DNA from: a virus | Reading direction: 5' to 3' (one strand) | Virus record (IMG/VR): IMGVR_UViG_3300046673_000058 | Location: 1 to 64,000 of that record | Length of the DNA stretch: 64,000 nucleotides | Shown here: positions 1 through 64,000 of the stretch, piece after piece | How positions within the stretch are numbered: the stretch's first letter is position 1 | Layout: each line of letters opens with the position of its first letter | The notes under the pieces: generated by a model | The model's database searches: none | Told to the model about the DNA's origin: nothing | The model's input: only the letters and a program-made list of their open reading frames with translations | Position numbers and translations under genes: made by a program

Positions 1-222
1 TCCACCGAACAATCCACCAATCAAAAGCATCGCAACCGCCCACATCGCGTCGTTGAACTTTGAGCTGCTTTCTCCGATTTTCTTTAGTAGTTCTTCCTTC
101 GTGGTGGCGTCATTCGCGTCTTGTTCATCTAATCTTCTGAGAATGAAATCCCCTTGCACTTTAAGCGCGCTTATTTCGCATTCGTGGCGTATAATCGCGT
201 CGTGGTTTTCCGTGTCGGTCAT
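1..222 (-). CDS. XhlA-like coiled-coil membrane protein (partial)
   Basis: The 74 visible residues start at ATG 222 and run off the left edge without a stop. The N-terminal 55 residues are charged and helical. A hydrophobic stretch, AMWAVAMLLIGGLFGG, begins near residue 59. A short coiled coil followed by a C-terminal membrane helix is the layout of the XhlA/haemolysin family found in phage lysis modules. The ATG overlaps the upstream stop in an ATGA, so the two genes are translationally coupled. Lysis function is inferred from layout and neighbours only. Confidence 0.6.
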   Translation of the reverse strand, partial: MTDTENHDAIIRHECEISALKVQGDFILRRLDEQDANDATTKEELLKKIGESSSKFNDAMWAVAMLLIGGLFGG

Positions 223-809
223 GGCAAACCGCCAAAAACGTGGAAAGAATATGAGATGAAGACCAAAATAAACAGAAACGCAAGTGACGAAAGTGCGCCT
301 ATAATCTTCCAGTGAAACGTGCTCGAATCTGTGGCGTTTTGTTTTATAAACTCCGCACGCAGTTCGCCTATGTCTTCTATAGTTGCTATTCTCGTTGCTG
401 CATCGCTGGCGAGTCGTGCTTTTTCGGCAGCGCTTTCTCGCTTTATGCCGTTTCGCTCAATCGAGTTCATCCGGTTTGCTATGTTTAAATCCATAGCGTC
501 GACTTTTGTTACAATGCCGTGAATATCTGTACCCAAGTCGTCGATTTTTTCGTCGAGCTTGTTAAGAATGCCGTTTTGTCGAATACTGTTAGCCTCGTAC
601 GCTCTAAGACGCTCGTTGTGCTGACCGATGCTTATTTGACACTGTTTCACGCAGTCTTCCATTGTGCTTAGCTCTTCTTTATGCACAAGCGAAACGTGCT
701 TCTGTTCGTCGCGTATGCTTTCTAACTTAGAATTAACATCATCAATTTTCTTAAGTTCCGCGTCTAGTTCAGTTTTAACGGCCCTAACGTCCTTCTTTAA
801 GTCTTCCAT
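219..809 (-). CDS. Tail-anchored coiled-coil protein
   Basis: A 196-residue protein. Roughly residues 1-150 are heptad-like and rich in Lys, Glu, Asp and Asn, predicting a long coiled coil. A single hydrophobic segment (around 170-190, IIGALSSLAFLFILVF) lies close to the C terminus. The topology matches the partial gene that follows it (ATGA overlap), so the two may form a pair of membrane-anchored rods. They sit directly after a papain-like protease and two small genes at the end of the tail operon, where lysis genes are often placed. Alternatives are a spanin-like linker or an exclusion factor. Confidence 0.65.
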   Translation of the reverse strand: MEDLKKDVRAVKTELDAELKKIDDVNSKLESIRDEQKHVSLVHKEELSTMEDCVKQCQISIGQHNERLRAYEANSIRQNGILNKLDEKIDDLGTDIHGIVTKVDAMDLNIANRMNSIERNGIKRESAAEKARLASDAATRIATIEDIGELRAEFIKQNATDSSTFHWKIIGALSSLAFLFILVFISYSFHVFGGLP

Positions 810-822
810 AATTCCACCGCCG

Positions 823-1050
823 TTAGGTATTATCGTTAGGCCGCAACTTCACGTCGATTAACTTATTTTGCTCTTCTTTCTCGAGCGTTGCTAGCTTTAT
901 AAAACACGGATTACAGAGCCACTTTAGATGTTCGGGAGTTCCAAATAATGTGAATCGTTTCGATGAACCGTCGTCGTTAAACCACGACGTCTTACAGTTA
1001 GCGCAGTGGTCGGGCGGCATTAAGGTGATAATGGGTAATTTTGTAGGCAT
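823..1050 (-). CDS. Small zinc-ribbon-like protein
   Basis: 75 residues with two Cys pairs, CANC near residue 17 and CNPC near residue 46, spaced as in treble-clef or zinc-ribbon folds. GAGGA lies about 8 bases before the ATG. The start overlaps, as TAATG, the stop of a frame that looks coding but lacks its own start (see the 1050-1190 entry). No specific function is recognised. Confidence 0.6.
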   Translation of the reverse strand: MPTKLPIITLMPPDHCANCKTSWFNDDGSSKRFTLFGTPEHLKWLCNPCFIKLATLEKEEQNKLIDVKLRPNDNT

Positions 1051-1190
1051 TATTGTTTCCTCGGTCGTCGTGTGTATCGTTCTAAGTCGCGGAGTCGCTT
1101 CGTCTTCTTACCGCGAAGCTTTCCGAACGGCGTTTGAGTCTCGCCATATGCCTCTTTACCGGCTTGCGGTGGTGGCGCGACGCTGACCGG
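1050..1190 (-). other. Possible +1-frame extension of the 1156-1383 gene
   Basis: A stop-free frame runs from about 1190 to a TAA at 1052-1050. It gives about 45 plausible basic residues ending in RRPRKQ. No ATG, GTG or TTG lies in this frame after the preceding stop. Its stop overlaps the next gene's ATG as TAATG, a pattern used by real genes throughout this genome. It would join the 1156-1383 frame by a +1 shift. A sequencing indel, programmed frameshifting or chance are all possible. Confidence 0.35.
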
Positions 1191-1383
1191 TCACAGCACG
1201 CATAGCGGCTTCAGTAATAAGTAATCTAGCCGATTCTGCGGCGACTTCGAGCAGTTCATTAGCTGCCTTCTCTGCAGCCACTAGCCGAACCTTAGCCGCT
1301 TCTTCAGCCACAACGCGACGCGTTTGCGCACGTTGTTCAATCTTTGCTTCTATCTTTCCGATAATCTCTTCTTTTTTGTCCAT
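1156..1383 (-). CDS. Ala-rich coiled-coil protein
   Basis: 75 residues beginning MDKKEEIIGKIEAKIEQR, followed by an alanine- and glutamate-rich helical stretch to about residue 62. The last dozen residues are compositionally different. That fits the idea that the native product leaves this frame and continues in the +1 frame to position 1050. It lies 10 bases downstream of the papain-like protease gene. Possibly a partner of the protease or part of a lysis group; function unknown. Confidence 0.6.
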   Translation of the reverse strand: MDKKEEIIGKIEAKIEQRAQTRRVVAEEAAKVRLVAAEKAANELLEVAAESARLLITEAAMRAVTGQRRATTASR

Positions 1384-1393
1384 TTTTCAACTC

Positions 1394-2428
1394 CTAGCGT
1401 GTTTTCGGTTGATACTCTCTAACTCGTACTGTCATATTCAAGTTACATGCGCTTGTGCTTGTGATGGGGCCGTACACACTCGGCGGCGTAACGGGGTTGG
1501 TCGGCGTTGACCCCGTGGGTTGGAGTTCGGTTTCCATCGTAATGACCCAGACGTCCTCTGCGGCGTACCCCTGTAATAAATAATTATATGGCATCCATGC
1601 GTACGAGTTCGTACCCCATGTAGCCCCCCACGAGTTTTTTACGAGTAATGCACCTTTAGACCCATCAAGATTGGTGTGGGTGTCGTTATACCCATATATA
1701 ACGTTCTCATGCGCGCCGTATGACGTTTCCCCCGATGCAGGCATAGGAATATCAGTACCGCCAGATTGTAACTGCTCGTACCCCGCATAGATTGAGAGAC
1801 CTACGGCTGCAACTAGGCCGGGTAACGTAACTTTCGCGCCGGTTTTAGGATTTGTAGCGGTTACAGGGGTGCTTAACGTTGCCTTGATGCGGTCTAATCC
1901 GGTTTGCGTGTGCATATCACTTGCGCCGTTTACCCTCGCGTAATTACTCACCTTAAACCCTGCCGCCGCTGTCTTTGCCGATGCAGGGGGTTCAGCGTTT
2001 GTGGTGTTTGCATTATATGCAGTTCCACTTGGGTTTTCAGGTGTGAACGGCCATGGATAATTTGAGTTAGGCGATACACCCGTGTTTGACATAGCGTCAA
2101 AGTTTCCTAGCGGGGTTGACCCTGTGTCCCCACTTATCTCATCATCATCACGAGCCCACCGATATAGTGCGAGTACGCTTCCAGCCGTATATGAACCGAG
2201 TATGGCCTGCTGCAACCACTCAAAACAACCGACCGATGCACATGATACACAACAACCGACGCCGTCCTGATTCATCACACGCGTCGTAGCAGTAGAACGT
2301 AAGTCGATTGACGCTGCTACCCGAAGCAAGTGCTCGGGGGTTAGCTCGTATATCCTATCAGTCGGTAGGAAAGGAGAAGGGATATACCCTAAGCCGTGAC
2401 CGTTGGGTGTTATTGGTCTTTCAGTCAT
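1394..2428 (-). CDS. Papain-like (C1A) cysteine protease, virion-associated
   Basis: 344 residues. A papain-type active site is visible: Gln54 in VMNQDGVGCC with Cys60 six residues on as nucleophile, His240 in GAHENVIYGY, and Asn265 in VKNSWGATWG. There is no signal peptide. A Pro/Thr linker (around 303-322) leads to a C-terminal tail ending TVRVREYQPKTR. A nearly identical tail ends the preceding LamG protein, suggesting a shared docking peptide. The start overlaps that gene in an ATGA. A role in cutting host S-layer or envelope protein at entry or lysis is inferred. A second C1A protease lies at 41166-42059. Confidence 0.85.
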   Translation of the reverse strand: MTERPITPNGHGLGYIPSPFLPTDRIYELTPEHLLRVAASIDLRSTATTRVMNQDGVGCCVSCASVGCFEWLQQAILGSYTAGSVLALYRWARDDDEISGDTGSTPLGNFDAMSNTGVSPNSNYPWPFTPENPSGTAYNANTTNAEPPASAKTAAAGFKVSNYARVNGASDMHTQTGLDRIKATLSTPVTATNPKTGAKVTLPGLVAAVGLSIYAGYEQLQSGGTDIPMPASGETSYGAHENVIYGYNDTHTNLDGSKGALLVKNSWGATWGTNSYAWMPYNYLLQGYAAEDVWVITMETELQPTGSTPTNPVTPPSVYGPITSTSACNLNMTVRVREYQPKTR

Positions 2429-3321
2429 ATTGTCTTTGGCTGATACTCTTGAACGCGTATATTAGCAGTAAGTTTACAGAGTCCGGACGCTGTGTCGAGA
2501 GGGGGGCCGGGGGGTGTATAAGGGCCTGGCGTCGGCGGCGTTCCGCCTTTCCAAAGCACAACATCATCTGCCCAGTTGCCACCGCCAGAGAGGTCAAGCA
2601 CCGTATTATCTTCGCGCCAACTGTAAATGTAGCACCCGCACGGAAACCCCCCGCAGTTTGAAGTGTCGTTACACCCAGCACCCATTTGTATACAGTTACC
2701 TATGCAATACTCACCACCCGTAGGGCCCCCCGCATCTACTGAGACCTGAAAATAGTAATTGGTATTTAACTTCAAGGCATATCCATCGAAAGTAACATAT
2801 AGTGACTGGTTTGATTCACCACCTGGGGTGCCATGTATTTGGGTGGGTTTATTGCCTTCTACGCCAAGCCAGAACTGAGCATTTAAATAGCTTGCTTGTT
2901 GTATTTCAATGCTGAAATAATATATGCCCTCCTGAATTAATCCGCCACCGGTGGGGGGGCAGTTCGAGGAACCATCCCAACTACACTGTTCGTGGATATA
3001 ACCATAATAAAGGTCATTCGCAGCAGACCAGAGCTTCCCATCGTTACCAACTAGGGTACTATCGATTACACCATTAACAGGCCACCACTGACTGATATTT
3101 ATCCCAAACTGCCATGTGTGCTGATAAGGACTACTAATCCCCCCGGGTACTACTATTCCATCCTTATTACTGTTTAGGGGCCCCCACACAGGGTACCCAA
3201 CAGTGTCTTTCGCGTATTGCGCTCTAGCCGCTTGTCCGTTGTATGCAGATAATCCAGTTCCGTGGTTAGTTATAGTAGACGAGTTTTGGTCGAATTTGTA
3301 GTAAATGTATTGAGCTGACAT
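2425..3321 (-). CDS. LamG/concanavalin A-like adhesin
   Basis: 298 residues starting MSAQYIYYKFDQNSS, an opening that resembles the LamG units of the giant tail-tip protein just upstream. The body is aromatic- and Gly-rich beta sequence. A Cys-rich loop near residue 205 (CIGNCIQMGAGCNDTSNCGG) may form disulfides or bind metal. After a PPTPGPYTPPGPP linker the protein ends NIRVQEYQPKTI, matching the tail of the neighbouring protease. Probably a tail-tip receptor-binding subunit recognising surface glycans (inference). Confidence 0.7.
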   Translation of the reverse strand: MSAQYIYYKFDQNSSTITNHGTGLSAYNGQAARAQYAKDTVGYPVWGPLNSNKDGIVVPGGISSPYQHTWQFGINISQWWPVNGVIDSTLVGNDGKLWSAANDLYYGYIHEQCSWDGSSNCPPTGGGLIQEGIYYFSIEIQQASYLNAQFWLGVEGNKPTQIHGTPGGESNQSLYVTFDGYALKLNTNYYFQVSVDAGGPTGGEYCIGNCIQMGAGCNDTSNCGGFPCGCYIYSWREDNTVLDLSGGGNWADDVVLWKGGTPPTPGPYTPPGPPLDTASGLCKLTANIRVQEYQPKTI

Positions 3322-3325
3322 CTTA

Positions 3326-6300
3326 TCACCCCTTCGGCGGCGTTACTTTTATGTAATGCCACCCCGGTGTCGGCGTGCCTGCGTGGTTCAACGTAAGGAA
3401 CGGGAGTATGTCTATCGAACCACATTCCCCTGATAATGAGTTTACGGTGGTGCCGTCAATTTCTATGACATGCCCAGATGCGGATGTAGCACTACCTGTC
3501 GTTAGCCCCCCGGTCCCGGCGGCTTGGAACGGCTGCGAGTTAAGACTGAACTCAACAGAGTGCACCCGCGTAGTAGAAGGTCTAATTTCAAATTCAAACC
3601 ACGCGGGGTTGTTTGTGTCCGCTTGTGTAGTGAGTGTATAAGGAGTCGCAACGACCTGCCCCCCCTCATACTTAGGTTTGTCCTGTAAGTCACCCATTGT
3701 CTCCGCGAGCAACCGAGGCGTGTTCTTGTAAATGGCGTCTAATGTGAGTTGTATATCATGAGGGGTATCTAAGTTTGTTTTCTGTAATTTGGAAATCATA
3801 CATAACTCATTCACGCCGAGTTTCTCATCCATAACTAGAACATTCGTTCCTAACTTCAGCTCTTCAGACCAGTTAATAGTCGGATTAAGGTCATACAAAT
3901 CCACCACCCCAACCGACCACGATAAAATAGGCTGTGAAACTTTCGTTAAATACTGCGTTCCGGACTTTAATAACGCATCTTGCGATGTAGCCGTGTCATC
4001 TTTATACGTCCCCTCTATCATGCCGTATTTATCAATAGCATCCTGATTCGACAGCCACGGCGCGAGCGGATACGCAACGTAGTACTCATCGGTTGGGATG
4101 TAGTTTGAAGCAATGATTCCGATTGTCTTTTCATCAACGAAGAAGAACTGGTCGGTGACGTCGGTGTTGATTTCGTTGATAATCACATCAAGATTGTAAT
4201 ATCCGTGTTTATTTTCATATGTGCTCGTCTTCTCATACCTTCCTGCGGGGGCCCAGGCGTTATGTTTTATACCTGTTTGCGTGTCGGATTCATTATCGAA
4301 TCCTGGATTCGTTGTTGTGAAGTATCCCCCACACTCTAGTCCACCCAAATAGTTAGAGAACGCCACAGATGATGGATATAGGGATATGACTACCCAATAC
4401 GACCCTGTTGCCAACCACGCGCCTTGTAGTGGAAAGTTATACCATCTAAAGTTATCAGACGCAATCGAGAAGAAGTCCCCCACATACCAGAGCAACGGCC
4501 CTTGGTATGGCTCTAATACGCCCGTTTTATCTTGTTTAATAGAGTTATAAATCCCCACACAGAACTTTATCGCGCCGCCCGTTTCTTCTATCAGTCGTGT
4601 GTACTCAAGTAAGTCGCTTTGGTTCACCAACCCTTTTGTTTTTGATGGGTCTATGCGCCACAATAGGAGGGATATATCGGTTATCTGCGCCCCCCCTTGT
4701 GGGATGTTGAACATCTGCGCCGCCGCCTCATTACGTGTTCCGCCAGCACTAGCATAACCCCCTACAGTTGCTGGTAAATCCCATGGTGGGTCGCTTGTCC
4801 CTGCCTGAGCTGCTGCATCAGCACCGTGCGCCACAGGGTTCCAAGCGGTGTATGCCCCTAAATTCTTCCGACCACGCCCTATCAACATACCAGCACTTCG
4901 CGGAGATACCCCCATCTCAAAATTATTATAGGATACATACTCATTATCCGGTTCGACGCTGAAATACACGTACTGGTCAACAATCGTAGGGTTCTTCAGC
5001 CTGACCATCGGCTGGAAGTATGGTGGACTGTTAAGCGTTAGCTCCCCGGGCGCAGAGCCCGCCCCGCGCGGATACAATTTTGTTATTATCGAAGAATAAT
5101 CAGACTGAACATCCACACCTGTTGCGTTTTTACCAATAGTTATAATCGGCGGCTGGTCTGTATGGAACCCGCTCGGGTTGTAACTTCCGTATAGAATCCA
5201 CTGGTCAGAATTATAGTTATTCGAGAGTTGGTCTGCGCTTAGTGCGCTAGAGTGTTCACGGTACAGCGCAAGGGAGCAGTTTAGGTTATTCGTTTGGGCT
5301 TTGTTATTACCTAAGTAAATATTAAAGTCGCCATCAATCGTCCAGTCGCCCCACGTATTTCCATCGTCAGTTGATGTATTAGTATAAAGCTGCGTATTTT
5401 GGTTTATGTATGCGTCGAGTTCTAGAGTGGATGGCGCGATAATCGCAGGTTGTGCGTTCAGTGAGCCGCCTAAAGGTATATAATTATCCACAGGGGTCTG
5501 CATGCTCACGAGCGCGTAAGGGGTTGTATTATTAAACAAATATGTAAACCCACCACATTGCACACGGATATAATCAGCTTTAACGTCGACCCCTTCCAGT
5601 TCTCCACCGTGTGTGAATGCAGAGTAAGGGATTATCCTCGTTACGCCCGTCCCATCGGTATTCATCATAAAAACGCCGCCAGTTGGGTCCATGTTCCCCC
5701 ACCCGCAGTCGTAGGTGGCCGCCGTCGCGGTATAATAATGACCGCCATAAAAATCCATCCCCTCGGTGTACCACAAGGGGCTATCGGGATTTATCGTGGC
5801 AATATATGCGTTTGTGGTTAAGTCAAAGGTGAAGAGTTGGCACGGGCCTGCGCCTGTGCCAGGGGCTGCGAGGTCTATATCAACTATTGTATTATTTACG
5901 GTGTTCACCGTTACAGACCCACACGGTTCATGAGGCATAAAAGAACTTATTTGTGCTAAAGTAGACGTGTCCCATGTCGCTATCCATGCGTCCATCGTCT
6001 CAGCATTCACGCAGCACCCGTACAGTTTTCCGTCATACACCGCCCCGTCGCCCATGTGGTCCCCTCCACAGTCGGCGGCGGCGGTTAAGTTCGACGCGAC
6101 GACGTTTAGATTAGAGTCAAGCTTATAGATGGCTGTTGTAGTTATATAATAAAAATAGGCCCCATCCCACGCTAGACCCTGCTGCGAACCCTGCACGAAT
6201 CCGCCTTCAGTCGTTATTATCCATGCGGCCCCTGTGCTGTCGATTACACAAACAGCGATGTACCCATCAGAGGTAACGCACGCAGAGGGTGCAACATTGG

Positions 6301-9300
6301 ACGCGATGACCGAGCCCCCTACTGTGGCCCACGTGCTCCACGACGAGCCGTTCCATTCCATAGACCAGAGCGTGCCGTCACTTCCCTGCGCGAATATAGT
6401 AATATCGCCGTTGTCAGTAGCGACCGCCGTGGGTCCGCAGTAGATAGTAGCACCAGTAAGGTGAACCCAACCACTCCACGATGAGCCGCCGTTTGTGCTT
6501 GTTTTTTGGTAGAGTGACCCCGCCGTTCCACCTTCAACAAACACGTCAATTCTGCTTCCGTACGAACACGCGGTAAGCCCAGCATTCGGATAGAGCGTAC
6601 CACCTAAACTAACCCACCCACTCCAGCTCGTGCCGTTCCACTTATTGTAGTAACAGTATCCGTTACTCCCTCGCCCAAATAGGTGAATGGTATTAGCAGC
6701 CGGGGATGTTGCGGCTGGCGTCGTGGTGAGCGTTCCCCCTAAATTTTCAAGCCCCGTGCCGCCGTTTCCATCATCCCATGTATGAGAGACTGTGGCGTTC
6801 GCACCGACCATGAATATGTCCTTTCTCCCGGAACCCCACGAACACGCAGCAGGACCAGTTCCGTTCAACATCATCCATCCGTCGTTTGACCAACTTGACG
6901 CTGCGCTAGTGGATGTTTTACTTAACGTTTGTTGTGTGTTGTTTAGGTAAATCGAAGGAGCGACCGCAGGGCTACTAGGCCATACGATTTGAAGGTCATA
7001 CCACGTTCCTAATGCAATAGAATTAACAGGAGTGGTGTACGTTACCTGGTCACTATTCGCAGTGGTTCGTGAGGTGACAATACACTGATTATTTTCATCA
7101 ATCCACACTTCCCACGGTCCGAGCTGTTGTTGCTTTGACCAAAGCCTTCCGGCGGTACTTGTTTCGTTAAGGTTAAACAGGAACTCAAACGTAGTTGCAG
7201 ATGTGTTATCAATTGCCCCACCGTGCGGGGCTTCGATGTAATCAGTTGCACCGTTAAAGGCCCACATCCCCGCGCCAGAGGAGATGGGTTCATAGTCGGG
7301 CTGTTGTGCTGTCGCATTATACGCCGCACCCGCGTTTCCTTTGTTTATAATCGTTGTCCCGGTGGTCGGCCACGTGCTGTACTCAACCTCAGACGATTCG
7401 GAATTTACCCCTTCGCGCCATTTGTTCGCGGCGTATTCTGCTTTTAGTGCCACATCACCAAGGGCCGTACTGTGTAATGATAAAAAGGAGAGGGTCATTG
7501 CTGAATTATTGGCGAGCGTAACGTCGTTGCCGATGTATATATCCTCACCTAAGTCAGATGCCCATGCGCCTGTCCCAGTTTTGCTGTGTGTGATTGTCAA
7601 CTTTGTACCGTTTAGGTACATCACAGGCACGCCAATACCCGGGCCTAAAGAACCATCCCACGCGATTTGTATATAATTCCATTGCCCTATGTTAACCGTA
7701 CCAGTGGTGCTCATTATATACTGGTCCATCGTTCCAGAACCAGTGCCGGTCGTTGTGCGCTGAACTAATATTCTCGCTGAACTATCCACCCACGCGATTA
7801 CAAAGCCACCTTTGGAATAAATATAACTATAATTAGTCGCACCAGCGGCGTCTATCCTGAATATCGCCTGGAAAGTGAAGTTGTATAAATTCTCAAGTTC
7901 AGGTACGTCAGGGATTACAATATAATCGGTAGTATCCTGGAACTGCCACGCCGGTGCGCCGTTGTTAGTTAACTCATAGTACCCTGGGCTGCTCGCTACC
8001 CCGTCACCATCAGCACCCGCAACGCCCCCGTCGTTAGGTATTAACAGACCTTGGCTCGGGAAGTAATCATATATAACTTGCGCTGCGTTGGTGACGTTCA
8101 CTGGGTCGTATGAGTTCTGTATAGCGGCGAATGTACTAGCAAGGGTTAGTATGCGTTTTGAGGGGTCAGATGGAGGTATATAAACCCTACAATATCCACC
8201 AGTCTGTTGGATTATTTTATCTATGCCTGTTTTTATCGTTTCCCAGCTAAGGTCAACATCAAGCGGCATGTTAAGTGTGGGGTCAACGTAAATACCCGTT
8301 ATGAACCCGTCATTGAGTATTTCAGTACTAATATCTTGTAGTACCTGTAACGTCATACGCTGAGAGCTTTTATACTCAAAAGCGATGTTATACCGATTAA
8401 GATATTCTTCCGGCCCGTCTGCGGTGACTAATAGATTGTACCCACTCCCTGCTCCCAGAGTAGAGCCACCACTCCCCTGCACCCCACCAAAGTCGCCATA
8501 CGCTTCTACTTTTTGTAGTACAAACGCCTGCTTAAATTGGTTGTCTCTGCCGTACCACCATATCTCATACCCTTTCGGGTTTCCTGAGAGTGCCGGAACT
8601 AATGGAGAATCAATATTAAGGTTAAACGTGAGTAAATCAGCGTTCCCCAACTCCTGCTGAACCTGCGGGGCGATTCTACCATCTAGCACTCCGATATAAT
8701 TAAACGCCCTGTTAATGAGTTTAGCCCACTTACTCCAACCGGCAATTCCCACGCTCGCGGGGGTCCATTCCGTGTACCACAGGGCGCCGTCCTGGCCGCG
8801 TCCGAAAAGGGTTATCTCATTCTCGTTATTTGAAGCGGCGGCTAAGGTGCTTGTGACGGGACCGCCGATGTTTACCCACGCCCCGCTAGTAGTCCAATTA
8901 GAACTGGTATTCGTCTTCGTCCAGATTGAATTATCAGAGCCTACACAGTACAGGTCAACCCGTCCGGATGTCATGGACACCGCAGCAGGTCCGGTGCCTG
9001 GGTGTAGTGAGCCACCTAAACTATACCACGGGTGCCACGTGGTGTTATCAGCAGACCACCTGTACCAACAAGCCCCATCAGTGCCTCTTACAAATACACA
9101 AATTCCTGTTTCGTAATAACACGCTGCGGGTGATGAAGATGCCGCCCCGCCAAGTTGCTGCCATGATGACGGGCTAGTAATGGCGGGGACTCCTGGGGAC
9201 GCATGGGTATCAAGTAGTGTATAAGGGTAAGTTCCAGAGAACGTGTAAATATCCCCCCCCACTATGACGCTGATTCCGGCGTCAGTGGTGCATAGCCCTT

Positions 9301-12300
9301 CGACCTCCAACCCCGCAGTTGTTGCCCCTGTATCTGGATATGTGATTATTATTGACTCACTACTGCCGTTGGGGTTCATCACTCCAACCACCGCAGTCTC
9401 GCCCGCCACCCAGTTCTCATTTGTTGAGTAATAATATTTACCGTTGTAAGGGCATATCCCTTGGTAGTAGATTCCTGCAGGGCCATCGCCTGTGATTGAA
9501 CCTTCGTATGCGAACGTATCTAAGTTGAACTTGAACACCTTTGTGTGCCCTAGTGCAGTGCTTCCGGATGTGCCGTATTGTATCGCTACTAAACAGTTGT
9601 TCTCAGCATCTACACCAACACCGCCTATGTTAAGCACCTCATACGTGAGTCCAGATAATTCACATAAATCATAATTCGTTATAAAGCTCAGGTCGCTCGT
9701 GTTGAACAACCCCACCATCTCTTTTTGAGGGAGTTCTTGCGTAGTACAGAAACAGTAAAGAATGCCGTTATTTAATCCAGCCCCCCCTAAGTGGTCGCCA
9801 CCACATAGGGTCCCTACATTTTCCCTATACATGACTACGTTCATGCTCTGGTCTAACTTGTAAATAGACCACGTAGTAACGTAATAATAATACGTCCCGT
9901 CAAACGAAATGCTTTGTGGCTGCAAATATGCCGTTCCTGGTGTGCCCTTTAAGTGGAATAATGCGTTGCCTTTCCCGACGGCGAACACATTGATTTTCCC
10001 ATCCGCGTCCATACAAACAGAGGGCCCGGCATTCGCAGCAAGCGTCCCGCCAAGGGTCATCCATTCCCCCCACGTTTTACCCCCGTCGATTGAACCTTTG
10101 TAATAAACCGCCCGGGTTAGCCCTTGCGCAAAGACAAATATCTGGTTTTCCGCTGGGGAGACCGCAGAGACCGACGAGACAATCATTCCCTGTAAATCCA
10201 ACGCGCTTTCATACCCATCTGCGCTTGTGATGTACATTACCTCTCCGTCGACTTTGGAGGAAAAGAATACGTCATCCCTACCTGGTGCGCTCGAACACGC
10301 TGCTGGTGCTCCACCGTTCACGACCTGCCAGCCAGGGTTGCGTTGCCGGACTTCTAAAGTGTATGGAACAGTTATCGGCGGTTCTTGGGTGGGGACATAG
10401 ATTATGTTTATGTCGGATGTTTCGGTTATAATCAGCGTATCTGTTTCTGCTACATTAATACTAGATGAGAACTCTTCGAGCGAATGCCCTTCGATATTTC
10501 TTAGGTTTATCGTTTCGTGCGACGTAATCTTGGGAAACGAAGACGTTTCCCTAACAGAGAGGTTCATCACCTCGGAGTTAGTGAATCCGAACGTATTGGT
10601 CTCGCTAACCGATAGTGTCGCCGTCTCGTCAGAAAAGTAAGTAGGGAGTATTTGAGTTGTTCCAGCGTCAGAATCAGTTAATATAGCCGTTTCAGTCGAT
10701 GTGACATACTTACAGCCTACCTTCTGAATATATGAATTCTCAGTTACGATAAGTGTTATTATTTCAGGTGTTGTGACCTCACTTATGGTAGTTACCGATA
10801 CGTATGACTTTTCAGTAATCGAAAGCGTTATAACTTCATCCGTATTTACAACCCTGTCGCCGCCGCTTATTTGGGTACTGTTGCGCTCTTTGGGTTTGAG
10901 CGTTATCATTTCTTTCGACGTTTGATGAATCGTAAACGATGAAAATTCTGTAGGTGTGAGGGTGTTAGTATCTGGAGAAGATACATCTACTGTGCTCGTA
11001 GCCCATATCGCGCTATCGGCGGCGTAATTACTAGCAAAGTCACCGCTTGCATCGTAGTTGTACCACCTGAAAACCGCGATAGTTCCGTCTAAACCTCGGT
11101 TATTATTCCAGTAGCCGTCTATGTTCCCAACTATTAGCGAACCAACCGGACAGTCATCCATCCAGTCGCCGGTTCCCGTGTCAAAGTGGTATAACGTCTG
11201 TTGAGTGCCGTTGATGAATATTGCAATTCCATAATCATTCGGCCCTTCCATCGCGTCATAAGAAATTTGGATATCATACCAGTTTCCGATTGTAACGGGG
11301 GTTCCGCTTGTGTAATACGCGTCCCAGTTGCCGTCAGTGGTAAATCGTTGCAGTTGAAGCCTGTTGTTTGGAGTATCAACAAACAGACACCACTCACTAT
11401 TCGTATTAGTCGCGGAGTCTATAGCCCGCTTAGAAAATAACCTCGGTTGTGTGCTCGCTCCAGAGAACGTGCCGTTGAGGTAAAACGCTATCTCGGCGGA
11501 GTAATAATCTAAATCACAGGTCTTTGAACCGTTAGGAATCCAAATATAATCAGTATTACTTGTGAACTTCCACGCCTTATGTCCAGACGGCAGGGTTATC
11601 TGTTTATTTGAGCTAAAGTGACCGTTATAGCCACTGCCTGTATTCGACCCCGTGTTGGTGATGAGTCCACCAGAAACAGCCCAAGTAGAGAGGTCAACGC
11701 TTGCATTTGAGGGTCTATACGTAGAGTTCCAAGTACTCCCTCGGTATTTATCATAATACCAGTGCCCGTGGTTCGCAGATGCAAAAGAAGCGGATTGATT
11801 GGTGTTATACTGCCGGTAGACCATAAGCCAACCGGCTGCGTTATAACCGCGCGATGACGACGGGCACGCTGAGTTGGCAGAGTAGTTCATTATATTGGCG
11901 CTGCCAACCGAATCGTTGTACCACGCACCAGTCGGATATGAATTATCAGTACCCGCGTTAACCGTTTGCTCTACGGGTGTTGCACCGTCAGTACCTATCC
12001 ATATCCTCGGCTTTGGGGTGCTGGCTCCGTTCGGAGTTGCTCCTGCAGACCACGCGATTTGAATATAATACTCATGTCCTGTCGGTGTTGAACCCGATGG
12101 AGTGTAAAAGTAAATATCATGGCCGCTCGTGTCGTAACGGGATAATATAAGATTCTGGCTGCTGTCCTGGAAGTAAATCTCATACGCGCCGACGCCTTTG
12201 TCCCATATCTTGTTCATCCCGTGGCCGCCAGCGTGGTAACTGACGTATATCTCCCAACTAACGGTGTTTTGGTTGTTAGTCGTTGAGTTGGCGGGGATGC

Positions 12301-12463
12301 AGATAAAGTCGTTACTACCCGTCAAGCCCCAGTACGATGTGCCACTTGCGGAGAGTGTGTGGAAAAGAGACGGCGTGCTACAATATCCATTACATCCCGA
12401 AGCGGTGCCTTTATTCGTCCATGTCGTCACGCCTTCTGGAACGTAATAAATCGTCTGCGCCAT
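3326..12463 (-). CDS. Giant tail-tip hub (Tal-like) with LamG and propeller insertions
   Basis: 3045 residues. In order: two LamG-like units (about 1-490); a region of seven TLxxTE-type beta repeats (about 495-705); a PLL/DUF346-like beta-propeller (about 720-1245) interrupted by a different propeller carrying CGGDHLGG near 886; the first half of a phage hub (from FNYIGVLDGRIAP near 1253); a third LamG (about 1484-1690); a fourth LamG (about 1694-2421) split by a second PLL propeller, itself split by a second inner propeller with CGGDHMGD near 2131; the hub resumes (TKLYPRGAG, about 2441-2930), including the VDLYDL...LGTNVLVMDEKLG segment typical of Tal proteins; a beta domain closes the chain. 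It follows the tape measure and Dit genes, as a hub should. It probably combines tail-tip structure with glycan binding. Domain edges are estimates. Confidence 0.8.
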   Translation of the reverse strand: MAQTIYYVPEGVTTWTNKGTASGCNGYCSTPSLFHTLSASGTSYWGLTGSNDFICIPANSTTNNQNTVSWEIYVSYHAGGHGMNKIWDKGVGAYEIYFQDSSQNLILSRYDTSGHDIYFYTPSGSTPTGHEYYIQIAWSAGATPNGASTPKPRIWIGTDGATPVEQTVNAGTDNSYPTGAWYNDSVGSANIMNYSANSACPSSSRGYNAAGWLMVYRQYNTNQSASFASANHGHWYYDKYRGSTWNSTYRPSNASVDLSTWAVSGGLITNTGSNTGSGYNGHFSSNKQITLPSGHKAWKFTSNTDYIWIPNGSKTCDLDYYSAEIAFYLNGTFSGASTQPRLFSKRAIDSATNTNSEWCLFVDTPNNRLQLQRFTTDGNWDAYYTSGTPVTIGNWYDIQISYDAMEGPNDYGIAIFINGTQQTLYHFDTGTGDWMDDCPVGSLIVGNIDGYWNNNRGLDGTIAVFRWYNYDASGDFASNYAADSAIWATSTVDVSSPDTNTLTPTEFSSFTIHQTSKEMITLKPKERNSTQISGGDRVVNTDEVITLSITEKSYVSVTTISEVTTPEIITLIVTENSYIQKVGCKYVTSTETAILTDSDAGTTQILPTYFSDETATLSVSETNTFGFTNSEVMNLSVRETSSFPKITSHETINLRNIEGHSLEEFSSSINVAETDTLIITETSDINIIYVPTQEPPITVPYTLEVRQRNPGWQVVNGGAPAACSSAPGRDDVFFSSKVDGEVMYITSADGYESALDLQGMIVSSVSAVSPAENQIFVFAQGLTRAVYYKGSIDGGKTWGEWMTLGGTLAANAGPSVCMDADGKINVFAVGKGNALFHLKGTPGTAYLQPQSISFDGTYYYYVTTWSIYKLDQSMNVVMYRENVGTLCGGDHLGGAGLNNGILYCFCTTQELPQKEMVGLFNTSDLSFITNYDLCELSGLTYEVLNIGGVGVDAENNCLVAIQYGTSGSTALGHTKVFKFNLDTFAYEGSITGDGPAGIYYQGICPYNGKYYYSTNENWVAGETAVVGVMNPNGSSESIIITYPDTGATTAGLEVEGLCTTDAGISVIVGGDIYTFSGTYPYTLLDTHASPGVPAITSPSSWQQLGGAASSSPAACYYETGICVFVRGTDGACWYRWSADNTTWHPWYSLGGSLHPGTGPAAVSMTSGRVDLYCVGSDNSIWTKTNTSSNWTTSGAWVNIGGPVTSTLAAASNNENEITLFGRGQDGALWYTEWTPASVGIAGWSKWAKLINRAFNYIGVLDGRIAPQVQQELGNADLLTFNLNIDSPLVPALSGNPKGYEIWWYGRDNQFKQAFVLQKVEAYGDFGGVQGSGGSTLGAGSGYNLLVTADGPEEYLNRYNIAFEYKSSQRMTLQVLQDISTEILNDGFITGIYVDPTLNMPLDVDLSWETIKTGIDKIIQQTGGYCRVYIPPSDPSKRILTLASTFAAIQNSYDPVNVTNAAQVIYDYFPSQGLLIPNDGGVAGADGDGVASSPGYYELTNNGAPAWQFQDTTDYIVIPDVPELENLYNFTFQAIFRIDAAGATNYSYIYSKGGFVIAWVDSSARILVQRTTTGTGSGTMDQYIMSTTGTVNIGQWNYIQIAWDGSLGPGIGVPVMYLNGTKLTITHSKTGTGAWASDLGEDIYIGNDVTLANNSAMTLSFLSLHSTALGDVALKAEYAANKWREGVNSESSEVEYSTWPTTGTTIINKGNAGAAYNATAQQPDYEPISSGAGMWAFNGATDYIEAPHGGAIDNTSATTFEFLFNLNETSTAGRLWSKQQQLGPWEVWIDENNQCIVTSRTTANSDQVTYTTPVNSIALGTWYDLQIVWPSSPAVAPSIYLNNTQQTLSKTSTSAASSWSNDGWMMLNGTGPAACSWGSGRKDIFMVGANATVSHTWDDGNGGTGLENLGGTLTTTPAATSPAANTIHLFGRGSNGYCYYNKWNGTSWSGWVSLGGTLYPNAGLTACSYGSRIDVFVEGGTAGSLYQKTSTNGGSSWSGWVHLTGATIYCGPTAVATDNGDITIFAQGSDGTLWSMEWNGSSWSTWATVGGSVIASNVAPSACVTSDGYIAVCVIDSTGAAWIITTEGGFVQGSQQGLAWDGAYFYYITTTAIYKLDSNLNVVASNLTAAADCGGDHMGDGAVYDGKLYGCCVNAETMDAWIATWDTSTLAQISSFMPHEPCGSVTVNTVNNTIVDIDLAAPGTGAGPCQLFTFDLTTNAYIATINPDSPLWYTEGMDFYGGHYYTATAATYDCGWGNMDPTGGVFMMNTDGTGVTRIIPYSAFTHGGELEGVDVKADYIRVQCGGFTYLFNNTTPYALVSMQTPVDNYIPLGGSLNAQPAIIAPSTLELDAYINQNTQLYTNTSTDDGNTWGDWTIDGDFNIYLGNNKAQTNNLNCSLALYREHSSALSADQLSNNYNSDQWILYGSYNPSGFHTDQPPIITIGKNATGVDVQSDYSSIITKLYPRGAGSAPGELTLNSPPYFQPMVRLKNPTIVDQYVYFSVEPDNEYVSYNNFEMGVSPRSAGMLIGRGRKNLGAYTAWNPVAHGADAAAQAGTSDPPWDLPATVGGYASAGGTRNEAAAQMFNIPQGGAQITDISLLLWRIDPSKTKGLVNQSDLLEYTRLIEETGGAIKFCVGIYNSIKQDKTGVLEPYQGPLLWYVGDFFSIASDNFRWYNFPLQGAWLATGSYWVVISLYPSSVAFSNYLGGLECGGYFTTTNPGFDNESDTQTGIKHNAWAPAGRYEKTSTYENKHGYYNLDVIINEINTDVTDQFFFVDEKTIGIIASNYIPTDEYYVAYPLAPWLSNQDAIDKYGMIEGTYKDDTATSQDALLKSGTQYLTKVSQPILSWSVGVVDLYDLNPTINWSEELKLGTNVLVMDEKLGVNELCMISKLQKTNLDTPHDIQLTLDAIYKNTPRLLAETMGDLQDKPKYEGGQVVATPYTLTTQADTNNPAWFEFEIRPSTTRVHSVEFSLNSQPFQAAGTGGLTTGSATSASGHVIEIDGTTVNSLSGECGSIDILPFLTLNHAGTPTPGWHYIKVTPPKG

Positions 12464-12948
12464 TATCGAATCACCTTTACAACCGTCTTAACAGGGTTCG
12501 CGTTTACAATCGGAGGGTAATGTTGGTGGCACGTTATACCTTGCATATATCTATGTAACCACACATCTAATAACTTCCACTTAGGCACGGTAGACTTAGG
12601 ATATGGGTTATTTGAATCATCCCAAACGTCTGAATACTTTTCTATAAACTCACCACTAAACTTCGCAAGCGCGAGTGTCGGTGTAGTTCCGTCTTTAAAA
12701 GAATCCTCATTTGAAACTCCAAATGAACACCACCCCTCTGGACAGCGTTCTATCTCTTCAACCGCGCCAAACCAAAATACCGAATCATGCTCGCAATTAA
12801 GGAAGCTTTCTTTTTCTTCCCAGCGTTCCTTAAAATAGTCAAGATAGCTGTAGCTATCCGTTATCCAGACCGGCTCGTAGTCATAGTGCATAAGCACCAT
12901 TTTAGTTGCCGGTTGTATGGTAGTATAAGGAACGAAAAGCTTAGACAC
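12463..12948 (-). CDS. Uncharacterised tail-region protein
   Basis: 161 residues, rich in Trp, Tyr and acidic residues, with several Cys (CEHD, CPEGWC). No family recognised. It lies between a small tail protein and the giant hub gene, sharing one base with the hub start. That position suggests a baseplate, chaperone or fibre-assembly role, but nothing in the sequence shows it. Confidence 0.6.
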   Translation of the reverse strand: MSKLFVPYTTIQPATKMVLMHYDYEPVWITDSYSYLDYFKERWEEKESFLNCEHDSVFWFGAVEEIERCPEGWCSFGVSNEDSFKDGTTPTLALAKFSGEFIEKYSDVWDDSNNPYPKSTVPKWKLLDVWLHRYMQGITCHQHYPPIVNANPVKTVVKVIR

Positions 12949-12961
12949 GTTTAACCGCGCC

Positions 12962-13411
12962 TTAGCTCTGTATAGTTATCGTCTTTTGGTAAACTACTGA
13001 TTCCGTACTTGTTTTTGGCTGTAATGGTAGTACTTCTACCGTTCTGCTAAGCATGCACAGCGGCTGTGCGCCGGTATAACTTGCATTGGTTAGGTTCGAT
13101 GCTCCGCCGTTAAATACTGCGTCTTCGTTCCAGTCAAAGTTTGCATCGGTAGGCCCGAACGTTGCCTGAAACGTTATCGTGTTCGTGGTTCCGCTGGACG
13201 TTGATGGGTAACTCGTATCCATCCTTTTCAAAAGCGTATTCGTCGTACCCCCTAGCTTGTGGTTAGTGGTTGCCTGCGCGACTGAACCCCCGTTATCCCC
13301 TACACCTATCAACGCGTACGTATTACTAAATGGATTCCAGTTAGGTGTTGCACCAATCTCGGTAGTCATCAGGTCGCATATCGCATTCCATCCATCTGCT
13401 GTCAATGGCAT
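12962..13411 (-). CDS. Tail fibre/collar-type beta protein
   Basis: 149 residues. The N terminus (MPLTADGWNAICDLM) and the stretch NFDWNEDAVFNGG followed by LSRTVEVLPL resemble small phage fibre or baseplate proteins that carry a WNE-x-x-(I/V)FN-type motif. The rest is Thr/Ser/Gly-rich beta sequence. It sits between Dit and the hub, fitting a tail-tip accessory subunit. Family assignment is tentative. Confidence 0.55.
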   Translation of the reverse strand: MPLTADGWNAICDLMTTEIGATPNWNPFSNTYALIGVGDNGGSVAQATTNHKLGGTTNTLLKRMDTSYPSTSSGTTNTITFQATFGPTDANFDWNEDAVFNGGASNLTNASYTGAQPLCMLSRTVEVLPLQPKTSTESVVYQKTITIQS

Positions 13412-13432
13412 TTCTTTTTATTCCTCCTTAAA

Positions 13433-13600
13433 TTAAATGTAGTATTCTCTTTCGCGTTCTACGACTCGCCTTTCGCTCGCCGTTCGATACATTCCCCCCG
13501 CCCAAAAAGATTCGGGGTAGATTTTTATCACATCGTGTTCGATAATCTTAATTTTTCCGTGTTCCGTAATGTTAAGGTTTGCTTTCTCTCCGCCTTCCAT
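13433..13600 (-). CDS. Small tail-region protein
   Basis: 55 residues from ATG 13600, chosen because GGAGG lies 6 bases upstream. A longer frame reaching 13651 would overlap the Dit gene and lacks such a site. The sequence is hydrophilic (MEGGEKANLNITEHGK) with a very charged C terminus ending EREREYYI. Function unknown. Confidence 0.6.
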   Translation of the reverse strand: MEGGEKANLNITEHGKIKIIEHDVIKIYPESFWAGGMYRTASERRVVEREREYYI

Positions 13601-13617
13601 TTTAGCCTCCAATTCTA

Positions 13618-14427
13618 CTACTGTAATCCCACAAGGTACCTGTCTCTCCACCGCGTTTCCAACGTGCCACTACTCGGCCCACTAAACAAAATATCATTAT
13701 CCCCTGGGGTAAGATACGGCCACGATGGGGCAACAACACCCGCCGAATTTGGGTTGCCGTTGATTAGAACCGTGTGTGGGATTCCATACTCGTCGGTAAT
13801 CACGTCGAGTACGTCTCCGGTTGTTAAACTACCGTACCATGTAAATGTTTGATTGGTGGTGTTATTCACCCACGAAACCGGCCCAAGATACGCCCCGCTT
13901 GACGTGAACCGCCAGCGAGGTAATGCGTTAGTGTCGCCGTTCGTGGTGAGGGTATATTCTGTTGTGCCTGTGAGTACTCCTATTGTTTGTACTGATTCAT
14001 TGTATGTGTACGCTGGACCAGTACACCCGAAATCCACCGCTAGTTCCATCATATAGGGTATAGCAGCCTCATTCTGCGGGGTGCTTGTCAGCTTCTTCGC
14101 CATGAAATAACTACCCGAGTATTCTGCGAATGTAAGCATCTGCTCGCCTAGTGACGGGTCAAGCACCGAAGTGAGTTGCGTAAGGGCGTAGAGCATAGAG
14201 GTACGGGTTCCGTCCGGCGGTTCGATTCTGAATATCGCGTGAATAGGGTATGAGGTAAAGATAGGTTGTGTGCTTACCAGACTCTCAGCGCCGGTTGGGA
14301 ACTGTTGACTTACTTGTCCGTCCATAAACCAGTAATTCGCATCCGTGGTGAGGTGCGCGTAATACGGGGCGCTCGTAAGGTCAACTCCGCCGAAGGTAAC
14401 TTTGCCAATTCCTGTGCTTTGTGCCAT
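13618..14427 (-). CDS. Distal tail protein (Dit-like)
   Basis: 269 residues starting MAQSTGIGKVTFGGVDLTSA, the VxFxGxDL-type opening of distal tail proteins. There is an N-terminal ring-like half followed by a beta-sandwich half (RWRFTSSGAYLGPVSW...TGDVLDVIT), the two-part layout of Dit/Sipho_tail proteins. It lies 5 bases after the tape measure gene and before the hub gene, the expected order. It would form the hexameric ring joining tube and tip. Confidence 0.75.
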   Translation of the reverse strand: MAQSTGIGKVTFGGVDLTSAPYYAHLTTDANYWFMDGQVSQQFPTGAESLVSTQPIFTSYPIHAIFRIEPPDGTRTSMLYALTQLTSVLDPSLGEQMLTFAEYSGSYFMAKKLTSTPQNEAAIPYMMELAVDFGCTGPAYTYNESVQTIGVLTGTTEYTLTTNGDTNALPRWRFTSSGAYLGPVSWVNNTTNQTFTWYGSLTTGDVLDVITDEYGIPHTVLINGNPNSAGVVAPSWPYLTPGDNDILFSGPSSGTLETRWRDRYLVGLQ

Positions 14428-14432
14428 CTTAG

Positions 14433-16784
14433 TTAACCTCGCGCGTGTCCGCTTCTACGGGAGTACGATTCGGTCTTAAACGCCAATTTCCGCGAGATAA
14501 GGTCAGCTAGGTTTTCAACGTCCTGTGGGTTGTTCATCTGCGGGTTATTGATTTGAATTGCTCCGGGGTGTACGTGAATATCCCCACCGGCAGTGTTTGT
14601 TGTCGCGCTCGCGCTCGTTAACGCTCCAGCTCCTGCCGCCGCGCTTATACCCCCTCGAATACCACTCAGCGGTACAACGAGTTCTGGACCTGCTTCACCT
14701 ATGAGTGCTACCGTAGGCTTGGTGACGAGGCCGCCACCTGCCATCGCAGGAAGCTTAGCACTTGTGATTGAACCTACCGCATTACTAACCGCAGAGGTTA
14801 ATCCGCTAAAGAATCCGGCAGCCGCTGAGAGCATCCAGTCCCCTAACCCGCCAATCGCACCCTGTATACCCCCTGGGAGCCCGCTAAAGAACCCCTCCGC
14901 CGCGCCGAGTAGCCACGTTCCAAAGCTGACAAGCGCAGTTGTAATACCATTCCACAGCTCCCCGGGAATGGGAGAAAGTAAGTTCCAGAGCCACGTTCCT
15001 ATCTGCACCCATATGCCAACATATGCAGTCCATAATTGCATAGGAAGTGGCGAGATAAGACCCCACAGCCAGGTTCCTATTTGAATCCATATACCTATAT
15101 ACGCGGTCCATAGTTTCATCGGAAGTGTGGTGATTAAACCCCAGAGCCACGTTCCTATCTGCACCCATATGCCAACATATGCAGTCCATAATTGCATAGG
15201 AAGTGGCGAGATAAGACCCCACAGCCACGTGCCAAACTGTCCAAGCGCGCTCACTAAGGCGCTCCATGCTTTCGCTGCCATGCCACCCCAGTTGAAGCTC
15301 GTGATAGCAGAAAACCCCGCTAAGATGCCTTTTTTGAAGTCATCACCTAACTTGCCGAAGTTACCACTCATCAGGTCGCCTAAGAGTGTTTTAATCCATC
15401 CGGCTACTTCGTTGACCGCATCGTGGAATGGCTTGAAATATGTGTAAAGTAGGTAGAGGGCAATGCCGATTGCGGCGACTGCAATGATGATTGGGAGTAG
15501 TGGGATAAGTATTGCCAAAACCGCAGGGAGAACCGTTGTCATTAACGCAACCCCGATGGCAGATACAATAGGCGCGATAACTCCGAACCCTGTTGCAAGT
15601 GGACCTATTATCATCAAGATAGGCCCAATAGCTGCGAGTATTCCTAAAATAGCAACAACAACCATTTGAACCGGCGCGGGCATGTTTGAGAAGACCCCCA
15701 TGACGCTAGTAAGAATGTCCAAAATTGGTTTTGCCGCGTCGAGAACATTTTCCAGTACATTTATAAGCACCTTACCAAACGGCGCAAAAGCGACTTCGGC
15801 CTTGTTCTTAAACTCATCAAGCTTTTCGCTAAGGGTCATGGTGGCTTCTGACTGCTTCTCAATAGAGCCCGCAGAACTATCTTGAGCGGCCTTCAGTTGA
15901 TTATAACCAGTCGTCGTGTTCCCAAGCGACGCGCTTAACTTATCATAGTTCTTCTGTCCTAGGAGCGTCTTGTCGGAGGCCGTTGCAGTTCCCGTAGCAA
16001 TGCGCTGCATCATCGCGTTCCACTCATTGCCGACATCTTGTTTTCCAAGTTGGGTTTGCAGCTTTGTCACACCGTCAGTGAGAAGGGCGTTTCCCTGTCG
16101 TGCGGGAATACCCGATGCCGCGAGAGACCCTATCGCCGCCGAGTAGTCATCCATAGGAATCTTAGCTGAATATGCTACGGAACCCGCCTTCGCTAACGTA
16201 CCCGTCAGGTCATTGATTGGTGCTCCGGTCTTTGTGGAAATAACATACAGCTTATCCATCTCATTACCAGCTTCAGAAGCAGGCATGTGGAACGCATTCA
16301 TGGCGGTTGATAACCCAGTTACGGCGCCTGTAGCATCAACGCCAAGCATACGGGACATATCTAATCCTTGTTTGGTAACATTTTCAAGAGCGGGGCCCGC
16401 AATATGCAGTTTATCGCTTACTACCGCCATCACGTTTGCTACGGTGGTCGCATCGTCAGGAGTGTTGCCGAAAACGTTAGTAAAAGAAGTTTTCATCTGG
16501 GTGGCGGCTGCGCCTGTTGAATTAGTTTGGCGTATTAAGCTTGTTTCAGCGGTGTTGATGGTCTCAAAGCTTTTAACGGCGAATAATGCCCCGGCGACTA
16601 TGGGTGCGGTGATACCTGCGGTCATAATGCCACCAGCCCCCTTCATTGACCCCGCTATGTCATTGCCGAAGTTTGAGAATAAGCCCTGCCCTTTACTTAA
16701 TGCGCTTGTTATGTCGCTAATAAACCCACTAGTATCAGACTTTAAGTTTACAATTGCAGTCCCAACAACGTCGCCGCCACCCAT
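14433..16784 (-). CDS. Tail tape measure protein
   Basis: 783 residues. Helical and Ala/Gly-rich N-terminal half (GAGGIMTAGITAPIVAGALF is typical of TMP N termini), then hydrophobic segments around 370-450, then Trp-rich tandem repeats (around 520-630) and a Gly-rich C terminus containing GLVTKPTVALIGEAGPELVV, a motif common at TMP ends. It lies between chaperone-like genes and Dit. At about 1.5 angstrom per residue the length implies a tail near 115-120 nm, a rule-of-thumb estimate. Confidence 0.9.
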   Translation of the reverse strand: MGGGDVVGTAIVNLKSDTSGFISDITSALSKGQGLFSNFGNDIAGSMKGAGGIMTAGITAPIVAGALFAVKSFETINTAETSLIRQTNSTGAAATQMKTSFTNVFGNTPDDATTVANVMAVVSDKLHIAGPALENVTKQGLDMSRMLGVDATGAVTGLSTAMNAFHMPASEAGNEMDKLYVISTKTGAPINDLTGTLAKAGSVAYSAKIPMDDYSAAIGSLAASGIPARQGNALLTDGVTKLQTQLGKQDVGNEWNAMMQRIATGTATASDKTLLGQKNYDKLSASLGNTTTGYNQLKAAQDSSAGSIEKQSEATMTLSEKLDEFKNKAEVAFAPFGKVLINVLENVLDAAKPILDILTSVMGVFSNMPAPVQMVVVAILGILAAIGPILMIIGPLATGFGVIAPIVSAIGVALMTTVLPAVLAILIPLLPIIIAVAAIGIALYLLYTYFKPFHDAVNEVAGWIKTLLGDLMSGNFGKLGDDFKKGILAGFSAITSFNWGGMAAKAWSALVSALGQFGTWLWGLISPLPMQLWTAYVGIWVQIGTWLWGLITTLPMKLWTAYIGIWIQIGTWLWGLISPLPMQLWTAYVGIWVQIGTWLWNLLSPIPGELWNGITTALVSFGTWLLGAAEGFFSGLPGGIQGAIGGLGDWMLSAAAGFFSGLTSAVSNAVGSITSAKLPAMAGGGLVTKPTVALIGEAGPELVVPLSGIRGGISAAAGAGALTSASATTNTAGGDIHVHPGAIQINNPQMNNPQDVENLADLISRKLAFKTESYSRRSGHARG
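14985..15226 (-). repeat. Tandem 26-codon repeats in tape measure gene
   Basis: The encoded unit WGLISPLPMQLWTAYVGIW plus VQIGTWL repeats three times with a degenerate fourth (WNLLSPIPGELW). Units one and three are identical at DNA level over about 86 bases (14985-15070 and 15141-15226, offset 156), while the middle unit has diverged. This suggests a recent duplication or gene conversion that changes the repeat count. Confidence 0.85.
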
Positions 16785-16791
16785 TTTTTAT

Positions 16792-17259
16792 TTACTCTTT
16801 CTCTATATCAACGCCGTCTCTAAACGCCGCCTGTTGTTTATCCCACAAGTCCATCGATTCTTTGTACGCTTTCTCATCTACCGGGGCGCCGATGGCTTTG
16901 GCTAGGTTATGAAGCAAACTGCTAAACGCTTTCATACGGTTTTCAAACGGCGTAGCATCCCAGATAGCTTCAACGTCTTCGATTCGTATATCGGGATACT
17001 CGTGAATCATCCCCGCCCAGATTAGATTAATCGTATCTTCGTGGGACCAGTCCTGGACGTTAAGCGCCGCTAGAATCTTCCACGACTTTTTCTGGAACGC
17101 GCGTTCCATCTGAATGATGCCGCGCGACTTAAAATCAATACGTCTTTCTCGGTCAAGCTTTACCGGAACGACATTGCTGACCGTTTTACCTATTTTGAGA
17201 GTTCTCCTATCCTCAGCTATCTCTTGGGGGGTCCTCTCATCTTCATTTTCATATCCCAT
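16792..17259 (-). CDS. Tail assembly chaperone-like protein
   Basis: 155 helical residues. The core (RRIDFKSRGIIQMERAF, then INLIWAGMIHEYPDIRIEDVE) resembles the small tail-tube-like or chaperone proteins that precede tape measure genes in siphoviruses. It lies immediately upstream of the tape measure gene. No slippery frameshift linking it to its upstream neighbour was seen, unlike the classic G/GT pair. Confidence 0.6.
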   Translation of the reverse strand: MGYENEDERTPQEIAEDRRTLKIGKTVSNVVPVKLDRERRIDFKSRGIIQMERAFQKKSWKILAALNVQDWSHEDTINLIWAGMIHEYPDIRIEDVEAIWDATPFENRMKAFSSLLHNLAKAIGAPVDEKAYKESMDLWDKQQAAFRDGVDIEKE

Positions 17260-17272
17260 ATTTTTTCACCTT

Positions 17273-18175
17273 TCATTTTTCCACCGTATCACTCTGTTTC
17301 GCTGTATCACTAGGTTTCCGTGCTTTGAGCATACGCTCTGCTTCTTCTGCTTCTGCTTTGTCGCTGTTGATAATCGCTTGCGCTTCTTCTTTGGTGAATT
17401 TCGATTTCGTTTCTTTGTCAGATTGCCGTGCAATCCGACGCAACATAGGTTCTAGGTCTGGTAGTTTACCGTCTGATAGAAACTTACCCGTAAATGCCCC
17501 CGCGTGCCATGCTTCAAACATCGCCATCTGTTGTAAATAGACTAACCGTTTATCGTGAGCCGTAAAGAAAGCCTCTAATTCACGAGGCATCATGTTTAAT
17601 ATTTCGTTAATTGGAATAGTGACACCCATCTGAAATAACGTATTGAGGGCTAATTCGTACCACTGCCCGAACGTTTCCAGTTTGGGTTTCTTTAATGCGA
17701 AGTTCTCAGCGTCACGAACGTCTGCGCGTTTGTATGAGTCAACTACACGGGGTTTTACGCTGACCGGCTCACCGTTCTCATTATACTCAATCTCAAACTG
17801 CCCCGTTGCCCGCTGGAGCTCAACTTGACTCTGTTTAAACGCTTTTATTACTTCGGGTCGTTCTAGGGTGTTAAGTATCGCGGGTATGTCCATGCGAGAC
17901 TGAAGCCCTTTTTGCAGGATGCGGCTCTGTTCTTCTTCTCCGAGCGTGCCGAGTAGTGCTTGTTCAATAAGCACCCACAAACTTCTATTAAACGTCTGTT
18001 CTAATTCAAGTAACGCGCCTATTGTATAGCGTATCTTAAACGGGTCATACTCACCAAGAGTAATAATGGCGAACGGCAGTAAGGTGCAGCCCTCATGCAC
18101 GTTTATCGGCGCGTCCCTGTCGGCCCGGTCTAATCGAGGGGCCATGTCATCGTACTCTGGTCTCTGGTAAGCCAT
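17273..18175 (-). CDS. Tail assembly chaperone-like protein
   Basis: 300 residues. An early segment (FKIRYTIGALLELEQTFNRS) resembles the core of the neighbouring 155-residue protein, suggesting related folds. The middle is acidic-helical and the C terminus is highly charged (SKFTKEEAQAIINSDKAEAEEAE). Between tail terminator and tape measure, a chaperone coating the tape measure is the likeliest role. The start overlaps the tail terminator gene by 46 bases; Met11 at 18145 is an alternative. Confidence 0.55.
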   Translation of the reverse strand: MAYQRPEYDDMAPRLDRADRDAPINVHEGCTLLPFAIITLGEYDPFKIRYTIGALLELEQTFNRSLWVLIEQALLGTLGEEEQSRILQKGLQSRMDIPAILNTLERPEVIKAFKQSQVELQRATGQFEIEYNENGEPVSVKPRVVDSYKRADVRDAENFALKKPKLETFGQWYELALNTLFQMGVTIPINEILNMMPRELEAFFTAHDKRLVYLQQMAMFEAWHAGAFTGKFLSDGKLPDLEPMLRRIARQSDKETKSKFTKEEAQAIINSDKAEAEEAERMLKARKPSDTAKQSDTVEK

Positions 18176-18597
18176 ACGGTCAATCCAACTATTCTTCCAT
18201 ACACATATTCATCCGGACTATGCACATTAGAAACCCTCGGGCCGTCAGCCCAGCAACGCACTACCGTGTAATCAGTCATATACTGCGCTAACGTGGCTTC
18301 GTGCCGGTGAAATAGCTCTTTAACCGCTTCACCTAGTTCTTCTACAAGGGCTTGGTCGCCGGTTTCATCGGTGTAACAGCGAATGTCCCTCATGATAGAC
18401 TGCCCAATTGTGGTCTTTGTCTCTCGCGCAACGTCACGGATGCTACCTTCGGTGATGATAAGGGGCCTTTGTGCGCCTTCGGGGTATGGTGCAAACGTAA
18501 AGACTGCAGGAACGCCGTGGAAGGTGGTGAGCATTCCGGTTACCGTGGGGTCGTTGATGAGGACTTGATAGATTGCTTTGGTGAGTTGGTGAACCAT
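18130..18597 (-). CDS. Tail terminator (DUF3168-like)
   Basis: 155 residues. The opening VHQLTKAIYQVLINDPTV, the central LIITEGSIRD and QSIMRDIRCYT strands and the C-terminal RIVGLTVWLT strand match the DUF3168/tail-terminator pattern. It lies between the HK97 gp10-like gene and the chaperone genes, the usual place. It would cap the tail tube and dock it to the head. Confidence 0.7.
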   Translation of the reverse strand: MVHQLTKAIYQVLINDPTVTGMLTTFHGVPAVFTFAPYPEGAQRPLIITEGSIRDVARETKTTIGQSIMRDIRCYTDETGDQALVEELGEAVKELFHRHEATLAQYMTDYTVVRCWADGPRVSNVHSPDEYVYGRIVGLTVWLTRDQSTMTWPLD

Positions 18598-18598
18598 G

Positions 18599-18931
18599 TT
18601 AGTCCTTAGCCGCTAGTATTGCCGGGCGTAAGTAAGGCTGGGCGTCCATCTTCGATGTACCTTCCTCAACATACCGGGCATAACTCCCCGTTCCGTTAAG
18701 CACCGGAGGGTCAAAGATAATCTCATACCACTGCCCGCCATCTTTCTCGTCAATGTGCCCTGAGTCCCTGAGTGCGCCAGTGTCTACGGGTGCGTTATCT
18801 TTTGCGGCGTCAAGTATGCGCTCGGCTTTCTCCTTCATCATTGTGCCTGCTTTCTTGCGGCCAATCTCCATGATGGCGTCATTGTCGATGTTGCTTGTAA
18901 ACGCGGCTGAGAAGTCGATTCCGTTACTCAT
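18599..18931 (-). CDS. HK97 gp10-like tail completion protein
   Basis: 110 residues from ATG 18931, preceded by AGGTG at good spacing; a GTG at 18940 is less likely. The signature AERILDAAKDNAPVDTGALRDS followed by ARYVEEGTSKMDAQPYLRPA is characteristic of the HK97 gp10/neck family. It acts at the head-tail joint. Stop and start are closely packed with both neighbours. Confidence 0.85.
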   Translation of the reverse strand: MSNGIDFSAAFTSNIDNDAIMEIGRKKAGTMMKEKAERILDAAKDNAPVDTGALRDSGHIDEKDGGQWYEIIFDPPVLNGTGSYARYVEEGTSKMDAQPYLRPAILAAKD

Positions 18932-18940
18932 GGCTAACAC

Positions 18941-19369
18941 CTAAGAACCTAAAATGTCAAACCCTGCCGGTGTTTCACTGCTACCCATAATGAATGACTT
19001 GGCTTTGATTTCAAAGTGGTGCATCACATTATCAGGCAGATGTGGGTGTATAACCAGAAAGGTAGTAGAACCTGCAGAAGGTGCGTTCGTAACCACGATT
19101 ACGTCTCCGCGCTGCACGTCTAACGATGGGCGAGTGTAGAGCTTGTGCGTGAGTTTGTCCTTACGCGCGTCGTTAGCTAAACGTTCGTGGTCGTTGAGCT
19201 CTCTAGTCCTGCCAACTCCGGTATCAACTATGTTCCATGAGTTCGTAACAGCGCCGCTACCTGTAGTCGTACCGTCCATTGACACAGTATTGCGGTAGAC
19301 CTCGAACGTGGAGTTGAAAGCCACGTCTGAAATCCACGGGTCGAGGGAGTAGGCGCTCTGGTTGGGCAT
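18941..19369 (-). CDS. Head closure/head-tail joining protein
   Basis: 142 residues. The pattern TFEVYR near the N terminus, RPSLDVQRGDVIVV in the middle and FLVIHPH...HHFEIKAK near the end fits the beta-barrel head-tail joining proteins that describe a coat opening and probe contact. It precedes the gp10-like and terminator genes. Assignment rests on pattern and order. Confidence 0.6.
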   Translation of the reverse strand: MPNQSAYSLDPWISDVAFNSTFEVYRNTVSMDGTTTGSGAVTNSWNIVDTGVGRTRELNDHERLANDARKDKLTHKLYTRPSLDVQRGDVIVVTNAPSAGSTTFLVIHPHLPDNVMHHFEIKAKSFIMGSSETPAGFDILGS

Positions 19370-19375
19370 TTTGCC

Positions 19376-19795
19376 TTATAGGGAAGCGTTCGGCACGTTT
19401 ATGACAGCTATACTAATGTCCGCCGCTACGTCGTAACTCACTGTACACGTGTAGTCGCCCGTATCAGGTGAGTCCTTCTCACCCCATCGGTCGCGCAGCC
19501 AAACCCCAGTTATTACTGTTTTGGTTCCCTTGACCGTGATTACTTTGTCCATACACGCACCTGAGTTGCCCCACTGGTCTTTCTGACTTGTGAAGGTTAC
19601 GGTGTGCTCGGATGCGTCGCTGTTTGTGATTACAACGACCGTCCGCATCACGTCATTGATGGGTACATAGACATACTCGTCCGCTACTTTGTACTTGCCA
19701 GCATCTTCCGAAAGTTCTTCGGACACAACGGAGGTCATTGTAAACGCTACTCCGCCCAGCGTCGGTACGAGCGGCGTAAATGTTAAACTTGTCAT
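19376..19795 (-). CDS. Beta-sandwich structural protein, paralogue A
   Basis: 139 residues, all-beta. It shares with the gene immediately upstream (19812-20216) an N-terminal TFxxLxPxxPTL pattern, a central TGVWLxxxWGxxD and a C-terminal (M/I)SIAV(I/V)xVPxAS(L/I). The two are therefore tandem duplicates. Their position between tail tube and head-closure genes suggests virion subunits such as tail decoration or neck appendages. No named family is recognised. Confidence 0.65.
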   Translation of the reverse strand: MTSLTFTPLVPTLGGVAFTMTSVVSEELSEDAGKYKVADEYVYVPINDVMRTVVVITNSDASEHTVTFTSQKDQWGNSGACMDKVITVKGTKTVITGVWLRDRWGEKDSPDTGDYTCTVSYDVAADISIAVINVPNASL

Positions 19796-19811
19796 TTCTG
19801 TTGTCCTCCGG

Positions 19812-20216
19812 TTATATACTCGCGTAGGGTACTTGCACGACCGCTATACTCATGTTAGTCAAACTAGCTTCTGCGTGCCACGTAAGCTCACAGCCGCCGT
19901 ATGCGCCGCTTGTATTGTCTCTGTTTCCCCAGTGATACGGGAGCCACACGCCTGTTAGTGTTGTGCCGCTTGCTGCCGTAACCGTCTTGTCACTACCTCC
20001 TACTGTCTGGTAGTTCGTAAACGTGACCGTCTGGGTGGTACTAGTGTTCTTAATGAACACAAGGGTCATGAGCGTGTCGCTTAGAGGCACCACCTGGTTT
20101 GCCGCTGCGGATGTAAAGATAAGCTCCGCAGGGTCAAGTGGTGCAACCCCGGACGTTGCGTTCGGCCCAGGGTCTAGCGTGGGGATTATCGGAGTTAAAA
20201 CCGAGAATGTTGTCAT
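19812..20216 (-). CDS. Beta-sandwich structural protein, paralogue B
   Basis: 134 residues from ATG 20216; a GTG at 20234 overlapping the tail tube stop is an alternative, and neither has a strong ribosome binding site. It is a paralogue of the following gene with the same TGVWLPYHWGNRD core and SIAVVQVPYASI end. Thr/Ser/Val-rich strands indicate a virion beta-sandwich. Confidence 0.6.
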   Translation of the reverse strand: MTTFSVLTPIIPTLDPGPNATSGVAPLDPAELIFTSAAANQVVPLSDTLMTLVFIKNTSTTQTVTFTNYQTVGGSDKTVTAASGTTLTGVWLPYHWGNRDNTSGAYGGCELTWHAEASLTNMSIAVVQVPYASI

Positions 20217-20233
20217 TCGTATCGTGCCCCACA

Positions 20234-20734
20234 CTAGATTGCAACGTAATCGTATGCGCCGTTTCCAGTAAGTTTTCCTGTGTAAGTAATGAGGTTGTCG
20301 TGCGGCCCGTCGAGTGAGAAGTCACTGATTATCGCCCATCCGGTGTACGTTGAACCTGTCCCTGCGGGTTCTCCGTATTTGGGTGTGACAATCTGAACAT
20401 AGATTTGTCCTTCGTCGTTATCGTATGACCCGCTCTCCTCAAACGCGTCCTGTAACGCTACGAGACTTGGGTCCATAGCGCCAGTTGAATCGTCAGTAAT
20501 CCATACGCCGTCAAAGTCGAACGTCCACTGGATAAATCCTCTGACTACCCTGTACCACGGGAATGAATCTTTATGCTGTGCCTTGATAACATCCCCAGTC
20601 CGGCCAAATGTTCCTTTTCTTTGACCTGCGACCTTCGTAAATACCGGGGTGTCTGGCCCTGTTCCGCCAACAGTTCCGGCTGTCATTATATACAGCAGAA
20701 ACTTGCCGCCTAATTGTTCCGTAGGATTCGTCAT
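20234..20734 (-). CDS. Major tail (tube) protein
   Basis: 166 residues. The features GRTGDVIKAQHKDSFPWYRVV, FDGVWITDDS, VALQDAFEESG and a closing GWAIISDFSLDGPHDN follow the TP901-1/HK97-type major tail protein plan: beta strands, a loop naming the helix-forming residues, and a final sandwich strand. It lies upstream of the completion and tape measure genes. It would polymerise into the tail tube. Confidence 0.75.
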   Translation of the reverse strand: MTNPTEQLGGKFLLYIMTAGTVGGTGPDTPVFTKVAGQRKGTFGRTGDVIKAQHKDSFPWYRVVRGFIQWTFDFDGVWITDDSTGAMDPSLVALQDAFEESGSYDNDEGQIYVQIVTPKYGEPAGTGSTYTGWAIISDFSLDGPHDNLITYTGKLTGNGAYDYVAI

Positions 20735-20832
20735 TTATGCCTTGTTTCTCCGATTTACCTATAGTCCTTTAATTCCTTTAGTTCCTTAATCCCATTTTTT
20801 CCATGCATAAGGTATACTCTTTTCTTAATTCC

Positions 20833-21153
20833 TTAGGCTGTCACACCACCCCCGTAGGTTGGTGTGATAATAACAGAGCCGCTGTCGAGCAACTCATCTG
20901 TGGTGCCGTGACCCCACAGCTCATAGTAAAATGCCCCCACGTACGGCGCTGTGTCTGCGGCGGTTAAGTCAACTTCAACGTTAATTGTGGATGTTCCGGT
21001 TATTTTCTTTGGGTCAATATCCTTCGTAATAACTGCGTCTTTTGTGCCGCGGTCAATCATAACCCACACAACAGATGTACCGAACGCTGGGGTGCTACTA
21101 ATTGTGAGTGTAAAGCTTTGGTCTTCACCCTGTACTTCCGCCAAATCAGCCAT
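20833..21153 (-). CDS. Small beta protein (BppU-N-like), copy 2
   Basis: 106 residues. An EVQGEDQSFTLTI opening, central VDLTAADTAPYVGAFYYEL and closing GSVIITPTYGG follow the pattern of small baseplate or fibre-foot domains (BppU N-terminal type). The preceding 128-residue gene and the C-terminal part of the 645-residue protein have the same layout. A 98-base AT-rich gap with purine-rich AAGGAATTAA-like runs follows before the tail tube gene. Confidence 0.55.
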   Translation of the reverse strand: MADLAEVQGEDQSFTLTISSTPAFGTSVVWVMIDRGTKDAVITKDIDPKKITGTSTINVEVDLTAADTAPYVGAFYYELWGHGTTDELLDSGSVIITPTYGGGVTA

Positions 21154-21515
21154 TACGGGGTCACCCCATCAGTCAATGACGTGTCAATATCGAACGTCGC
21201 CGTCGCCCCAGGTGCCGGGTAAATCACGCGTGCCTCCGCGCTGATGGTGAGTTTAATTTCATACTGAAACGTTTTACCCCCCATTCCTGTAGTATTGGTA
21301 GAGGCAACGTCCACCGTGAACGCTCCGTCAGTCCCGTCTGTCTTAAAACTAACACCACCAACACTTTTACTCTTCTTAATCTGTGTGGTGCCGTTGTCAG
21401 CCACGAACAATATCTCACTAGCTGTTGAAATGTTGATGCCGTTGTTTGAGGCGTCCACATACTGAAACGTCTGCGGCCAGTCCTCTCCTGCGTAAATCGT
21501 AAAGTCTGCTGTCAT
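21153..21515 (-). CDS. Small beta protein (BppU-N-like), copy 1
   Basis: 120 residues from ATG 21515, preceded by GAGG 9 bases upstream and overlapping the previous stop as ATGA. The opening DFTIYAGEDWPQTFQYVD, middle TFQYEIKLTIS and end ATFDIDTSLTD match the layout of the next gene. It probably forms an attachment domain for the adhesin and hydrolase proteins encoded just upstream. Confidence 0.6.
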   Translation of the reverse strand: MTADFTIYAGEDWPQTFQYVDASNNGINISTASEILFVADNGTTQIKKSKSVGGVSFKTDGTDGAFTVDVASTNTTGMGGKTFQYEIKLTISAEARVIYPAPGATATFDIDTSLTDGVTP

Positions 21516-23449
21516 GTTTGTTTTCCTCTTTTGCCGCACGGTAAGACGGTTATCATCTCAGGCGCGCGTTCGGTAATCGGTATTAATGTGACTAGGCGCT
21601 GCCTGCCAGGGATTGTCGAAGGCGCGCGTTCTACCAGTGCTTTTGTTGTCGCACTCAGCCGCGTGGTCGGTACAGTCTGAACCAATCGCTCAGTAATGGT
21701 CATGTCCTCCATAAAGCACGTGTCTATGACAGACTCTAGTGTGAGCGTTCCCGAATATGTCTGCGCCCTAACATCTGTGGGGATGCTGCTCGTCAAGTCC
21801 CTGTGTGTTACGGTTAGCTGATGCTGAACAGTTCCAGAAAGTTGTGCCAAGTCATCTGGTGTTAATAGAATAACAAACGTCGGGGGCGTCGGGTCATAAA
21901 TAGCCCTGACTATTGACGGGTGTACTCTGAATATCGTAGAATCTGCAGTTGTCTTTGTTATACTGGTTCCCAAAACTTCCCACGTTACCGTTGCCTCGCT
22001 GAAATCGCTTACGCTGCCGTTTGCGTCGCGGATAGTGAGGTATAAAAGGTTCTGATGCGTTTGGTTACTAACCGCGATATTGATTGCGGGATTTGTGGCC
22101 TCCGTAAACAAGAACGGAACGCTTATGTCCGTTATATCCGCAGGTACTGTAAGTCCTAACCTGTCGGTTCGGTCAAGCCACCATTCTGCCGTTTGTGCGT
22201 CAGGCGCCCACGGCCAGCAGGAACCTGTTTGCATACAGGATATCCCGTCAAAAGCGCCCCGAAGACCGTTAGCCACGCGGAGTTCTCTGAGTAGGTTCAT
22301 ATCCTGTGACTCCGCCAGCCATTCCCAATAGTGTCGGTTGTTTGGTTCTCCAACACTCTGATACATCCACCACGTCTTACCAGTAGCGTGTTCGGTTCCG
22401 TCGGAATTGATGTTATAGAGCGTGTCAAAGTTTTGTATTACAGGAATCGACGGGAAATTAGTTGCTGCATACGCTTCAAGCGGCATGATTTGTTGAAACA
22501 TCGTCGACGTATAGCATTCAAACTGAACCTCATCGATTTGATTAAGACGATAATCACTATCAGGGGTCGGCGTAATTGTTGAGCCGTCTGGGTTAGTGCC
22601 GCTTAATGAACCTCCGGCGGGTGGTTGCCCTGGTGGAGTAGTAAGCGTGTTCCACGGATACGCATACGCATTATTGGCGCGTGGGTTGTAGCCGCCGGCC
22701 ATTGTTCCACCGCCGACTGAATCAGTGACATAAAATTTAGAGGCCCCGGTTAACCAGCGAAGCTCATTTGTGTACGCAAACTCGCAGGCCCAACCTCTGA
22801 AGTTCGTGCTGTAATTTGTTTCAAGGTATCGCAGTCCCGGGCCGTACAACGAATCGAATGAATAGCCTGTTATGTTCCCCCCCGTATTCTTATGGTCATC
22901 AACATTCCAACCCTGCTCGTCTGCTTCAGCGTCGGTAGCAGGAGTGTTCCACATATATAACCCATCAGGGTCAATGCCCCCCAGCGGCTTATCGGCAGGG
23001 TTAGCAAAACACATATAAAGTCGCCATTCGAGGTCGTAGTCTATCAGAGGAGCGATATATGTGTCATACCAGATGTCCATCGCGGCGTGGGCCGATGCTG
23101 GATATGTTTTGCCGTACACGGTGTTGTCTTGGGTAGTAAATATGCTTTTAAGGGTTGATGGGTCAAGTGATAAGTCATAAATGGCCCTAAGGTCGATTAT
23201 CTGAGTAAGCGACCAGCCATTATCTTTAAAATATTGTAGGTAATCTACATCACCTGTAACCAAGGCCGGTTGTAAAACATTTTGTGAGTAAAGTGTGCAA
23301 CTCCCTTGATAACCGCGCGGCCACGTTAAGAGGGTAGAATCACCCCATGAAGAGCCAGACTCCCAGTGCAGTTGCCCGCTGCACGGGCACGTGCTACTCG
23401 GATTGATGTATTTTACTGGATAGCGCGGTCTTTTTCTCGTCATCATCAC
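21512..23449 (-). CDS. Glycoside hydrolase-like virion protein
   Basis: 645 residues. The first 450 residues alternate helices and strands with many Trp/Tyr (VDYLQYFKDNGWSLTQIIDL, RGWACEFAYTNELRW), as in TIM-barrel glycosidases. Glu in CEFAYTNE and EVQFECYTS are candidate catalytic acids (inference). The C-terminal 190 residues are beta domains; one resembles the small proteins that follow, and the end carries VTLIPITERAPEMITV, recalling the TLxxTE repeats of the tail hub. Likely role: trimming host surface glycan. Confidence 0.5.
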   Translation of the reverse strand: MMMTRKRPRYPVKYINPSSTCPCSGQLHWESGSSWGDSTLLTWPRGYQGSCTLYSQNVLQPALVTGDVDYLQYFKDNGWSLTQIIDLRAIYDLSLDPSTLKSIFTTQDNTVYGKTYPASAHAAMDIWYDTYIAPLIDYDLEWRLYMCFANPADKPLGGIDPDGLYMWNTPATDAEADEQGWNVDDHKNTGGNITGYSFDSLYGPGLRYLETNYSTNFRGWACEFAYTNELRWLTGASKFYVTDSVGGGTMAGGYNPRANNAYAYPWNTLTTPPGQPPAGGSLSGTNPDGSTITPTPDSDYRLNQIDEVQFECYTSTMFQQIMPLEAYAATNFPSIPVIQNFDTLYNINSDGTEHATGKTWWMYQSVGEPNNRHYWEWLAESQDMNLLRELRVANGLRGAFDGISCMQTGSCWPWAPDAQTAEWWLDRTDRLGLTVPADITDISVPFLFTEATNPAINIAVSNQTHQNLLYLTIRDANGSVSDFSEATVTWEVLGTSITKTTADSTIFRVHPSIVRAIYDPTPPTFVILLTPDDLAQLSGTVQHQLTVTHRDLTSSIPTDVRAQTYSGTLTLESVIDTCFMEDMTITERLVQTVPTTRLSATTKALVERAPSTIPGRQRLVTLIPITERAPEMITVLPCGKRGKQT

Positions 23450-25461
23450 ACCGGAGTAAATTGTAGTCGTGCGCCGTACGCACCTGTGGTAAGTGATTGT
23501 CCAATACGCGCCCCGAACAATTCAGGAAGAAATCCAGCCCCACTTCCGACAACCACCGGCGATGGGTACGAAGTCCCTTCGTTAAATACCACACTCGTTC
23601 TACCACTCACTATTAAGGAACCAGGAAGCAAAAACCAGTTTTGTGTTTGACTTGGTCCGAATAACGCCCAATCGCCAATGATTGTGTCCGCGCTTGCGGG
23701 AATCTGGATATTGGTATCAGTGTAATTAGTAAAGACCTCCCAATTATAAGTATAATCAGAAACAAGCAGGTGATAGGTTCCGTCTACATTGAGCTGAACT
23801 ATTGCGCCGTCAACAAGTGTTGGAAGGAACCCGAATAAGAACTCTAACCCCCTGTAACTGTGGCCCCATAACTGGGACGTAGTTCCACTTGACGTCGTCT
23901 CGGTCCCATCCCACGGCACGATGCCCGTCGTACTGCCGAGTTGCGTTCCAAAACTCCCAGTACGTCCGACGTATGCTAAATTAGAGGTGCTTGCAGGACT
24001 TCGCTGAAGTGGTGGGAGGTTTGTAGGCGTCCACGATGCAAACTCCATCAGAGCCAAGCATTGTATCCCTGCGTACGCTCGAAGCGTCATGATGCCCCAC
24101 CCTGTAGCAGGGCGGTCTAAATATATAGGGGCAGCACCCAAATGCCACGGTGTCGCATAGCCCCCGCCAGTGTATTGTATGTATTCAACCGGACTTGGAT
24201 ACGCCGTCGTGTCGTACACCTCAAACTGCAAGTCATCGAGGTACATAGTCATAGCGCCAACCCCTAAATTGTCAGAGGTGAGTACTCTTATTCCAAACAA
24301 CGCATACGCGGTCGTCGGTTGTGTAAACGTGACTGTGTAAGCATACCGGGTCGGCGCATTATTGGCAAGATTAATCGTCGCCGATTGGTGCTCCAGTAGG
24401 AGCGTTCCGCCTGCGTTGTACTCTCGGATATATATACGAATCTTCCACGGAGTCCCGCTTGGGGATGACGGTGAATTTATCCACAAGCTTGCGGTGTATT
24501 GCGCCCCAGTGGTGGCAACGAGGTGAGAACTAGGCCCTACGTTACTGGTCGCTGCGGGATTCGTAACAAACTCAAGGGAATGCGTCCCGTCCTGAGCCCA
24601 AAACGTTGATGATGAAATTGCCCCTGTAGGGTAGTACTGCATGTCATAAACCGTGCCGCTTTCCAGGCCTGATGCTGCGTTAGTGTCTGTGATTAGATTT
24701 GGGGGATACGTCGCAACTAAGCCGCCACGATTCTGTGCAAAGGTGCATAAGTTTTGTGCGGTATCCGTGTGCGGCCGTTCCCCACCTACAGCAGAAACCC
24801 GCGACTCTAGTTTTGTGCCATCGGCAGAGAGCACACTGGGAAATGCACCAAGTATAATATGTGGTTTCGGATGGGCGGTATCCCCATCAACCACAAACAT
24901 AGGGTCAGGCGGTAGGTCTTCCCCGTCCAAATTATCGCTTATCGACCACGTATAACCGGCTCCTGATACTGTGCCGCTTACATACGTGTGCAATAAGGGG
25001 TACGTCATTGTTAAAGCATTACTGTCTACTGAACTAATCAGATTAATCTCTGAGTGCGTTGCGTCGCTAATAGCAACAGGTCTCGAGGTTCCGATGAAAG
25101 GTGTAAATAAAGAAGCGTTTTCGACCGTTACAACTTCACCGTTAATCGTGCTTATGTTAGAGGTAACGAGTGTGTCCTCTTCTGTGGCACTGTAAAATAA
25201 AGGAACAGCAACACCTACGTTGTTGACTGTATCGTCATAGTTCGGGTCGCCATAGTAGTAGGTAATATCTCCTACATTGGTGAAATTGCAACGGCGCATA
25301 CCGGCCCATGGGAGCACCTTACTGAAGTCGGTCCCTGCATACCAGTTCGCACTTGCGTTCCCGCGAATTAAAAAAGCCCCACCGGATACCAGAGCTCCGC
25401 CACCCCACGGAAACGGGATGCTTGCCGTTGATGTCGGCCATGTTACTGTGTAAAGTGCCAC
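23446..25461 (-). CDS. Carbohydrate-binding virion protein
   Basis: 671 residues, beta-rich throughout. A segment near residues 270-420 reads like a CBM4/9-type jelly roll: the N strand SGLESGTVYDM, central GTHSLEFVTNP, TGAQYTASLWI and a closing TMYLDDLQFEVYD. The N terminus (TVTWPTSTASIPFPWGGG) and the last 200 residues are further beta modules. It overlaps both neighbours' stop/start regions in the adhesin block. Probably a glycan-binding appendage. Confidence 0.55.
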   Translation of the reverse strand: MALYTVTWPTSTASIPFPWGGGALVSGGAFLIRGNASANWYAGTDFSKVLPWAGMRRCNFTNVGDITYYYGDPNYDDTVNNVGVAVPLFYSATEEDTLVTSNISTINGEVVTVENASLFTPFIGTSRPVAISDATHSEINLISSVDSNALTMTYPLLHTYVSGTVSGAGYTWSISDNLDGEDLPPDPMFVVDGDTAHPKPHIILGAFPSVLSADGTKLESRVSAVGGERPHTDTAQNLCTFAQNRGGLVATYPPNLITDTNAASGLESGTVYDMQYYPTGAISSSTFWAQDGTHSLEFVTNPAATSNVGPSSHLVATTGAQYTASLWINSPSSPSGTPWKIRIYIREYNAGGTLLLEHQSATINLANNAPTRYAYTVTFTQPTTAYALFGIRVLTSDNLGVGAMTMYLDDLQFEVYDTTAYPSPVEYIQYTGGGYATPWHLGAAPIYLDRPATGWGIMTLRAYAGIQCLALMEFASWTPTNLPPLQRSPASTSNLAYVGRTGSFGTQLGSTTGIVPWDGTETTSSGTTSQLWGHSYRGLEFLFGFLPTLVDGAIVQLNVDGTYHLLVSDYTYNWEVFTNYTDTNIQIPASADTIIGDWALFGPSQTQNWFLLPGSLIVSGRTSVVFNEGTSYPSPVVVGSGAGFLPELFGARIGQSLTTGAYGARLQFTPV

Positions 25462-25490
25462 TGTTTTATCCTAACGCCTAAATCCTAAAG

Positions 25491-27578
25491 TTAAAGCACG
25501 TACATCTTTTTCTTTTTGAATGATTGTTCAATCGGTAGAACGTCCGCGTACGCATTGCCTGACGTTGTAGTGTTTTGGAATAACAATCGGACAATAACGG
25601 GTTGCCCATTAATATTCGTTGATTTGTAGTTCACTGTGTAGTTACCCCATGTAGGTGTTGCGATATTTGCTGAGTATGCCGCATCCATGTTCGCTTCCGC
25701 GAGGACTGCATTTGAACTACTCCAGAGTGGGTCAGCGGTGGGGTCGATTATCTGTAACCTGAACGTGCCCCCTACAATGTCTTTCGTTCCTACAACGGAA
25801 AAAGAGATAGTTTGATTCGGGGGTGCGTAGGTTCTCCAGTTCCAGAATATTGGATTGTTCGCGCCGTATGTCCCATCAACCGCAAGTCTCAGCGTTTCTC
25901 TTGCACCGTGTACGGTTGTGCTCTGTGTATACGCTGTACCCCCTTTCGTCCAACAGTACATCGTATAAAGAGTCCCACCAATGGTACACGCTCGCGCTTG
26001 ATTGTTTGACCACGTCGGTTGAAGGTTGGCGGATGTCAACGTCGTCGTGGTTAGTGTGGAGTTGTAAAGTTCAGTATCAAACGCGGCACCCATATCTGAA
26101 GCAGTTCCGGCGGATGTGCAGTTGTAAATTTTGGTACCCGCGATGTTCATCCCAAGCGTAGTATTCGTCGAATTTTTTGAAACGCAATTTGATAGTGTGC
26201 AGTCAGCAGCAATGTTAAGCATACCGCGCGTCGTATTTTGTAGAGCACACCCACTGTATAACGCTTGTCTCGTACCAGCGGAGTTGTATTCAAATGTCGA
26301 TGCGACGTTAATACCGGCACATCGGTTATACTGATTCCCGTATGCGCCACCACAGAACGCTTCGTTTTGCGTGGTATTGAACAGAACCGAATCGGTAACT
26401 GATGCACCCACACCTAACGTAAGGTATATAACTGCGGCGAGATTGCCATCAAACGTCACCCCGTTCATTGCCCACGATGCGCCAGACGTGATAGATGTTT
26501 GATACGACCGCACGCCGTTCATGACCTGTGATGCGGCAGTTCCTGCTGTTGTTGTAGCGTAGGTGCTCTTGTAAATGAGAATCGGACGTGAATAGATTGC
26601 GACAATATCCCCTACTGTGCGAGCGCCGTCCGTTGCTGGCAACGGCACCGTTAAAACAACAGGATACGCAGAGGTAGCGCCTATTGTCGCTGCGGCCCCA
26701 GAGGTAAGCGCGGAGACCGTATAGAGTCCATTGGCCGCCTCAGTCATTACGGCGTTCTTTGAACCGTTACCGATAAGAATCTGTTGACCGACCTGAAGCC
26801 CCATATTTGCAGCAAGCCATATCGTATCGGTGCCTGAATTGGTTGACCCCGCGCCTGTTAATGTTGTATAAGGAAGGGTTTGAAGTTGGCCGTAATATTT
26901 TTGCGCGCTTGCGGTGATAGCACCCGCCGCGATAAGCTCAATAGTAGTCTGATTGCCCGACGCCCATGTGCCAGGCGATGCGCCGCCAGTTGTCCATGTG
27001 GCAGGAAACGGGATATAATCTGTTGTGGAGTTGCCGACCTGGAGCGTACCTGTGCCGCTTATGCTAATTCCCGTTTTCATCTTGAGGTACGGGTGGAGCA
27101 CCTGATAGCCGACTTCAAAATACGCTATGGGTGCTGTTGATGTGTATGAATACGTAGTAACGGGGATGGTGAGGGTATCCCCTGACACGGTCGTAATGAC
27201 AACGGTTTCACTGTGAACGCCATCTGTAAGCGTTGTCGTCATCCCGCTTGAGAACTTCTTACCTTCGTTGGTTGCTACGGTGACTGATGTAGTCGATGCC
27301 GCCGTTATGTTTGACGTAATTGCAGTACGTAATGCTGCGTCAGAAGTAGCATCGGGAACTGTGCAAGGGTTCGCGGTCGGGAAGGTTAGTTTGCCCGTTG
27401 AGGTTATTGTGAGCCCGGCTAACCCAGTTGTGAAAGCATGTTGGTCAACGTCAAAGACAACGGTCATCCCCGTGGGAATCGCGACGGTCTTATTGTCCAT
27501 GTTCGTGCCGGACGGGTCGGCACCCCATGTTTTATAGGCACTCCATGCACCATCAGAAACAGCTGTGAAGTCGGTCAT
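25491..27578 (-). CDS. G8/beta-helix adhesin or lyase-like protein
   Basis: 695 residues. The start (WSAYKTWGADPSGTNMDNKT then VAIPTGMTVVFDVD) matches the layout of G8 domains that precede right-handed beta-helices. Residues about 370-520 contain repeated short strands with Asn/Ser/Thr turns (YSGCALQNTTRG, LSNCVSKNSTNT, IYNCTSAGTASD), as in pectate-lyase-like helices. The C-terminal region is a beta sandwich. Probably a capsid or tail appendage binding or cleaving polysaccharide; no catalytic residues can be assigned. Confidence 0.55.
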   Translation of the reverse strand: MTDFTAVSDGAWSAYKTWGADPSGTNMDNKTVAIPTGMTVVFDVDQHAFTTGLAGLTITSTGKLTFPTANPCTVPDATSDAALRTAITSNITAASTTSVTVATNEGKKFSSGMTTTLTDGVHSETVVITTVSGDTLTIPVTTYSYTSTAPIAYFEVGYQVLHPYLKMKTGISISGTGTLQVGNSTTDYIPFPATWTTGGASPGTWASGNQTTIELIAAGAITASAQKYYGQLQTLPYTTLTGAGSTNSGTDTIWLAANMGLQVGQQILIGNGSKNAVMTEAANGLYTVSALTSGAAATIGATSAYPVVLTVPLPATDGARTVGDIVAIYSRPILIYKSTYATTTAGTAASQVMNGVRSYQTSITSGASWAMNGVTFDGNLAAVIYLTLGVGASVTDSVLFNTTQNEAFCGGAYGNQYNRCAGINVASTFEYNSAGTRQALYSGCALQNTTRGMLNIAADCTLSNCVSKNSTNTTLGMNIAGTKIYNCTSAGTASDMGAAFDTELYNSTLTTTTLTSANLQPTWSNNQARACTIGGTLYTMYCWTKGGTAYTQSTTVHGARETLRLAVDGTYGANNPIFWNWRTYAPPNQTISFSVVGTKDIVGGTFRLQIIDPTADPLWSSSNAVLAEANMDAAYSANIATPTWGNYTVNYKSTNINGQPVIVRLLFQNTTTSGNAYADVLPIEQSFKKKKMYVL

Positions 27579-27586
27579 TGTTCACC

Positions 27587-28468
27587 TCACGCTACTGCTC
27601 GAGCAAATACTGTCACAGTCCCAGTGCCGCCACCGGTGGTGACGTTTATCCTCACGGACTTGAACCCTGCACACATCAACTGATACCCATTGTTCAGCGA
27701 CGTGGCCAATGTTACCGAAGTGGCATCGCTGCCGCTCGTTATATCCGTAACGTCTACTAATGGGACGTAGTTCGTACCGTCGATAGATGCCTCAAATGAA
27801 AGCGTCGCCGTTCCGGTAATCGCCGGAGAAGTAGAGCATACGACTGAGAGTGCGAGCATCTTGTAACCCGTTACGTTCATCGCCGTTCCGTATGACTGTC
27901 CCCCTGTAATAGCGTATGCGTTGAGCAGATACCCTGAGACTCTATCCTCTGATGTTTGAAGGGCCTGCTTGAGTATGAAAATGGTCTGGTCGTTCGTAGT
28001 CAAAGAGCCGCCGCTGACGAACCTGTACCTGTAATAAACTGACGATAGAGCCTGTGGTGCAAGGTCAAACGCCTGTGCGGTCGCTGGCGCGGTAACGGTG
28101 ATTGTATGCGTTTGTGTTGCCGTCCAGCTCGAATTGTCTGCGCTTTCGTCTAGGTAAAGCGTGCCCGACTGGTCAACGACAAGCCAACCACGTATACCCC
28201 AAGGTACTGGACTCGTAGTAAAACGATTGACTCCGGTTTGTGTGTATGTTCCCGCTGTCGACCCGCCGCCTTTTAGGGGTGTTGAGGTGAGCGTTGGCGC
28301 TGGGTCGCGATAGCGGCCCGCTTGACCGATGTATGCCGTGCCTGCACCCAGCGTAAGGGCCCCGACGTCGGTTGTTACGTTGACTCCAAGATTACCACTA
28401 GCGTCTACGTTAAGTGGATATTCTTTATTGTTAGTGTCGAGGGCTACTAATGTGATTCTTTGTGTCAT
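27587..28468 (-). CDS. Virion beta-sandwich protein
   Basis: 293 residues with two similar beta-sandwich modules: GTLYLDESADNSSWTATQ (around 105-165) and ATLSFEASIDGTNYVPL (around 220-290). This SxDGxxW/Y pattern is common in phage neck and fibre proteins. The N terminus starts RITLVALDTNNKEYPLNVD. It follows a fibre-like gene in the adhesin block. Confidence 0.55.
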   Translation of the reverse strand: MTQRITLVALDTNNKEYPLNVDASGNLGVNVTTDVGALTLGAGTAYIGQAGRYRDPAPTLTSTPLKGGGSTAGTYTQTGVNRFTTSPVPWGIRGWLVVDQSGTLYLDESADNSSWTATQTHTITVTAPATAQAFDLAPQALSSVYYRYRFVSGGSLTTNDQTIFILKQALQTSEDRVSGYLLNAYAITGGQSYGTAMNVTGYKMLALSVVCSTSPAITGTATLSFEASIDGTNYVPLVDVTDITSGSDATSVTLATSLNNGYQLMCAGFKSVRINVTTGGGTGTVTVFARAVA

Positions 28469-28477
28469 TTTTTTACC

Positions 28478-29218
28478 TCACGCTAGAGCCACGTAGACGC
28501 AGTACACAGTCGTTGCACCTGTCGCGCCTGCGCTACCACCTACCGTTCCCACTAAATTAACGGGTGATGCGCCAGTGTAGTATTGTAATGGGCTTCCTTG
28601 CGTGGTTATCGTGTCAGCAGCGCCAGCGCTATATGTCAAAACCAGAGGCTGCCATAACAAGGTACCCCTCGTGGAGAGAGTCGTGCCTGTTACATTAGTT
28701 GCCGTAAGCCCCATGCTCGCTATGGGTATGAAGCCTTCAAGCGTGCCGGATATTCCTAATTTTAATGAAGCACTAGCACCGTTCCATGTCTCTGTGCATA
28801 CTGCAATGACGTCAGTGACCAGTGCGTTTGCCGGCATTGCGATAACGTTCTTAGTCGTATCAGCGTGCCCTATCGTCCCTGTTAGAACCTTTACCACGCC
28901 TGCAGCCAACTGAGTGGATGCTATGGCTGCGTTGGAATCCAACTGCGTTCCTAAAATTCCCGCAGAGTCAGAAAGCGAAGCGTGAGTGAATGTCTTTGCA
29001 GTCGTCACCGATTCAGTCACCGCGTTAGCAGCTAGTTTATCGTTTGTAATCGTTCCGGCTGCGATATCGGTTGCTACCACCGTGCCAGGGGCTATATTGG
29101 CGGCAGTTATCGTCGCATTGGCGGGCTGCGTGCCTACAATGCCCGCGCTGTCTGAGAGCATCGGGCCTGTGAGCCACTTACCTCTAAAAAATTTAGCTAA
29201 TTCTGTTTTATATCCCAT
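28478..29218 (-). CDS. Fibre-like protein with repeated coil segments
   Basis: 246 residues. The N-terminal third has pseudo-repeats of the kind (I/L)xxGTxxxxxIAxGTITNDKL and SDSAGILGTQL, typical of trimeric fibre shafts. The C-terminal domain (VLTGTIGHADTTKNVIAMP onwards) is a beta head. Similar strand order occurs in the C-terminal half of the decoration-like protein at 31072-31854. Likely a short head or neck fibre. Confidence 0.6.
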   Translation of the reverse strand: MGYKTELAKFFRGKWLTGPMLSDSAGIVGTQPANATITAANIAPGTVVATDIAAGTITNDKLAANAVTESVTTAKTFTHASLSDSAGILGTQLDSNAAIASTQLAAGVVKVLTGTIGHADTTKNVIAMPANALVTDVIAVCTETWNGASASLKLGISGTLEGFIPIASMGLTATNVTGTTLSTRGTLLWQPLVLTYSAGAADTITTQGSPLQYYTGASPVNLVGTVGGSAGATGATTVYCVYVALA

Positions 29219-29271
29219 TCTTAAACCTCCTCCTCCGTCGCATGGGAATTGCGACTAATCCTAAGACTAGA

Positions 29272-29535
29272 TTACGTACCCTGCCTATTTCCTTTCATCC
29301 GGTTTATTTGCCGGTTCATGTCTTTTAGTAATTTGGCGTTGTATGCACCTTTCGGCACGGATGCGGTTCCGATGTCTGTTACACATATCGTCGTCATTAG
29401 CGTGCCTGCGGTGCCTATGTCGGTAACAAAGCCCGCTTGGGTTTTCAGTTTACCTTCTGAGGCTTTCTTTTCATTTTGTGTTTCAATCGTCTTCTTCTGA
29501 GGTTCCGTCTTCTTCGTTTCTACCTTGTCCATCAT
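29272..29535 (-). CDS. Small charged virion-region protein
   Basis: 87 residues from ATG 29535. This start is chosen over upstream codons because GGTGA lies 2-6 bases before it and the longer frame would run through the connector gene. An N-terminal Lys/Glu-rich helix (KVETKKTEPQKKTIE) is followed by a repeated VTDIGTAGT/VTDIGTASV element and a basic C terminus. Function unknown. Confidence 0.6.
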   Translation of the reverse strand: MMDKVETKKTEPQKKTIETQNEKKASEGKLKTQAGFVTDIGTAGTLMTTICVTDIGTASVPKGAYNAKLLKDMNRQINRMKGNRQGT

Positions 29536-29536
29536 T

Positions 29537-29941
29537 TCACCATGTCTTATCAACCATCTGGTCACGCTTGAACGCCCGCTGGTGCCAATCGGCTTCATCT
29601 TCGGCAGGCGATATTCCACCCACGAAAATCCTAATCTGCCTGGCAGCCTTGCGGCGCAGTTCCTTAGCAAGTGCAACGAAATGGTCATAACGCTGTTGAT
29701 ACGCCCCTTCCCAATCTCCTAACTTTTCCTGCGTAGAAGGTGCGAATTTAGCAACGAGTGCGTCTGCCGCCATAGCAGCAGCCATATAATAATTATTTTG
29801 TTGTTGAATAAAAAAACCCAGCTCCTCGTCTGAAAGGAGCTGGTGGTTGGTGTCGGTGTCCCCTATGAGGAACCGTACTAGGTCAACGTTGTATGTGCCA
29901 TCCGGAAGGACGGCAGGCGTATTTCCGTATGTCCACGTCAT
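29537..29941 (-). CDS. Head-tail connector (adaptor) protein
   Basis: 134 residues, mostly helical. The opening TVDLVRFLIGDTDTNHQLLS-type segment (NVDLVRFLIGDTDT) and LSDEELGFFIQQQNN, followed by AAAMAADALVAKFA, match HK97 gp6-like adaptor proteins. It lies just downstream of the capsid gene, as is usual for adaptor 1. It would form the ring under the portal. Confidence 0.75.
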   Translation of the reverse strand: MTWTYGNTPAVLPDGTYNVDLVRFLIGDTDTNHQLLSDEELGFFIQQQNNYYMAAAMAADALVAKFAPSTQEKLGDWEGAYQQRYDHFVALAKELRRKAARQIRIFVGGISPAEDEADWHQRAFKRDQMVDKTW

Positions 29942-29974
29942 AGTTTAGAACACCTCTACCTAATTTTGCACTTT

Positions 29975-29987
29975 ACGCTTCTAGCGT
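29975..29987 (-). terminator. Short hairpin after capsid gene
   Basis: A perfect 5-base inverted repeat (ACGCT...AGCGT) with a 3-base loop directly abuts the capsid stop codon. It could mark transcript processing or attenuation after a highly expressed gene. It lacks a clear T-tract and is small, so it may be chance. Confidence 0.25.
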
Positions 29988-31058
29988 TTACGCGCTCGTG
30001 ACTCCACTCATAAAGATGCCCAGGTCAGAAGCGATAAGCTTCATATCCATAGCCATCTCAGCCTCTATGCGCAGCGCACGTCTCCACTCAATGCGGAAGT
30101 CGCGGACAGCGAACCATCCGGCCCCTCCGGCATTTCCGTAGCCGCCGCCACCCATCAAGTAGCCAGTCCACCCGAAGGTGTAGCCAGCGCTCGGAGTGAG
30201 TAGCGAAGGTTGTGGGTTGCTGTAGCAGAGCAGAGCGTTCAACCCGTAAAGGAAGTCGGTGTCGGCTTCTGCCGTTGCAGCACTTAGACCTTCTGCGCCG
30301 GAGTTCATCACGGCCATTGGCACAACTACGCGGTCAACACCGAGCACTTGTGCGAGGGCCTGCTCGCTCATAACTGCGGGGCTTCCCGGAGTTCCGCCGT
30401 ATTTGATACGCTCGATGATGTCTGGGTGCATGCAGAGTGTTTCAAACACTTTCGGCCCGAGGACCAAAGTATTGGGAACAAACCCTGTCTGTGCGGCCAT
30501 TGCCATCTTGTAGTGGCGTATGTCCTGTACTGGAGTCGAATTTGTGTAGTCGTTCCAGTAGCAGATTGCCGAAGCGTGTGTACCGTAGCCTGCGGTCAGG
30601 TTGTTGGCGGTGACGCCTGCGGGGTCCTGAAGAGCCCCTCCCTGGTTCCACTTGCCGGTTACGAAGTAGTTGTCAATAAACTTCTTCTCTCTAGCAAGCA
30701 AAAGCTTCTGCGTCAGGAAGAGCGTCGAGTCACGCTGCATGTTCAACGGACTGTCTGCGTTCAACACTACCCTGTCGCCAAGGTCGTGGTGCAGTGCGTA
30801 GATGTCGCAGGAATAACTGTTTGACGAGTCAATCCCGTAGCCCGTACCTTCTGACTCAGCTCCGTCTGCACGAATCTTAGCCTCATTGGTGAACCAATAG
30901 GACTTCGTGTAGTAGAAGTATTTGTCACTCATCTTCTGGACTGGAATCATCGGGAAGATTTCTGCGGCTCTGTACGCCTGTTGCTGTTGTATATACGCAA
31001 TCGATATGTTAGTCAACGGAACGTTCACGTGCACATCGGTTACAGTTGGTTGTGGCAT
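29988..31058 (-). CDS. Major capsid protein (HK97 fold)
   Basis: 356 residues. The layout fits lambda gpE/HK97-type capsid proteins: VPLTNISIAYIQQQQAYRAAEIFPMIPV at the start (given here in meaning only as an N-arm and first helix), KKFIDNYFVTG spine region, NTLVLGPKVFETLCMHPD and an end with RIEWRRALRIEAEMAMDMKL. There is no N-terminal delta domain, so a separate scaffold (31851-32834) probably serves. It is followed by connector genes and preceded by the decoration-like gene. Confidence 0.85.
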   Translation of the reverse strand: MPQPTVTDVHVNVPLTNISIAYIQQQQAYRAAEIFPMIPVQKMSDKYFYYTKSYWFTNEAKIRADGAESEGTGYGIDSSNSYSCDIYALHHDLGDRVVLNADSPLNMQRDSTLFLTQKLLLAREKKFIDNYFVTGKWNQGGALQDPAGVTANNLTAGYGTHASAICYWNDYTNSTPVQDIRHYKMAMAAQTGFVPNTLVLGPKVFETLCMHPDIIERIKYGGTPGSPAVMSEQALAQVLGVDRVVVPMAVMNSGAEGLSAATAEADTDFLYGLNALLCYSNPQPSLLTPSAGYTFGWTGYLMGGGGYGNAGGAGWFAVRDFRIEWRRALRIEAEMAMDMKLIASDLGIFMSGVTSA

Positions 31059-31071
31059 TTTTGTTTACCTC

Positions 31072-31854
31072 TTAGTTGTACATTATGTGCACTTCGAGCA
31101 GCCCGGTGTCACCTGCAAAGGTAAGTGTAGAAAGGCTTGCTATCGAGATTGTGTCCGTCGCTGGCGTTGAGAACGCCCCCCCACCTGTTACTGTACCTGT
31201 CTCTGTGATTGGCGTCCCTAACAGCTTTAGAGCCGCATTAGAACACACGCACGTGAGGCCAGTAACTGCCGTGGAATTGACAACCAACGAGAGCGTCGTC
31301 GCGCCGCTTGTGCTTGCGACCTTCACAGGAACTGCATACATACCGGTAATCGTTCCGGTCCACCCAAGGGGTACTTGAATAGCAGTAACTGAACCACCTG
31401 CAGTGCCAAAGTTCACCATCGGAACGGTGACTGAGAACTGCCCTGCGCGGTAAACTGCGCCTTCTGCGATTCGGTTGGTGAGTGCAACTTCAATGATGCA
31501 CGACACACCGCCGTTGCCTTCAACGGCAATAGCAACAACCACGTCGCTACCTTGGCTCTTTCGCAGCATTCCTGCGGTACTGGAGATTATAAGTCCGTCG
31601 CCCGCATTTATCGTGTCGTCAGCAGTGACCCAACACTTCGAGTGTCCGAGTTCACGGACTGCGCCTACTGTTGCTTTGGTTGACCCATCAGGGTTGTCCT
31701 GTAGGATGCCCAGCATCTTTTGGATTCCCGACGTTGCGAGTGCAAGGGTTGTGTTGTTCAGGTAGACTGCGCTAAACTGACCCGCTTGCGCGGCGCTCAT
31801 GTTCGAGGTTACTGGATACGTAAAGTCCCCAATAGGGATGTCGCCTGCGGTCAT
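31072..31854 (-). CDS. Capsid decoration-like protein
   Basis: 260 residues in two parts. Residues 1-130 (IPIGDFTYPVTSNMSAAQAG, LGHSKCWVTADDTINAGDGL) resemble DUF2190-type decoration proteins. The rest is a second beta domain ending LEVHIMYN, with similarity in layout to the fibre-like protein at 28478. It lies between scaffold and capsid genes with an ATGA overlap. Likely a capsid-surface protein. Confidence 0.6.
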   Translation of the reverse strand: MTAGDIPIGDFTYPVTSNMSAAQAGQFSAVYLNNTTLALATSGIQKMLGILQDNPDGSTKATVGAVRELGHSKCWVTADDTINAGDGLIISSTAGMLRKSQGSDVVVAIAVEGNGGVSCIIEVALTNRIAEGAVYRAGQFSVTVPMVNFGTAGGSVTAIQVPLGWTGTITGMYAVPVKVASTSGATTLSLVVNSTAVTGLTCVCSNAALKLLGTPITETGTVTGGGAFSTPATDTISIASLSTLTFAGDTGLLEVHIMYN

Positions 31855-32834
31855 AGTGTTTTCCTCTCGCGCATCATTTCCTCGTAAATCTCGGGGTGCG
31901 CTAATGTTTCTGCTGCCATCGCTGCTTCGATTGTCATACCTTCAGACTTCTCCACACGCGCTTTTGCGAGCGCAGCGAGCTTGCCTTCCGGAGTCCCTTC
32001 AATAGCGGCGGTCGAACCGACCTCTACGAAAAGATTTGACTCCTTGAGCCCCGCATCTGCGGCCTTGAAGATTCCTTCGACAGCTTTAAAGGTTTCAGGC
32101 GAGAGTTTCTCGTCCATCTCCTTCAATAGCATGGCGAATTTCTCCGTCTTGGGCAGGTGCGTAAATTCGTCAGCCTTTGCGACGAACTCTTTGACGCGCT
32201 TCTCTTCCTCCATCTTCTCTATCTTAGTCTCAAGTGTTTCATTGGCCTTGAACAGATAGCGAACGGGACCTTGAACGTCCTCAGGAAGGAGGTCGATGTC
32301 AGCCTCTTTGGTTATTTTTTCGAGGGCCTTCTGCACTGCAGAATCCTCGTCGGCTTTAGCCATTTTAGTGGCTTTCTTTGCCATTTTCTTTGCCTTCTTT
32401 TGTGGAACTTCTTCTTCGTCGTCTTCGTCGCCGTCAGGCTCTTCGTCCTCGTCGTCTTCCGTAGGTGCAGGTTTGGCTTTTTTCGTAGCCGCCTTCTTGA
32501 ACCCAGCGGATTCCGCAAGCGTGTCGAAGATGTCAGAAGGAAGTTCTTCAGCATATGCCGTAGCCAGCTTCATGAGTGCAACTGATACCTCAGTCGCATC
32601 CGTGGACAGGTCCGGCGTCTTCTTTTTTAGTGTTTCTCGCAGGTTGTCCTCTGTGCCCAAATCGGCCTTGAGGACTTCTGCATAAGGTAATTCTTCCATG
32701 AATACCTCGTTGTTCTCTATGGGTGCGCCGTCTTCTTTCAGGATTTTGAACCGCTTACGATTCGCACCCTGTTTGACTAGCGAGATTTCAGTTACCACAA
32801 GGTCTTGGAGCTCGGTCGGCTCTTTATTAGCCAT
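31851..32834 (-). CDS. Capsid scaffold protein
   Basis: 327 residues. The N terminus contains DLVVTEISLVKQGANRKRF, the xVxxPANxxxF-like opening seen in prohead protease/scaffold partners. It is followed by a very acidic stretch (EDDEDEEPDGDEDDEEE near 130), Lys-rich segments and long helices to the end. The charged helical character and position between the XkdF protease and decoration genes support a scaffold that the protease removes. Confidence 0.7.
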   Translation of the reverse strand: MANKEPTELQDLVVTEISLVKQGANRKRFKILKEDGAPIENNEVFMEELPYAEVLKADLGTEDNLRETLKKKTPDLSTDATEVSVALMKLATAYAEELPSDIFDTLAESAGFKKAATKKAKPAPTEDDEDEEPDGDEDDEEEVPQKKAKKMAKKATKMAKADEDSAVQKALEKITKEADIDLLPEDVQGPVRYLFKANETLETKIEKMEEEKRVKEFVAKADEFTHLPKTEKFAMLLKEMDEKLSPETFKAVEGIFKAADAGLKESNLFVEVGSTAAIEGTPEGKLAALAKARVEKSEGMTIEAAMAAETLAHPEIYEEMMRERKTL

Positions 32835-32919
32835 GGCTCATGCCTCCTTGAGATTTCCCAAATAAAACGAGCAGCGAAGCTAAGGCTAGTGCGCCATTTG
32901 TATCAACCTTGTCGGTCAC
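32827..32919 (-). CDS. Possible 30-residue hydrophobic peptide
   Basis: GTG start at 32919, with AGGCGCGA just before it, encodes 30 residues with a hydrophobic core (ALALASLLVLFG). Its stop overlaps the scaffold start region. It fills most of the gap between the protease and scaffold genes and contains the scaffold's own AGGAGG-type ribosome site, so it could simply be leader sequence. Confidence 0.35.
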   Translation of the reverse strand: MTDKVDTNGALALASLLVLFGKSQGGMSHG

Positions 32920-32929
32920 TCGCGCCTGG

Positions 32930-33358
32930 TTACTCCGCTGTTGGGTTTGCTTCTACGCGCACCCCGGTGCCTCCGATTGAAAACGCTGAAAGTTCTCCAC
33001 TCTCAACTTTCTTCCAGAGGGCATCGTCATTTATCTTGACGCCTACGACCCAGGACCCCTTGACGATTTTTTCGCCGTCCACGACCATATCAACGGGCGT
33101 GATTTGGTTCTCCACGATTACGGCTTTTGCCGTGCCTTTGTGCTGATTTCCGACAATGCGGCTTTTTTCCATAAAGTCCCAAGCCGCTTTTCTCAAGGTT
33201 TCTGGTTTTATCCAGTCTCCTTGCGAATCGGTTTCACACGTACCACCCTTTTGACAAGGTGAGTAGACCACGCCGTAAACAACGCGTGGTTTTTTGGCAT
33301 CGGCCTGCTTCAACAGGCGTATCGTGTGTTGCCAGGTCGCTTTGTTTTTGTTTAACAT
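32930..33358 (-). CDS. XkdF-like prohead protease
   Basis: 142 residues. The order VYGVVYSPC, DSQGDWIKPETLRKAAWDF, IVGNQHKG, WVVGVKINDDALWKKV and ELSAFSIGGTG reproduces the XkdF-type putative serine protease domain, including the conserved DSQGD, QH and FSIGG motifs. His in NQHKG and Ser in FSIGG are the probable catalytic residues. It lies next to the scaffold gene and would mature the prohead. Confidence 0.8.
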   Translation of the reverse strand: MLNKNKATWQHTIRLLKQADAKKPRVVYGVVYSPCQKGGTCETDSQGDWIKPETLRKAAWDFMEKSRIVGNQHKGTAKAVIVENQITPVDMVVDGEKIVKGSWVVGVKINDDALWKKVESGELSAFSIGGTGVRVEANPTAE

Positions 33359-33382
33359 GTAAAGATTCTCATTGGTGACTAT

Positions 33383-34009
33383 TTAACTATTACGTAATTG
33401 TAGGTACTCTTCGTGCGTCTTTGTGCCCTTTTGTAGGTTACATCGTGCACAGCTTATGGCTATATTTGAGATATCATTCTTGCCGCCACGCGATATTGGG
33501 GTCTTGTGCTCAATATGAACTTCCTTATCGAATGAGGCGTAAAGCAGTTCACCACAATAGAAACAGAATCCTTCTTGCTGCTCAAATAACTCGTTTAGTT
33601 CTTTGAAAGTGAATGTGCCGCCATTATTCTTTTTGCGTGCGCGGTGATTGTTATTGTTTATCCGTCGCTTTTCGGGGTTATCCCTGCGCCATCTGCGCGA
33701 TTTTTCTCGGTTGTATTCTCTGCGGGTCTTTCTGTATTCGCGCTCATATTCTGGGTGCTCTTCCCGCCACGTAATATCATAGTCGTGTTTTTTATCGTGG
33801 TTATTTACACACCATTCGCGTTTGGCTTCGAGACATTGTTCACACGTTTTATAATGAGGGGAGCTCACAGGTTTACCACAGCTAGAGCACACCCCGTCAT
33901 GAAACGTATCTCTACGTCTTTGCATCCATTCGCGAGCGCGTTTGCGGCAAGACGCACACCTCTTATAGCGGTCTTCTTCAACCTCACGACTACAATGGGT
34001 GCACTTCAT
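33383..34009 (-). CDS. Free-standing HNH endonuclease 1
   Basis: 208 residues. Two Cys-pair zinc motifs lie at the N terminus (CTHC...CASC, CSSCG...CEQC), followed by a basic spacer and an HNH core: GFCFYCGELL, IEHKTPISRGGKND and CARCNLQKGTKT. The core is nearly the same as in the gene at 61782-62282, so both derive from one mobile ancestor. It interrupts the otherwise dense head gene order, as homing endonucleases do. Confidence 0.85.
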   Translation of the reverse strand: MKCTHCSREVEEDRYKRCASCRKRAREWMQRRRDTFHDGVCSSCGKPVSSPHYKTCEQCLEAKREWCVNNHDKKHDYDITWREEHPEYEREYRKTRREYNREKSRRWRRDNPEKRRINNNNHRARKKNNGGTFTFKELNELFEQQEGFCFYCGELLYASFDKEVHIEHKTPISRGGKNDISNIAISCARCNLQKGTKTHEEYLQLRNS

Positions 34010-34072
34010 CTCGATTCTAACTCACCATTTGCCCCGATTCGTTATAAAGGAACGTAGCGTGCCCTGGAAGTA

Positions 34073-35398
34073 TTATCTGCGCTTCTCCAGACTCTTTCTA
34101 AGTCTGCCGTATTCCAGATAATTAAGCTTAGCCTGCACCATCTTCTTGAGTTGCTCCCGCTTGCGTATGAGCTCTTGATTGGTTCGAGGGGTTCCCAACG
34201 CATTCGGGTGGGGCAATGTCACCGCGACCTCTGTCCCTAACGACTTCTTCACAGTATGCCCCAATGCTACGACTATCGGCTCACTTGCCGCAGAGCGCCT
34301 CACTTGCTGCTCATCTTTCCAGAATGACTCAGCTTTAATCTCCGACTCTGTTGGCTCTCTTACCTTACCCGCTTCATCCTTCAACAGACGCGGGATTAAG
34401 TACGTAATAGCTATATCATCCCTCGTGATGCCCATTGGCTCAAGGTACTGTTCGTTGAATATTCTACCACTAGGGCCAACGAGTGCTTCCTTGCGGAGGG
34501 ATTCAATTACGCCGGGACTCGCCGCTACAAACGTAACGAGTGGCTGCGAGCCGGTGAATGGCTCCACGGTTGTATCAACCTTTGTGACTTCTTTAATTTC
34601 TTCAACTTCTTCTGCTTCTTCTGCCTTCACGGTTTTCTCCTGCTTTTTGGCCTTCTCTTCTTTTTTAGCGGATTTAGAACTAGACTCTTCATCTTTTGCA
34701 CGCGCTGCTATCTCATCGACCGTTCCAAAGTGACACTTTTCAACGTCACTCTCTGCGGACTTCTGCGTGATAGCACCCCATTTAAGCGGCGCCCCTGCGG
34801 TACTCTCCGTTCCTGCGGCGTCCGCCTTTGCTTTGAGCGCGGCTACAAGCTGTGCGTGGAACCAGTTCATATCGGCCTGTGAGAATCCGGACAGGAGATT
34901 ACCCTGCGCGGCCCACATCGCCATGCGCCGATTGTATGCGGTGAGGTCTGCGGTGCTCTTGGTCTTAACTTCCGCGGCGAGTTTTGATTTCTCCGGGTCC
35001 GTGAGTGACTTTTCTATTTCTGAACCTTCATCGGATTTCTTCATCTTCATGCAGTTGTCTGCGACTTTTTGGCAGTCAGGGTGTAGTTTTTCTTCTTGCT
35101 TCTCAACTTCTGGCTCTTCTTTAGCTACAGGTGGCTGCATCTCTACCGCTGCTGGTGCACTTTCAGGCTCCGATGATGCAGTAGTGGCGCTTGTAGCAGC
35201 CGACCTTGCCTTTCCAGAGTTGCGTCCGCCTGCTTTATTCCGTGCCTTCGAGTTTATATGGTCCCAGACCGTCTTAGGCAGGTATTCTTTCGCAGCGGCG
35301 CGCAGTTCTTCGAAATACTCTTTAGAGTACTCCCTAGCGGCGCCGTCTTTCTCTATTTCGTCAGTCTCAACTTTTTCAACAGTTGTTTCTTCACTCAT
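34073..35398 (-). CDS. Head-region protein with uracil-DNA-glycosylase-like domain
   Basis: 441 residues. Residues 1-280 are low-complexity and charged (Ala/Ser/Glu/Lys-rich) with a helical island at about 135-195. Residues 285-402 resemble family 4 uracil-DNA glycosylases: TFVAASPG (a divergent GExPG), VGPSGRIFNEQYLEPMGI, DIAITYLIPRL, PIVVALGHTVKKSL and VTLPHPNAL (the HPSxL motif). The catalytic Asp/Glu of motif 1 is not obvious. It lies between portal and protease genes, so it may act as a head or DNA-binding protein rather than a repair enzyme. Confidence 0.6.
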   Translation of the reverse strand: MSEETTVEKVETDEIEKDGAAREYSKEYFEELRAAAKEYLPKTVWDHINSKARNKAGGRNSGKARSAATSATTASSEPESAPAAVEMQPPVAKEEPEVEKQEEKLHPDCQKVADNCMKMKKSDEGSEIEKSLTDPEKSKLAAEVKTKSTADLTAYNRRMAMWAAQGNLLSGFSQADMNWFHAQLVAALKAKADAAGTESTAGAPLKWGAITQKSAESDVEKCHFGTVDEIAARAKDEESSSKSAKKEEKAKKQEKTVKAEEAEEVEEIKEVTKVDTTVEPFTGSQPLVTFVAASPGVIESLRKEALVGPSGRIFNEQYLEPMGITRDDIAITYLIPRLLKDEAGKVREPTESEIKAESFWKDEQQVRRSAASEPIVVALGHTVKKSLGTEVAVTLPHPNALGTPRTNQELIRKREQLKKMVQAKLNYLEYGRLRKSLEKRR

Positions 35399-35643
35399 TT
35401 CTTTACCTTTATAGGGGCGTCCGCAATGTGCATCTTCAACGCACGATTGACCCCTTTTAGCTGATTTCGTATGTCTTTTAGTTGTAACGTAAGCACCTTG
35501 ACCTGTGAATCTAAGTCGAGGTCCGGTGCGTAGTTCTCGGCAGTCTGATACTCGGGTTCTTCAATAGCCGGTTTCATTGTGAGCCATGAGTAATCATGGT
35601 ATTCTTGGCTTTGGTTTCCGCAAGAGATTTTATTCTGCTTCAT
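35395..35643 (-). CDS. Small coiled-coil head-region protein
   Basis: 82 residues. After an N-terminal hydrophilic part, residues 45-75 form a probable coiled coil (LTLQLKDIRNQLKGVNRALK). It overlaps the following gene's start and the preceding 28-residue gene's stop (ATGA on each side). Function unknown; possibly a portal or scaffold partner. Confidence 0.6.
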   Translation of the reverse strand: MKQNKISCGNQSQEYHDYSWLTMKPAIEEPEYQTAENYAPDLDLDSQVKVLTLQLKDIRNQLKGVNRALKMHIADAPIKVKK

Positions 35644-35726
35644 CGCTTGACCTTAGGATACGCGCGTCGTGATGGCACTATCCTCTTTGAATACCACTTA
35701 CGGTAAGCAGTTCTTAGAATACTCAT
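35640..35726 (-). CDS. 28-residue basic peptide
   Basis: ATG 35726 overlaps the portal stop and its own TGA overlaps the next ATG, so it is coupled on both sides by ATGA. The product (MSILRTAYRKWYSKRIVPSR then RAYPKVKR) has about ten Arg/Lys and no acidic residues. The precise fit between two genes argues that it is translated. It could bind DNA or act as a head-assembly peptide. Confidence 0.6.
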   Translation of the reverse strand: MSILRTAYRKWYSKRIVPSRRAYPKVKR

Positions 35727-38521
35727 CGCTTTGCCTTCTTCTTCTTGCCGCCAAGTGGTGCGTTAACGTGAACATCCCCCGCACTCGGCTGCCCCGACTT
35801 AGCCTGCGACCCATACTCACTCGTCGCCGGTGTCTCCACGTTTAACCTTTGTTGGCGTTCAGTAGTATCCGCCGCCGTTTGCCCCGGAAGCATTGCGTCC
35901 GCCGCTGTCTGTTGCGGTGGCGCGGCCGTCTGTCCCGGAAGTAATGAATCAGCCGGTGGTTTTACCTCTGCGTCCTCGGGTTCAGGCTCTGTGGGGAGGT
36001 GTAAGATGTTCCAAATCTTGTTTCTAAAGTCCACAGTGTCTGGAATTGTGACACCCCCGCGTGCAAGTAGGGATATTGCATTTGCTATGTCAAGTCCCGC
36101 ACTTGAGGCGATATCTCCGTGGGTGAGTTTTGGTAGTGACTGGGGGTTTATGTTGGCGTTGAGCCTCGCTAATCTCGGTACCGCATACGAGTTAATCGTC
36201 TCTGCTATCGAATCGAGTATTGCGGTTATTGATAGACTAAAGATGTCGTTCCGCGTTTCCGCTAAGGCGTATGAGCCGGTTTGGTCCTGCCCCAACATCA
36301 GGAAATCCGCGAGAACAGTCATCGCTATCATCTTGTTGTATCTGTTGATTATATCCCCCGTCATGAACTGCCGCTGGCTCGAGGGGCCTAAGAGTTGAAT
36401 GTCGTACATTAACCCAGGGCCGCCGTCTTCGGGTGGGTAAAGTGTGGAGGGGAGGATTATGCCCTCGTCCTGGTTCCTGTGGATGTTGGTGATGACTTGT
36501 TTATAATAATCGCGGGCGCTAACAGCGTCCGCGTCTGAACCGAGCAGGACATTCTCAGGTACTCTCATAATAGGAATGCCTGCGAGGTCACGCTCAACGC
36601 CGATGGCTTCGATGTCTTCGATATTTTTCTTCAAATACCACGAACGGTACGCACCACGAAGCATACTGACGCCTTCTGGGTTCCCTTTGCGTGGTTTAAC
36701 CCTGAAGAGTAGGGATTTCTCCATCGGTATCTCAGTTATGCGGTAGTGTGGTGGGGCCAATTGAACCATGGCCACGACGCCGCCGTTAACGTCGAAGTCC
36801 CACCTAAGCAAACTTTCTTGGGTTCTGATGGCCCATTTTCTCCACCCTATGCGGCCGTCGTCGAAGTTGCTGTCGAGGGTTGGGTCGTCAGGGTGCGGCC
36901 CCTCGCGCTTTTTATAAACTTGCTCAAGCCAGCAGTTAGAAACAATTATTGGCCCCGCACAGAACGTGTGGTCTTCCTCTACTTCTAAGTCATAGACCGG
37001 CCCTTCATAATACACACGTTTAATCGAAACTATCTTATGTCCTAATGCTTCGTCATAAACTTTAACTTGAAGACCCTGCTGCTTTGCTCCACCGTTGGTT
37101 TCAGATTTCTCCGAGAGCCACCGCCACGCGGTGACGTAAGATACACCACATTCTTTAGCAACTTCGTGTAGTGTTTTTCCGTCTTCCCTAAGCTTCCGCG
37201 CTTTACCTTCTAATTCTGAGCGTTTCCAATCTGTTATTCTTGCAGGAAGCGCACCTACCTTGTACGCCACACCATCAAAACGTATGGGTGATGGTAATCC
37301 GAGTGCACCCGCGATTAGTTGCATTTGCTGCGCTAGTGACTTGCTTACTGTTGTTACTGCGCTTATTGTGAACCCTTTGGACTGGGATACAAAACCATCA
37401 CCCCATAACCAACCGTCAAATAGGCCACACGCAAATTCTTTTTCTTCGGGCAATTTTGAGAGCCGCTTATCGTGCGCATTATCACCCAACACCCACGAAT
37501 CAATAAGCTCTCGGAAACGCGGGTGTGAGATAGTAACCCGCCCTGAATTTGGCCTATCTTTACCTATAACTGGATACCGCCCCGCTTTCAAAGAACTAAG
37601 GTGGTGGTGTTTCTCAGCACCTTCACGTTCCATCCATTCGTCTATCTGGTTAGCAAGTTCTTCAACTTCTTTTGTGTGAACGTCAAACATAACGCGGGTT
37701 CTATCTGGTGCTCTACTCCCTTCTGCTACATACGCACCAACTAGCCACCCGGATAAGTAGTCGCCACCTTCTTTGAGTTTAGGGCGCGGACGTAATACGA
37801 TGTCCCCGGTGTTCAGCTCACCTGCGGTTTTCCATCCGTCCTTTGTTGGGAGTTGGTGCTCAGGCGTCATCTGTATCGGATGTGGGTACCCAAGTATCTT
37901 TAGTTCCACCAAATCGCCAGTGTATTCGCGGGTGTAAATTTTTGTTACTGCGCGTGCGCGGCCATGCTTAGTGAGAACTAAATCACCTAGTTTGACGTCC
38001 TGTATCTTGATAGGAACGCCTGTACCGTTTAGAATCATTTGATTAGTAGGTATGCACCAACCAAATATAAACATACTGAGTATTTCAGCTAACGTGTCTT
38101 CCCAGTTGACACTCATATCTTCAAACAAACACTGGCTAAAGAACTCTGCGGCCTGTTCGTCTTCCGGTGAATCGCCACCGGGTTCAAACGACCAATCTAC
38201 CGAGCGACATACCATTTCAACGGCGTAAAAGATTGACGAGATAATGGCATCATTGGTTGCCATTTCCTTATAAATCTTGACGCCTTTTTGCTGTTGGAGC
38301 TCTGGTAACCACTCTTCCCAGATGTACGGGCCCAAACGGAATAATCCGGTCGTGCCGTATTCCTGGAAGTAATTAATATTACTGGGCCGCGTGATTGAGG
38401 CCCCTTGTGAATCAAGCGTGGGGAAATCTGCAGGACTCAACCCGCCGCCACCAGACGTAACAGGCTGCTTGGAGATACGTTCAGCATCTTCTTTTGTTAT
38501 CTTCTTTTTTCTTGGCGGCAT
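35723..38521 (-). CDS. Portal protein interrupted by an intein
   Basis: 932 residues from ATG 38521 (AAAAGG upstream; a TTG at 38554 would add 11 residues). The N extein (LFRLGPYIWEEWLPELQ, KIYKEMATNDAIISSIF, EILSMFIFGW) and C extein (CWLEQVYKKREG, MSREITEIPMEKS-like region, PENVLLGSDADAV, DFLMLGQDQTGSYALAE) together match a DUF935/Mu-type portal of about 558 residues. The intein sits after FGW, within a conserved portal segment. The C terminus is Pro/Gln/Ala-rich. It forms the DNA entry ring and lies between terminase and head genes. Confidence 0.85.
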   Translation of the reverse strand: MPPRKKKITKEDAERISKQPVTSGGGGLSPADFPTLDSQGASITRPSNINYFQEYGTTGLFRLGPYIWEEWLPELQQQKGVKIYKEMATNDAIISSIFYAVEMVCRSVDWSFEPGGDSPEDEQAAEFFSQCLFEDMSVNWEDTLAEILSMFIFGWCIPTNQMILNGTGVPIKIQDVKLGDLVLTKHGRARAVTKIYTREYTGDLVELKILGYPHPIQMTPEHQLPTKDGWKTAGELNTGDIVLRPRPKLKEGGDYLSGWLVGAYVAEGSRAPDRTRVMFDVHTKEVEELANQIDEWMEREGAEKHHHLSSLKAGRYPVIGKDRPNSGRVTISHPRFRELIDSWVLGDNAHDKRLSKLPEEKEFACGLFDGWLWGDGFVSQSKGFTISAVTTVSKSLAQQMQLIAGALGLPSPIRFDGVAYKVGALPARITDWKRSELEGKARKLREDGKTLHEVAKECGVSYVTAWRWLSEKSETNGGAKQQGLQVKVYDEALGHKIVSIKRVYYEGPVYDLEVEEDHTFCAGPIIVSNCWLEQVYKKREGPHPDDPTLDSNFDDGRIGWRKWAIRTQESLLRWDFDVNGGVVAMVQLAPPHYRITEIPMEKSLLFRVKPRKGNPEGVSMLRGAYRSWYLKKNIEDIEAIGVERDLAGIPIMRVPENVLLGSDADAVSARDYYKQVITNIHRNQDEGIILPSTLYPPEDGGPGLMYDIQLLGPSSQRQFMTGDIINRYNKMIAMTVLADFLMLGQDQTGSYALAETRNDIFSLSITAILDSIAETINSYAVPRLARLNANINPQSLPKLTHGDIASSAGLDIANAISLLARGGVTIPDTVDFRNKIWNILHLPTEPEPEDAEVKPPADSLLPGQTAAPPQQTAADAMLPGQTAADTTERQQRLNVETPATSEYGSQAKSGQPSAGDVHVNAPLGGKKKKAKR
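36935..38056 (-). other. 374-residue intein with LAGLIDADG endonuclease
   Basis: It begins at Cys (CIPTNQMILNGTG) and ends at Asn before extein Cys (CAGPIIVSN/C). A splicing B block GYPHPIQMTPEHQLPT is present. Two LAGLIDADG-like blocks, LSGWLVGAYVAEGS and ACGLFDGWLWGDGF, mark a homing endonuclease. A helix-turn-helix-like piece (LHEVAKECGVSYVTAWRWL) lies between endonuclease and C-terminal splicing blocks. The usual penultimate His is Ser here, a variant known to be tolerated in some inteins. Confidence 0.85.
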
Positions 38522-38552
38522 TTTGTTAAAACCTTTTGAACCTTTCGAATGC

Positions 38553-38582
38553 AATCATCATTTAATCATCAGCTAATCATCA
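38553..38582. repeat. Three helically phased 8-base iterons
   Basis: AATCATCA occurs at 38553, 38564 and 38575, exactly 11 bases apart, with a weaker AATAATCA at 38584. One-turn spacing suggests repeated binding of one protein to one DNA face. The site lies just upstream of the portal start and downstream of terminase, a possible operator or packaging-related site. Confidence 0.5.
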
Positions 38583-38588
38583 GAATAA

Positions 38589-38735
38589 TCACTTCAATTC
38601 AGAAACGCACGTGCGCCTTGACCAACGTGATTTTCTCTCTCCGTAAGATGATAACTTACGTGATTGGTTGGCCTGTGCGTGGCATTGTGAGCACCACCCC
38701 TGAATTGTGCACCATTGGCGGCAATCGGAGCTCAT
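38589..38735 (-). CDS. 48-residue Cys-rich protein
   Basis: The ATG at 38735 overlaps the terminase stop in an ATGA. The N-terminal part (CRQWCTIQGWCSQCH) has four Cys and one His in a compact zinc-binding spacing; the C-terminal half is Ser/Arg/Lys-rich. It lies between large terminase and portal, so a packaging accessory is conceivable. No family recognised. Confidence 0.55.
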   Translation of the reverse strand: MSSDCRQWCTIQGWCSQCHAQANQSRKLSSYGERKSRWSRRTCVSELK

Positions 38736-40039
38736 CGTAAGTCCCTCCAACGCCCGCCGTCTTCGCCTACAATCACCGGTGCAATCACACGACCACCGCG
38801 ACGGCCCTTGAGCGTGTACGAATAACAACTATATCTTAAACTGTCCATCAAATCATCGAAGCCACGCTTCTTATCGGGTAATTCTTGGATGTTTCCGTCT
38901 TTGTCGCGTTGGCGGGTGTAGCCGTGTATTTCTTTAACGAAATTAACAGCCCTAGGGTTTACGACAATCTTGTATTGCCTTACTGTGTTTATTCCGTCTA
39001 AGACGTCTTTCTTAGCAGGGTATACATTCAACTCAGACTGCTTCATCTCTGCGATTCGCGCTGGCTCAGCTGCGTCGCAATATATAGGGATTTGTCGGTG
39101 TAATCGCCGGTCCGGGATGTGCTCTTCTAATTTAGCTTTAATCGCGGTAATAAAATCAGAAGTAAGAACCCCCCGCATGTAGAGCTCATCGACGATATAG
39201 AGTGTGTGTTCTTTTATACCGAGTAGCACGAACGCACACGGGTGCTCGTAGCCAAAATCTGCACCGGCGATAGTAGCGTCAAAGTCCTCGTATTGGTAAC
39301 CAAAGAGTTCTTGGGTCCAGTTCGTGTAGACCTGATTTTCGAGTTTACCCCATTCACCAAGGGTGTAGATAGTGTAAAGATTCGAGTCTATACCTTTCAG
39401 CTCTTCTAGGGACCTGACGTATTCAGCGTCTAAGAACTGATTATCTTTGTAGGTGTAATGTTGTATCTCTACGTCTTCGGGCTGACTTAAAAAGAAGTAG
39501 TTATTCAACCAATGGTTCTGGTCGATTGGATTAAAAGTAAGGAGTAGTTGGCGGTAATTGTTCTTGAGTGGTGCACCGCGCAGTCTGAGTTTAATCATCT
39601 CAAACTCTTCCTTGCGGATTTCTGTGGGTTCTTCAATCCATATATCGGTAACATCGGTCAACGATTTGATGCGGTCCGCTGCTTCTCCTTGGGCCGTGTT
39701 GACGATTGGTATACACTGGATACTTGAGCCGTTTGGGAAGTGGATGCTCATGTCGGTCTTGTTAATCGAACATGGAATACGCTTCTCAGCGATTAAGTCG
39801 CAAAAGAGCTTGAATGATGTAATGCGGAGTGACGGGCCATACTTACGGATGGCTATGACGCGGTTGTTGGGGTATAAAAGACAGCGGACAAGGAGTTTTT
39901 GCGCGACGCTGTAAGTCTTCCCCGCACCGGCACTTCCAAATATAACAAGATACCGCGCTCGTGAGGTGAAAACAGGTTCAAAAGAAGGCTGCGGCCATTC
40001 GGATACGTCTATTTCACGTGCGTATTCCTGAGCAATCAA
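38732..40039 (-). CDS. terL: Terminase large subunit
   Basis: 435 residues. ATPase domain with Walker A GSAGAGKT (around 35-42), Walker B DIWIEEPTE (around 132-140) and the motif III-type LLLTFNPIDQNHW. The nuclease domain has GADFGYEHP (around 260) and a late Asp pair in RGFDDLMDSLRY. The layout is that of PBSX/T4-type terminases. It pumps DNA into the prohead through the portal. It overlaps the small subunit gene by 4 bases. Confidence 0.95.
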   Translation of the reverse strand: MIAQEYAREIDVSEWPQPSFEPVFTSRARYLVIFGSAGAGKTYSVAQKLLVRCLLYPNNRVIAIRKYGPSLRITSFKLFCDLIAEKRIPCSINKTDMSIHFPNGSSIQCIPIVNTAQGEAADRIKSLTDVTDIWIEEPTEIRKEEFEMIKLRLRGAPLKNNYRQLLLTFNPIDQNHWLNNYFFLSQPEDVEIQHYTYKDNQFLDAEYVRSLEELKGIDSNLYTIYTLGEWGKLENQVYTNWTQELFGYQYEDFDATIAGADFGYEHPCAFVLLGIKEHTLYIVDELYMRGVLTSDFITAIKAKLEEHIPDRRLHRQIPIYCDAAEPARIAEMKQSELNVYPAKKDVLDGINTVRQYKIVVNPRAVNFVKEIHGYTRQRDKDGNIQELPDKKRGFDDLMDSLRYSCYSYTLKGRRGGRVIAPVIVGEDGGRWRDLR

Positions 40040-40485
40040 GGCACAACCTCTTTATTAATCGTAATCTTAATCTCCCCCGAGTGCTCAGTCTTCTGTGGCT
40101 TGTCCAAACCGTTAACCTTCAGCACCACATCAGTCGCCGCAACCCAGCGGTCTGTTGTTGAGCGTGGGGATGGGTTGTCATCTTTCATAAACTCAGCAGA
40201 GCGCTTTCTAATCTCTATTGCCTCGTTGGTGACTTCTTCTCGGAACTTTGCGAGTTTGGCCTCGAATCTCTTTTGGTCTTTGGCGAGGAGATGGGCGTCG
40301 TATTGCCTGGCGCGTTCAACCCAGTCGTATTTGCCGCCCCATTTGTTCATAAGAGACACAGACTTACTGCAATGTTCTGCTACCGCATCATACGTGCGTT
40401 CTTGACCTAAATCGCGATAAACACAAAAAGCAGCGTAAGCTTTTGAGGTCTCTTTGTCTTCTAGTCTCTCCCACGGATTCGTCAA
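40036..40485 (-). CDS. terS: Terminase small subunit
   Basis: 149 residues. TTG start at 40485 with GGAG 8 bases upstream. N-terminal helix-turn-helix-like segment (WERLEDKETSKAYAAFCVYRD, RTYDAVAEHCSKSVSLMNKW) followed by a long helical region and a beta tail (GEIKITINKEVVP). This is the usual small-terminase plan: DNA recognition, oligomerisation, contact with the large subunit. First gene of the late minus-strand arm, with a TATA box about 55 bases upstream. Confidence 0.8.
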   Translation of the reverse strand: MTNPWERLEDKETSKAYAAFCVYRDLGQERTYDAVAEHCSKSVSLMNKWGGKYDWVERARQYDAHLLAKDQKRFEAKLAKFREEVTNEAIEIRKRSAEFMKDDNPSPRSTTDRWVAATDVVLKVNGLDKPQKTEHSGEIKITINKEVVP

Positions 40486-40538
40486 GAAATAGCTCCAGCT
40501 AGGTTAACTCTATGCATGTTAAAATGGTCATTGAAGCC

Positions 40539-40546
40539 TATTTAAG
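40539..40546 (-). promoter_or_regulatory. TATA box for the virion operon
   Basis: CTTAAATA on the minus strand, about 55 bases before the small-terminase start. A transcription start about 25 bases downstream would give a leader of about 30 bases containing the GGAG site. With the opposite box at 40593 it makes a divergent promoter region. Confidence 0.5.
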
Positions 40547-40592
40547 CGTTACTTAATTGCGGCTTGTTAGCCATGTCTAAATTAAACAACTT

Positions 40593-40600
40593 TAAATACC
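40593..40600 (+). promoter_or_regulatory. TATA box for the only plus-strand gene
   Basis: TTTAAATA preceded by ACAAC and centred about 24 bases before GTG 40620. This is the archaeal TATA-to-start distance, so the transcript would be leaderless. No ribosome binding site lies before the GTG, in line with that. Confidence 0.65.
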
Positions 40601-40619
40601 GCGTTTTATAGATTAGAGA

Positions 40620-40964
40620 GTGGCAAAGACTATCATGCTTCCTTTTCTATCTGATGTACAGCACCCTACCGAACAGACGCGCATAATGAGGATTGCTCAC
40701 CAACTTTATAAGGTGGAGCGAGAGCTGCAAGGAAACACCCACTGGACCTACATCAGACAGGATAACCCCCTTGACAACATTGAATACCAAGCGAGCATTT
40801 TAGAGTCCATTGGCGCGGATTTGCGCGATATTGAGGGGGATATTGACGCGTTGGATGATGAAGGTGTGCGTTCTGTGCTGACTGTATGGTATAGTGGGGT
40901 CTACCGACTCTATTTTGACATGTTTACTGAACACAACCAACTGATTGATGGTAGTGCCGATTAG
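40620..40964 (+). CDS. Lone plus-strand helical protein
   Basis: 114 residues, GTG start (ATG 40635 possible). Predominantly helical and acidic: IMRIAHQLYKVERELQGN, ILESIGADLRDIEGDIDALD, then an aromatic stretch VWYSGVYRLYFDMF. No DNA-binding motif or family recognised. It is transcribed away from the virion arm and its own TATA box, and it converges on the lysis-like cluster. A regulator of the late/early switch is conceivable but unsupported beyond position. Confidence 0.65.
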   Translation: MAKTIMLPFLSDVQHPTEQTRIMRIAHQLYKVERELQGNTHWTYIRQDNPLDNIEYQASILESIGADLRDIEGDIDALDDEGVRSVLTVWYSGVYRLYFDMFTEHNQLIDGSAD

Positions 40965-41059
40965 TGAACTAACGCAGCATAGAGTAACTCAGCGACCAAC
41001 ACTCCGGCTACGATTACGATAAATTCTGCTAACCAGTTGTAGACTTCTTCTTGCGTCAT
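40961..41059 (-). CDS. 32-residue single-pass membrane peptide
   Basis: ATG 41059 follows AAGGTGAGAAA. After MTQEEVYNWLAEF comes a hydrophobic helix (IVIVAGVLVAELLYAALV). The start resembles that of the next-upstream peptide (MTHEELDN), so the two may be paralogues. With a papain-like protease just upstream, a holin-like role is plausible but inferred. Its 3' end overlaps that of the convergent plus gene by 4 bases. Confidence 0.65.
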   Translation of the reverse strand: MTQEEVYNWLAEFIVIVAGVLVAELLYAALVH

Positions 41060-41063
41060 TTTC

Positions 41064-41159
41064 TCACCTTAGCGGGTTTATCCACATATAGATGATAAGC
41101 ACTACTGCCAGTATAATACAGTAGTACATCATCATGTTGTCTAATTCTTCGTGGGTCAT
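41064..41159 (-). CDS. 31-residue single-pass membrane peptide
   Basis: MTHEELDNMMMYY then CIILAVVLIIYMWINPLR. One membrane helix, preceded by an acidic N terminus as in the following peptide. Starts 7 bases after the protease stop; its TGA is formed within the next gene's GGTGAGAAA ribosome site, so translation is likely coupled. Confidence 0.65.
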   Translation of the reverse strand: MTHEELDNMMMYYCIILAVVLIIYMWINPLR

Positions 41160-41165
41160 CGCTTA

Positions 41166-42059
41166 TTATTGTAGTATGCTAGGCGTTGAAGCAAACTGCA
41201 CTGACGCTGGCGGCGGAGTTACGAAATCCGACTCTGTAATGATTGCCCATGCGTCGCCTGACTCGTACGAAACATTATCAAAGAACGAGTACGGCATCCA
41301 CCACAGCCCGTTCGCACCCCATCCAGTACCCCAACTGTTCTTAGCAAACAACGCGCCTTTTGAACCGTCGTAATTGCCTACATGGTTGTCGTCATAGCCG
41401 ATGAACACATTCGCGTGCCCTCCTGCGATTCCGCCGCTAGGTGTGGGCATGTTGCCGTCACTACCTGTGTTAAAGAAGGAATTTGGCACGTCAAAGCCGA
41501 ACATGACGGGGTAACACGGGGGGAGAACGGCGTTAGGCGCGATGGCTGCCTTTATGTTGGCGAGTGTAATTGATTGGTCATTGGCGTCGAGTCGTGTTGC
41601 TTTGGTGGTTTTGTCCTTTGCTGCGTCGTTGAGGACTTTTGTTGGGACGGGTGTGCCGAGTTGCGCGGTGTATGGGAACTCGGTTTCTGGTGCTACGCCT
41701 TTGTTTTCTAGTACCCATGCCATTGTTGAAAGACTACTGCCGACGTCCTGCGTTGGCGGTGACGATTGCCCGTCGTGGACGAGCGCACATTGGTACAACT
41801 GCATCCTAGAACCGTTGAAGTATGTTCCTATAGCTGTGTAACTTCTTATCTTAGAACAATTGTCACCAGCGTTGGCCGTACACGAACCCATGCTCATCTG
41901 GTCCTCAACAGGAGTCCCATCTTTTATTATATAACTAGCCGGTAGTGTTTCAATCTGTTCGCGGCTTAACAATAGTTTAGCGTCTTTATGCGCAGGGTCG
42001 CGCAGGCATCCCATATAGTATTTTCTTTCGTTCGTTTCATGATATACTTTATTTCCCAT
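41166..42059 (-). CDS. Second papain-like (C1A) cysteine protease
   Basis: 297 residues. Active-site elements: Gln54 and Cys60 in DQMSMGSCTANA, His215 in AGGHANVFIGYDD, Asn241 in AKNSWGTGWG. This DQxxxGSCTANA form is common in prokaryotic and viral C1A peptidases. There is no signal peptide and no EYQPKT tail, unlike the protease at 1394. Two tiny membrane peptides follow at once, so export through a membrane lesion to attack the S-layer at lysis is a reasonable hypothesis. Confidence 0.85.
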   Translation of the reverse strand: MGNKVYHETNERKYYMGCLRDPAHKDAKLLLSREQIETLPASYIIKDGTPVEDQMSMGSCTANAGDNCSKIRSYTAIGTYFNGSRMQLYQCALVHDGQSSPPTQDVGSSLSTMAWVLENKGVAPETEFPYTAQLGTPVPTKVLNDAAKDKTTKATRLDANDQSITLANIKAAIAPNAVLPPCYPVMFGFDVPNSFFNTGSDGNMPTPSGGIAGGHANVFIGYDDNHVGNYDGSKGALFAKNSWGTGWGANGLWWMPYSFFDNVSYESGDAWAIITESDFVTPPPASVQFASTPSILQ

Positions 42060-42204
42060 TTTTACGTATCTCCTTCCTTAAGTTTTCTATTGCGTTTAAC
42101 AAAAACATATAACGACATTCTGCACAATCGCTACTAGTAGCCATATGGGTCCTGTGCTCACACGGCTTTCCAACCACTCCACAAAAGTTTGCTGGCTTTC
42201 CCAT
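42049..42204 (-). CDS. 51-residue zinc-binding-type protein
   Basis: AGGTAAGGTAG precedes ATG 42204. Cys8, Cys15 with His17, and the CAEC pair at 27-30 form a plausible zinc site; the rest is helical. The stop lies inside the protease gene's first codons. Function unknown. Confidence 0.6.
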   Translation of the reverse strand: MGKPANFCGVVGKPCEHRTHMATSSDCAECRYMFLLNAIENLRKEIRKNGK

Positions 42205-42209
42205 CTACC

Positions 42210-42332
42210 TTACCTCTTTACGTAACTCAAACACGGTCTGTAATCGAAAATCACGGTATCTGGTTCAGAGCAGTACACCAAACCGTCGCGTTCGTCTTCT
42301 TGGAAGTGGACACAGATTTCGCATGGACTCAC
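42210..42332 (-). CDS. 40-residue CxxC protein
   Basis: GTG 42332 overlaps the resolvase stop (GTGA). It starts MSPCEICVHFQED and has later Cys21 and Cys34, giving a four-Cys set as in short zinc ribbons. Function unknown. Confidence 0.55.
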   Translation of the reverse strand: MSPCEICVHFQEDERDGLVYCSEPDTVIFDYRPCLSYVKR

Positions 42333-42796
42333 AATACGCCTTCAACCCCTACCTCAAGCACGTCCGGGTAGGATTCAATCACTTCACGAGTCAACCCATT
42401 TAACCCTTTCACGTAATTCTCCTCAACAACATCAAACGGTATGAAATAAATATGATTCTTCGGTCTTGCGCGGATTTCCATTGCCAAGTATCCTTTTAGC
42501 CCTGTTTTCGCGAGGTATTCACACGTGCGTGTTACTTGGTGGCCGTCTTTTGCCATTGTGAAGTAGCGTGAGAAGTACAGAATGCTGAAGGGGCGCCCAT
42601 TCGCGTCTTTCTCTACCGCGCTTTTACATTCAACACCGATGTAGTAACGTGGTTCCGCAGAGAGGGACAACAAATCGATGTGTTGAGATGTGTACCCCGC
42701 TTGGCGAAGTCGATGTGCATACGCAGGGATGTCGTTCTCTTCGTAGTGGCTGTTGAGTAATTGAACCACTCGACGCTCTGTGTTACTTCCGGGCAT
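42329..42796 (-). CDS. Hjc-like Holliday junction resolvase/PD-(D/E)XK nuclease
   Basis: 155 residues. The N-terminal GSNTERRVVQLLNSH carries the conserved Glu7; Asp41 (SQHIDLLSL) and Glu56-x-Lys58 (GVECKS) complete an archaeal Hjc-type active site. The C-terminal part (GYLAMEIRARPKNHIYFIPF) is also as expected for the fold. It would resolve branched DNA before packaging. A restriction-like nuclease is the alternative. Confidence 0.65.
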   Translation of the reverse strand: MPGSNTERRVVQLLNSHYEENDIPAYAHRLRQAGYTSQHIDLLSLSAEPRYYIGVECKSAVEKDANGRPFSILYFSRYFTMAKDGHQVTRTCEYLAKTGLKGYLAMEIRARPKNHIYFIPFDVVEENYVKGLNGLTREVIESYPDVLEVGVEGVL

Positions 42797-42798
42797 TG

Positions 42799-42969
42799 TT
42801 AAAATGGTGGTTTAAAATTTACGATAGTATCTTTTAATTCGAGATAATCCTGTTCAACAAGCTCTTCGTGCTCTATTGGCATCAGTTCCGCGATAATATC
42901 AGGAACCTCATTAGCTACACGCGCTACTAAAACTTCAAATTGATATGCTACTATATTACAGACTGACAT
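42799..42969 (-). CDS. 56-residue acidic protein
   Basis: Starts MSVCNIVAYQFEVLVARV and continues acidic and helical (ELMPIEHEELVEQDY). Lies between the nuclease and a coiled-coil gene with 2-3 base gaps. No family recognised. Confidence 0.55.
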   Translation of the reverse strand: MSVCNIVAYQFEVLVARVANEVPDIIAELMPIEHEELVEQDYLELKDTIVNFKPPF

Positions 42970-42971
42970 CT

Positions 42972-43172
42972 TTAGAACTGCCGTATAATCGGTTCTGCGG
43001 CGCGCATTGCTTTTTCTATCTCTTCTTCCCTTGCGCGCATGAGATTGTAGGCTTGCGCCTGTACCTTCGTAAACTCCGCCATGTTATCCCCTAGTTTCTC
43101 AATGACTGGCTGTAGGGCTTCAAGGACGTTGGCGATTCGTAGTATGGCATCCGCTTGAACTAGGTCCATCAT
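42972..43172 (-). CDS. Small coiled-coil protein
   Basis: 66 residues, almost wholly helical (AILRIANVLEALQPVIEKLG...AREEEIEKAMRAAEP). The start overlaps the YkgJ-like gene's stop (ATGA). Function unknown. Confidence 0.6.
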   Translation of the reverse strand: MMDLVQADAILRIANVLEALQPVIEKLGDNMAEFTKVQAQAYNLMRAREEEIEKAMRAAEPIIRQF

Positions 43173-43531
43173 CTCTCCTTTTCAAATTCCCACCAAGGAA
43201 AAACGTGTCCTTTCATCATTTCTTTGCGATGATACTGGCTACAATATGCTTCAAAATTCCTTGGATTATAAATTGAACACCCGTCCGGTTTGAAATTGTG
43301 GATGCCGCACTCTCCTTGCGTCCAAAACCTACACGGGCTCCCTTGTTTGAAAGCCCACGGCTTCCCTTCAGCCATCCGGACGTTCACCACATAAAGTTCT
43401 TTAAAAACGGTTATTGGAATCTCTAAATTATCGGCTATTCTGTGTATTTCTACATCACTTAGCATACATGGTGTCGAGTAGGCAGCGCAACAGAACCCCC
43501 CGCATTCCTGACACTCCGGATGTTCGGTCAT
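43169..43531 (-). CDS. YkgJ-family metal-binding protein
   Basis: 120 residues with the CxxCxGxCC opening (CQECGGFCC), then LSDVEIHRIAD, PCRFWTQGECGIHNFKPDGC and IYNP. This is the UPF0153/YkgJ pattern, eight Cys thought to hold zinc or an Fe-S cluster. Biological role of the family is unclear; members are frequent in anaerobic archaea. Confidence 0.8.
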   Translation of the reverse strand: MTEHPECQECGGFCCAAYSTPCMLSDVEIHRIADNLEIPITVFKELYVVNVRMAEGKPWAFKQGSPCRFWTQGECGIHNFKPDGCSIYNPRNFEAYCSQYHRKEMMKGHVFPWWEFEKER

Positions 43532-43534
43532 CTT

Positions 43535-43798
43535 TCACTCCTGCTCAAACGTGGCGATTATTTCTTGCTCGTCGTGCCTTTCTGGGGATTTCCAATATTC
43601 ATCAATCAACAATTTTATTATTTGCTCCCACGTGCTGATTTCCGCAGTGCGCTCATACTCCACATCGTTCTTAAGTATCCTTCGCGCCAACTTATCAATC
43701 TTTTTGTAGGTTTTCGTGTGGTAGTCTTGTACTTCCTTGAGCTCTTTCTCCGTCTCGGGGCTTATAAAGCTGGTTTCTATCATTTTCTTCTTAACCAT
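43535..43798 (-). CDS. Small helical protein
   Basis: 87 residues, charged and helical (ETEKELKEVQDYHTKTYKKI, then WEQIIKLLIDEYW). AGGG lies 5 bases before ATG 43798. It overlaps the previous gene by 19 bases. Function unknown. Confidence 0.6.
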   Translation of the reverse strand: MVKKKMIETSFISPETEKELKEVQDYHTKTYKKIDKLARRILKNDVEYERTAEISTWEQIIKLLIDEYWKSPERHDEQEIIATFEQE

Positions 43799-43908
43799 GA
43801 TTCCCTACAACTAGGATGCAGTGTGTAAGGCACCCCGTCACGCATACCCATATACACCGCCTCGCGGCTATTGAGCGGTTTGCCGCACTGCGAGCATACT
43901 TCAGTCAT
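43780..43908 (-). CDS. 42-residue treble-clef-like protein
   Basis: Excellent AAGGAGG site 6 bases before ATG 43908. Cys5-x-x-Cys8 (CSQCGK) and His31-x-x-Cys34 (HPSC) form a probable zinc site in a MTEVCSQCGKPL-type start shared in style with other peptides here. Function unknown. Confidence 0.6.
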   Translation of the reverse strand: MTEVCSQCGKPLNSREAVYMGMRDGVPYTLHPSCRESWLRRK

Positions 43909-44017
43909 TTGCTGCCTCCTTGCGGCGTTTAACCTCGGCCTCTAGATTCCTGCTGCACGTACAACACCTTGGGTCGTGCATATCCCCTGTGCATTCGTTA
44001 CAATCGAGTTTCGTCAT
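43901..44017 (-). CDS. 38-residue Cys-rich protein
   Basis: MTKLDCNECTGDMHDPRCCT: Cys6, Cys9, His14, Cys18, Cys19 and Cys21 give one or two possible zinc sites. The C terminus is helical and basic and encodes the next gene's ribosome binding site. Function unknown. Confidence 0.55.
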   Translation of the reverse strand: MTKLDCNECTGDMHDPRCCTCSRNLEAEVKRRKEAAND

Positions 44018-44344
44018 CTATTTGCTACCTCCGCAGCCACAGTATTCACAACAGGCACAGCAGCAGCACGGTGCGGGTGGTGTCGGTGTAGGTGGATTTG
44101 GTGTAGGGCCTGGGGGTGTTGGCGTCACTGTGGGTGTTGGGCTAACCGTCGGGGTTGGTTTCGGTGAGGGGGTTGGTTGTGGTGGGGGCCTCGGCGAAGG
44201 TGTAACTGACGAACTTACCGAAGGCACAACCGATGGTGTAGGCGTAACACTATGTTGATTAATCGCCAGATACGCGCCAACAACACCAAGTGCGAGTAAG
44301 GCAAGGAGAAGCAACACTACGGCGCGTTTCCATTTACAGAGCAC
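44018..44344 (-). CDS. Membrane-anchored Pro/Thr stalk protein with Cys-rich tip
   Basis: 108 residues, GTG start overlapping the glycosyltransferase stop (TAGTG). An N-terminal membrane helix (AVVLLLLALLALGVVGAYLA) is followed by about 55 residues almost wholly Pro, Thr, Ser and Val, and a tip PCCCCACCEYCGCGGSK with nine Cys. This is a surface-exposed mucin-like stalk anchored in the membrane. Coupling to a glycosyltransferase suggests the stalk may be glycosylated (inference). It might mask receptors or act at the envelope. Confidence 0.7.
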   Translation of the reverse strand: MLCKWKRAVVLLLLALLALGVVGAYLAINQHSVTPTPSVVPSVSSSVTPSPRPPPQPTPSPKPTPTVSPTPTVTPTPPGPTPNPPTPTPPAPCCCCACCEYCGCGGSK

Positions 44345-45408
44345 TATTCCACCCGCCTAAACCGCTTAAAGCACCAACCCAGACAGCATTCCGTCCACGT
44401 CAATTCCCTCCTGCGGCCTGTTAAGAAGTCAATCCACGCGGCCTTTGCGCGGTCACCTTCTCTCGCGAGGTTTTCCTTGTTCTGCCGCACGAGCGGGGGG
44501 TTGTGCAGCACGTTGCCCATTGTTTTTACGATTGCCTCTATGTCGTTAGGGTCTGTCATACACTGCGGCGATGCCCAAAACACTTCGCTGGATACGACGA
44601 TGGGAATGTCTAAATTCACGGCGTCCCCCGTAACTAGGTTAAAAGTCTCACTGAACGACACCTGCATACTCATGTCGATGTAACTCTCTAGCAGGTGGAT
44701 AAACTGATGATGTTTTAACCACGGGAGTTCAATAAGCTCATGCTTTGTGTTCCTGAATAACGCTCTAATGTTCTTCAGAATCCTATCCCCGCAGGCTTCG
44801 ACGCGTCCTGTGTTGATGTAGAACTTTAACCTTTTACCGTGCGTTTCTGCAAAGCGGATAGCGGCGATTGCTTGCAACAACCCATTCTTTAGCGGACGTA
44901 TCGCACCGAAACAACCAATGTGGATTTCTCCGCGATTTTGAGGCATTGATGTGGTGCGTCGTGTTACTGGATAGTAGTTTGGTAGATACGCAACGGGCTT
45001 ACCTAACACCCTACCTAACTCTTTAGCGGTTTCGTATTTGTTTGCCGCGACGGTAACGCCGTATTTAAGGTACTCGAACATCCACTCGATAGCGATTCCT
45101 TCTGTTTCCATAAAGGGAAAATCACTGTGGTCGCGGACTACCCACTTAACACGGGGGTGTAGTTTCTTGAGGACTTCAAATTTGGATGGCACACACCAGA
45201 ATGCCTCAATGATAACATTCGTGGGCCTGTAGTCGTGGACTTCTTTGTCGATGCTATTCGCGTCAACACAATCAACCATCTTGGCTTCGATGCCCATAGA
45301 GTTGAGCATGTCTACGATAAACCGGACTGAGTTGAATAGTCCGGACGAGAGGTAGCCGTACGAGCCTCTACGTTTCGTTAGGAATAAAACTTTCATTTCT
45401 TTTGACAT
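44344..45408 (-). CDS. GT4-type glycosyltransferase
   Basis: 354 residues, two-domain GT-B layout. N-terminal Rossmann start (KVLFLTKRRGSYGYLSSGLF), central switch IHIGCFGAIRPLKNGLLQA, which opens the nucleotide-sugar domain, and near the end MQVSFSETFNLVTGDAVN, the ExFxxxxxE-like motif region of group 1 enzymes with Glu replaced in part. It would transfer a sugar to an unknown acceptor. The next gene's stalk protein is a candidate. Confidence 0.75.
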   Translation of the reverse strand: MSKEMKVLFLTKRRGSYGYLSSGLFNSVRFIVDMLNSMGIEAKMVDCVDANSIDKEVHDYRPTNVIIEAFWCVPSKFEVLKKLHPRVKWVVRDHSDFPFMETEGIAIEWMFEYLKYGVTVAANKYETAKELGRVLGKPVAYLPNYYPVTRRTTSMPQNRGEIHIGCFGAIRPLKNGLLQAIAAIRFAETHGKRLKFYINTGRVEACGDRILKNIRALFRNTKHELIELPWLKHHQFIHLLESYIDMSMQVSFSETFNLVTGDAVNLDIPIVVSSEVFWASPQCMTDPNDIEAIVKTMGNVLHNPPLVRQNKENLAREGDRAKAAWIDFLTGRRRELTWTECCLGWCFKRFRRVE

Positions 45409-45426
45409 TATTTTAACATCTCTTCT

Positions 45427-45717
45427 TTACCCATACCCAACATCCCACGGTTGCGGCTTAACCACCCCGCCTTTCATCTCTTGTAACTTCGCTTGGATAG
45501 CCAGCGCGGTTTCGAGTCGTTCTAAGTATTCAAAGTAATCGTTGTGCATCTTAACCACTTCAGGGTCGGTGTCGGGGACCCCCCTGCGTTGTAGAATGTT
45601 GAGTAACGTAGCAAGTCCGGATACCATGTTTTGACAACAGAGTATCATCAGGGCCGCTATGTCGCTTCCGTTGAGTATGAGTTCAACTTCTTTTAGTTCT
45701 GGAATTTCATCGGTCAT
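45427..45717 (-). CDS. Uncharacterised helical protein
   Basis: 96 residues: acidic N terminus, hydrophobic helix region (IAALMILCCQNMVSGLATLL) and a second helix (YFEYLERLETALAIQAKLQE). No family recognised. Overlaps the preceding 56-residue gene by ATGA. Confidence 0.6.
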   Translation of the reverse strand: MTDEIPELKEVELILNGSDIAALMILCCQNMVSGLATLLNILQRRGVPDTDPEVVKMHNDYFEYLERLETALAIQAKLQEMKGGVVKPQPWDVGYG

Positions 45718-45884
45718 TTGTCACCCCTTAACTCATTTATGATATCTTCAAGCACACCTAACTGAAGTTCTAAGTTAAAGCGTTCGGTATCGCTTAGCTG
45801 GTCTAAATCCCTGTATGTGGCTCGGAATCTTATCTCTCTGGTTTGATTTCTTTCATCATTGTATTTGATGATTTGAAACGTCAT
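45714..45884 (-). CDS. 56-residue protein
   Basis: GGTGAAAA ribosome site before ATG 45884. A short beta start (MTFQIIKYNDERNQTREIRF) is followed by a helix (LDQLSDTERFNLELQLGVLE). Stop overlaps the next start. Function unknown. Confidence 0.6.
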   Translation of the reverse strand: MTFQIIKYNDERNQTREIRFRATYRDLDQLSDTERFNLELQLGVLEDIINELRGDK

Positions 45885-45887
45885 TTT

Positions 45888-46046
45888 TCACCTTCCGATA
45901 AAGTCAAGCACTTGTGAAAAGAAGTATGACTTAAATGAAATCGTATCGCGTTCGTCTGAATACGATGGGGTTTTTTCATACAGTGTATCTGCGGCGGCAA
46001 TCTCTGCGTTAAGAAACTGTATTACCTGCTCGATTGTTTTGGTCAT
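45888..46046 (-). CDS. 52-residue protein
   Basis: MTKTIEQVIQFLNAEIAAAD start, helical then aromatic (FKSYFFSQVLDF). Starts by an ATGA overlap with the preceding gene after GGGGTG. Function unknown. Confidence 0.6.
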   Translation of the reverse strand: MTKTIEQVIQFLNAEIAAADTLYEKTPSYSDERDTISFKSYFFSQVLDFIGR

Positions 46047-46168
46047 TTTTCACCCCTCACTTTTTGCTCGTTTTCAAGCTTTGTTATGCGCGTTTCAAGA
46101 TTTACTAAGGCATCTACCACCATTTGTAGTGAAGCTATTGTAAATCCTTTTGGCAAATCGTCAGTCAT
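46043..46168 (-). CDS. 41-residue coiled-coil peptide
   Basis: MTDDLPKGFTIASLQMVVDA then LVNLETRITKLENEQ, a short coiled coil. ATGA overlaps on both sides. Function unknown. Confidence 0.55.
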   Translation of the reverse strand: MTDDLPKGFTIASLQMVVDALVNLETRITKLENEQKVRGEK

Positions 46169-46329
46169 TCTTCTTCCTCCCAACGCTCAGGGTGTAAGTC
46201 AATCTCGACGCTATTTTCTTCTTCATCATCCCCCAGCCAAATGCTAATCCGCTCATCTCCCGTGCGCATATACCGTTCTATCAGTTCGGCTTTTATTTCA
46301 TCTAGCGTTGCGTCTTTAAGCTTGGTCAT
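46165..46329 (-). CDS. 54-residue acidic protein
   Basis: MTKLKDATLDEIKAELIERY then acidic (WLGDDEEENSVEID) and Trp-Glu end. ATGA overlap with the next gene. Function unknown. Confidence 0.55.
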   Translation of the reverse strand: MTKLKDATLDEIKAELIERYMRTGDERISIWLGDDEEENSVEIDLHPERWEEEE

Positions 46330-46534
46330 TAGCGTACCCTAGTTTTTGATAAATCAGATTAAACTCTTTATTATACCACAGCTCAATGCAATCAAGATGA
46401 ACCTGTAACGCGCGGGCGTTGTGTCCTTCGACCTCGTCGTCTATGGCGATTAACACGACTTCCTTCTCGTCTTTCGTGCCGCAGATTGGGCACGGTTCGT
46501 CTGTGGTTGTGTTAAATTGTTTAAAGACCTTCAT
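46316..46534 (-). CDS. Small zinc-binding-type protein
   Basis: 72 residues. CPIC near 15-18 and HLDC near 46-49 suggest a split zinc site; the start is MKVFKQFNTTTDEPCPICG. The ribosome site lies in the 22-base leader repeated at 49226. Function unknown. Confidence 0.65.
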   Translation of the reverse strand: MKVFKQFNTTTDEPCPICGTKDEKEVVLIAIDDEVEGHNARALQVHLDCIELWYNKEFNLIYQKLGYANDQA

Positions 46535-46552
46535 TTTTCACCCATGGCTAAT
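46531..46552 (-). repeat. Duplicated 22-base translation leader, copy 1
   Basis: ATTAGCCATGGGTGAAAAATGA (22 bases on the minus strand, copied exactly at 49226-49247). It holds GGTGA, the downstream ATG, and a four-codon frame (ATG GGT GAA AAA TGA) whose stop overlaps that ATG, so it may couple translation. Confidence 0.6.
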
Positions 46553-46778
46553 GGTTCCTCACTCTCTTTGTCCGTGTGGTTGCGAGGTACATTCGTGCCT
46601 GCTTCCTGTCCGGTATCCAATCGCAAATCACCGCAGTATCGGTCATGCCCTGGAACCACCTACACGCTTGTCTGCATTTGTGTGTGGTGCGCCCTTTTCC
46701 GTTTAAAGGCTTCCATCTAGGGACTGGGCAGTCAACGTAATGACAGTTACCTATAACCGTCCATTCAAGAAGGTTCAT
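46548..46778 (-). CDS. Cys/Trp-rich small protein
   Basis: 76 residues with six Cys (NCHYVDCP, HKCRQACRWF, VICDW) and a basic C terminus. GGAG lies 8 bases before ATG 46778, which overlaps the upstream stop. Possible metal-binding protein; function unknown. Confidence 0.6.
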   Translation of the reverse strand: MNLLEWTVIGNCHYVDCPVPRWKPLNGKGRTTHKCRQACRWFQGMTDTAVICDWIPDRKQARMYLATTRTKRVRNH

Positions 46779-46924
46779 TCGATTTTCTCCGTGAGGTATA
46801 TACAGCGGCCCTTATCTCGTTCAACGTAGCTACTACACTCCGGCGATTTGCCGAAGAGCCAGAGGCAAGTGACTGGTGAGGGGCGGACGTCGTGATAGAG
46901 CCATGTGCAGTAGTATTGTTTCAT
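46775..46924 (-). CDS. 49-residue Cys-rich protein
   Basis: MKQYYCTWLYHDVRPSPVTC with later Cys30 and Cys41. ATGA overlaps on both sides. The related Cys/Trp composition of the following gene suggests common ancestry. Function unknown. Confidence 0.55.
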   Translation of the reverse strand: MKQYYCTWLYHDVRPSPVTCLWLFGKSPECSSYVERDKGRCIYLTEKIE

Positions 46925-47118
46925 TTCCGTTTGTTGTCCTCCACCCAGCTACGCAATTCAGGATTGCCGTTCTCCCCGCCTTCAAACGGCATCCAGTTAA
47001 TTGTTTGACAATTTGCGAAGGGACATAACACATACGGGTTTCCTTCTTTGTTGAATACTACATGACCCTTCGTGATTAGTGGCTTTTTACACCTGCGGCA
47101 CTTAATTGTTGTACTCAT
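46921..47118 (-). CDS. Zinc-ribbon protein
   Basis: 65 residues. CRRC at 7-10 and CPFANC at about 32-37 form a zinc ribbon around short strands (KPLITKGHVVFNKEGNPYVL). It directly follows the TnpB gene's end. Function unknown. Confidence 0.65.
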   Translation of the reverse strand: MSTTIKCRRCKKPLITKGHVVFNKEGNPYVLCPFANCQTINWMPFEGGENGNPELRSWVEDNKRK

Positions 47119-47130
47119 CTAGTGACTACT

Positions 47131-47150
47131 CCGCTAGCTTTCGCAAGCGG
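47131..47150 (-). ncRNA. GNRA hairpin at TnpB 3' end
   Basis: CCGCT-T-GC-GAAA-GC-T-AGCGG: a 7-pair stem with one mismatch and a GAAA tetraloop, spanning the TnpB stop codon. IS200/IS605 elements carry such a subterminal hairpin at the right end, and TnpB guide RNA comes from this region. The guide RNA's real extent cannot be set by eye. Confidence 0.5.
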
Positions 47151-48258
47151 CTTCTATGGTTTTGACACCAACAGACGTTAGCCCGCGTCTGAGTATGTTG
47201 ATTGCGGCATTTTCGTCACGGTCTGCGACGTATCCGCAGTCACACGAATGTTTGCGGTCTTTTAGTTCCTTCTTGACTATCTGACCACATCTCGAACATT
47301 CCTGAGTTGTATTGTTAGGGTTCACCAACACCACAATAGAACCAGCTTCCTCCGCTTTGTTCTGTGTTGCGTTGATGAATTGTGTCCACGCTGCATCACC
47401 TATTGACTTGGCGAGATACCTATTCTGAACCATCCCTTTTACGTTCAGGTCTTCAAAGGCAACGATACCGAATCGGTTAACGATTGCGCGGCTTAGTTGA
47501 TGCACGAAGTCGTTACGTCTACTTCCTATCCGTTCGTGTATTCTCGACACGACCTTACGGGCTTTCGCTCTTTTAGGTGTTCCCTTCTCTTGCGCCGATA
47601 GTTTACGCTGTGCTTTCGCTAATGCTTTCTCGTCGTGTCTAAAGAATCGAGGGTTCTCTACCTTCTCACCGTTTGATAGGGTGGCAAATGATGTTAGTCC
47701 TACGTCGATACCCACAACCGCGCCGTCTTTGAACGGTTGTGTCTTTGGTTCATATTCCGTCGTGAAACACGCAAACCATTTTCCTGATGAACGGCGATTG
47801 ATGTTTAGCCGTTTGACTGTGCCTTCTATTGCTCTGTGAAGTTTGATTTTAACGTCACCTATCTTTGAGAGTTTCAACGTCGTTTCTTTTAACGAGAATC
47901 CCAACTGTGGGTAGGTGAACGAATCGTAACGCCCTTTACCTTTGAAACGTGGGTAGCCAACTTCTTTTTCTCCGGCTTTTACCCTTCTAAAGAACGCTTT
48001 GAATGCTAAATCGACACGCTGTTGGGTTTCCTGCAACACTTGAGAATGAACCGTTTTCAGCTCAAGATGTTGCGCTTTCCACGACGGCAACAAGTTATGC
48101 GTGTCATAGTTAGAAATGGATTTTTGTTCTTGTTCCCACGCGTCTTTACGTATCGCTAACGTTTGATTGTAGACAAACCGACACAGTTCTAGCGTCTGAT
48201 TCATTATCGTTTCCTGTGCTTTTGTCGGATAGAGTCGATAGCGATACACTTTATGCAT
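47134..48258 (-). mobile_element. tnpB: Solo TnpB (IS200/IS605 OrfB) RNA-guided nuclease
   Basis: 374 residues with an intact RuvC set: Asp185 (GIDVGLTS), Glu269 (VAFEDLNVKGM) and Asp348 (DRDENAA), plus the four-Cys zinc finger CSRCG...CDCG (321-341). N-terminal YRYRLYPTKAQE is typical. No TnpA transposase is near, so the element is non-autonomous or domesticated. It sits between small genes of the early operon without evident gene disruption. Confidence 0.9.
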
Positions 48259-48309
48259 TGTTTATCTATTGGTGTTTATGGCATAAGTATGTTGTGTGTT
48301 TGTCCGCTA

Positions 48310-48447
48310 TCATCTCCCAGCTATCGCAGGGAGTCTTCCCGCTCTAATTGATAAGAACGCGACAACAAAGACCACAAAGAGGATGAGTAAGCCCATCTTT
48401 TGCTCGTGTTCGTTCGGGGGTGCTATGTCGTTCCATTCATCGGTCAT
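48310..48447 (-). CDS. 45-residue membrane peptide
   Basis: MTDEWNDIAPPNEHEQKMG then one helix (LLILFVVFVVAFLSI) and a basic tail. TAATG overlap with the upstream gene and a GGTGAAG site. Function unknown. Confidence 0.6.
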   Translation of the reverse strand: MTDEWNDIAPPNEHEQKMGLLILFVVFVVAFLSIRAGRLPAIAGR

Positions 48448-48614
48448 TACTTCACCTTGTCTAAGTCCTTATAGCCGTTTAGCGTAAGTACCATGTCGAG
48501 TTCGCACCAATTACATAAGAGTACCCCACTGATGTAAACAGCATGTCCGGTTACTTCTTTACTGCAGCGTGAGCAGAGGCCAAATGATAGGGGGTTTGCA
48601 GTTCGGTCAGTCAT
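48447..48614 (-). CDS. 55-residue zinc-ribbon protein
   Basis: Two CxxC pairs, CSRC (14-17) and CNWC (34-37), separated by a beta hairpin (VTGHAVYISGVLL). AGAGGTGG ribosome site upstream. Likely DNA/RNA- or protein-binding ribbon; function unknown. Confidence 0.65.
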   Translation of the reverse strand: MTDRTANPLSFGLCSRCSKEVTGHAVYISGVLLCNWCELDMVLTLNGYKDLDKVK

Positions 48615-48732
48615 TTCCACCTCTCTTTTCTTCTTTCAATTCTTTTAAATCGAAATCGTGAATAAATTTTACATATTTAAGTATTGTATCTATCTTATCT
48701 TCAATCCGGTTTAATTGTTCTAAATTAGTCAT
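48607..48732 (-). CDS. 41-residue helical peptide
   Basis: MTNLEQLNRIEDKIDTILKY then lysine-rich helix. The 3' end encodes the next gene's ribosome site. Function unknown. Confidence 0.5.
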   Translation of the reverse strand: MTNLEQLNRIEDKIDTILKYVKFIHDFDLKELKEEKRGGND

Positions 48733-48745
48733 TTTACAAACCCCC

Positions 48746-48841
48746 TCACTTAAAACATATTGCTAAGACTACTAACATCAACATAATTTGAATCCCAAAT
48801 AATTGAATTTTTATTGTTTCTACATCAGTTGGAGCTCTCAT
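48746..48841 (-). CDS. 31-residue membrane peptide
   Basis: MRAPTDVETIKIQLFGIQIM then LMLVVLAICFK, a single membrane helix. It follows the previous stop by 1-2 bases (TAAGATG). Function unknown. Confidence 0.5.
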   Translation of the reverse strand: MRAPTDVETIKIQLFGIQIMLMLVVLAICFK

Positions 48842-48842
48842 C

Positions 48843-48941
48843 TTACCCCCCCATGCGACATTTCATCTCGACAGCTTGCCATCGCAGCACTCGCACTCCT
48901 ACCCGATGTTGTGGTATTTGTTCACATAACTTACACCACAT
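48843..48941 (-). CDS. 32-residue Cys peptide
   Basis: GGTGAAGAAAA precedes ATG 48941. MWCKLCEQIPQHRVGVRVLR has a CxxC pair and His, with Cys28 later. Function unknown. Confidence 0.45.
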   Translation of the reverse strand: MWCKLCEQIPQHRVGVRVLRWQAVEMKCRMGG

Positions 48942-48961
48942 TTTTCTTCACCTTCGTGCTC

Positions 48962-49105
48962 TTATCCTTGAGTAGAGTGTTCGCTCGCAACTAACGCACA
49001 ATAGTCTACGCATCGGTCAACAATTTGATACACCGTAGTCTCATGACGTTCGGCCCACGCTTTGAGAATGGCATACGCTCGGTCGCTAATCTCTATATGT
49101 TGCAT
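48962..49105 (-). CDS. 47-residue ribbon-helix-helix-like protein
   Basis: MQHIEISDRAYAILKAWAER followed by a second helix (ETTVYQIVDRCVDYCALVA). A short beta strand plus two helices is the RHH/Arc layout. GGTGAAAA site upstream. Probably a DNA-binding regulator. Confidence 0.55.
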   Translation of the reverse strand: MQHIEISDRAYAILKAWAERHETTVYQIVDRCVDYCALVASEHSTQG

Positions 49106-49229
49106 TTTTCACCTCTCTTTTTCTTCTTCCTACCATATACGGTCGTTCTTCTAACCATAAAGCAACAACCCACATACCGACCATAGAAAGTATAATTGCC
49201 GCTAGAATAATTGCTACTTCAGGAGTCAT
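49086..49229 (-). CDS. 47-residue membrane peptide
   Basis: MTPEVAIILAAIILSMVGMW then VVALWLEE and a basic tail. One N-terminal membrane helix. The start is in the duplicated 22-base leader (49226-49247), and the end overlaps the next gene by 20 bases. Function unknown. Confidence 0.55.
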   Translation of the reverse strand: MTPEVAIILAAIILSMVGMWVVALWLEERPYMVGRRKREVKNATYRD

Positions 49230-49247
49230 TTTTCACCCATGGCTAAT
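49226..49247 (-). repeat. Duplicated 22-base translation leader, copy 2
   Basis: Exact copy of the sequence at 46531-46552, again overlapping the start of a small gene. It contains the same ATG GGT GAA AAA TGA mini-frame. Confidence 0.6.
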
Positions 49248-49261
49248 TTCTTCACCAACCT

Positions 49262-49510
49262 TCACTCGCGTTTTGTGTGCGAGGCTATGAACTTCATTGC
49301 TTCTGCTTCGGTTGTTTCTTCATAAGGATTATCCCCCCCAATACCCGAAGCCGCAATCACACCAGAGCTGGCTTCCCACTCTTTGCTTTTAGGGTTCCAC
49401 CGCTCAGGTTTTGTTCCGTCGCGCATGCGGTGTACTGAAATGGGCTTCATATAGTTAGGTGATTCTTTACGGTATGAGCTAATAAAGAAGAAGTATCTAG
49501 TTTTAGTCAT
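49262..49510 (-). CDS. Uncharacterised small protein
   Basis: 82 residues: MTKTRYFFFISSYRKESPNY start, then a Trp/Lys-rich middle (RWNPKSKEWEASSG) and helix (TTEAEAMKFIASHTKRE). No family recognised. Confidence 0.55.
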   Translation of the reverse strand: MTKTRYFFFISSYRKESPNYMKPISVHRMRDGTKPERWNPKSKEWEASSGVIAASGIGGDNPYEETTEAEAMKFIASHTKRE

Positions 49511-49516
49511 GCTGTT

Positions 49517-49651
49517 TCACTCCTGGACATACGCTCTGCTTCCCCTGCTTACGTTTATAAGCCGAGTTATTATCTCGTCGAATGTTTCTCCTTTCTCCCC
49601 TAGTTTCCTGAGCTTTTCGTGCGTCTCGTCCCTTACTACAATGGTTTTCAT
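49517..49651 (-). CDS. 44-residue VapB/RHH-like peptide
   Basis: MKTIVVRDETHEKLRKLGEK then GETFDEIITRLINVS. This strand-helix-helix pattern with the (S/T)FDEIIxRL motif is that of archaeal antitoxin-like ribbon-helix-helix proteins. No toxin partner is adjacent. Probably a viral regulator. Confidence 0.65.
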   Translation of the reverse strand: MKTIVVRDETHEKLRKLGEKGETFDEIITRLINVSRGSRAYVQE

Positions 49652-49657
49652 ACTCGT

Positions 49658-50572
49658 TCACCTGCGGAGTGGGTTTGGTGTGTGAACTTCCGCTTGACCC
49701 GCTGCTGTCAATTCCCGTAGTCTCTGTTCGTGCTCTCTGTTTGCCGCTGAAATCCGTCGGGCTACTTCTTTTTCCTTCTGTTGGCGCTCGCGTATCGCCT
49801 CTCGGCGTGCGAGGTCTTCGGGGTGTTCAACCTCAGCTACTGGCTCTACTAACGGTTTTTCTGAACCCCCAACTTCGAAGTGCACTGCGTAGTTGACGTC
49901 GTAGTAGTCGGTCATTGGGTCGCTGTTGTCCCAGTTGTCTTTGTTGATAATCTCTTGCGCACGGTTGAGGAGGGTCTTTCCTTCCTCAGTGAAGGTTTTG
50001 TAGTTCACAACGTTTCCGTGAACTTGGGTCCACTTTCGCTCTGCCATTATGATTACATTGTCGCGCTCGTTGGTTTGCCACTGCTCTTCTCCGTGAACTG
50101 CGTCTTCCCTGATTTCTTCGGGAGTTCGGAACACACGGACGTCTGCCTGCGAGAGTTCAATGTTTAGGCTTTGTCCCATCGAGTAGTACTCTGTCCTCAC
50201 TGACCACTTGCATCCAGGAAACTCAGCCTTGAGTTGTTCGCGAACTTCCTTGGCGATTCTCTTAAGAGGCTTGTGCTTAGGGTTGGGGTCTGACAGTTCT
50301 TTTGCTTCCCTCTCTTTGCGCTCAATCTTCTGCGCGGCTTTAAATTCATTGTACGCACGCGCGTTTTCTAGTTGTTTTTCTATGTATGCCGCCCTGTTTT
50401 CGCTTGTTGGAAATACGTAGTTTGCGAAAGGCTTTACCGCTCGTGGGCGGAAGAGCATCAGTTGGCAGGGATGATGAGTATTGGGCATATCCTTTTTCCA
50501 GATTTTTACCCCTGTTGCTTCGTCAACAATCGCAGCATTTCGCTCCGTTTCGAAAAGGTCAATAACCCGCAT
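49658..50572 (-). CDS. LPD29-domain protein
   Basis: 304 residues. Residues about 108-145 (IAKEVREQLKAEFPGCKWSV, TEYYSMGQSLNIEL) match the LPD29 domain of mobile-element polyvalent proteins. Flanked by charged helices, including KIERKEREAKEL and a C-terminal RERQQKEKEVARRIS coiled coil. It has its own TATA box (50633) and a leader, so it is probably separately transcribed. Confidence 0.65.
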   Translation of the reverse strand: MRVIDLFETERNAAIVDEATGVKIWKKDMPNTHHPCQLMLFRPRAVKPFANYVFPTSENRAAYIEKQLENARAYNEFKAAQKIERKEREAKELSDPNPKHKPLKRIAKEVREQLKAEFPGCKWSVRTEYYSMGQSLNIELSQADVRVFRTPEEIREDAVHGEEQWQTNERDNVIIMAERKWTQVHGNVVNYKTFTEEGKTLLNRAQEIINKDNWDNSDPMTDYYDVNYAVHFEVGGSEKPLVEPVAEVEHPEDLARREAIRERQQKEKEVARRISAANREHEQRLRELTAAGQAEVHTPNPLRR

Positions 50573-50632
50573 TTTTCTTTCACTCCTAGGGTTCTACACT
50601 TCATAACCCCAATACCCTATACGCAACTATAC

Positions 50633-50640
50633 TATTTATA
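50633..50640 (-). promoter_or_regulatory. TATA box upstream of the LPD29 gene
   Basis: TATAAATA on the minus strand within a 100-base AT-rich gap, about 62 bases before the ATG at 50572. It implies a leader of roughly 35 bases with GGAGTGAAAG as the ribosome site. Confidence 0.55.
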
Positions 50641-50672
50641 TCTATTGTATCGTTTGTATTGGGTATATCCTC

Positions 50673-52073
50673 TCATCTTCTTAGGGTTGGGAGTTCATCA
50701 TAATTGGCCGGGGGTGTAAAGTCCTTCCATTTATCATCCATCTCTTGCTCCATTCTCTCTCTTTCGTCAAGGTCAGGTTCGACTCTAGCATTCTCGTAAA
50801 TAAGATGAGTCTCCTCTTTGATTTTAAGCGATTCATCTGTGTGATACTGTAACTCAACAGCGTTACCTTCCTTATCCGTCCAAACGGTGTTGTAACCCTG
50901 GTACCCACCTGCTTGATTATCACCAAAATAATTTCTCATCTTAAGTGGCTCGTATCCTTCGGATTCAAGCGTTTTTTGGGATTCCAATACATTATCGACA
51001 AAATTTTCAGGGTCATAAATAATCGTGTAACGTAATGAATCTGTAACGCTCTCTGCTGCCTCTTTGGCTGTAAGGTCCGGTTCTTCAGCCATATAACCTG
51101 CAATCTTTCGAGCGGTGCTATCTTCCGACTTGAGTGCAAAGTCGAGACCTTCAAGATTCCCATCTGTTGAAGCCGCTATATCCGTCATCATAGCGGTTGT
51201 TTCGCTTTCCCGTTCCGCAGCGTTATTATATAGTGCCTCAGCTTCGGCGCTGACGTCTTCCCCTTCCGCTGGTACACCTTCTTCGCCTTCGCCTTCAGGC
51301 ACCTCTTCACCAGGCGCAGCTTCAGTCGGATAATTATATTCCATGATGCACATACAATTGATGACGTTACCCTCTGAACCGTCCGGGTCGCCAGGATACA
51401 TTAAGTCCTCACCATCAACGTCAAACGGTTCATCTATCGGCACTTCCTGCCCATCCGCTTCCTCATGTGCTGGGCGTGGGTTGTCGCTGGTGGTGCTCCA
51501 GACCTTCGTCGCCCCGTCAGGCATAATGTCCTGCGCAGTATCCATAGAAGCAAAATTATAAGCGCCTGCGGTTTCGGTACGGGCGATAGTCCCCGCACGA
51601 CCTATACTCATGTTATCAAAGCTATCAGACAAATCAGCAGCCATCTCTGTCGTACTCTTCCCTTCAGACTCACCGCTTCTCAGCGTGTTAGCTAACCACT
51701 GCTGGTCGGTATCAGTTATTCCATCAATCTTTGCGCCTGCGTTGTCTTTCATCCATTGGTCCGCAGAGTCTTCCCAATCCTTCTTAACCGCGTTAGGAGC
51801 CAACCATTCTTTCGTGTTGCCTTCTGCCTCTTGCGCGGCGTTCTGCCAAATTTGCTTGAGCGTCGCCTTCCAGAGTGGCGTAATAGAGTCCTTAAAAAAC
51901 TGCTTCGTGTGGTCGGGGAGCTCATCGAGTGGAATACCTGAGACTACAAATTCTAATATTCTGGGTCGTTGCTTACGATAACACCGTAATACTAATTTGT
52001 GGGCGTGCTGCTCTAGCAACTTCATAGCCTGCAAATGGCGTTTCACATAGACTGCACGCAACTGTTTATTCAT
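50673..52073 (-). CDS. MuF-type head protein fused to a RelA/SpoT-like domain
   Basis: 466 residues. Residues about 60-245 are a MuF/SPP1 gp7-like domain (IARTETAGAYNFASMDTAQ, TSDNPRPAHEEADGQ, INCMC). An acidic linker (about 250-300) leads to residues about 305-430, matching the RelA/SpoT synthetase fold: ALKSEDSTARKI (R/xKSxxSxxxK), DSLRYTI (DxxxxR) and GGYQGYNT...VELQYHT (NGYxSxH...EIQIRT). MuF proteins often carry C-terminal toxin domains injected or packaged with the head. It lies 12 kb from the portal and overlaps the methylase gene (ATGA). A nucleotide- or tRNA-modifying toxin is inferred. Confidence 0.75.
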   Translation of the reverse strand: MNKQLRAVYVKRHLQAMKLLEQHAHKLVLRCYRKQRPRILEFVVSGIPLDELPDHTKQFFKDSITPLWKATLKQIWQNAAQEAEGNTKEWLAPNAVKKDWEDSADQWMKDNAGAKIDGITDTDQQWLANTLRSGESEGKSTTEMAADLSDSFDNMSIGRAGTIARTETAGAYNFASMDTAQDIMPDGATKVWSTTSDNPRPAHEEADGQEVPIDEPFDVDGEDLMYPGDPDGSEGNVINCMCIMEYNYPTEAAPGEEVPEGEGEEGVPAEGEDVSAEAEALYNNAAERESETTAMMTDIAASTDGNLEGLDFALKSEDSTARKIAGYMAEEPDLTAKEAAESVTDSLRYTIIYDPENFVDNVLESQKTLESEGYEPLKMRNYFGDNQAGGYQGYNTVWTDKEGNAVELQYHTDESLKIKEETHLIYENARVEPDLDERERMEQEMDDKWKDFTPPANYDELPTLRR

Positions 52074-52825
52074 TTCAACCCGCCTAAAAGTAACTTTCCA
52101 ATATGTTCGGTGTATGCTGGGGGGATGGCCTGTGTGAGGTCATATTTGTTTTTCGTAAGCGTTGGGTGTTTGTTCATCCAAGCAATACCCATAGCATCGC
52201 ACCAGTCGAGATACCGCGCAGAACCGTTGCCTCCGTGTCCTACCACGGTGCAATATCGGGTATTCACTCTTTCAGCATATTCTTTATTTAATTTCTTACG
52301 CAGTTCCTTATCTCCACCTGCGGAATAATTTCCAATAGGACTGCAATTAATGACTACGGCATAGTCGCCGTTCCTGACTGAACCGTTGTGCCTACATCCA
52401 CACGGCGGATAAATCCATTGTTCTGCGCTTATCTCGAATAATCTGTGCCTAATTACTCGTAGATTAAACATTGTGCCGCATAGTTTCAATGGTTTTATAA
52501 GTTTCGCGCCAACTACGTTTTCGATGATATACGGCTTGTTTGTTTCCGTCAGCATATCGCGTGTTGGTTCCAACAGATCAGGATATTTCTTTCCTTTGTT
52601 TCTCCATGATAAAGATGCAAACGAATATGCCTGACACGGCGGACTAGCGTGGATAACGTCAAACTGCTGCAGAAAATCTGGTTCCAGATCAAAAACGTCT
52701 GATTGAATAAATTCAAACGGATAATTCGGTTGTTCTTTTAGATCAACGCCTACCACATCAAACCCTGCGCGATTGTAGCCCATAGCGGCCCCGCCCGCAC
52801 CACAATACAAGTCGAGAAGCTTCAT
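52070..52825 (-). CDS. C5-cytosine DNA methyltransferase
   Basis: 251 residues. Motif I LDLYCGAGGAAMGYNRAG, motif IV SPPCQAYS with catalytic Cys64, motif VI ENVVGA (102-107), motif VIII RHRLFEIS, and C-terminal motifs IX-X (LTQAIPPAYTEHIG). The recognition region between VIII and IX is short, and the protein is smaller than typical cellular enzymes, as in phage versions. Probably protects viral DNA from host restriction. Confidence 0.85.
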   Translation of the reverse strand: MKLLDLYCGAGGAAMGYNRAGFDVVGVDLKEQPNYPFEFIQSDVFDLEPDFLQQFDVIHASPPCQAYSFASLSWRNKGKKYPDLLEPTRDMLTETNKPYIIENVVGAKLIKPLKLCGTMFNLRVIRHRLFEISAEQWIYPPCGCRHNGSVRNGDYAVVINCSPIGNYSAGGDKELRKKLNKEYAERVNTRYCTVVGHGGNGSARYLDWCDAMGIAWMNKHPTLTKNKYDLTQAIPPAYTEHIGKLLLGGLK

Positions 52826-52831
52826 TCTTAA

Positions 52832-52936
52832 TTATACCCTACAACACGTAAATTGTAAATACCAAACATGATAGCCCCAGACCCATAAGAATACCAGGGC
52901 ACCACACATCACTAAATCACTTATTTTTCGTTTCAC
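52832..52936 (-). CDS. 34-residue membrane peptide
   Basis: GTG start 52936 after AAGGAAGTGAC. MKRKISDLVMCGALVFLWVW then a Tyr/Trp/Cys end (YLQFTCCRV); one membrane helix. Overlaps the previous gene by 20 bases. Function unknown. Confidence 0.5.
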   Translation of the reverse strand: MKRKISDLVMCGALVFLWVWGYHVWYLQFTCCRV

Positions 52937-53027
52937 AAGTCACTTCCTTACGCGCTTCTTCCCGTTTTTTACGTCGTTCGTCCATCAGTTTAAACAGATT
53001 TGGGGGCCGACCTCGCGGCTTTTTCAT
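52917..53027 (-). CDS. 36-residue AT-hook-like peptide
   Basis: MKKPRGRPPNLFKLMDERRK: the PRGRPP element is an AT-hook-like minor-groove motif; the rest is basic helix (RRKKREEARKE). The start overlaps the previous stop. Probably DNA-binding. Confidence 0.55.
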   Translation of the reverse strand: MKKPRGRPPNLFKLMDERRKKREEARKEVTCETKNK

Positions 53028-53164
53028 TTCTTCTTGTCCCAAAACGTACATATTTTGGGATAAAGCACTGTGTCATCAAGCAGGTGAAACCCCCGGGCAG
53101 AGCAGTAGTATCCAGTACCTGATGTGCCTGCGTGTTGGCAACTCGCACAGGGTTCTAAAATCAT
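53024..53164 (-). CDS. 46-residue Cys-rich protein
   Basis: MILEPCASCQHAGTSGTGYY: Cys6, Cys9, His11, Cys21 and Cys39 give a probable zinc site. ATGA overlap with the upstream lectin-like gene. Function unknown. Confidence 0.6.
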   Translation of the reverse strand: MILEPCASCQHAGTSGTGYYCSARGFHLLDDTVLYPKICTFWDKKK

Positions 53165-54369
53165 TTTATAACCTTAGCCACTGCAACCCAGCCGGACCAC
53201 ACCGTGCCATTCCACGTCTTACGGTAAAGTGCCTTGTCAACTCCTACCGCTTCGAGAGTTACGTTGGTGCCGTCGAAGTACGCTGCTGGTCCAGTTCCCG
53301 CGAGAACCTGCCCACCGAGGTTGAACCACGTACTCCACGCGGTGCCGTTCCACGATTTCATATACACTCCATCGGGCGAACCGCGAACGTAGACATCCAT
53401 ACCAGTCCCACGGGTTATTGCCGATGGTGCTGAAGTGAGATTGCCACCTAGCGACGTCCATGTTTTGCCGTCGTCAGGACTGTGCCATAATGCGTTGTCT
53501 GAACCTTTTACAAATATATCCATTCCTAAACCTCCTGGTGTTGATGCGAAGTTGATTGTTGTCGGGGGTGGCGTTACGCCTCCAGCACGTTTCAGTATCG
53601 GCGTCATATTTGGTGGATACATTTTCATGAGGTCGGTAAATAAGCTAGGCATCGAAAAGCCCCCCTGGTTATACCACCATTGGAACCCGCAACATGGTGC
53701 TTTCTGACTTGCCATCGCGTCGACCATTTCTGCGTAGGTGCTCGCGTCAGCGCCGTAATCAGTTTGTGCCCACGTTCCGATACAGAGCCCCTGTTCAAAT
53801 GTTCCGTGGTCTTTGTTAACCCCTGCTTCCGTGCCTATTTCACTCGCGCTAATCATGCTGCTTGAGGTGTAGGTCTCAAGCCACACGTTTAGCGTGCCGG
53901 GTTTTATCGTGCAGTTCGGTGTGTATTGGTTACCGGCAAATATGTCATTGTTCCCCGTGGGGCCTCCTGTGCCTTGGCCGCCATAAGTTCCTGCGACCAT
54001 CTTACCTGGTGAAGCACTCATCATCGTGCACATCTCAGCTCCAGATTCTGATTCGCCGATTACCCATTGTACTCCGGAACTGGCGAGTTGTTGATAGTAA
54101 CTGAGGGACCAATTCGTTGAGGTGCCGTCATTGGAGTTGTTGACCCCGCACGTAACGCCGTTCGCCTGGCAGTCTGCAATGAAGGATTGGTTGGGGTAGC
54201 CCCCGTCGGAGATTACTAAGAGGAAATCTATTATTCCCTGTGCTTTTAACGGCGCTACAGCTTGGACCGTTGACGCTGGTAGCGGTGTTGTCGATGTTCG
54301 TTTTAATTTATAGGGTGTTGGGTTGGAGTCGCTTGAAGCAGCGAGGCCGTAAACCATCTGTTGTGTCAT
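53161..54369 (-). CDS. TIM-barrel-like protein with PLL/DUF346 propeller
   Basis: 402 residues. Residues 1-265 look like an alpha/beta barrel (IIDFLLVISDGGYPNQ, GVQWVIGESESGAEM, VNKDHGTFEQGLCIGTW, CCGFQWWYNQG), as in glycosidase or DUF1906-type folds. After a Pro/Thr linker, residues about 280-400 hold three PLL-lectin blades (MDIFVKGSDNALWHS, WTSLGGNLTSAPSAI, WSTWFNLGGQVLAGTGPAAY) like those of the tail hub. It lies in the accessory arm, away from tail genes. Likely a secreted or virion glycan-active protein. Confidence 0.6.
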   Translation of the reverse strand: MTQQMVYGLAASSDSNPTPYKLKRTSTTPLPASTVQAVAPLKAQGIIDFLLVISDGGYPNQSFIADCQANGVTCGVNNSNDGTSTNWSLSYYQQLASSGVQWVIGESESGAEMCTMMSASPGKMVAGTYGGQGTGGPTGNNDIFAGNQYTPNCTIKPGTLNVWLETYTSSSMISASEIGTEAGVNKDHGTFEQGLCIGTWAQTDYGADASTYAEMVDAMASQKAPCCGFQWWYNQGGFSMPSLFTDLMKMYPPNMTPILKRAGGVTPPPTTINFASTPGGLGMDIFVKGSDNALWHSPDDGKTWTSLGGNLTSAPSAITRGTGMDVYVRGSPDGVYMKSWNGTAWSTWFNLGGQVLAGTGPAAYFDGTNVTLEAVGVDKALYRKTWNGTVWSGWVAVAKVIK

Positions 54370-54380
54370 TTTAACTCTCC

Positions 54381-54632
54381 TTATCTATTAGCCCACCGTT
54401 TGAACTCGGTGCGCATATCCTTTATTTCATTAGCTAGGTATTCTAATAATTGGATTTTGGTGAGCTCCAGCCCGAACCTTGCAACCTCGGCTTCTATCTG
54501 GACATCGAGACTGAAAACCATAAGGTCTTCGGGCTTTGCTTCCTTTTTCCGTGATGCTTCCTGAATCGCATGCATCCGGTCAACGAAGTCGGCCAGTAAC
54601 AACATGGGGTCTTCGGTTGGCTTGATTATCAT
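54381..54632 (-). CDS. Small helical protein
   Basis: 83 residues with a long charged helix (LLLADFVDRMHAIQEASRKK...IQLLEYLANEIKDMRTEFKR). The MIIKP start resembles the next-upstream gene's MIIKR. ATGA overlap. Function unknown. Confidence 0.55.
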   Translation of the reverse strand: MIIKPTEDPMLLLADFVDRMHAIQEASRKKEAKPEDLMVFSLDVQIEAEVARFGLELTKIQLLEYLANEIKDMRTEFKRWANR

Positions 54633-54862
54633 TTGATTGGGTCGCCTCCCATCATTTCTCGTTGCTTGTTGACCAATGATTTAGACCGTTCTACCCCATC
54701 GGCACAAATGATTGTAGGCTCAATTATTAAGGATGTGAACTTGGTGTGCGCTCTCTTGGGCACAACCCCGCCTTTCGCGGCGTGCTTGAGTATCCCGTCC
54801 TGGAAGAATCTATCATTAGGTAAGCTATACTTTCTCCCGTAAATCACGCGCTTGATTATCAT
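54629..54862 (-). CDS. Uncharacterised small protein
   Basis: 77 residues: MIIKRVIYGRKYSLPNDRFF start, basic and beta-like, with a lone Cys. It is coupled to both neighbours by ATGA. Function unknown. Confidence 0.5.
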   Translation of the reverse strand: MIIKRVIYGRKYSLPNDRFFQDGILKHAAKGGVVPKRAHTKFTSLIIEPTIICADGVERSKSLVNKQREMMGGDPIK

Positions 54863-55137
54863 AACAACTTACACGGCCTTTCCCGCGCGACCTGTGAGCG
54901 CATCGCGAAGTCCGCTGCACGCTCAGGCCAATCGTATTCGTGGGCACACGGGCGGGCCCTACCTTCTGCTATTTCCTTATTGATGTCGACGGGCCACGCG
55001 CATTGGCCAACTATATCCGTGAAATCGCAACTAATGCAGTGCGTGAACCGTTGTCCAATCGGGCACACAAAGCCCTCGTCTGATAGGTAGCTGTGTGCTA
55101 CGGTGGGTTTGGCGTTGGCAGTGTCTTCAGCGGTCAT
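54859..55137 (-). CDS. Cys-rich small protein
   Basis: 92 residues from ATG 55137 (GAGGGG upstream; an in-frame start 15 bases earlier is less likely). Six Cys: CPIG, HCISCDF, QCAWP, PCAHEYD, PCKLL. The pattern suggests a zinc or Fe-S site. Function unknown. Confidence 0.55.
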   Translation of the reverse strand: MTAEDTANAKPTVAHSYLSDEGFVCPIGQRFTHCISCDFTDIVGQCAWPVDINKEIAEGRARPCAHEYDWPERAADFAMRSQVARERPCKLL

Positions 55138-55414
55138 TATGTTTCCCCTCAATCGCTAAGTCAAAGATTATCTTAACGAGTTCTGATGATATTTCCACAT
55201 AACAAATCCCGTCTTCTAATACCCCGCCGTTTCGTAAAACTTCGAGACTTAAATCGCTAATATTCCGGCCAGTATAATCGTAAAAATGGTCTTTAGGTAC
55301 TCCATCTTCAGGGTCGAATATCCCCGCTAAGATTGCGGCCTCATCCTCTAGATGCCCTTTAGCGATTTTATTCAACTCATTTAACCGGAGATATACTGAT
55401 TCAGAGTAAAGCAT
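55127..55414 (-). CDS. Uncharacterised acidic protein
   Basis: 95 residues, acidic and helical (YLRLNELNKIAKGHLEDEAA) with a C-terminal strand-helix (ICYVEISSELVKIIFDLAIE). No family recognised. Confidence 0.5.
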   Translation of the reverse strand: MLYSESVYLRLNELNKIAKGHLEDEAAILAGIFDPEDGVPKDHFYDYTGRNISDLSLEVLRNGGVLEDGICYVEISSELVKIIFDLAIEGKHNDR

Positions 55415-55424
55415 TTCTCAAACC

Positions 55425-55577
55425 TCAGCGGTCATAGGGGTTAAACGGATACGTAACCTTGCATTGTGCTTTCTTCAATGCTTTGACTTCACTTTTAAGC
55501 TCAGTAATCTGCATTCCCTGTGTTATGTCTACTTCCATCAATAATCGTATGAATCCTTCCACTTCTTTAGCTTTCAT
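55425..55577 (-). CDS. 50-residue helical protein
   Basis: MKAKEVEGFIRLLMEVDITQ then QITELKSEVKALKK (coiled coil) and an aromatic tail. Its start overlaps the methylase stop. Function unknown. Confidence 0.55.
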   Translation of the reverse strand: MKAKEVEGFIRLLMEVDITQGMQITELKSEVKALKKAQCKVTYPFNPYDR

Positions 55578-56314
55578 TATAACATCTCCTTTACGCGGCG
55601 TTCCGCGATTTTACAGTATTCAGCTTCTTTTTCTATGCAGATGTAGTGGCGATTTGAACGTTTACAAGCGACGGCGGTTGTTCCTGACCCACAAGTCGGG
55701 TCAAGAACGGTGTCGCCTTCGTTGGTGTAGGTTCGTATGAGATATTCGAAAAGAGCGACGGGTTTTTGGGTTGGGTGCTGACCTACCTGCCGTTCTGTGC
55801 TATTGTTTACAAGGGCATTAATACGGATAACCGATGTCGGAAAACGTAACTCGGGAGATGATTCATTTACAGTCGAACGGGTGCCATAACATTCTTGTTT
55901 ATTGTTGCCGCTTTTAAAGTTACGTTGGTGTGCTTTTCGTGCTTCTTTTGTCTTTTGTGGATTATATGTCGGTTGTTTCTGTGTGAACACCAATACGTTT
56001 TCGTGTGCGCGTAGTGGTGCACGTTGTGCGTTAAGGAACCCGGATACGCGGCGTTTATCCCACACCAAATCGTAACGGAAAGTATCTGAGTTTGAGCTGA
56101 TTAGTGTAGTTGCGAATGGTTGTGCCGCCGTGAGGACCACTAACCCTTTACAGACCCTCCACCATTCTTTCCACAATTCACCAAGCGGTAGTGGGGTATC
56201 CCATTTACATGCAGTGACGCCATATGGTAAATCAGCGAGAATCATATCAACTGATTTATCCTCAATCGTCGGCATAACCTCAAGACAATCGCCGCAGATT
56301 ATTTGGTCTAGCAA
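55577..56314 (-). CDS. DNA N6-adenine/N4-cytosine methyltransferase (beta class)
   Basis: 245 residues. Motif IV DLPYGVTACKWD (Asp28-Leu-Pro-Tyr) near the start and the SAM-binding motif DPTCGSGTTAVA near 205 place it in the beta order. QHPTQKPVALFEYLIRTY is the conserved pre-motif helix. DLPY favours N6-adenine. The target site cannot be read. No cognate restriction enzyme is adjacent. Confidence 0.85.
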   Translation of the reverse strand: MLDQIICGDCLEVMPTIEDKSVDMILADLPYGVTACKWDTPLPLGELWKEWWRVCKGLVVLTAAQPFATTLISSNSDTFRYDLVWDKRRVSGFLNAQRAPLRAHENVLVFTQKQPTYNPQKTKEARKAHQRNFKSGNNKQECYGTRSTVNESSPELRFPTSVIRINALVNNSTERQVGQHPTQKPVALFEYLIRTYTNEGDTVLDPTCGSGTTAVACKRSNRHYICIEKEAEYCKIAERRVKEML

Positions 56315-56321
56315 TTAAACC

Positions 56322-56456
56322 TCATTTTTCTGCTTTAAACATATCCCACACATCACGCGTCGTTCTAATGCCGTCTATATAATATTCATCTTCGCCTTCG
56401 TTAACTATGTGGTGCAGTGTTATACATGGGAATGCGCGTATCGTTTCTACAGTCAT
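56322..56456 (-). CDS. 44-residue protein
   Basis: MTVETIRAFPCITLHHIVNE then an acidic beta segment (EDEYYIDGIRTT) and helix. Compact spacing with both neighbours. Function unknown. Confidence 0.5.
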   Translation of the reverse strand: MTVETIRAFPCITLHHIVNEGEDEYYIDGIRTTRDVWDMFKAEK

Positions 56457-56466
56457 ATTTCAAACC

Positions 56467-56850
56467 TCATCGCTTATCCAAGAACACCTTAATGCCATCC
56501 TTCAGACAGCACCCCGTTCCTTTTTTCCACTCACAACGTCTGCGGTATGAATCAACCGTTGTATCCGCCATTATAATCTCATCAGTGTAGGGGGTTTTAT
56601 GGGAGGTTATAAATGCAATCGTCGGCCCTACGCGCTCTAACCCATCACATAGCCGCTCAATGGCGAGTTGTTGGCCCCATGGTATGTCTGCACTCATGTA
56701 TTTCGTTTCTCCGATGATAAAGAACCTGCCGCCGATGTCATAGAACATGTCTAGGTCTGTGGGGGTTTTTGTTCCCAACTCAAGACCCCTGAAGGAGATG
56801 AGCTGCTTCGCCGCTTCCTTGTTGCGCCATACGCTAGTTAAAGAAGACAC
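56467..56850 (-). CDS. Small PD-(D/E)XK nuclease-like protein
   Basis: 127 residues. TPTDLDMFYDIG followed by FFIIGETKYMS gives an Asp (32/34) and Glu48-x-Lys50 set spaced as in PD-(D/E)XK nucleases. A helix with IPWGQQLAIERLCDGLER follows. A Cys cluster (CEWKKGTGCC) ends the protein. It overlaps the MT-A70 gene by 13 bases, so the two could form a modification-restriction pair (inference). Confidence 0.55.
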   Translation of the reverse strand: MSSLTSVWRNKEAAKQLISFRGLELGTKTPTDLDMFYDIGGRFFIIGETKYMSADIPWGQQLAIERLCDGLERVGPTIAFITSHKTPYTDEIIMADTTVDSYRRRCEWKKGTGCCLKDGIKVFLDKR

Positions 56851-57350
56851 GTCTGCTGTACCTCATTACCCCATGTAGCCCATCCTGGGTACTCTTTTCG
56901 TGCAAATAACTCTAAGTACCGCCCTTCCGGGTACATAGCCTCAATTATCTGGTGAACTATCGGGGGTTTTTCACTGTGCTTGGTGCGCTTCTGTCTGATT
57001 ACTGAGCGCGGACGTGCTGATGGGGTAGGGACCGGCATAGACCCTTTCCGCCCTACTAACAATAGTTCGTGCTGTATTCTGAACCAGTGTCCCATGCCTA
57101 AGTTTTCCTTGTCCCATACTGCACACGAACGATAATTAAAGCCCCATGAATTCAGGACTTCTAATGCTTCCTGGAGTTTCGGCGCGGGCGTCCAAAGAAA
57201 GAGCACCGCGTTGTTAGCAATGGGAATCTCTAGTTCTTTTATATCGTTCAGTTCCATTGTGGGGTAGTGCTTTTCTATCTGGCGCTTTGGTGTGGTGGTG
57301 CCTGAGTCGTATCTCCACGGGGGGTCGGCGTAAATCACGTCGTAGGTCAT
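56838..57350 (-). CDS. MT-A70-family adenine methyltransferase
   Basis: 170 residues from ATG 57350, which overlaps the upstream stop (ATGA). Catalytic DPPW lies at 9-12 (VIYADPPWRYDSG), followed by HYPTMELNDIKELEIP, LFLWTPAPKLQEAL, GMGHWFRIQHELLLVGRKG and LELFARKEYPGWATWGNEV, all standard MT-A70 blocks. It probably methylates adenine in viral DNA. Confidence 0.9.
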   Translation of the reverse strand: MTYDVIYADPPWRYDSGTTTPKRQIEKHYPTMELNDIKELEIPIANNAVLFLWTPAPKLQEALEVLNSWGFNYRSCAVWDKENLGMGHWFRIQHELLLVGRKGSMPVPTPSARPRSVIRQKRTKHSEKPPIVHQIIEAMYPEGRYLELFARKEYPGWATWGNEVQQTCLL

Positions 57351-57535
57351 GCCTTGCAGAACTCCAGTATTTCTAGCCATTCCACGTCGATGTCCTGCGC
57401 GGCTTTATACCTGCTTTTACCGCTGGCCGCATCGCGCAACGCCCTGGCGCACGACTTGCAGTATTTAGCGTGAGGGCGGCGTTGTCCTATTAGCTTGCCG
57501 CAGATTTCGCAGGATTTAAGGTTTGATTCCTTCAT
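57347..57535 (-). CDS. 62-residue zinc-ribbon protein
   Basis: CEICGK (9-14) and CKSC (26-29) form a zinc ribbon with HAKYCKSCA as in zinc-beta-ribbon fragments of methylase partners. The C terminus is helical. Coupled to the MT-A70 gene. Function unknown. Confidence 0.6.
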   Translation of the reverse strand: MKESNLKSCEICGKLIGQRRPHAKYCKSCARALRDAASGKSRYKAAQDIDVEWLEILEFCKA

Positions 57536-57719
57536 CGGTCAGTTTCCGTATGGCTTCGCGAAGGTCGCAATTTTCGTCTAAAAGCCGGTAAACCTTTTCT
57601 TCAAACACCCGTAGTTTTGCTTTAGCTTCCGCAGAGGTGCTCGATGCTTTAATTGCCGTTATTTCGACCTTGGCTATGTGTTCGTAAATTCTTTCAATTT
57701 GTTCTTCTATGGTCATCAT
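57516..57719 (-). CDS. Small coiled-coil protein
   Basis: 67 residues from ATG 57719, preceded by GGAGGTGA, one of the best ribosome sites here. Long helix (TIEEQIERIYEHIAKVEITA...FEEKVYRLLDENCDLREAI). Function unknown. Confidence 0.6.
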   Translation of the reverse strand: MMTIEEQIERIYEHIAKVEITAIKASSTSAEAKAKLRVFEEKVYRLLDENCDLREAIRKLTDEGIKP

Positions 57720-57733
57720 GGCGGTCACCTCCT

Positions 57734-58027
57734 TTAGCGCGGATAACAACGTCGTTCCATGCCTTTTTTCGAGGGTTCTTTTTTCGTGACGATTAGCCCC
57801 TCTTTTTCTAATGAGCTAACCCTATACAATATTTGATAATAGTTAGGGCCGACCTCTTCCGACGGGTCATCTTTATTAAAATATCTGATGCTGCGTGTGA
57901 GTTCCACAACGCAGATTCCGGGATAGCTTTCGATTCGTCGCATGAGTAACACGTCGAGGTCGTCTGTGCCTTCATCAGAGGGGTGGAAACTCATTGTTGA
58001 TGGTGAACGCTGCCTCATGATAGCCAT
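57734..58027 (-). CDS. Winged-helix transcription regulator
   Basis: 97 residues. LLMRRIESYPGICVVELTRS is helix-turn-helix-like, YYQILYRVSSLEKEGLI is the recognition helix and turn, and IVTKKEPSKKGMERRCY is the wing. The MarR/ArsR-like layout is typical of archaeal viral regulators. It probably controls early or late transcription. Confidence 0.7.
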   Translation of the reverse strand: MAIMRQRSPSTMSFHPSDEGTDDLDVLLMRRIESYPGICVVELTRSIRYFNKDDPSEEVGPNYYQILYRVSSLEKEGLIVTKKEPSKKGMERRCYPR

Positions 58028-58031
58028 TTAT

Positions 58032-58145
58032 TTATCCCCTCACTACCTTTAACACGTCAAGCTTAAATTGCACGCAGCCTTTTTCCGGATGTGTTTCTGC
58101 TGGTTCGCAGTGTTCTTTGTGAGTGCATTGGTCGCAGGTCTTCAT
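58032..58145 (-). CDS. 37-residue Cys-rich peptide
   Basis: MKTCDQCTHKEHCEPAETHP: Cys4, Cys7, Cys13 and Cys24 with His residues make a compact zinc site. ATGA overlap with the preceding gene. Function unknown. Confidence 0.55.
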   Translation of the reverse strand: MKTCDQCTHKEHCEPAETHPEKGCVQFKLDVLKVVRG

Positions 58146-58303
58146 TGTTTATCAGCTCTGTCTTCGAATTCTTCTTCGCGCAGTTCTAATTCATTCAGGC
58201 GCTCTTCTATCTCTTGGACCCTCACGCAGAGGACGTGCCACGCGCAGTCATTATCGCATGCCCTTTTGCCTTCTATCATGTCGTGCAGGTAGCAGAATGT
58301 CAT
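58142..58303 (-). CDS. 53-residue Cys/coiled-coil protein
   Basis: MTFCYLHDMIEGKRACDNDC with Cys26 forms a possible four-Cys site; the remainder is an acidic coiled coil (VQEIEERLNELELREEEFED). ATGA overlaps both sides. Function unknown. Confidence 0.55.
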   Translation of the reverse strand: MTFCYLHDMIEGKRACDNDCAWHVLCVRVQEIEERLNELELREEEFEDRADKQ

Positions 58304-58437
58304 TTATCAACCCCGTAGTCCACGTTCTCGAAGTCATAAAAGCCCAACTCACGCGCTTTAATAAGATGCTTGATGAGTGACCCGCATTTTTTCCTACATG
58401 CGCCAAGTTGTTCTTCTGGTGTTTGTTCGTCAGTCAT
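58300..58437 (-). CDS. 45-residue protein
   Basis: MTDEQTPEEQLGACRKKCGS then a helix (LIKHLIKARELGFYDF). Two Cys. GGTGTGAAAA upstream. Function unknown. Confidence 0.5.
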   Translation of the reverse strand: MTDEQTPEEQLGACRKKCGSLIKHLIKARELGFYDFENVDYGVDK

Positions 58438-58440
58438 TTT

Positions 58441-59220
58441 TCACACCAACGTCAACTGCTTAACCGCATTGCGCTTATCAAACTCGTCTTGCATTTCCGT
58501 CAGCGTTATCATCGGTTTAAACCCGTGTGGACTATCCGATTCATACTTCAATAACTGACCCCATAACTCAGGGTAATGCGTGTACAGATTGTATAATGAG
58601 TCTTTTCGTTGGTAAACACACAACCAACAACCAATTCTTTTAAATCTGTCATAAAGCGGGTTCAGCATGTCCCGTTCTTCTAAATACTTGATGCATTCTG
58701 CTTCTGTCCATTTCCATGTGATTAAAGGGAATTTATAATATTTTGATACTTGAAGTGCGAGTGTATTGCAGTGGTCGGCAAACGGCGCACAGCCGACGCA
58801 CTCAACTTCTTCTGAGTACATCTTCCTATTGGTGCGGTGGCGTTCGTCGTAAGCGATTCCTATCATGTGACAGTCATCATCCCCGGGTTTGGGAAACGCT
58901 TTAAACTCGCGGCGTATCCAGCAATTTCGTGGAAATGCTGCGTATGGGAAGCCTAAGACGGTTCCTTTTAATTGTCCTCTTTCACGGACCCGATAGAACC
59001 GCTCATCGAATGGTGTTGATGATGTGACGCGTCGTTCGATTTTTATGCCGTAGTCTGCGATGTATGCGTCTAGCTTATCGAGATAAGTGTAAAGTTCCGG
59101 GAACTCAAGCGTGGTGTCCAGGAAGAGTGCTGAGTCGACCGGGTCGCCGTTCTCAAGGGCGTGGAGAAGCATAGCGGTTGAATCCTTGCCGCCAGATACG
59201 AGATAGATATTATTACTCAT
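58441..59220 (-). CDS. PAPS reductase-like PP-loop protein
   Basis: 259 residues. N-terminal PP-loop SGGKDST (9-15), then ALFLDTTLEFPELYTYLDKL, the substrate-binding NCWIRREFK region, a four-Cys group (CVGCAPFADHC, CWLCVYQRK) that may hold an Fe-S cluster, and WKWTEAECIKYLEERDML. Tailed-virus members are of uncertain role: sulfur metabolism, DNA or tRNA thiolation, or DndC-like DNA modification have been proposed. Coupled by ATGA to a Cas4/RecB-like nuclease. Confidence 0.75.
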   Translation of the reverse strand: MSNNIYLVSGGKDSTAMLLHALENGDPVDSALFLDTTLEFPELYTYLDKLDAYIADYGIKIERRVTSSTPFDERFYRVRERGQLKGTVLGFPYAAFPRNCWIRREFKAFPKPGDDDCHMIGIAYDERHRTNRKMYSEEVECVGCAPFADHCNTLALQVSKYYKFPLITWKWTEAECIKYLEERDMLNPLYDRFKRIGCWLCVYQRKDSLYNLYTHYPELWGQLLKYESDSPHGFKPMITLTEMQDEFDKRNAVKQLTLV

Positions 59221-59972
59221 TGCTTATTTTTCTCCAGTTCCCGTTTCCATTTAGCTTTAAAAGCGCTGAATATGTCCAAAAATTCGCCGAACTTCTCCGG
59301 GACGTCGTAATTATGTAAGTGAAATTCCTCTGCTATAGTTTGGTGCTCAACGTCAATATGTAACAGAAATGAAATGTCTGGAATTTTGCCGTAAGTTTCA
59401 TTATAACAGGCAGCGTACGCCGCGAGTTGCCATTGGCTCTCTTCAGTCAGCGTCGAACCCGTTTTAAAATCTACTAAAATAATTTGTTCACCGTGTCTTT
59501 TTGTGTTTTGTTTGGCTACTAAATCACACGCGCCTGCATAGCCGTGTTTTTTACTTACAAGATAGGCTTCGACGAGTAAGGGGGATAATTCGTTTTCTTT
59601 AATCCACTTCTCTATCTGAAACATAATTGCGCTTATTTTATGGTCTGCCTTCCGCTCTTCAGAGATGTCTTGGTTGTTAAAGCGTTTTTCGATGATGTGG
59701 TGGATTTTTGTACCTATTGCGCCTTTCTCATCTCGGTAGTTATCCGCTGCTTTCTTGGCGTTTTTAATTATTTTTTCAATGTTGAGTTCGCATGTGCCTT
59801 CGATGGAACAGATAAGTTGACTTTTTATTTCTCCTTCCATCATTTTGAGTTGCCAAGGGGTAAGGAACGGTTTAGCTAACACATTTAAGATACTTGTCAC
59901 TGAAGGATATTCTCGACCCTCGCCATCGACGTAACACCTGCCATAAGCGCGGTATTTTTGCTTAAGCATCAT
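59217..59972 (-). CDS. Cas4/RecB-like PD-(D/E)XK exonuclease
   Basis: 251 residues from ATG 59972 (AGGAG 4 bases before). Motifs: GTKIHHIIEKR (His near 91), AGACDLVA (Asp near 150), VDFKTGS (Asp168-x-Lys170) and QWQLAAYAAC (Gln motif III). No four-Cys cluster like Cas4's is present, so it is closer to phage RecB-type exonucleases. Probably processes DNA ends for recombination. Confidence 0.75.
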   Translation of the reverse strand: MMLKQKYRAYGRCYVDGEGREYPSVTSILNVLAKPFLTPWQLKMMEGEIKSQLICSIEGTCELNIEKIIKNAKKAADNYRDEKGAIGTKIHHIIEKRFNNQDISEERKADHKISAIMFQIEKWIKENELSPLLVEAYLVSKKHGYAGACDLVAKQNTKRHGEQIILVDFKTGSTLTEESQWQLAAYAACYNETYGKIPDISFLLHIDVEHQTIAEEFHLHNYDVPEKFGEFLDIFSAFKAKWKRELEKNKQ

Positions 59973-60126
59973 TTTCTCCTGATTCTGCGACACAACGTTG
60001 GCAGTGTTGACTTATGCCCTTCCTCGCGTGCACCGCGCTAAATCCCTTCACACACACATACCCTTTATTGCGCGAACGCTCATCACCACACACAATCACC
60101 GGCTTTTTCGACTTCTTAGGACTCAT
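59962..60126 (-). CDS. 54-residue Cys protein
   Basis: MSPKKSKKPVIVCGDERSRN start, then CVKGF and HCQRC. Four Cys in two pairs, with a basic N terminus. It overlaps the exonuclease gene by 11 bases. Function unknown. Confidence 0.55.
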   Translation of the reverse strand: MSPKKSKKPVIVCGDERSRNKGYVCVKGFSAVHARKGISQHCQRCVAESGENDA

Positions 60127-60331
60127 CAGCCACCTTTCTCCTATTGTGCCACCAGAAACGCTGGTATGCGGCGTGGTCTTGATATAACGCTTGGGGAATA
60201 CAGTTTGTACAAAATCGTTTATTTTGCCACCCGTTTACTCTTACTACATAGCGGCCCTTTTTTTGAGCGGTTACGATGGTGAAAGGCTGATTGCATAAGC
60301 GACAGATGCGTGTGATTGTTTTTTCTCTCAT
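60116..60331 (-). CDS. 71-residue zinc-ribbon protein
   Basis: CRLC (10-13) and CTNC (41-44) around a basic hairpin (AQKKGRYVVRVNGWQNKRF), then a helix with Trp. A typical one-zinc ribbon. Function unknown. Confidence 0.6.
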   Translation of the reverse strand: MREKTITRICRLCNQPFTIVTAQKKGRYVVRVNGWQNKRFCTNCIPQALYQDHAAYQRFWWHNRRKVADES

Positions 60332-60334
60332 GTT

Positions 60335-60622
60335 TTAGCCTTCAAACACCACGTTGTATCGATTAATCAACCAATTAACACACTTTTTTGTCGTGTTCAT
60401 TAGTTCAACCGTATATGGAGAGATTAACGATATAACCTGAAAAGGGACTATATACGTATCTTCAAATCGCACATCTACTTGGTCACCAATCATACAATTG
60501 TATACGGCTTCGATTGAGTTGATGTATAGGCGCACGGATGTTCGCGAGAAACGAAAGTCCAGAATATCGATGCTGCTGCACGCGGTTGGTTTTTCTAATG
60601 GCGTATTACATATTAGGGTCAT
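60335..60622 (-). CDS. Uncharacterised beta-rich protein
   Basis: 95 residues. Alternating strands (SVRLYINSIEAVYNC, QVDVRFEDTYIVPFQVISL), no motif recognised. Three bases separate it from the HNH gene. Function unknown. Confidence 0.5.
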   Translation of the reverse strand: MTLICNTPLEKPTACSSIDILDFRFSRTSVRLYINSIEAVYNCMIGDQVDVRFEDTYIVPFQVISLISPYTVELMNTTKKCVNWLINRYNVVFEG

Positions 60623-60625
60623 GTT

Positions 60626-60961
60626 TTAAACCGTTAAAAATGGTTTCCACTTCGGCCTCGTATCAATCCGCTTTCTCCAAATCTCTGCGTCCCTGACGAC
60701 GTGTTCGTTATGCGATTTAAATGACATCAGATGGCCGAACATAAGGTGATGGTTCGCCCCAGTAGTGCAGAGCGTTATGAGATTAGTAGGCTCTAACTCC
60801 AACGCTGGATAGAGATAATAAGGATAGATATGATGCGCGGTTAATCGCTTCCGGGCGCCACATACGGCACATTCGGGATGTTGTTTAATAAAGAGTCTTC
60901 GGACTTTAGGCCAATCGTCGCTGCGTTTGAACGTGGATAAGAAGAGCTCGTCTTTCTTCAT
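60626..60961 (-). CDS. Phage-type HNH endonuclease
   Basis: 111 residues. CAVCGARKRLTAHHIYPYYL has the zinc Cys pair and His-His of the HNH core; NLITLCTTGANHHLMFGH completes it. Such small HNH proteins often act with terminase in packaging or are free homing enzymes. It is unlike the two paralogous HNH proteins (33383, 61782). Confidence 0.75.
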   Translation of the reverse strand: MKKDELFLSTFKRSDDWPKVRRLFIKQHPECAVCGARKRLTAHHIYPYYLYPALELEPTNLITLCTTGANHHLMFGHLMSFKSHNEHVVRDAEIWRKRIDTRPKWKPFLTV

Positions 60962-61270
60962 CTAGTCACAACTTATATCATTATCGTAGCACACCAAAGA
61001 AGGGTCGCTGCCGTCTGGTAGTCGCTCACCCTCATCATCCCTACATACAAAAATCTTCTCGATTGTTTGCTCTATGTAATATTTTCCTGCACTGTACGGG
61101 TGTACTGCTACTGCTTGCGGAGCCATCATCATGTAGCCAATTCTCCCTTTATACCGCGCGTTTAATGTATCCCAGTCTGGTTCGTCATAATACTCTCTTT
61201 GATACACGAGCCTATACAGCTCGTCTTTTCTAAACCTAGCCTGGCTGACTTCTTCTTCTGTTTCAGTCAT
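60962..61270 (-). CDS. Uncharacterised acidic protein
   Basis: 102 residues. Charged N terminus (MTETEEEVSQARFRKDELYR), central aromatic segment (YDEPDWDTLNARYKGRIGYM) and acidic end. AGGT before the ATG. No family recognised. Confidence 0.5.
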   Translation of the reverse strand: MTETEEEVSQARFRKDELYRLVYQREYYDEPDWDTLNARYKGRIGYMMMAPQAVAVHPYSAGKYYIEQTIEKIFVCRDDEGERLPDGSDPSLVCYDNDISCD

Positions 61271-61319
61271 TTTTACCTAAAGGAGGTTTTGTTAGCCATG
61301 TCTCATTTTTAGTTAGTGC

Positions 61320-61391
61320 CGGGGACGGGGGGACTCGAACCCCCAATAGTTACGCCCACAGCCGGCCTGCGCTGCACCACGCGTCGCCCCC
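61320..61391 (-). tRNA. tRNA-like gene, possibly tRNA-Gln(CTG)
   Basis: 72 bases fold with a 7-pair acceptor (GGGGGCG/CGTCCCC, one G-T), a 4-pair D stem and a perfect T arm (GGGGG TTCGAGT CCCCC). The anticodon stem has a G-G mismatch and its loop (GGCTGTG) lacks the usual T33; base 8 is A, not T. The anticodon would be CTG. CCA is not encoded. It may be divergent, intron-altered or decaying. Confidence 0.5.
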
Positions 61392-61446
61392 ATAGCCTAA
61401 TCCTTCATCTACTTTCTGAAACACAGCAATAAAAGAAAAGACGCCG

Positions 61447-61728
61447 CTATAGAGCCCTTATAGGAGGTCTAACTACCGCTTGCAGTTCCTTTATCTGCCG
61501 CTGCTGCTCGTTAACGATTTGCTTGAGTTCTATTACGGTATGATACATCTCCGTGGCCAGCTTGCCGTGTGTAGCCATACGGGCCTCGAAGTCGCGCAGC
61601 CACGCGTCTGATTGTTCCATGTGTTCGTCGATGCGTGTGTGTGCGTTATTCACGTCGTCGAGTATGTTCTCTTTCCATAACGCTTCAATCGGACTTGTGT
61701 TAGTCCCGGGCCCTACCCCCCCTTGCAT
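61447..61728 (-). CDS. Coiled-coil protein
   Basis: 93 residues. Mostly helical (ILDDVNNAHTRIDEHMEQSD, then ATEMYHTVIELKQIVNEQQR). Similar in style to the membrane-anchored coils at the left end but without a membrane helix. Function unknown. Confidence 0.6.
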   Translation of the reverse strand: MQGGVGPGTNTSPIEALWKENILDDVNNAHTRIDEHMEQSDAWLRDFEARMATHGKLATEMYHTVIELKQIVNEQQRQIKELQAVVRPPIRAL

Positions 61729-61781
61729 TGTTTTACCCCCTCACAGTACTCAAACAACTTACTAAGTGTTCGTTATGTTAC

Positions 61782-62282
61782 TTAACCCTTCTTCAACGTC
61801 TGCGATTGTAAAAATTCCTCTGGTGTTTTTGTACCCTTCTTTAAATTACAAGAGGCACATGAGATTACTATATTTTCTATGGTGTTTGAACCACCGCGTG
61901 ATACTGGGATTTTATGGTCTACATGAATCACATTGTCAAACGATGAATAAAGCAGTTCACCGCAGTAAAAACAAAAACCTTCTTGTTGTTCGAACTGCCC
62001 ATATAATTCATCAATCGTATAATCACCTTTCCCATTAAGCCTAGCACGGCGCCTGTGTTGTGATAGTCTACAATTCTCTGGATGCTCTTTCTGCCACTTT
62101 CTCACTCGTTTGAACTCTTTTTCAGTGTGCGCTTTATAATATTTGCGGTCTGATTCGCGCTTTCTTATGTATGCCGTACAGTCTTGACAATACTTACGAT
62201 TACTCCACCCTAGCACAGACGTATTAATAATTACAGATTCGCCACATCGCTCACACGTCTTCTTAAATGATAAGCCAGTCAT
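61782..62282 (-). CDS. Free-standing HNH endonuclease 2
   Basis: 166 residues. An N-terminal CERCG...CQDC zinc pair and basic spacer precede the HNH core GFCFYCGELLYSSFD, VDHKIPVSRGGSN and CASCNLKKGTKTPEEF. The core matches the enzyme at 33383 almost word for word, so the two are recent paralogues. Probably a homing endonuclease. Confidence 0.85.
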   Translation of the reverse strand: MTGLSFKKTCERCGESVIINTSVLGWSNRKYCQDCTAYIRKRESDRKYYKAHTEKEFKRVRKWQKEHPENCRLSQHRRRARLNGKGDYTIDELYGQFEQQEGFCFYCGELLYSSFDNVIHVDHKIPVSRGGSNTIENIVISCASCNLKKGTKTPEEFLQSQTLKKG

Positions 62283-62284
62283 CT

Positions 62285-62437
62285 TTATTTTCCGGTAAGG
62301 ACTGGCATATTCGCAGGGGTTTTTACCTTTGGTTTTACTCCTGTCACCAGTTCAGTCATCGCTAGGGGTATTGCGCATATCGTCAACAGTATTAACGCGA
62401 CAACACTCTGCGAATACACTTTAGTTCGCGTGAACAT
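62285..62437 (-). CDS. 50-residue membrane/secreted peptide
   Basis: GAGGAGGTAAAAG ribosome site. MFTRTKVYSQSVVALILLTI begins with a signal-anchor-like helix; the C terminus is Lys/Pro-rich. Function unknown. Confidence 0.55.
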   Translation of the reverse strand: MFTRTKVYSQSVVALILLTICAIPLAMTELVTGVKPKVKTPANMPVLTGK

Positions 62438-62570
62438 CTTTTACCTCCTCTACTACTTTAATCGCTTCCAGAAGCTTACACATCTTCAATCCGCACGAGT
62501 CACAGACTTCTGTTCCTATATCTACCAGCATCGGGCAGTGTTCTGGGTCGAATTCACCCTGAATTGTCAT
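62421..62570 (-). CDS. 49-residue Cys protein
   Basis: HCPML (Cys12) and CDSCGLKMC (Cys23, Cys26, Cys31) form a probable zinc site, with a helical C terminus. Overlaps the next gene by 17 bases. Function unknown. Confidence 0.55.
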   Translation of the reverse strand: MTIQGEFDPEHCPMLVDIGTEVCDSCGLKMCKLLEAIKVVEEVKDVHAN

Positions 62571-62573
62571 GGT

Positions 62574-62627
62574 CTACGCCCCGAGCTTCAACAACCGACA
62601 GAGCACATTAAGAATGTGTGTGAACAT
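62574..62627 (-). CDS. Possible 17-residue peptide
   Basis: ATG 62627 follows TAGGAAGG closely and encodes MFTHILNVLCRLLKLGA, amphipathic. It begins MFT like the gene at 62437. Too short to be sure. Confidence 0.25.
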   Translation of the reverse strand: MFTHILNVLCRLLKLGA

Positions 62628-62632
62628 CCTTC

Positions 62633-62914
62633 CTACGCCGCCACAATCCGGATTAATACCTCAGGGGCATTATAGTGTGCGAAAATTGCGTATGCTAGGG
62701 GGATTATAAAGCTAATTCCCACGGTGAATACTGCAAGGACCAGCGCCACAATGAGCGACACAATCCAACCAGCCGCGGAGCCCCATGACTTCTTCTTCAT
62801 AAGGATGCTATTTTCCCCTTCCTCTTTGACAGTGTACCCCTGCGTTATGAAATCATCACGCAGTGCGTCCATGTCGTCATAATCTCGTGCGTTTCTAAAT
62901 CTCGGACTTGACAT
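62633..62914 (-). CDS. Two-helix membrane protein
   Basis: 93 residues from ATG 62914, chosen for the GGTGA site before it. Soluble N terminus (MSSPRFRNARDYDDMDALRD, GYTVKEEGENSILMKKK) and two membrane helices (WIVSLIVALVLAVFTVGISF and IPLAYAIFAHY). Small membrane proteins of this type occur in archaea and their viruses. Function unknown. Confidence 0.6.
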   Translation of the reverse strand: MSSPRFRNARDYDDMDALRDDFITQGYTVKEEGENSILMKKKSWGSAAGWIVSLIVALVLAVFTVGISFIIPLAYAIFAHYNAPEVLIRIVAA

Positions 62915-63053
62915 TTTTTTCACCTTCGTAGTCTTCGACCGCGCGGATGACGTCAACAACGACTTCACCTATCGACGTGCGGAGTGTTCTGGCCTGTTCA
63001 GCCAACCATTCGTGTGCCTCGAGGGGCACTACTATGCTTTTCTTGTCGTTCAT
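62895..63053 (-). CDS. 52-residue ribbon-helix-helix-like protein
   Basis: MNDKKSIVVPLEAHEWLAEQ (strand then helix) followed by TSIGEVVVDVIRAVEDYE. The RHH layout suggests a DNA-binding repressor. Its end overlaps the next gene by 20 bases. Confidence 0.6.
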   Translation of the reverse strand: MNDKKSIVVPLEAHEWLAEQARTLRTSIGEVVVDVIRAVEDYEGEKNVKSEI

Positions 63054-63060
63054 TCGTGTA

Positions 63061-63174
63061 TCACCTCATTTTCTTACTGATAATATGAATTGCCTCGCCA
63101 ACGAGTATGCAAATGGCGACAGGCAGTGTAAGTATAACTGCTACGATTAGGCAGCACGTGTCGTTAAAGTTCAT
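63061..63174 (-). CDS. 37-residue membrane peptide
   Basis: MNFNDTCCLIVAVILTLPVA then ICILVGEAIHIISKK. One hydrophobic helix. ATGA overlap with the preceding gene. Function unknown. Confidence 0.55.
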   Translation of the reverse strand: MNFNDTCCLIVAVILTLPVAICILVGEAIHIISKKMR

Positions 63175-63344
63175 TTTCTACCTTTCTTCTCTACGTAAAC
63201 ACCCGGCGTATCAGGGAGGCCGACTACTTTCCGCGCGTAGCAGGAGGGGCACACATAACTATCAGGATTCGCGACCGTGAACTCCGCCATGCAGTTGGGG
63301 CATTTGATTTTGTGTCGTCTCCGGGTTGGCTTAATGGTAGTCAT
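63171..63344 (-). CDS. 57-residue zinc-ribbon protein
   Basis: CPNCMAEFTV (15-18) and CPSC (32-35) form a zinc ribbon with a basic N terminus (MTTIKPTRRRHKIK). Nucleic-acid binding is likely. ATGA overlap. Confidence 0.65.
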   Translation of the reverse strand: MTTIKPTRRRHKIKCPNCMAEFTVANPDSYVCPSCYARKVVGLPDTPGVYVEKKGRK

Positions 63345-63555
63345 TTCTTCGCCTTCTTCCGCGCTCCAACTGTGTTATGCGCTCATTTTGCTGCTCTAAA
63401 ATTTGAAACAATACAAAAACTTCCCGCGTGAGTAATGTAGTCTCCGGCACGTCGCCCCGTTCCCACGCGTCATACGTTGCGCGTAATACCTTAGCTTCTG
63501 GATGTTCGGTTATTTCGCGCATCCTATCAAGCATCGCTTTTGCTATTTCAGTCAT
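63331..63555 (-). CDS. Small helical protein
   Basis: 74 residues. MTEIAKAMLDRMREITEHPE, then helix (VFVLFQILEQQNERITQLER) and Arg-rich tail. The start overlaps the previous gene by ATGA. Function unknown. Confidence 0.55.
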   Translation of the reverse strand: MTEIAKAMLDRMREITEHPEAKVLRATYDAWERGDVPETTLLTREVFVLFQILEQQNERITQLERGRRRRNDYH

Positions 63556-63716
63556 TTCTTCGCCTTCTTCCGCAGTTTCTTCTCTGCCTTTCGTTTCTTT
63601 TCAGCGCTGCGTTGAATTACCTCTATCGAGAATTGTACGACGTCCATGGCAGGAATCATAACATAGTTACCTGCTTTGAACCATTGTTCATCGATTCTTT
63701 TGAGGTTTAATACCAT
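63552..63716 (-). CDS. 54-residue basic protein
   Basis: MVLNLKRIDEQWFKAGNYVM then a Lys/Arg-rich helix (SAEKKRKAEKKLRKKAKK). ATGA overlap. Possibly nucleic-acid binding; function unknown. Confidence 0.55.
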   Translation of the reverse strand: MVLNLKRIDEQWFKAGNYVMIPAMDVVQFSIEVIQRSAEKKRKAEKKLRKKAKK

Positions 63717-63719
63717 CTT

Positions 63720-63974
63720 TCACCTTAAGAAGTGTAACAAGGACCGCCAACCCGTTCGGCAGGAGTCACTCTTCCGAACAGACGCCAGGGCTTTCTCTCC
63801 TGATATACCTTTCAAGCCTAACTTTTTGTTCCTAGATTGGCGGTCCTCGATTACTTTGTCGCATTCGGTAGTCGCTTCGTAGTCGCATAGTAAGCATGAA
63901 TAGAAAAGGGAGCGGCACGGTGTTACGAATGCAGCATTTGGAGGTGAATCGATATGGCCAGAAATTCCGTTCAT
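63720..63974 (-). CDS. Cys-containing small protein
   Basis: 84 residues; GGGAG lies 7 bases before ATG 63974. PCRSLFYSCLLCDYEATTEC holds four Cys in a plausible zinc spacing; the rest is basic. Upstream to the window edge (63975-64000) no gene start is visible. Confidence 0.5.
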   Translation of the reverse strand: MNGISGHIDSPPNAAFVTPCRSLFYSCLLCDYEATTECDKVIEDRQSRNKKLGLKGISGEKALASVRKSDSCRTGWRSLLHFLR

Positions 63975-64000
63975 CGTGTTACTCCCTTTTTTTGTTGTTA

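Follow-up and report, generated by a model that had tools for sequence, protein, structure and literature searches.

The analyzed window comprises bases 1–64000 of a virus record that is 72781 bases (72.8 kb) long when complete. Three of its genes are transcribed from the minus strand in the order tail hub, cargo 1, and papain-like protease (Table 1). There are 4 nt between the hub stop and the cargo 1 start, and the end of cargo 1 overlaps the start of the protease gene by ATGA. The hub exceeded the Pfam gathering score for PF06605 (54.7 bits vs. 31.3), and the protease exceeded that for PF00112 (33.7 bits vs. 20.7). The protease label of the original prediction, which was made from the sequence alone, holds: in addition to the Pfam match, the protein has C60, H240, and N265 at what we take, from papain, to be the catalytic triad positions. 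Its LamG label for cargo 1 found no support, since neither this protein nor its counterpart in the related record L014 matched any Pfam family at E 0.1. We use "LamG-like" as a nickname only, for cargo 1 and its relatives.

Table 1. Features of the tagged locus and same-class genes elsewhere in the window
Feature	Coordinates	Strand	Evidence
Tail hub, 3045 aa, Prophage_tail family	3326..12463	-	PF06605 E 1.5e-14, aa 2441-2913
Shortened C-terminal beta domain of the hub, aa 2999-3045, without last strand	3329..3469	-	Profile of 7 whole domains
Cargo 1, tagged, "LamG" of the original prediction, 298 aa	2425..3321	-	No Pfam match; IMG/VR relatives 45-64% identical
Tag of cargo 1, aa 282-298, CKLTANIRVQEYQPKTI	2428..2478	-	21.8 bits, profile leaving out own record
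Cargo 2, tagged papain-like (C1) cysteine protease	1394..2428	-	PF00112 E 5.2e-8; PDB 3ois E 8.5e-17
Tag of protease, aa 328-344, CNLNMTVRVREYQPKTR	1397..1447	-	27.6 bits, profile leaving out own record
Second C1 protease, untagged paralogue distant from hub	41166..42059	-	PF00112 E 1.8e-12; C-terminus without tag
TIM-barrel-like protein (third cargo class), untagged, distant from hub	53161..54369	-	Profile E 7.1e-99; this class profile (A10) contains part of the protein itself

A 191-bp stretch beside the protease gene (1196–1386) is repeated at the extreme end of the record (72591–72781) with 99.5% identity, and positions 1–314 of the window are 76% identical to about 71612–71922 of the record. 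An IS605 OrfB/TnpB-type gene (PF01385, PF07282) is located at 47134–48258.

The protease ends in ...STSACNLNMTVRVREYQPKTR and cargo 1 in ...ASGLCKLTANIRVQEYQPKTI, and a Pro-rich stretch precedes both ends, as had been predicted. The shared peptide covers about 17 residues, and the bodies of the two proteins are unrelated, so whole-protein gene duplication fails to explain it. All 514 ORFs of at least 40 aa in the entire 72.8-kb record were ranked with a tag profile trained on other records only. The two genes ranked first and second, and the next match reached 13.4 bits at a site away from the C-terminus; this agrees with the claim that no other protein of the window has the tag. Among the 3321 pairs formed by the 82 predicted window genes, only two had at least 5 of their 12 C-terminal residues in common. 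The protease and cargo 1 share 8 of 12. The other pair, also with 8 of 12, consists of adjacent small virion-region proteins (19376–19795 and 19812–20234) that by eye resemble paralogues.

The scans of IMG/VR with the LamG-like protein and its alignment revealed four more records with the same arrangement: L005 (G002), L006 (G003), L008 (G005), and L014 (G009). Single-sequence searches for close relatives with the protease or the hub found none, and alignments were needed. The relatives' hubs are 27–33% identical to the window hub, and that of L014 matches PF06605 at 48.1 bits. L005 and L008 are near-copies (96.9% identical over 10.3 kb), so that the five records represent few independent lineages. 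Behind the hub, the window and L006 each encode two tagged cargos, and L005, L008, and L014 three each, a total of 13, all directly downstream of a PF06605 hub; by inspection, the genes of hub and cargo either overlap or are separated by no more than about 22 nt. The tagged cargos fall into three classes, protease, LamG-like, and TIM-barrel-like, and at E 1e-3 no class profile picked up a tagged gene of another class. The third label is a model resemblance, and any enzyme activity is putative: the model of an L006 cargo (pLDDT 70) matched assorted TIM barrels at E 1.2e-4 and up, with no enzyme named.

The tagged protease of L005 (7934–9928) and L008 (7959–9953) is split, directly after the NSW motif region, by an HNH-domain intein, which matched PF14890 in L005 (E 7e-17) and is assigned in L008 by near-identity. 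The window's portal protein (35723–38554) also contains an intein, with a LAGLIDADG-like domain.

The tag is conserved over the five records. With profiles that left out the tested record (for L005 and L008, both), the tags ranked first in four records at 17.3–27.6 bits, and the best other ORF there scored 13.4. The L014 tags, which have the variant PREYxGG, scored 11.7, 9.3, and 7.6, and other ORFs of that record reached 11.2, 8.1, and 8.0; its second tag was outscored by one untagged ORF and its third by three. In 12 of the 13 genes the 11-residue tag match ends 1 residue before the C-terminus; in the remaining gene the distance is no more than 5 residues. Conservation, placement beside the hub, and co-occurrence on different cargos are directly observed.

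Records G001 and G010, which have an unrelated hub, had no C-terminal tag, and their best ORF anywhere reached 14.2 bits. The alignment scans with the LamG-like protein, hub, TIM-barrel, and protease returned only contigs of the two hub types, or untagged genes away from the hub, such as the LamG-like gene of L007. In phage records, the protease gave two partial matches and the LamG-like, TIM-barrel, and L006 cargo tail searches gave zero. Seven records with the unrelated hub (L004, L009, L010, L011, L018, L019, and L020) share a C-terminal stretch of their own, G[IL][ST]-LRDHK[RK]-P. It is carried by a LamG-like fusion in L004 (9998–12208), L009 (7926–10127), L010, L011, and L020, and by a separate, weakly glutaredoxin-like protein in L018 (9963–10481) and L019; it is possibly a second, different tag.

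The tag follows position and genome rather than enzyme class. Class profiles applied to every ORF of the five tagged records picked up 13 cargo genes next to the hub, each with a tag; the six genes of the same classes at other places (two each in G000, G003, and G005) have none. Two truncated entries, a gene fragment in G005 and a copy of a window gene at the end of a stretch, were excluded from these counts. In a comparison of 10 tags, with L008 left out as a near-copy, tag identity was 68% within genomes and 31% between them, and 31% within enzyme classes and 40% between them; a clustering by genome as extreme as this occurred in 3 of 20000 permutations. The untagged protease of the window lies near the terminase gene (38732–40039). 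It and the untagged TIM-barrel-like protein are candidate lysis enzymes, as opposed to the tagged, putative entry versions.

The near-copies L005 and L008 are 100% identical in the C part of the hub, 99.6% in the TIM-barrel protein, and 96.1% in the protease, but only 66.4% in the LamG-like protein. All of their cargos are tagged, the divergent LamG-like pair included. The tag-plus-linker DNA of the L005 LamG-like gene is 76% identical, over 80 columns, to that of the L008 TIM-barrel gene. We read these sequences as the exchange of a cargo between the two with the tag kept.

The hubs of Bacillus, Caldibacillus, Halomonas, and Enterococcus phages end in a whole beta domain of about 80 residues, and in all five tagged records this domain is cut short. 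The first three hubs were reached through a weak tblastn lead (E 0.1–0.7) and the Enterococcus hub through another search. A profile of 80 positions, built on seven whole domains of which five come from named bacterial phages and two from faecal phage scaffolds, was run against 2650 ORFs from seven viral records. Its top six matches were the L005 and L008 hubs, two L006 cargos, the window hub, and one L014 cargo; the seventh (E 0.96) was a short ORF without known meaning. The hub ends of L005 and L008 matched positions 7–57 (E 2.8e-7), stopping one residue before the stop, and aa 2994–3043 of the window hub matched positions 8–57 (E 0.028). In L006 and L014 the hub already ends behind the ...VDG strand. 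In all five records, with hub ends at position 57 in three and before it in two, the domain lacks a terminal strand, as an acceptor in donor-strand complementation would.

There are thus two different split points, and in each record the cargo ends continue where the hub stops. The L006 cargo tails matched positions 29–72 (E 7.4e-4) and 29–63 (E 1.4e-3), and the TIM-barrel-like cargo of L014 matched positions 29–56 (E 0.41). In the PHROGs family phrog_4311, the whole domain spans 574–651, the L005 hub end 579–628, and the L006 cargo end 598–640 (E 0.32); the best-scoring stretch of the window hub lies upstream, at 332–428. A realigned profile of 81 positions, which includes these very sequences, placed the hub at 2–59 and the L006 cargo at 23–81. 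A DNA pattern for the middle segment matched only four contigs in IMG/VR, all of tagged records. Both the truncation of the hub and its colinear continuation in L006 are direct observations.

In our reading, the tag is the last strand that the hub is missing. When the tags were scored directly against the bacterial last strand, they ranked from 27 (best) to 965 (worst) of 1372 ORFs, which is not significant, so it is the colinearity seen via the tails of the L006 cargos that carries this reading. The L006 cargo model, in which residues 305–311 and 321–327 are strands, lends it modest help at a local confidence of about 50–57 of 100. The model of the hub C-terminus (pLDDT 49) is too weak for fold claims; its best Foldseek match had E 0.044, and in VIA the best Z was 6.9, with galactose-binding or carbohydrate-module-like rows at Z about 5, all short of that tool's trust level of 8.

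We consider it fairly probable that the tag is a docking strand, with which the cargos supply the last strand of the hub in trans. In the related bacterial phages, the last strand of the terminal beta domain belongs to the hub. In the present viruses the hub gene stops short of this strand (window, L005, and L008) or lacks the final two to three strands (L006 and L014), and the missing end would be carried on the C-terminus of separate protease, LamG-like, or TIM-barrel-like cargos translated directly after the hub. The tag would insert into the open edge of the terminal domain and complete it. A hub that is trimeric, as it is in related viruses, would offer three open domains for tagged proteins to fill. 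As many as three proteins that act on the envelope would thus be displayed at the tail tip for entry, each held by a flexible Pro/Gly-rich linker. Insertion, stoichiometry, docking to the tip, and the role in entry are what we infer from these sequences. Of the docking scheme in the original prediction, the conserved tag on different cargos beside the hub is strongly supported, and the hub truncation, with the missing part apparently on a cargo, strengthens the case for the docking itself.

Several observations count against docking. The tags score poorly against the bacterial last strand, some untagged ORFs of L014 outscore its tags, the hub model is poor, and the lineages are few. The match of one L006 cargo tail stops at profile position 63. 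The L014 hub is without the middle strands, and only the last of its three cargos supplies them as a middle segment; the other two bear the tag alone. L014 therefore fits poorly with a model in which one tag completes one hub, and it is the strongest argument against simple one-to-one completion. It is explained if the C-terminal strands of the cargos pack together, for example as an intertwined hetero- or homotrimer, with other contacts holding them to the tip and the hub truncation being secondary. L005, L008, and L014 have exactly three tagged cargos each, which also speaks for this reading. We regard this self-assembly as unlikely, as it leaves unexplained that the hub stops exactly where the cargo tails continue. 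L014 also looks as if an ancestral hub gene had taken up cargo genes, its last gene holding the entire missing piece as an insertion would leave it. After insertion at the 3' end of the hub gene, homologous recombination between the repeated 3' ends might shuffle cargo and thereby preserve the repeats with no docking role, which agrees with the swapped LamG-like cargo of L005 and L008 and with the match of tag-plus-linker DNA to a different cargo gene of a near relative. A relic of this kind would decay, yet the tag sits at or near the extreme C-terminus of all 13 genes and is retained across records whose hubs have diverged widely from that of the window, and we hold this account to be rather less likely still.

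A small, conserved, C-terminal peptide could also be a signal for another partner, by which the cargo is exported or processed or binds some other protein of the virion or the host. Sortase-type signals have a hydrophobic segment and a basic tail; by inspection the tags have neither, and untagged paralogues of the same classes exist, which makes such a role quite improbable. The original prediction had set against itself a longer homologous domain explained by gene duplication. The tag does appear to end a longer domain, but that domain is the hub's, split between genes. Its second counter-case, a tag that is not conserved, is contradicted by the five records. Two adjacent genes with a common end might suggest duplication of one ancestral protein; the bodies belong to three separate profile families (C1, TIM-barrel-like, and LamG-like) with no cross-match listed, and whole-gene paralogy, contradicted by the absence of homology along the bodies, has a negligible probability.

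Systems of strand complementation and of C-terminal tags on cargo are known. In the donor-strand complementation of chaperone-usher pili, an incomplete beta domain is completed by the terminal strand of another subunit. The arrangement proposed here shares the incomplete beta domain, the terminal strand from another protein, and an alternating hydrophobic pattern; unlike in pili, the donor end is C-terminal and sits on enzymes, a viral tail hub would act as acceptor, and insertion is a prediction. SpyTag/SpyCatcher is an engineered split CnaB domain whose tag is the last strand and carries cargo. The tag described here would likewise serve as the final strand of a divided domain, with cargo attached, but the system is natural. 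Since Lys and Asp are missing from several tags, there is no sign of a conserved isopeptide chemistry. The same C-terminal beta domain is found in the Prophage_tail/phrog_4311 hubs of Enterococcus phage EFC-1, Bacillus phage vB_BhaS-171, Caldibacillus phage CBP1, and Halomonas phage YPHTV-1. In these four phages it is whole in one polypeptide, whereas here it is split between hub and cargo.

HFTV1, a tailed virus of archaea, has a trimeric baseplate hub with a predicted carbohydrate/galactose-binding C-terminal domain, and its tail fibres attach at the hub N-terminus (PMC12494034). It resembles the present viruses as an archaeal tailed virus, their host being archaeal by inference; the available part of that source describes no split domain or tagged enzymes. 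The literature covered, mostly other than subscription journals and bioRxiv, gave no report of strand-complemented cargo on phage or archaeal virus tails, and none was recognised in the available parts of the papers it includes (PMC10848311, PMC11576556, PMC8651126, and PMC12494034). This suggests that the new element is the use of strand complementation and C-terminal tags to load enzymes on a viral tail hub.

Archaea are the probable hosts, since L008 and L006, two of the five records, encode Cdc6; the window's record is not one of them. These Cdc6 proteins matched 10 archaeal MAG loci with 23–31% identity. The LamG-like alignment found no relative in genome contigs. No match to the hub profile turned up among 4 and among 256 genomes of one class, nor any to the TIM-barrel profile among 398 genomes of one phylum. 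The genomes covered were other than methanogens, and having no positive control, these scans show little.

The chances seem about even that the locus is a natural tag and catcher, in which fission opened the hub domain and any protein fused to the last strand is loaded on the tip, letting the virus swap or combine its entry enzymes while the hub stays as it is. If docking is correct, it would provide a genetically simple route for placing several different enzymes on one tail tip. The same docking strand would serve unrelated cargos, with the exchange of cargo among close relatives visible in sequence. The tag would also offer a short transferable element for laboratory display. Docking would, moreover, account for the way in which tailed viruses, with archaea as their probable hosts, bring along proteases and other proteins that act on the envelope during entry.

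Follow-up and report, generated by a model that had tools for sequence, protein, structure and literature searches.

We describe a viral tail hub protein in which, on the predicted folds, domains are nested at three levels of insertion: a five-bladed propeller within a six-bladed PLL-like propeller, within a LamG domain, within the hub. The protein is encoded in the window, the 64,000-nucleotide stretch of DNA analysed here, which is part of a 72,781-base IMG/VR virus record. We propose, with a probability of roughly 80%, that it is a modular device for adhesion, built by putting closed domains with neighbouring ends repeatedly, and one within another, into surface hairpins and into one inter-domain junction. 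The original prediction, made from the sequence of the window, had suggested the nesting, the resumption of the hub beyond it and a modular receptor-binding system, and these are retained here. Its further suggestions, that the same blade was used twice, that a whole cassette was duplicated and that one cassette lies before the hub, are not.

The hub and its domains

A single reading frame is open over 3045 codons (ORF 3326-12463, minus strand; Table 1). Its residues 2441-2913 match the Prophage_tail family PF06605 (E=1.5e-14, profile positions 93-241) with a score of 54.7 bits, above the Pfam curated cut-off of 31.3, and hub homology thus picks up again at 2441 as had been predicted; residues 2802-2997 match PHROG tail families. 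As in siphovirus-like tails, the tape measure gene is followed by that of the Dit-like protein, by two small ORFs and by the hub. This order recurs in the related loci L008 and L010-L014, with the Dit fused into a larger ORF in L010-L014. The match of the Dit-like protein to SPP1_Dit (PF22768, E=1.9e-4) is under the curated cut-off, and the protein is 34-52% identical to the Dit regions of relatives. The ORF product is probably a Tal hub of the gp27/PF06605 type, at the tail tip of a tailed, siphovirus-like virus. Searches of genome contigs and phage records with the hub gave no match, and terminase and capsid show distant similarity to many phages and nothing closer.

Table 1. Features of the hub ORF and of the neighbouring tail genes, in window positions.
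Feature	Residues	Positions	Strand	Basis
Tal-like tail hub ORF with nested insertions	3045 residues	3326..12463	-	ORF list, translation, PF06605, PHROG
N-terminal LamG/concanavalin-like domain pair	1-490	10994..12463	-	BLAST similarity to LamG1, L006 and L008 LamGs
E/T-rich repeat linker	491-704	10352..10993	-	37% to L008
Outer PLL propeller A, blades 1 to 3 (strand C)	711-841	9941..10333	-	L008 PLL-A 1-134
Inner five-bladed propeller A	846-1088	9200..9928	-	AF2 model, Foldseek
Outer PLL propeller A, blade 3 strand D and blades 4-6	1096-1252	8708..9178	-	PLL matches, L008 tiling
Hub domain D1, remainder	1253-1459	8087..8707	-	identity to seven relatives
LamG1	1460-1686	7406..8086	-	PF13385 E=4.9e-9
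LamG2, N-terminal part	1691-1862	6878..7393	-	maps onto intact LamGs
Outer PLL propeller B, blades 1 to 5 (strand C)	1863-2083	6215..6877	-	PLL2, L008, model
Inner five-bladed propeller B	2089-2322	5498..6199	-	model; 37% to inner A
Outer PLL propeller B, blade 5 strand D and blade 6	2327-2378	5330..5485	-	model; L008 PLL-B
LamG2, C-terminal part	2379-2424	5192..5329	-	contiguous with N part on intact LamGs
Hub domain D2	2432-2525	4889..5170	-	PF06605 from 2441; alignment with four relatives
Jelly-roll-like insert between D2 and D3	~2526-2760	4184..4888	-	in L006, L011, L012, L013
Hub domain D3	2790-2930	3674..4096	-	PF06605 to 2913; 44% to L006
Dit-like distal tail protein, unfused	269 aa	13618..14427	-	SPP1_Dit PF22768
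Tape measure		14433-16784		PF10145

Some other genes of the window are worth recording. The portal gene (35723-38554, minus strand; Portal_Mu E=3.7e-29) contains an in-frame intein at residues 197-540 (Intein_splicing E=1.4e-11) with LAGLIDADG and HTH sub-matches. The ORF at 53161-54369 (minus strand) has a glycosidase-like N part and apparently three PLL blades at its C terminus, which is half of a six-bladed ring, so the product may close by dimerising. Two papain-like (C1) peptidase ORFs (1394-2428 and 41166-42059, minus strand) are 29% identical to each other, and relatives of these lie near the hub in L011, L012 and L013. There are also a TnpB/OrfB-IS605 gene (47134-48258, minus strand) and two HNH endonuclease ORFs (33383-34009 and 61782-62282, both minus strand).

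The relatives of the D1 half are seven IMG/VR loci, which together with the window hub make eight virus contigs. D1 is 38-69% identical to its counterparts in all seven (46% to L006), and the D2-D3 half is 28-35% identical to relatives in the alignment with four of them, and 32-44% identical in the comparison with L006. With regard to the N-terminal part of the profile (PF06605 1-92), D1 is without a Pfam match, yet it is contiguous with D2-D3 in a 797-residue protein of L011, and we therefore assign it to the hub. D1 has no match in the PDB either; a profile search there brought up antibody light chains, a chance result that apparently arises via a short Gly/Ser-rich motif. A further stretch (about 2526-2790), which is common to the relatives aligned and is probably a jelly-roll fold, also splits the hub between D2 and D3.

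D1 and D2-D3 are encoded apart in L006, L012 and L013, by two genes that overlap by 4 bases (GTGA or ATGA). The split at the D1/D2 junction falls at 11851-11854 in L006, at 10636-10639 in L012 and L013, and near 10639 in L014, a contig that stops just past the same D1 ending. A linker, a chain break, LamG domains or a propeller can thus be found at this junction, which evidently tolerates each.

Two interrupted propellers

The first cassette (A) had been predicted to precede the hub. As far as the sequences indicate, it instead interrupts the first beta-hairpin of D1. The last residues of the E/T-rich linker form D1 strand 1 (YTLEVR at 701), and the corresponding motif, Y-x-[FL]-E-[VL]-[RH], lies 15-24 residues ahead of the rest of D1 in L006 and L010-L014. 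This distance is 297 residues in L008 and about 556 in the window hub, where D1 restarts at about 1257. The first three blades of outer propeller A (residues 711-841) are 43% identical to positions 1-134 of the intact L008 propeller PLL-A, and matches to PLL lectins cover residues 1095-1246. Inner propeller A, modelled alone from a shallow alignment of 5 sequences, was predicted by AF2 to be a closed five-bladed propeller of 20 strands (pLDDT 85.8, pTM 0.87).

The second cassette (B) lies within LamG2. The motifs quoted in the prediction are all present (SWSNDG at 1857, DFNIYLGNN at 2379, CGGDHLGG at 887 and CGGDHMGD at 2132), and LamG2 is broken after the first of these and restarts with the second: its halves, 1691-1862 and 2379-2424, map 2-5 residues apart on intact LamG domains. 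The C half consists of just 46 residues. It nevertheless reaches z-scores of 8.6-10 over shuffles against LamG domains of the window, L006 ORF2 and L008, with a weaker or absent signal against three other LamGs, and L006 ORF2 holds the LamG2 counterpart uninterrupted.

A model of residues 1690-2445, built on a likewise shallow alignment of 13 sequences, has a mean pLDDT of 77, with the propellers mostly at 80-95. The C-terminal strands of LamG2 are at about 35-45 in this model, so for the C-terminal LamG2 junction we rely on the sequence. The outer propeller is modelled with six four-stranded blades. After strand C of blade 5 (2080-2084) the chain departs into a run of 20 strands (2096-2322), before it comes back to form strand D (2329-2332). 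The model thus contains two propellers, with the inner one inserted in the C-D hairpin of blade 5 of the outer, and a continuous single propeller was not seen. Outer propeller B has a PLL2 match at 1895-2055 and is 44% identical to PLL-B of L008; its last part corresponds to model strands 640-675 and to PLL-B 232-281. In both outer propellers, as judged from sequence in A and from sequence and model in B, one blade carries a five-bladed propeller in its C-D hairpin, and the predicted nesting of propeller in propeller in LamG in hub is supported.

The outer propellers had been called PLL/DUF346-type, and Photorhabdus PLL lectins do match both of them (phmmer E 3.7e-46 to 5.9e-26; Foldseek E about 1e-14). 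Both model and sequence give six four-stranded blades, and not seven as in the PLL family, so we describe them as PLL-like and not as canonical PLL lectins. Outer A and outer B are about 36% identical.

Empty sites and the history of the cassettes

Relatives with cassette-free hubs had also been anticipated, and they were found in L010 and L011. In L011 the entire hub is the 797-residue protein mentioned above, without LamG domain or propeller (PF06605 48.1 bits). L008, a separate contig, repeats the arrangement of a PLL propeller in LamG2 and another in D1. It has orthologues of both outer propellers, neither with an inner one: the flanks in the window tile PLL-A at 1-134 and 136-281, and PLL-B at 4-225 and 232-281. 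Going by sequence comparison, the relatives supply an empty site for each level, i.e. a hub without LamG, a LamG without PLL propeller and a PLL propeller without inner.

The inner domain is also present in L006, within a PLL blade. A homologue (33% identity, E about 1e-18) lies in L010 and L011 in the N-terminal fibre beta-domain of the Dit fusion. The flanks of this site, 2-373 and 613-648, are contiguous (380|385) in L012 and L013, and likewise in L014; the empty site in these three loci holds a few residues. As the inner domain occurs in PLL blades (window A, window B and L006) and in the fibre domain, the same domain fills loops of unrelated domains.

Further variation was seen around these sites. 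The Dit fusions are 1500-1890 residues long (L010:4376-9934, L011:4388-9934, L012:5030-9574 and L014:4281-9938) and combine Dit with fibre, Ig-like and glycosidase-like domains, in a different order in L014; Dit is unfused in the window and in L008. L008 has a second LamG2 insert (11432-12586), a 385-residue glycosidase-like plus Ig-like block, which recurs in the L010-L014 Dit fusions and, in L010 and L011, carries a small insert. A charged loop bearing CPKC-like cysteines (DCPKCPKAVRKEAAERKEAA) occurs in blade 6 of the L006 outer propeller (ORF 4682-11854, at about residues 2085-2120); it may be a small metal-binding element inserted at the same position in the C-D loop.

Cassettes A and B align with each other as outer-inner-outer (E=5e-48, 29% identity over 492 aligned positions), and they had been explained by duplication of a whole two-propeller cassette, with insertion at the same blade. 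The same intra-blade loop is used, but in different blades. Comparisons of blade register between A and PLL-A, B and PLL-B, and PLL-A and PLL-B are each best at register 0, and by this route through L008 the inner propeller lies in blade 3 in A and in blade 5 in B. L008 has both outer propellers without inners; the outer pair therefore predates the split of L008 and the window hub from their common ancestor, and gain or loss of the inner propeller was not tied to the outer. These observations, together with the closer match of inner A to its L006 counterpart (56% identity) than to inner B (37%), suggest that the outer pair and the inner domain are separate in history.

A single duplication of the complete PLL-plus-inner unit, after which the L008 lineage lost both inners and the insertion blade shifted, strikes us as improbable. 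The A-B identities of outer and inner are indeed alike (about 36% and 37%), and the direct alignment passes through the inner propeller in one piece. The duplication requires A-B register 2, however, and the direct register scores are ambiguous, with register 2 (298) below register 4 (362) and register 0 at 280; the different blades, the two L008 outers without inners and the closer kinship of inner A with L006 also argue against it.

On the reading of separate histories, the five-bladed domain would move between sites and proteins as its own unit, by recombination, and not in a fixed cassette. We give about even odds to the idea that it is a mobile domain, which has been inserted, or swapped in and out, at hairpin loops in two or more unrelated beta folds, with clean empty sites left behind; the contexts counted are PLL blades in three places and the Dit-fused fibre domain, all in one virus group. 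If true, the domain would amount to a general-purpose graft for loops, of natural origin, with which receptor-binding heads can be stacked one inside another while the hub stays undisturbed.

That the nested order itself is an artefact of assembly or reading (a chimeric contig or a frameshift), or a product of degenerate sequence, merits hardly any credence: all the sequences do come from metagenomic virus contigs and the L006 hub is spread over two ORFs, but the window frame is open throughout, L008, a separate contig, has the same PLL-in-LamG and PLL-in-D1 order, further copies of the inner propeller occur in L006 and L010/L011, the predicted folds of the parts are confident, and the hub splits of L006, L012 and L013 are clean 4-nt overlaps.

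Possible function and known systems

As an adhesion device, the protein might work as follows. Surface hairpins and one inter-domain junction of the hub would have gained modules of carbohydrate-binding type by in-frame insertion, the first hairpin of D1 taking a six-bladed PLL-like propeller, the D1/D2 junction two LamG domains and the second LamG another PLL-like propeller. The hub and the host blades could still fold because ring closure should set the N and C termini of a propeller side by side. A closed propeller would then hang from the peripheral C-D hairpin while the host fold stays closed. Sugars of the host surface may be bound at the PLL sites between blades, and a second ligand, of the host-surface glycan type, in the cavity of the five-bladed head, judging from the likeness of this head in fold to a protein of phage phi11. 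Several weak sites per chain, multiplied by the copies of the hub, would result in avidity.

The inner propeller could instead be an enzyme, e.g. a polysaccharide lyase or a depolymerase. We think this unlikely, though it is the strongest of the alternatives. The nearest solved fold of inner A is glutaminyl cyclotransferase 2iwa (Foldseek E=1.3e-8, TM 0.58), a match at the level of fold only (13% identity). H52 and E214/E216 are invariant, within conserved motifs, in all five inner copies, and a profile search of PDB sequences gave a weak match to the rhamnose-glucuronate lyase 7esk (E=0.0014). A cyclotransferase-like five-bladed propeller, however, is also what the putative GlcNAc-binding head of phi11 has (PMC4901313), and this host-recognition protein (5efv_A) is among the Foldseek matches of inner A (E=2.5e-6). 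The inner domain resembles solved propellers moderately (TM-scores 0.4-0.58), and unrelated propellers are numerous among its matches. In the profile search against PDB sequences, phi11 did not come up; in view of this we do not file the inner domain as a phi11-type receptor-binding propeller, although it may work alike. Searches for the inner domain in genome contigs, phage records and Pfam gave no match; PHROG matches were at chance level and one to a plasmid was chance-like.

A purely structural role of the propellers, as spacers or stabilisers within the hub with no part in receptor binding, is in our judgement also rather improbable. Such a role would agree with the Ig-like domains among the modules inserted in relatives. 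The outer propellers match a lectin family, however (E to 3.7e-46), insertion differs among relatives, as adhesion parts should, and comparable Dit insertions bind host saccharides (PMC7291167).

Several elements of the proposed adhesion device are already known, namely single tail-tip insertions, PLL lectins, phage propellers and an integrin domain in a propeller. DDB1-type proteins are a further parallel, as they have several propellers per chain and an interrupted sequence order, but they have no mobile lectin modules and no viral hub. To our knowledge, no empty-site intermediates are known for them. A threefold nesting in which a propeller blade contains another propeller, together with relatives lacking each layer, was not met in a limited literature search: a search for nested propellers or propeller-in-propeller gave no protein example (mostly without subscription papers, and thus weak evidence for novelty).

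One close parallel is with the evolved Dit and Tal proteins of Gram-positive siphophages, in which carbohydrate-binding modules are inserted in a loop, in some relatives only (PMC7291167, PMC9692632). In the window hub, too, a module sits in a Tal loop and is missing in relatives, and we infer that the same logic has been extended here to nested insertion. The receptor-binding role of the evolved proteins would be shared by the window hub. The evolved proteins are described with one insertion layer (a module in a galectin loop), whereas the window hub is three levels deep, with propellers, and uses a hairpin and an inter-domain junction as insertion places.

The outer propellers resemble the Photorhabdus PLL/PHL lectins (DUF346-type) in sequence, fold and four-stranded W-motif blades (PMC6943638). 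The blades of PLL3 differ from one another most evidently in a C-D loop (PMC6943638). These lectins have seven blades, whereas the outer propellers have six, are embedded in a viral hub and are broken by a propeller in the C-D loop. A five-bladed propeller is also part of Gp45 (5efv), the receptor-binding protein with which phage phi11 recognises its host; this propeller best matched glutamine cyclotransferase in structure, and its cavity was proposed to hold GlcNAc (PMC4901313). No sequence similarity to it was found, however, and the Gp45 propeller is one of a series of consecutive domains, in a separate trimeric protein, and does not lie within another propeller. In integrins with an alpha-I domain, a ligand-binding domain lies inside the beta-propeller of the alpha subunit, so that binding was added while the ancestral propeller still folds (PMC12422189). 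This animal example has a single level, and its insert is a vWA domain that joins blade 2 to blade 3, not a propeller in a blade (PMC12422189).

Phage receptor-binding diversity is usually ascribed to C-terminal domain swaps or single loop insertions. With three nested levels and natural empty-site relatives, it becomes testable how a hub gains binding heads while it continues to fold, and the five-bladed propeller offers natural with/without pairs for studies of tolerance to domain insertion.
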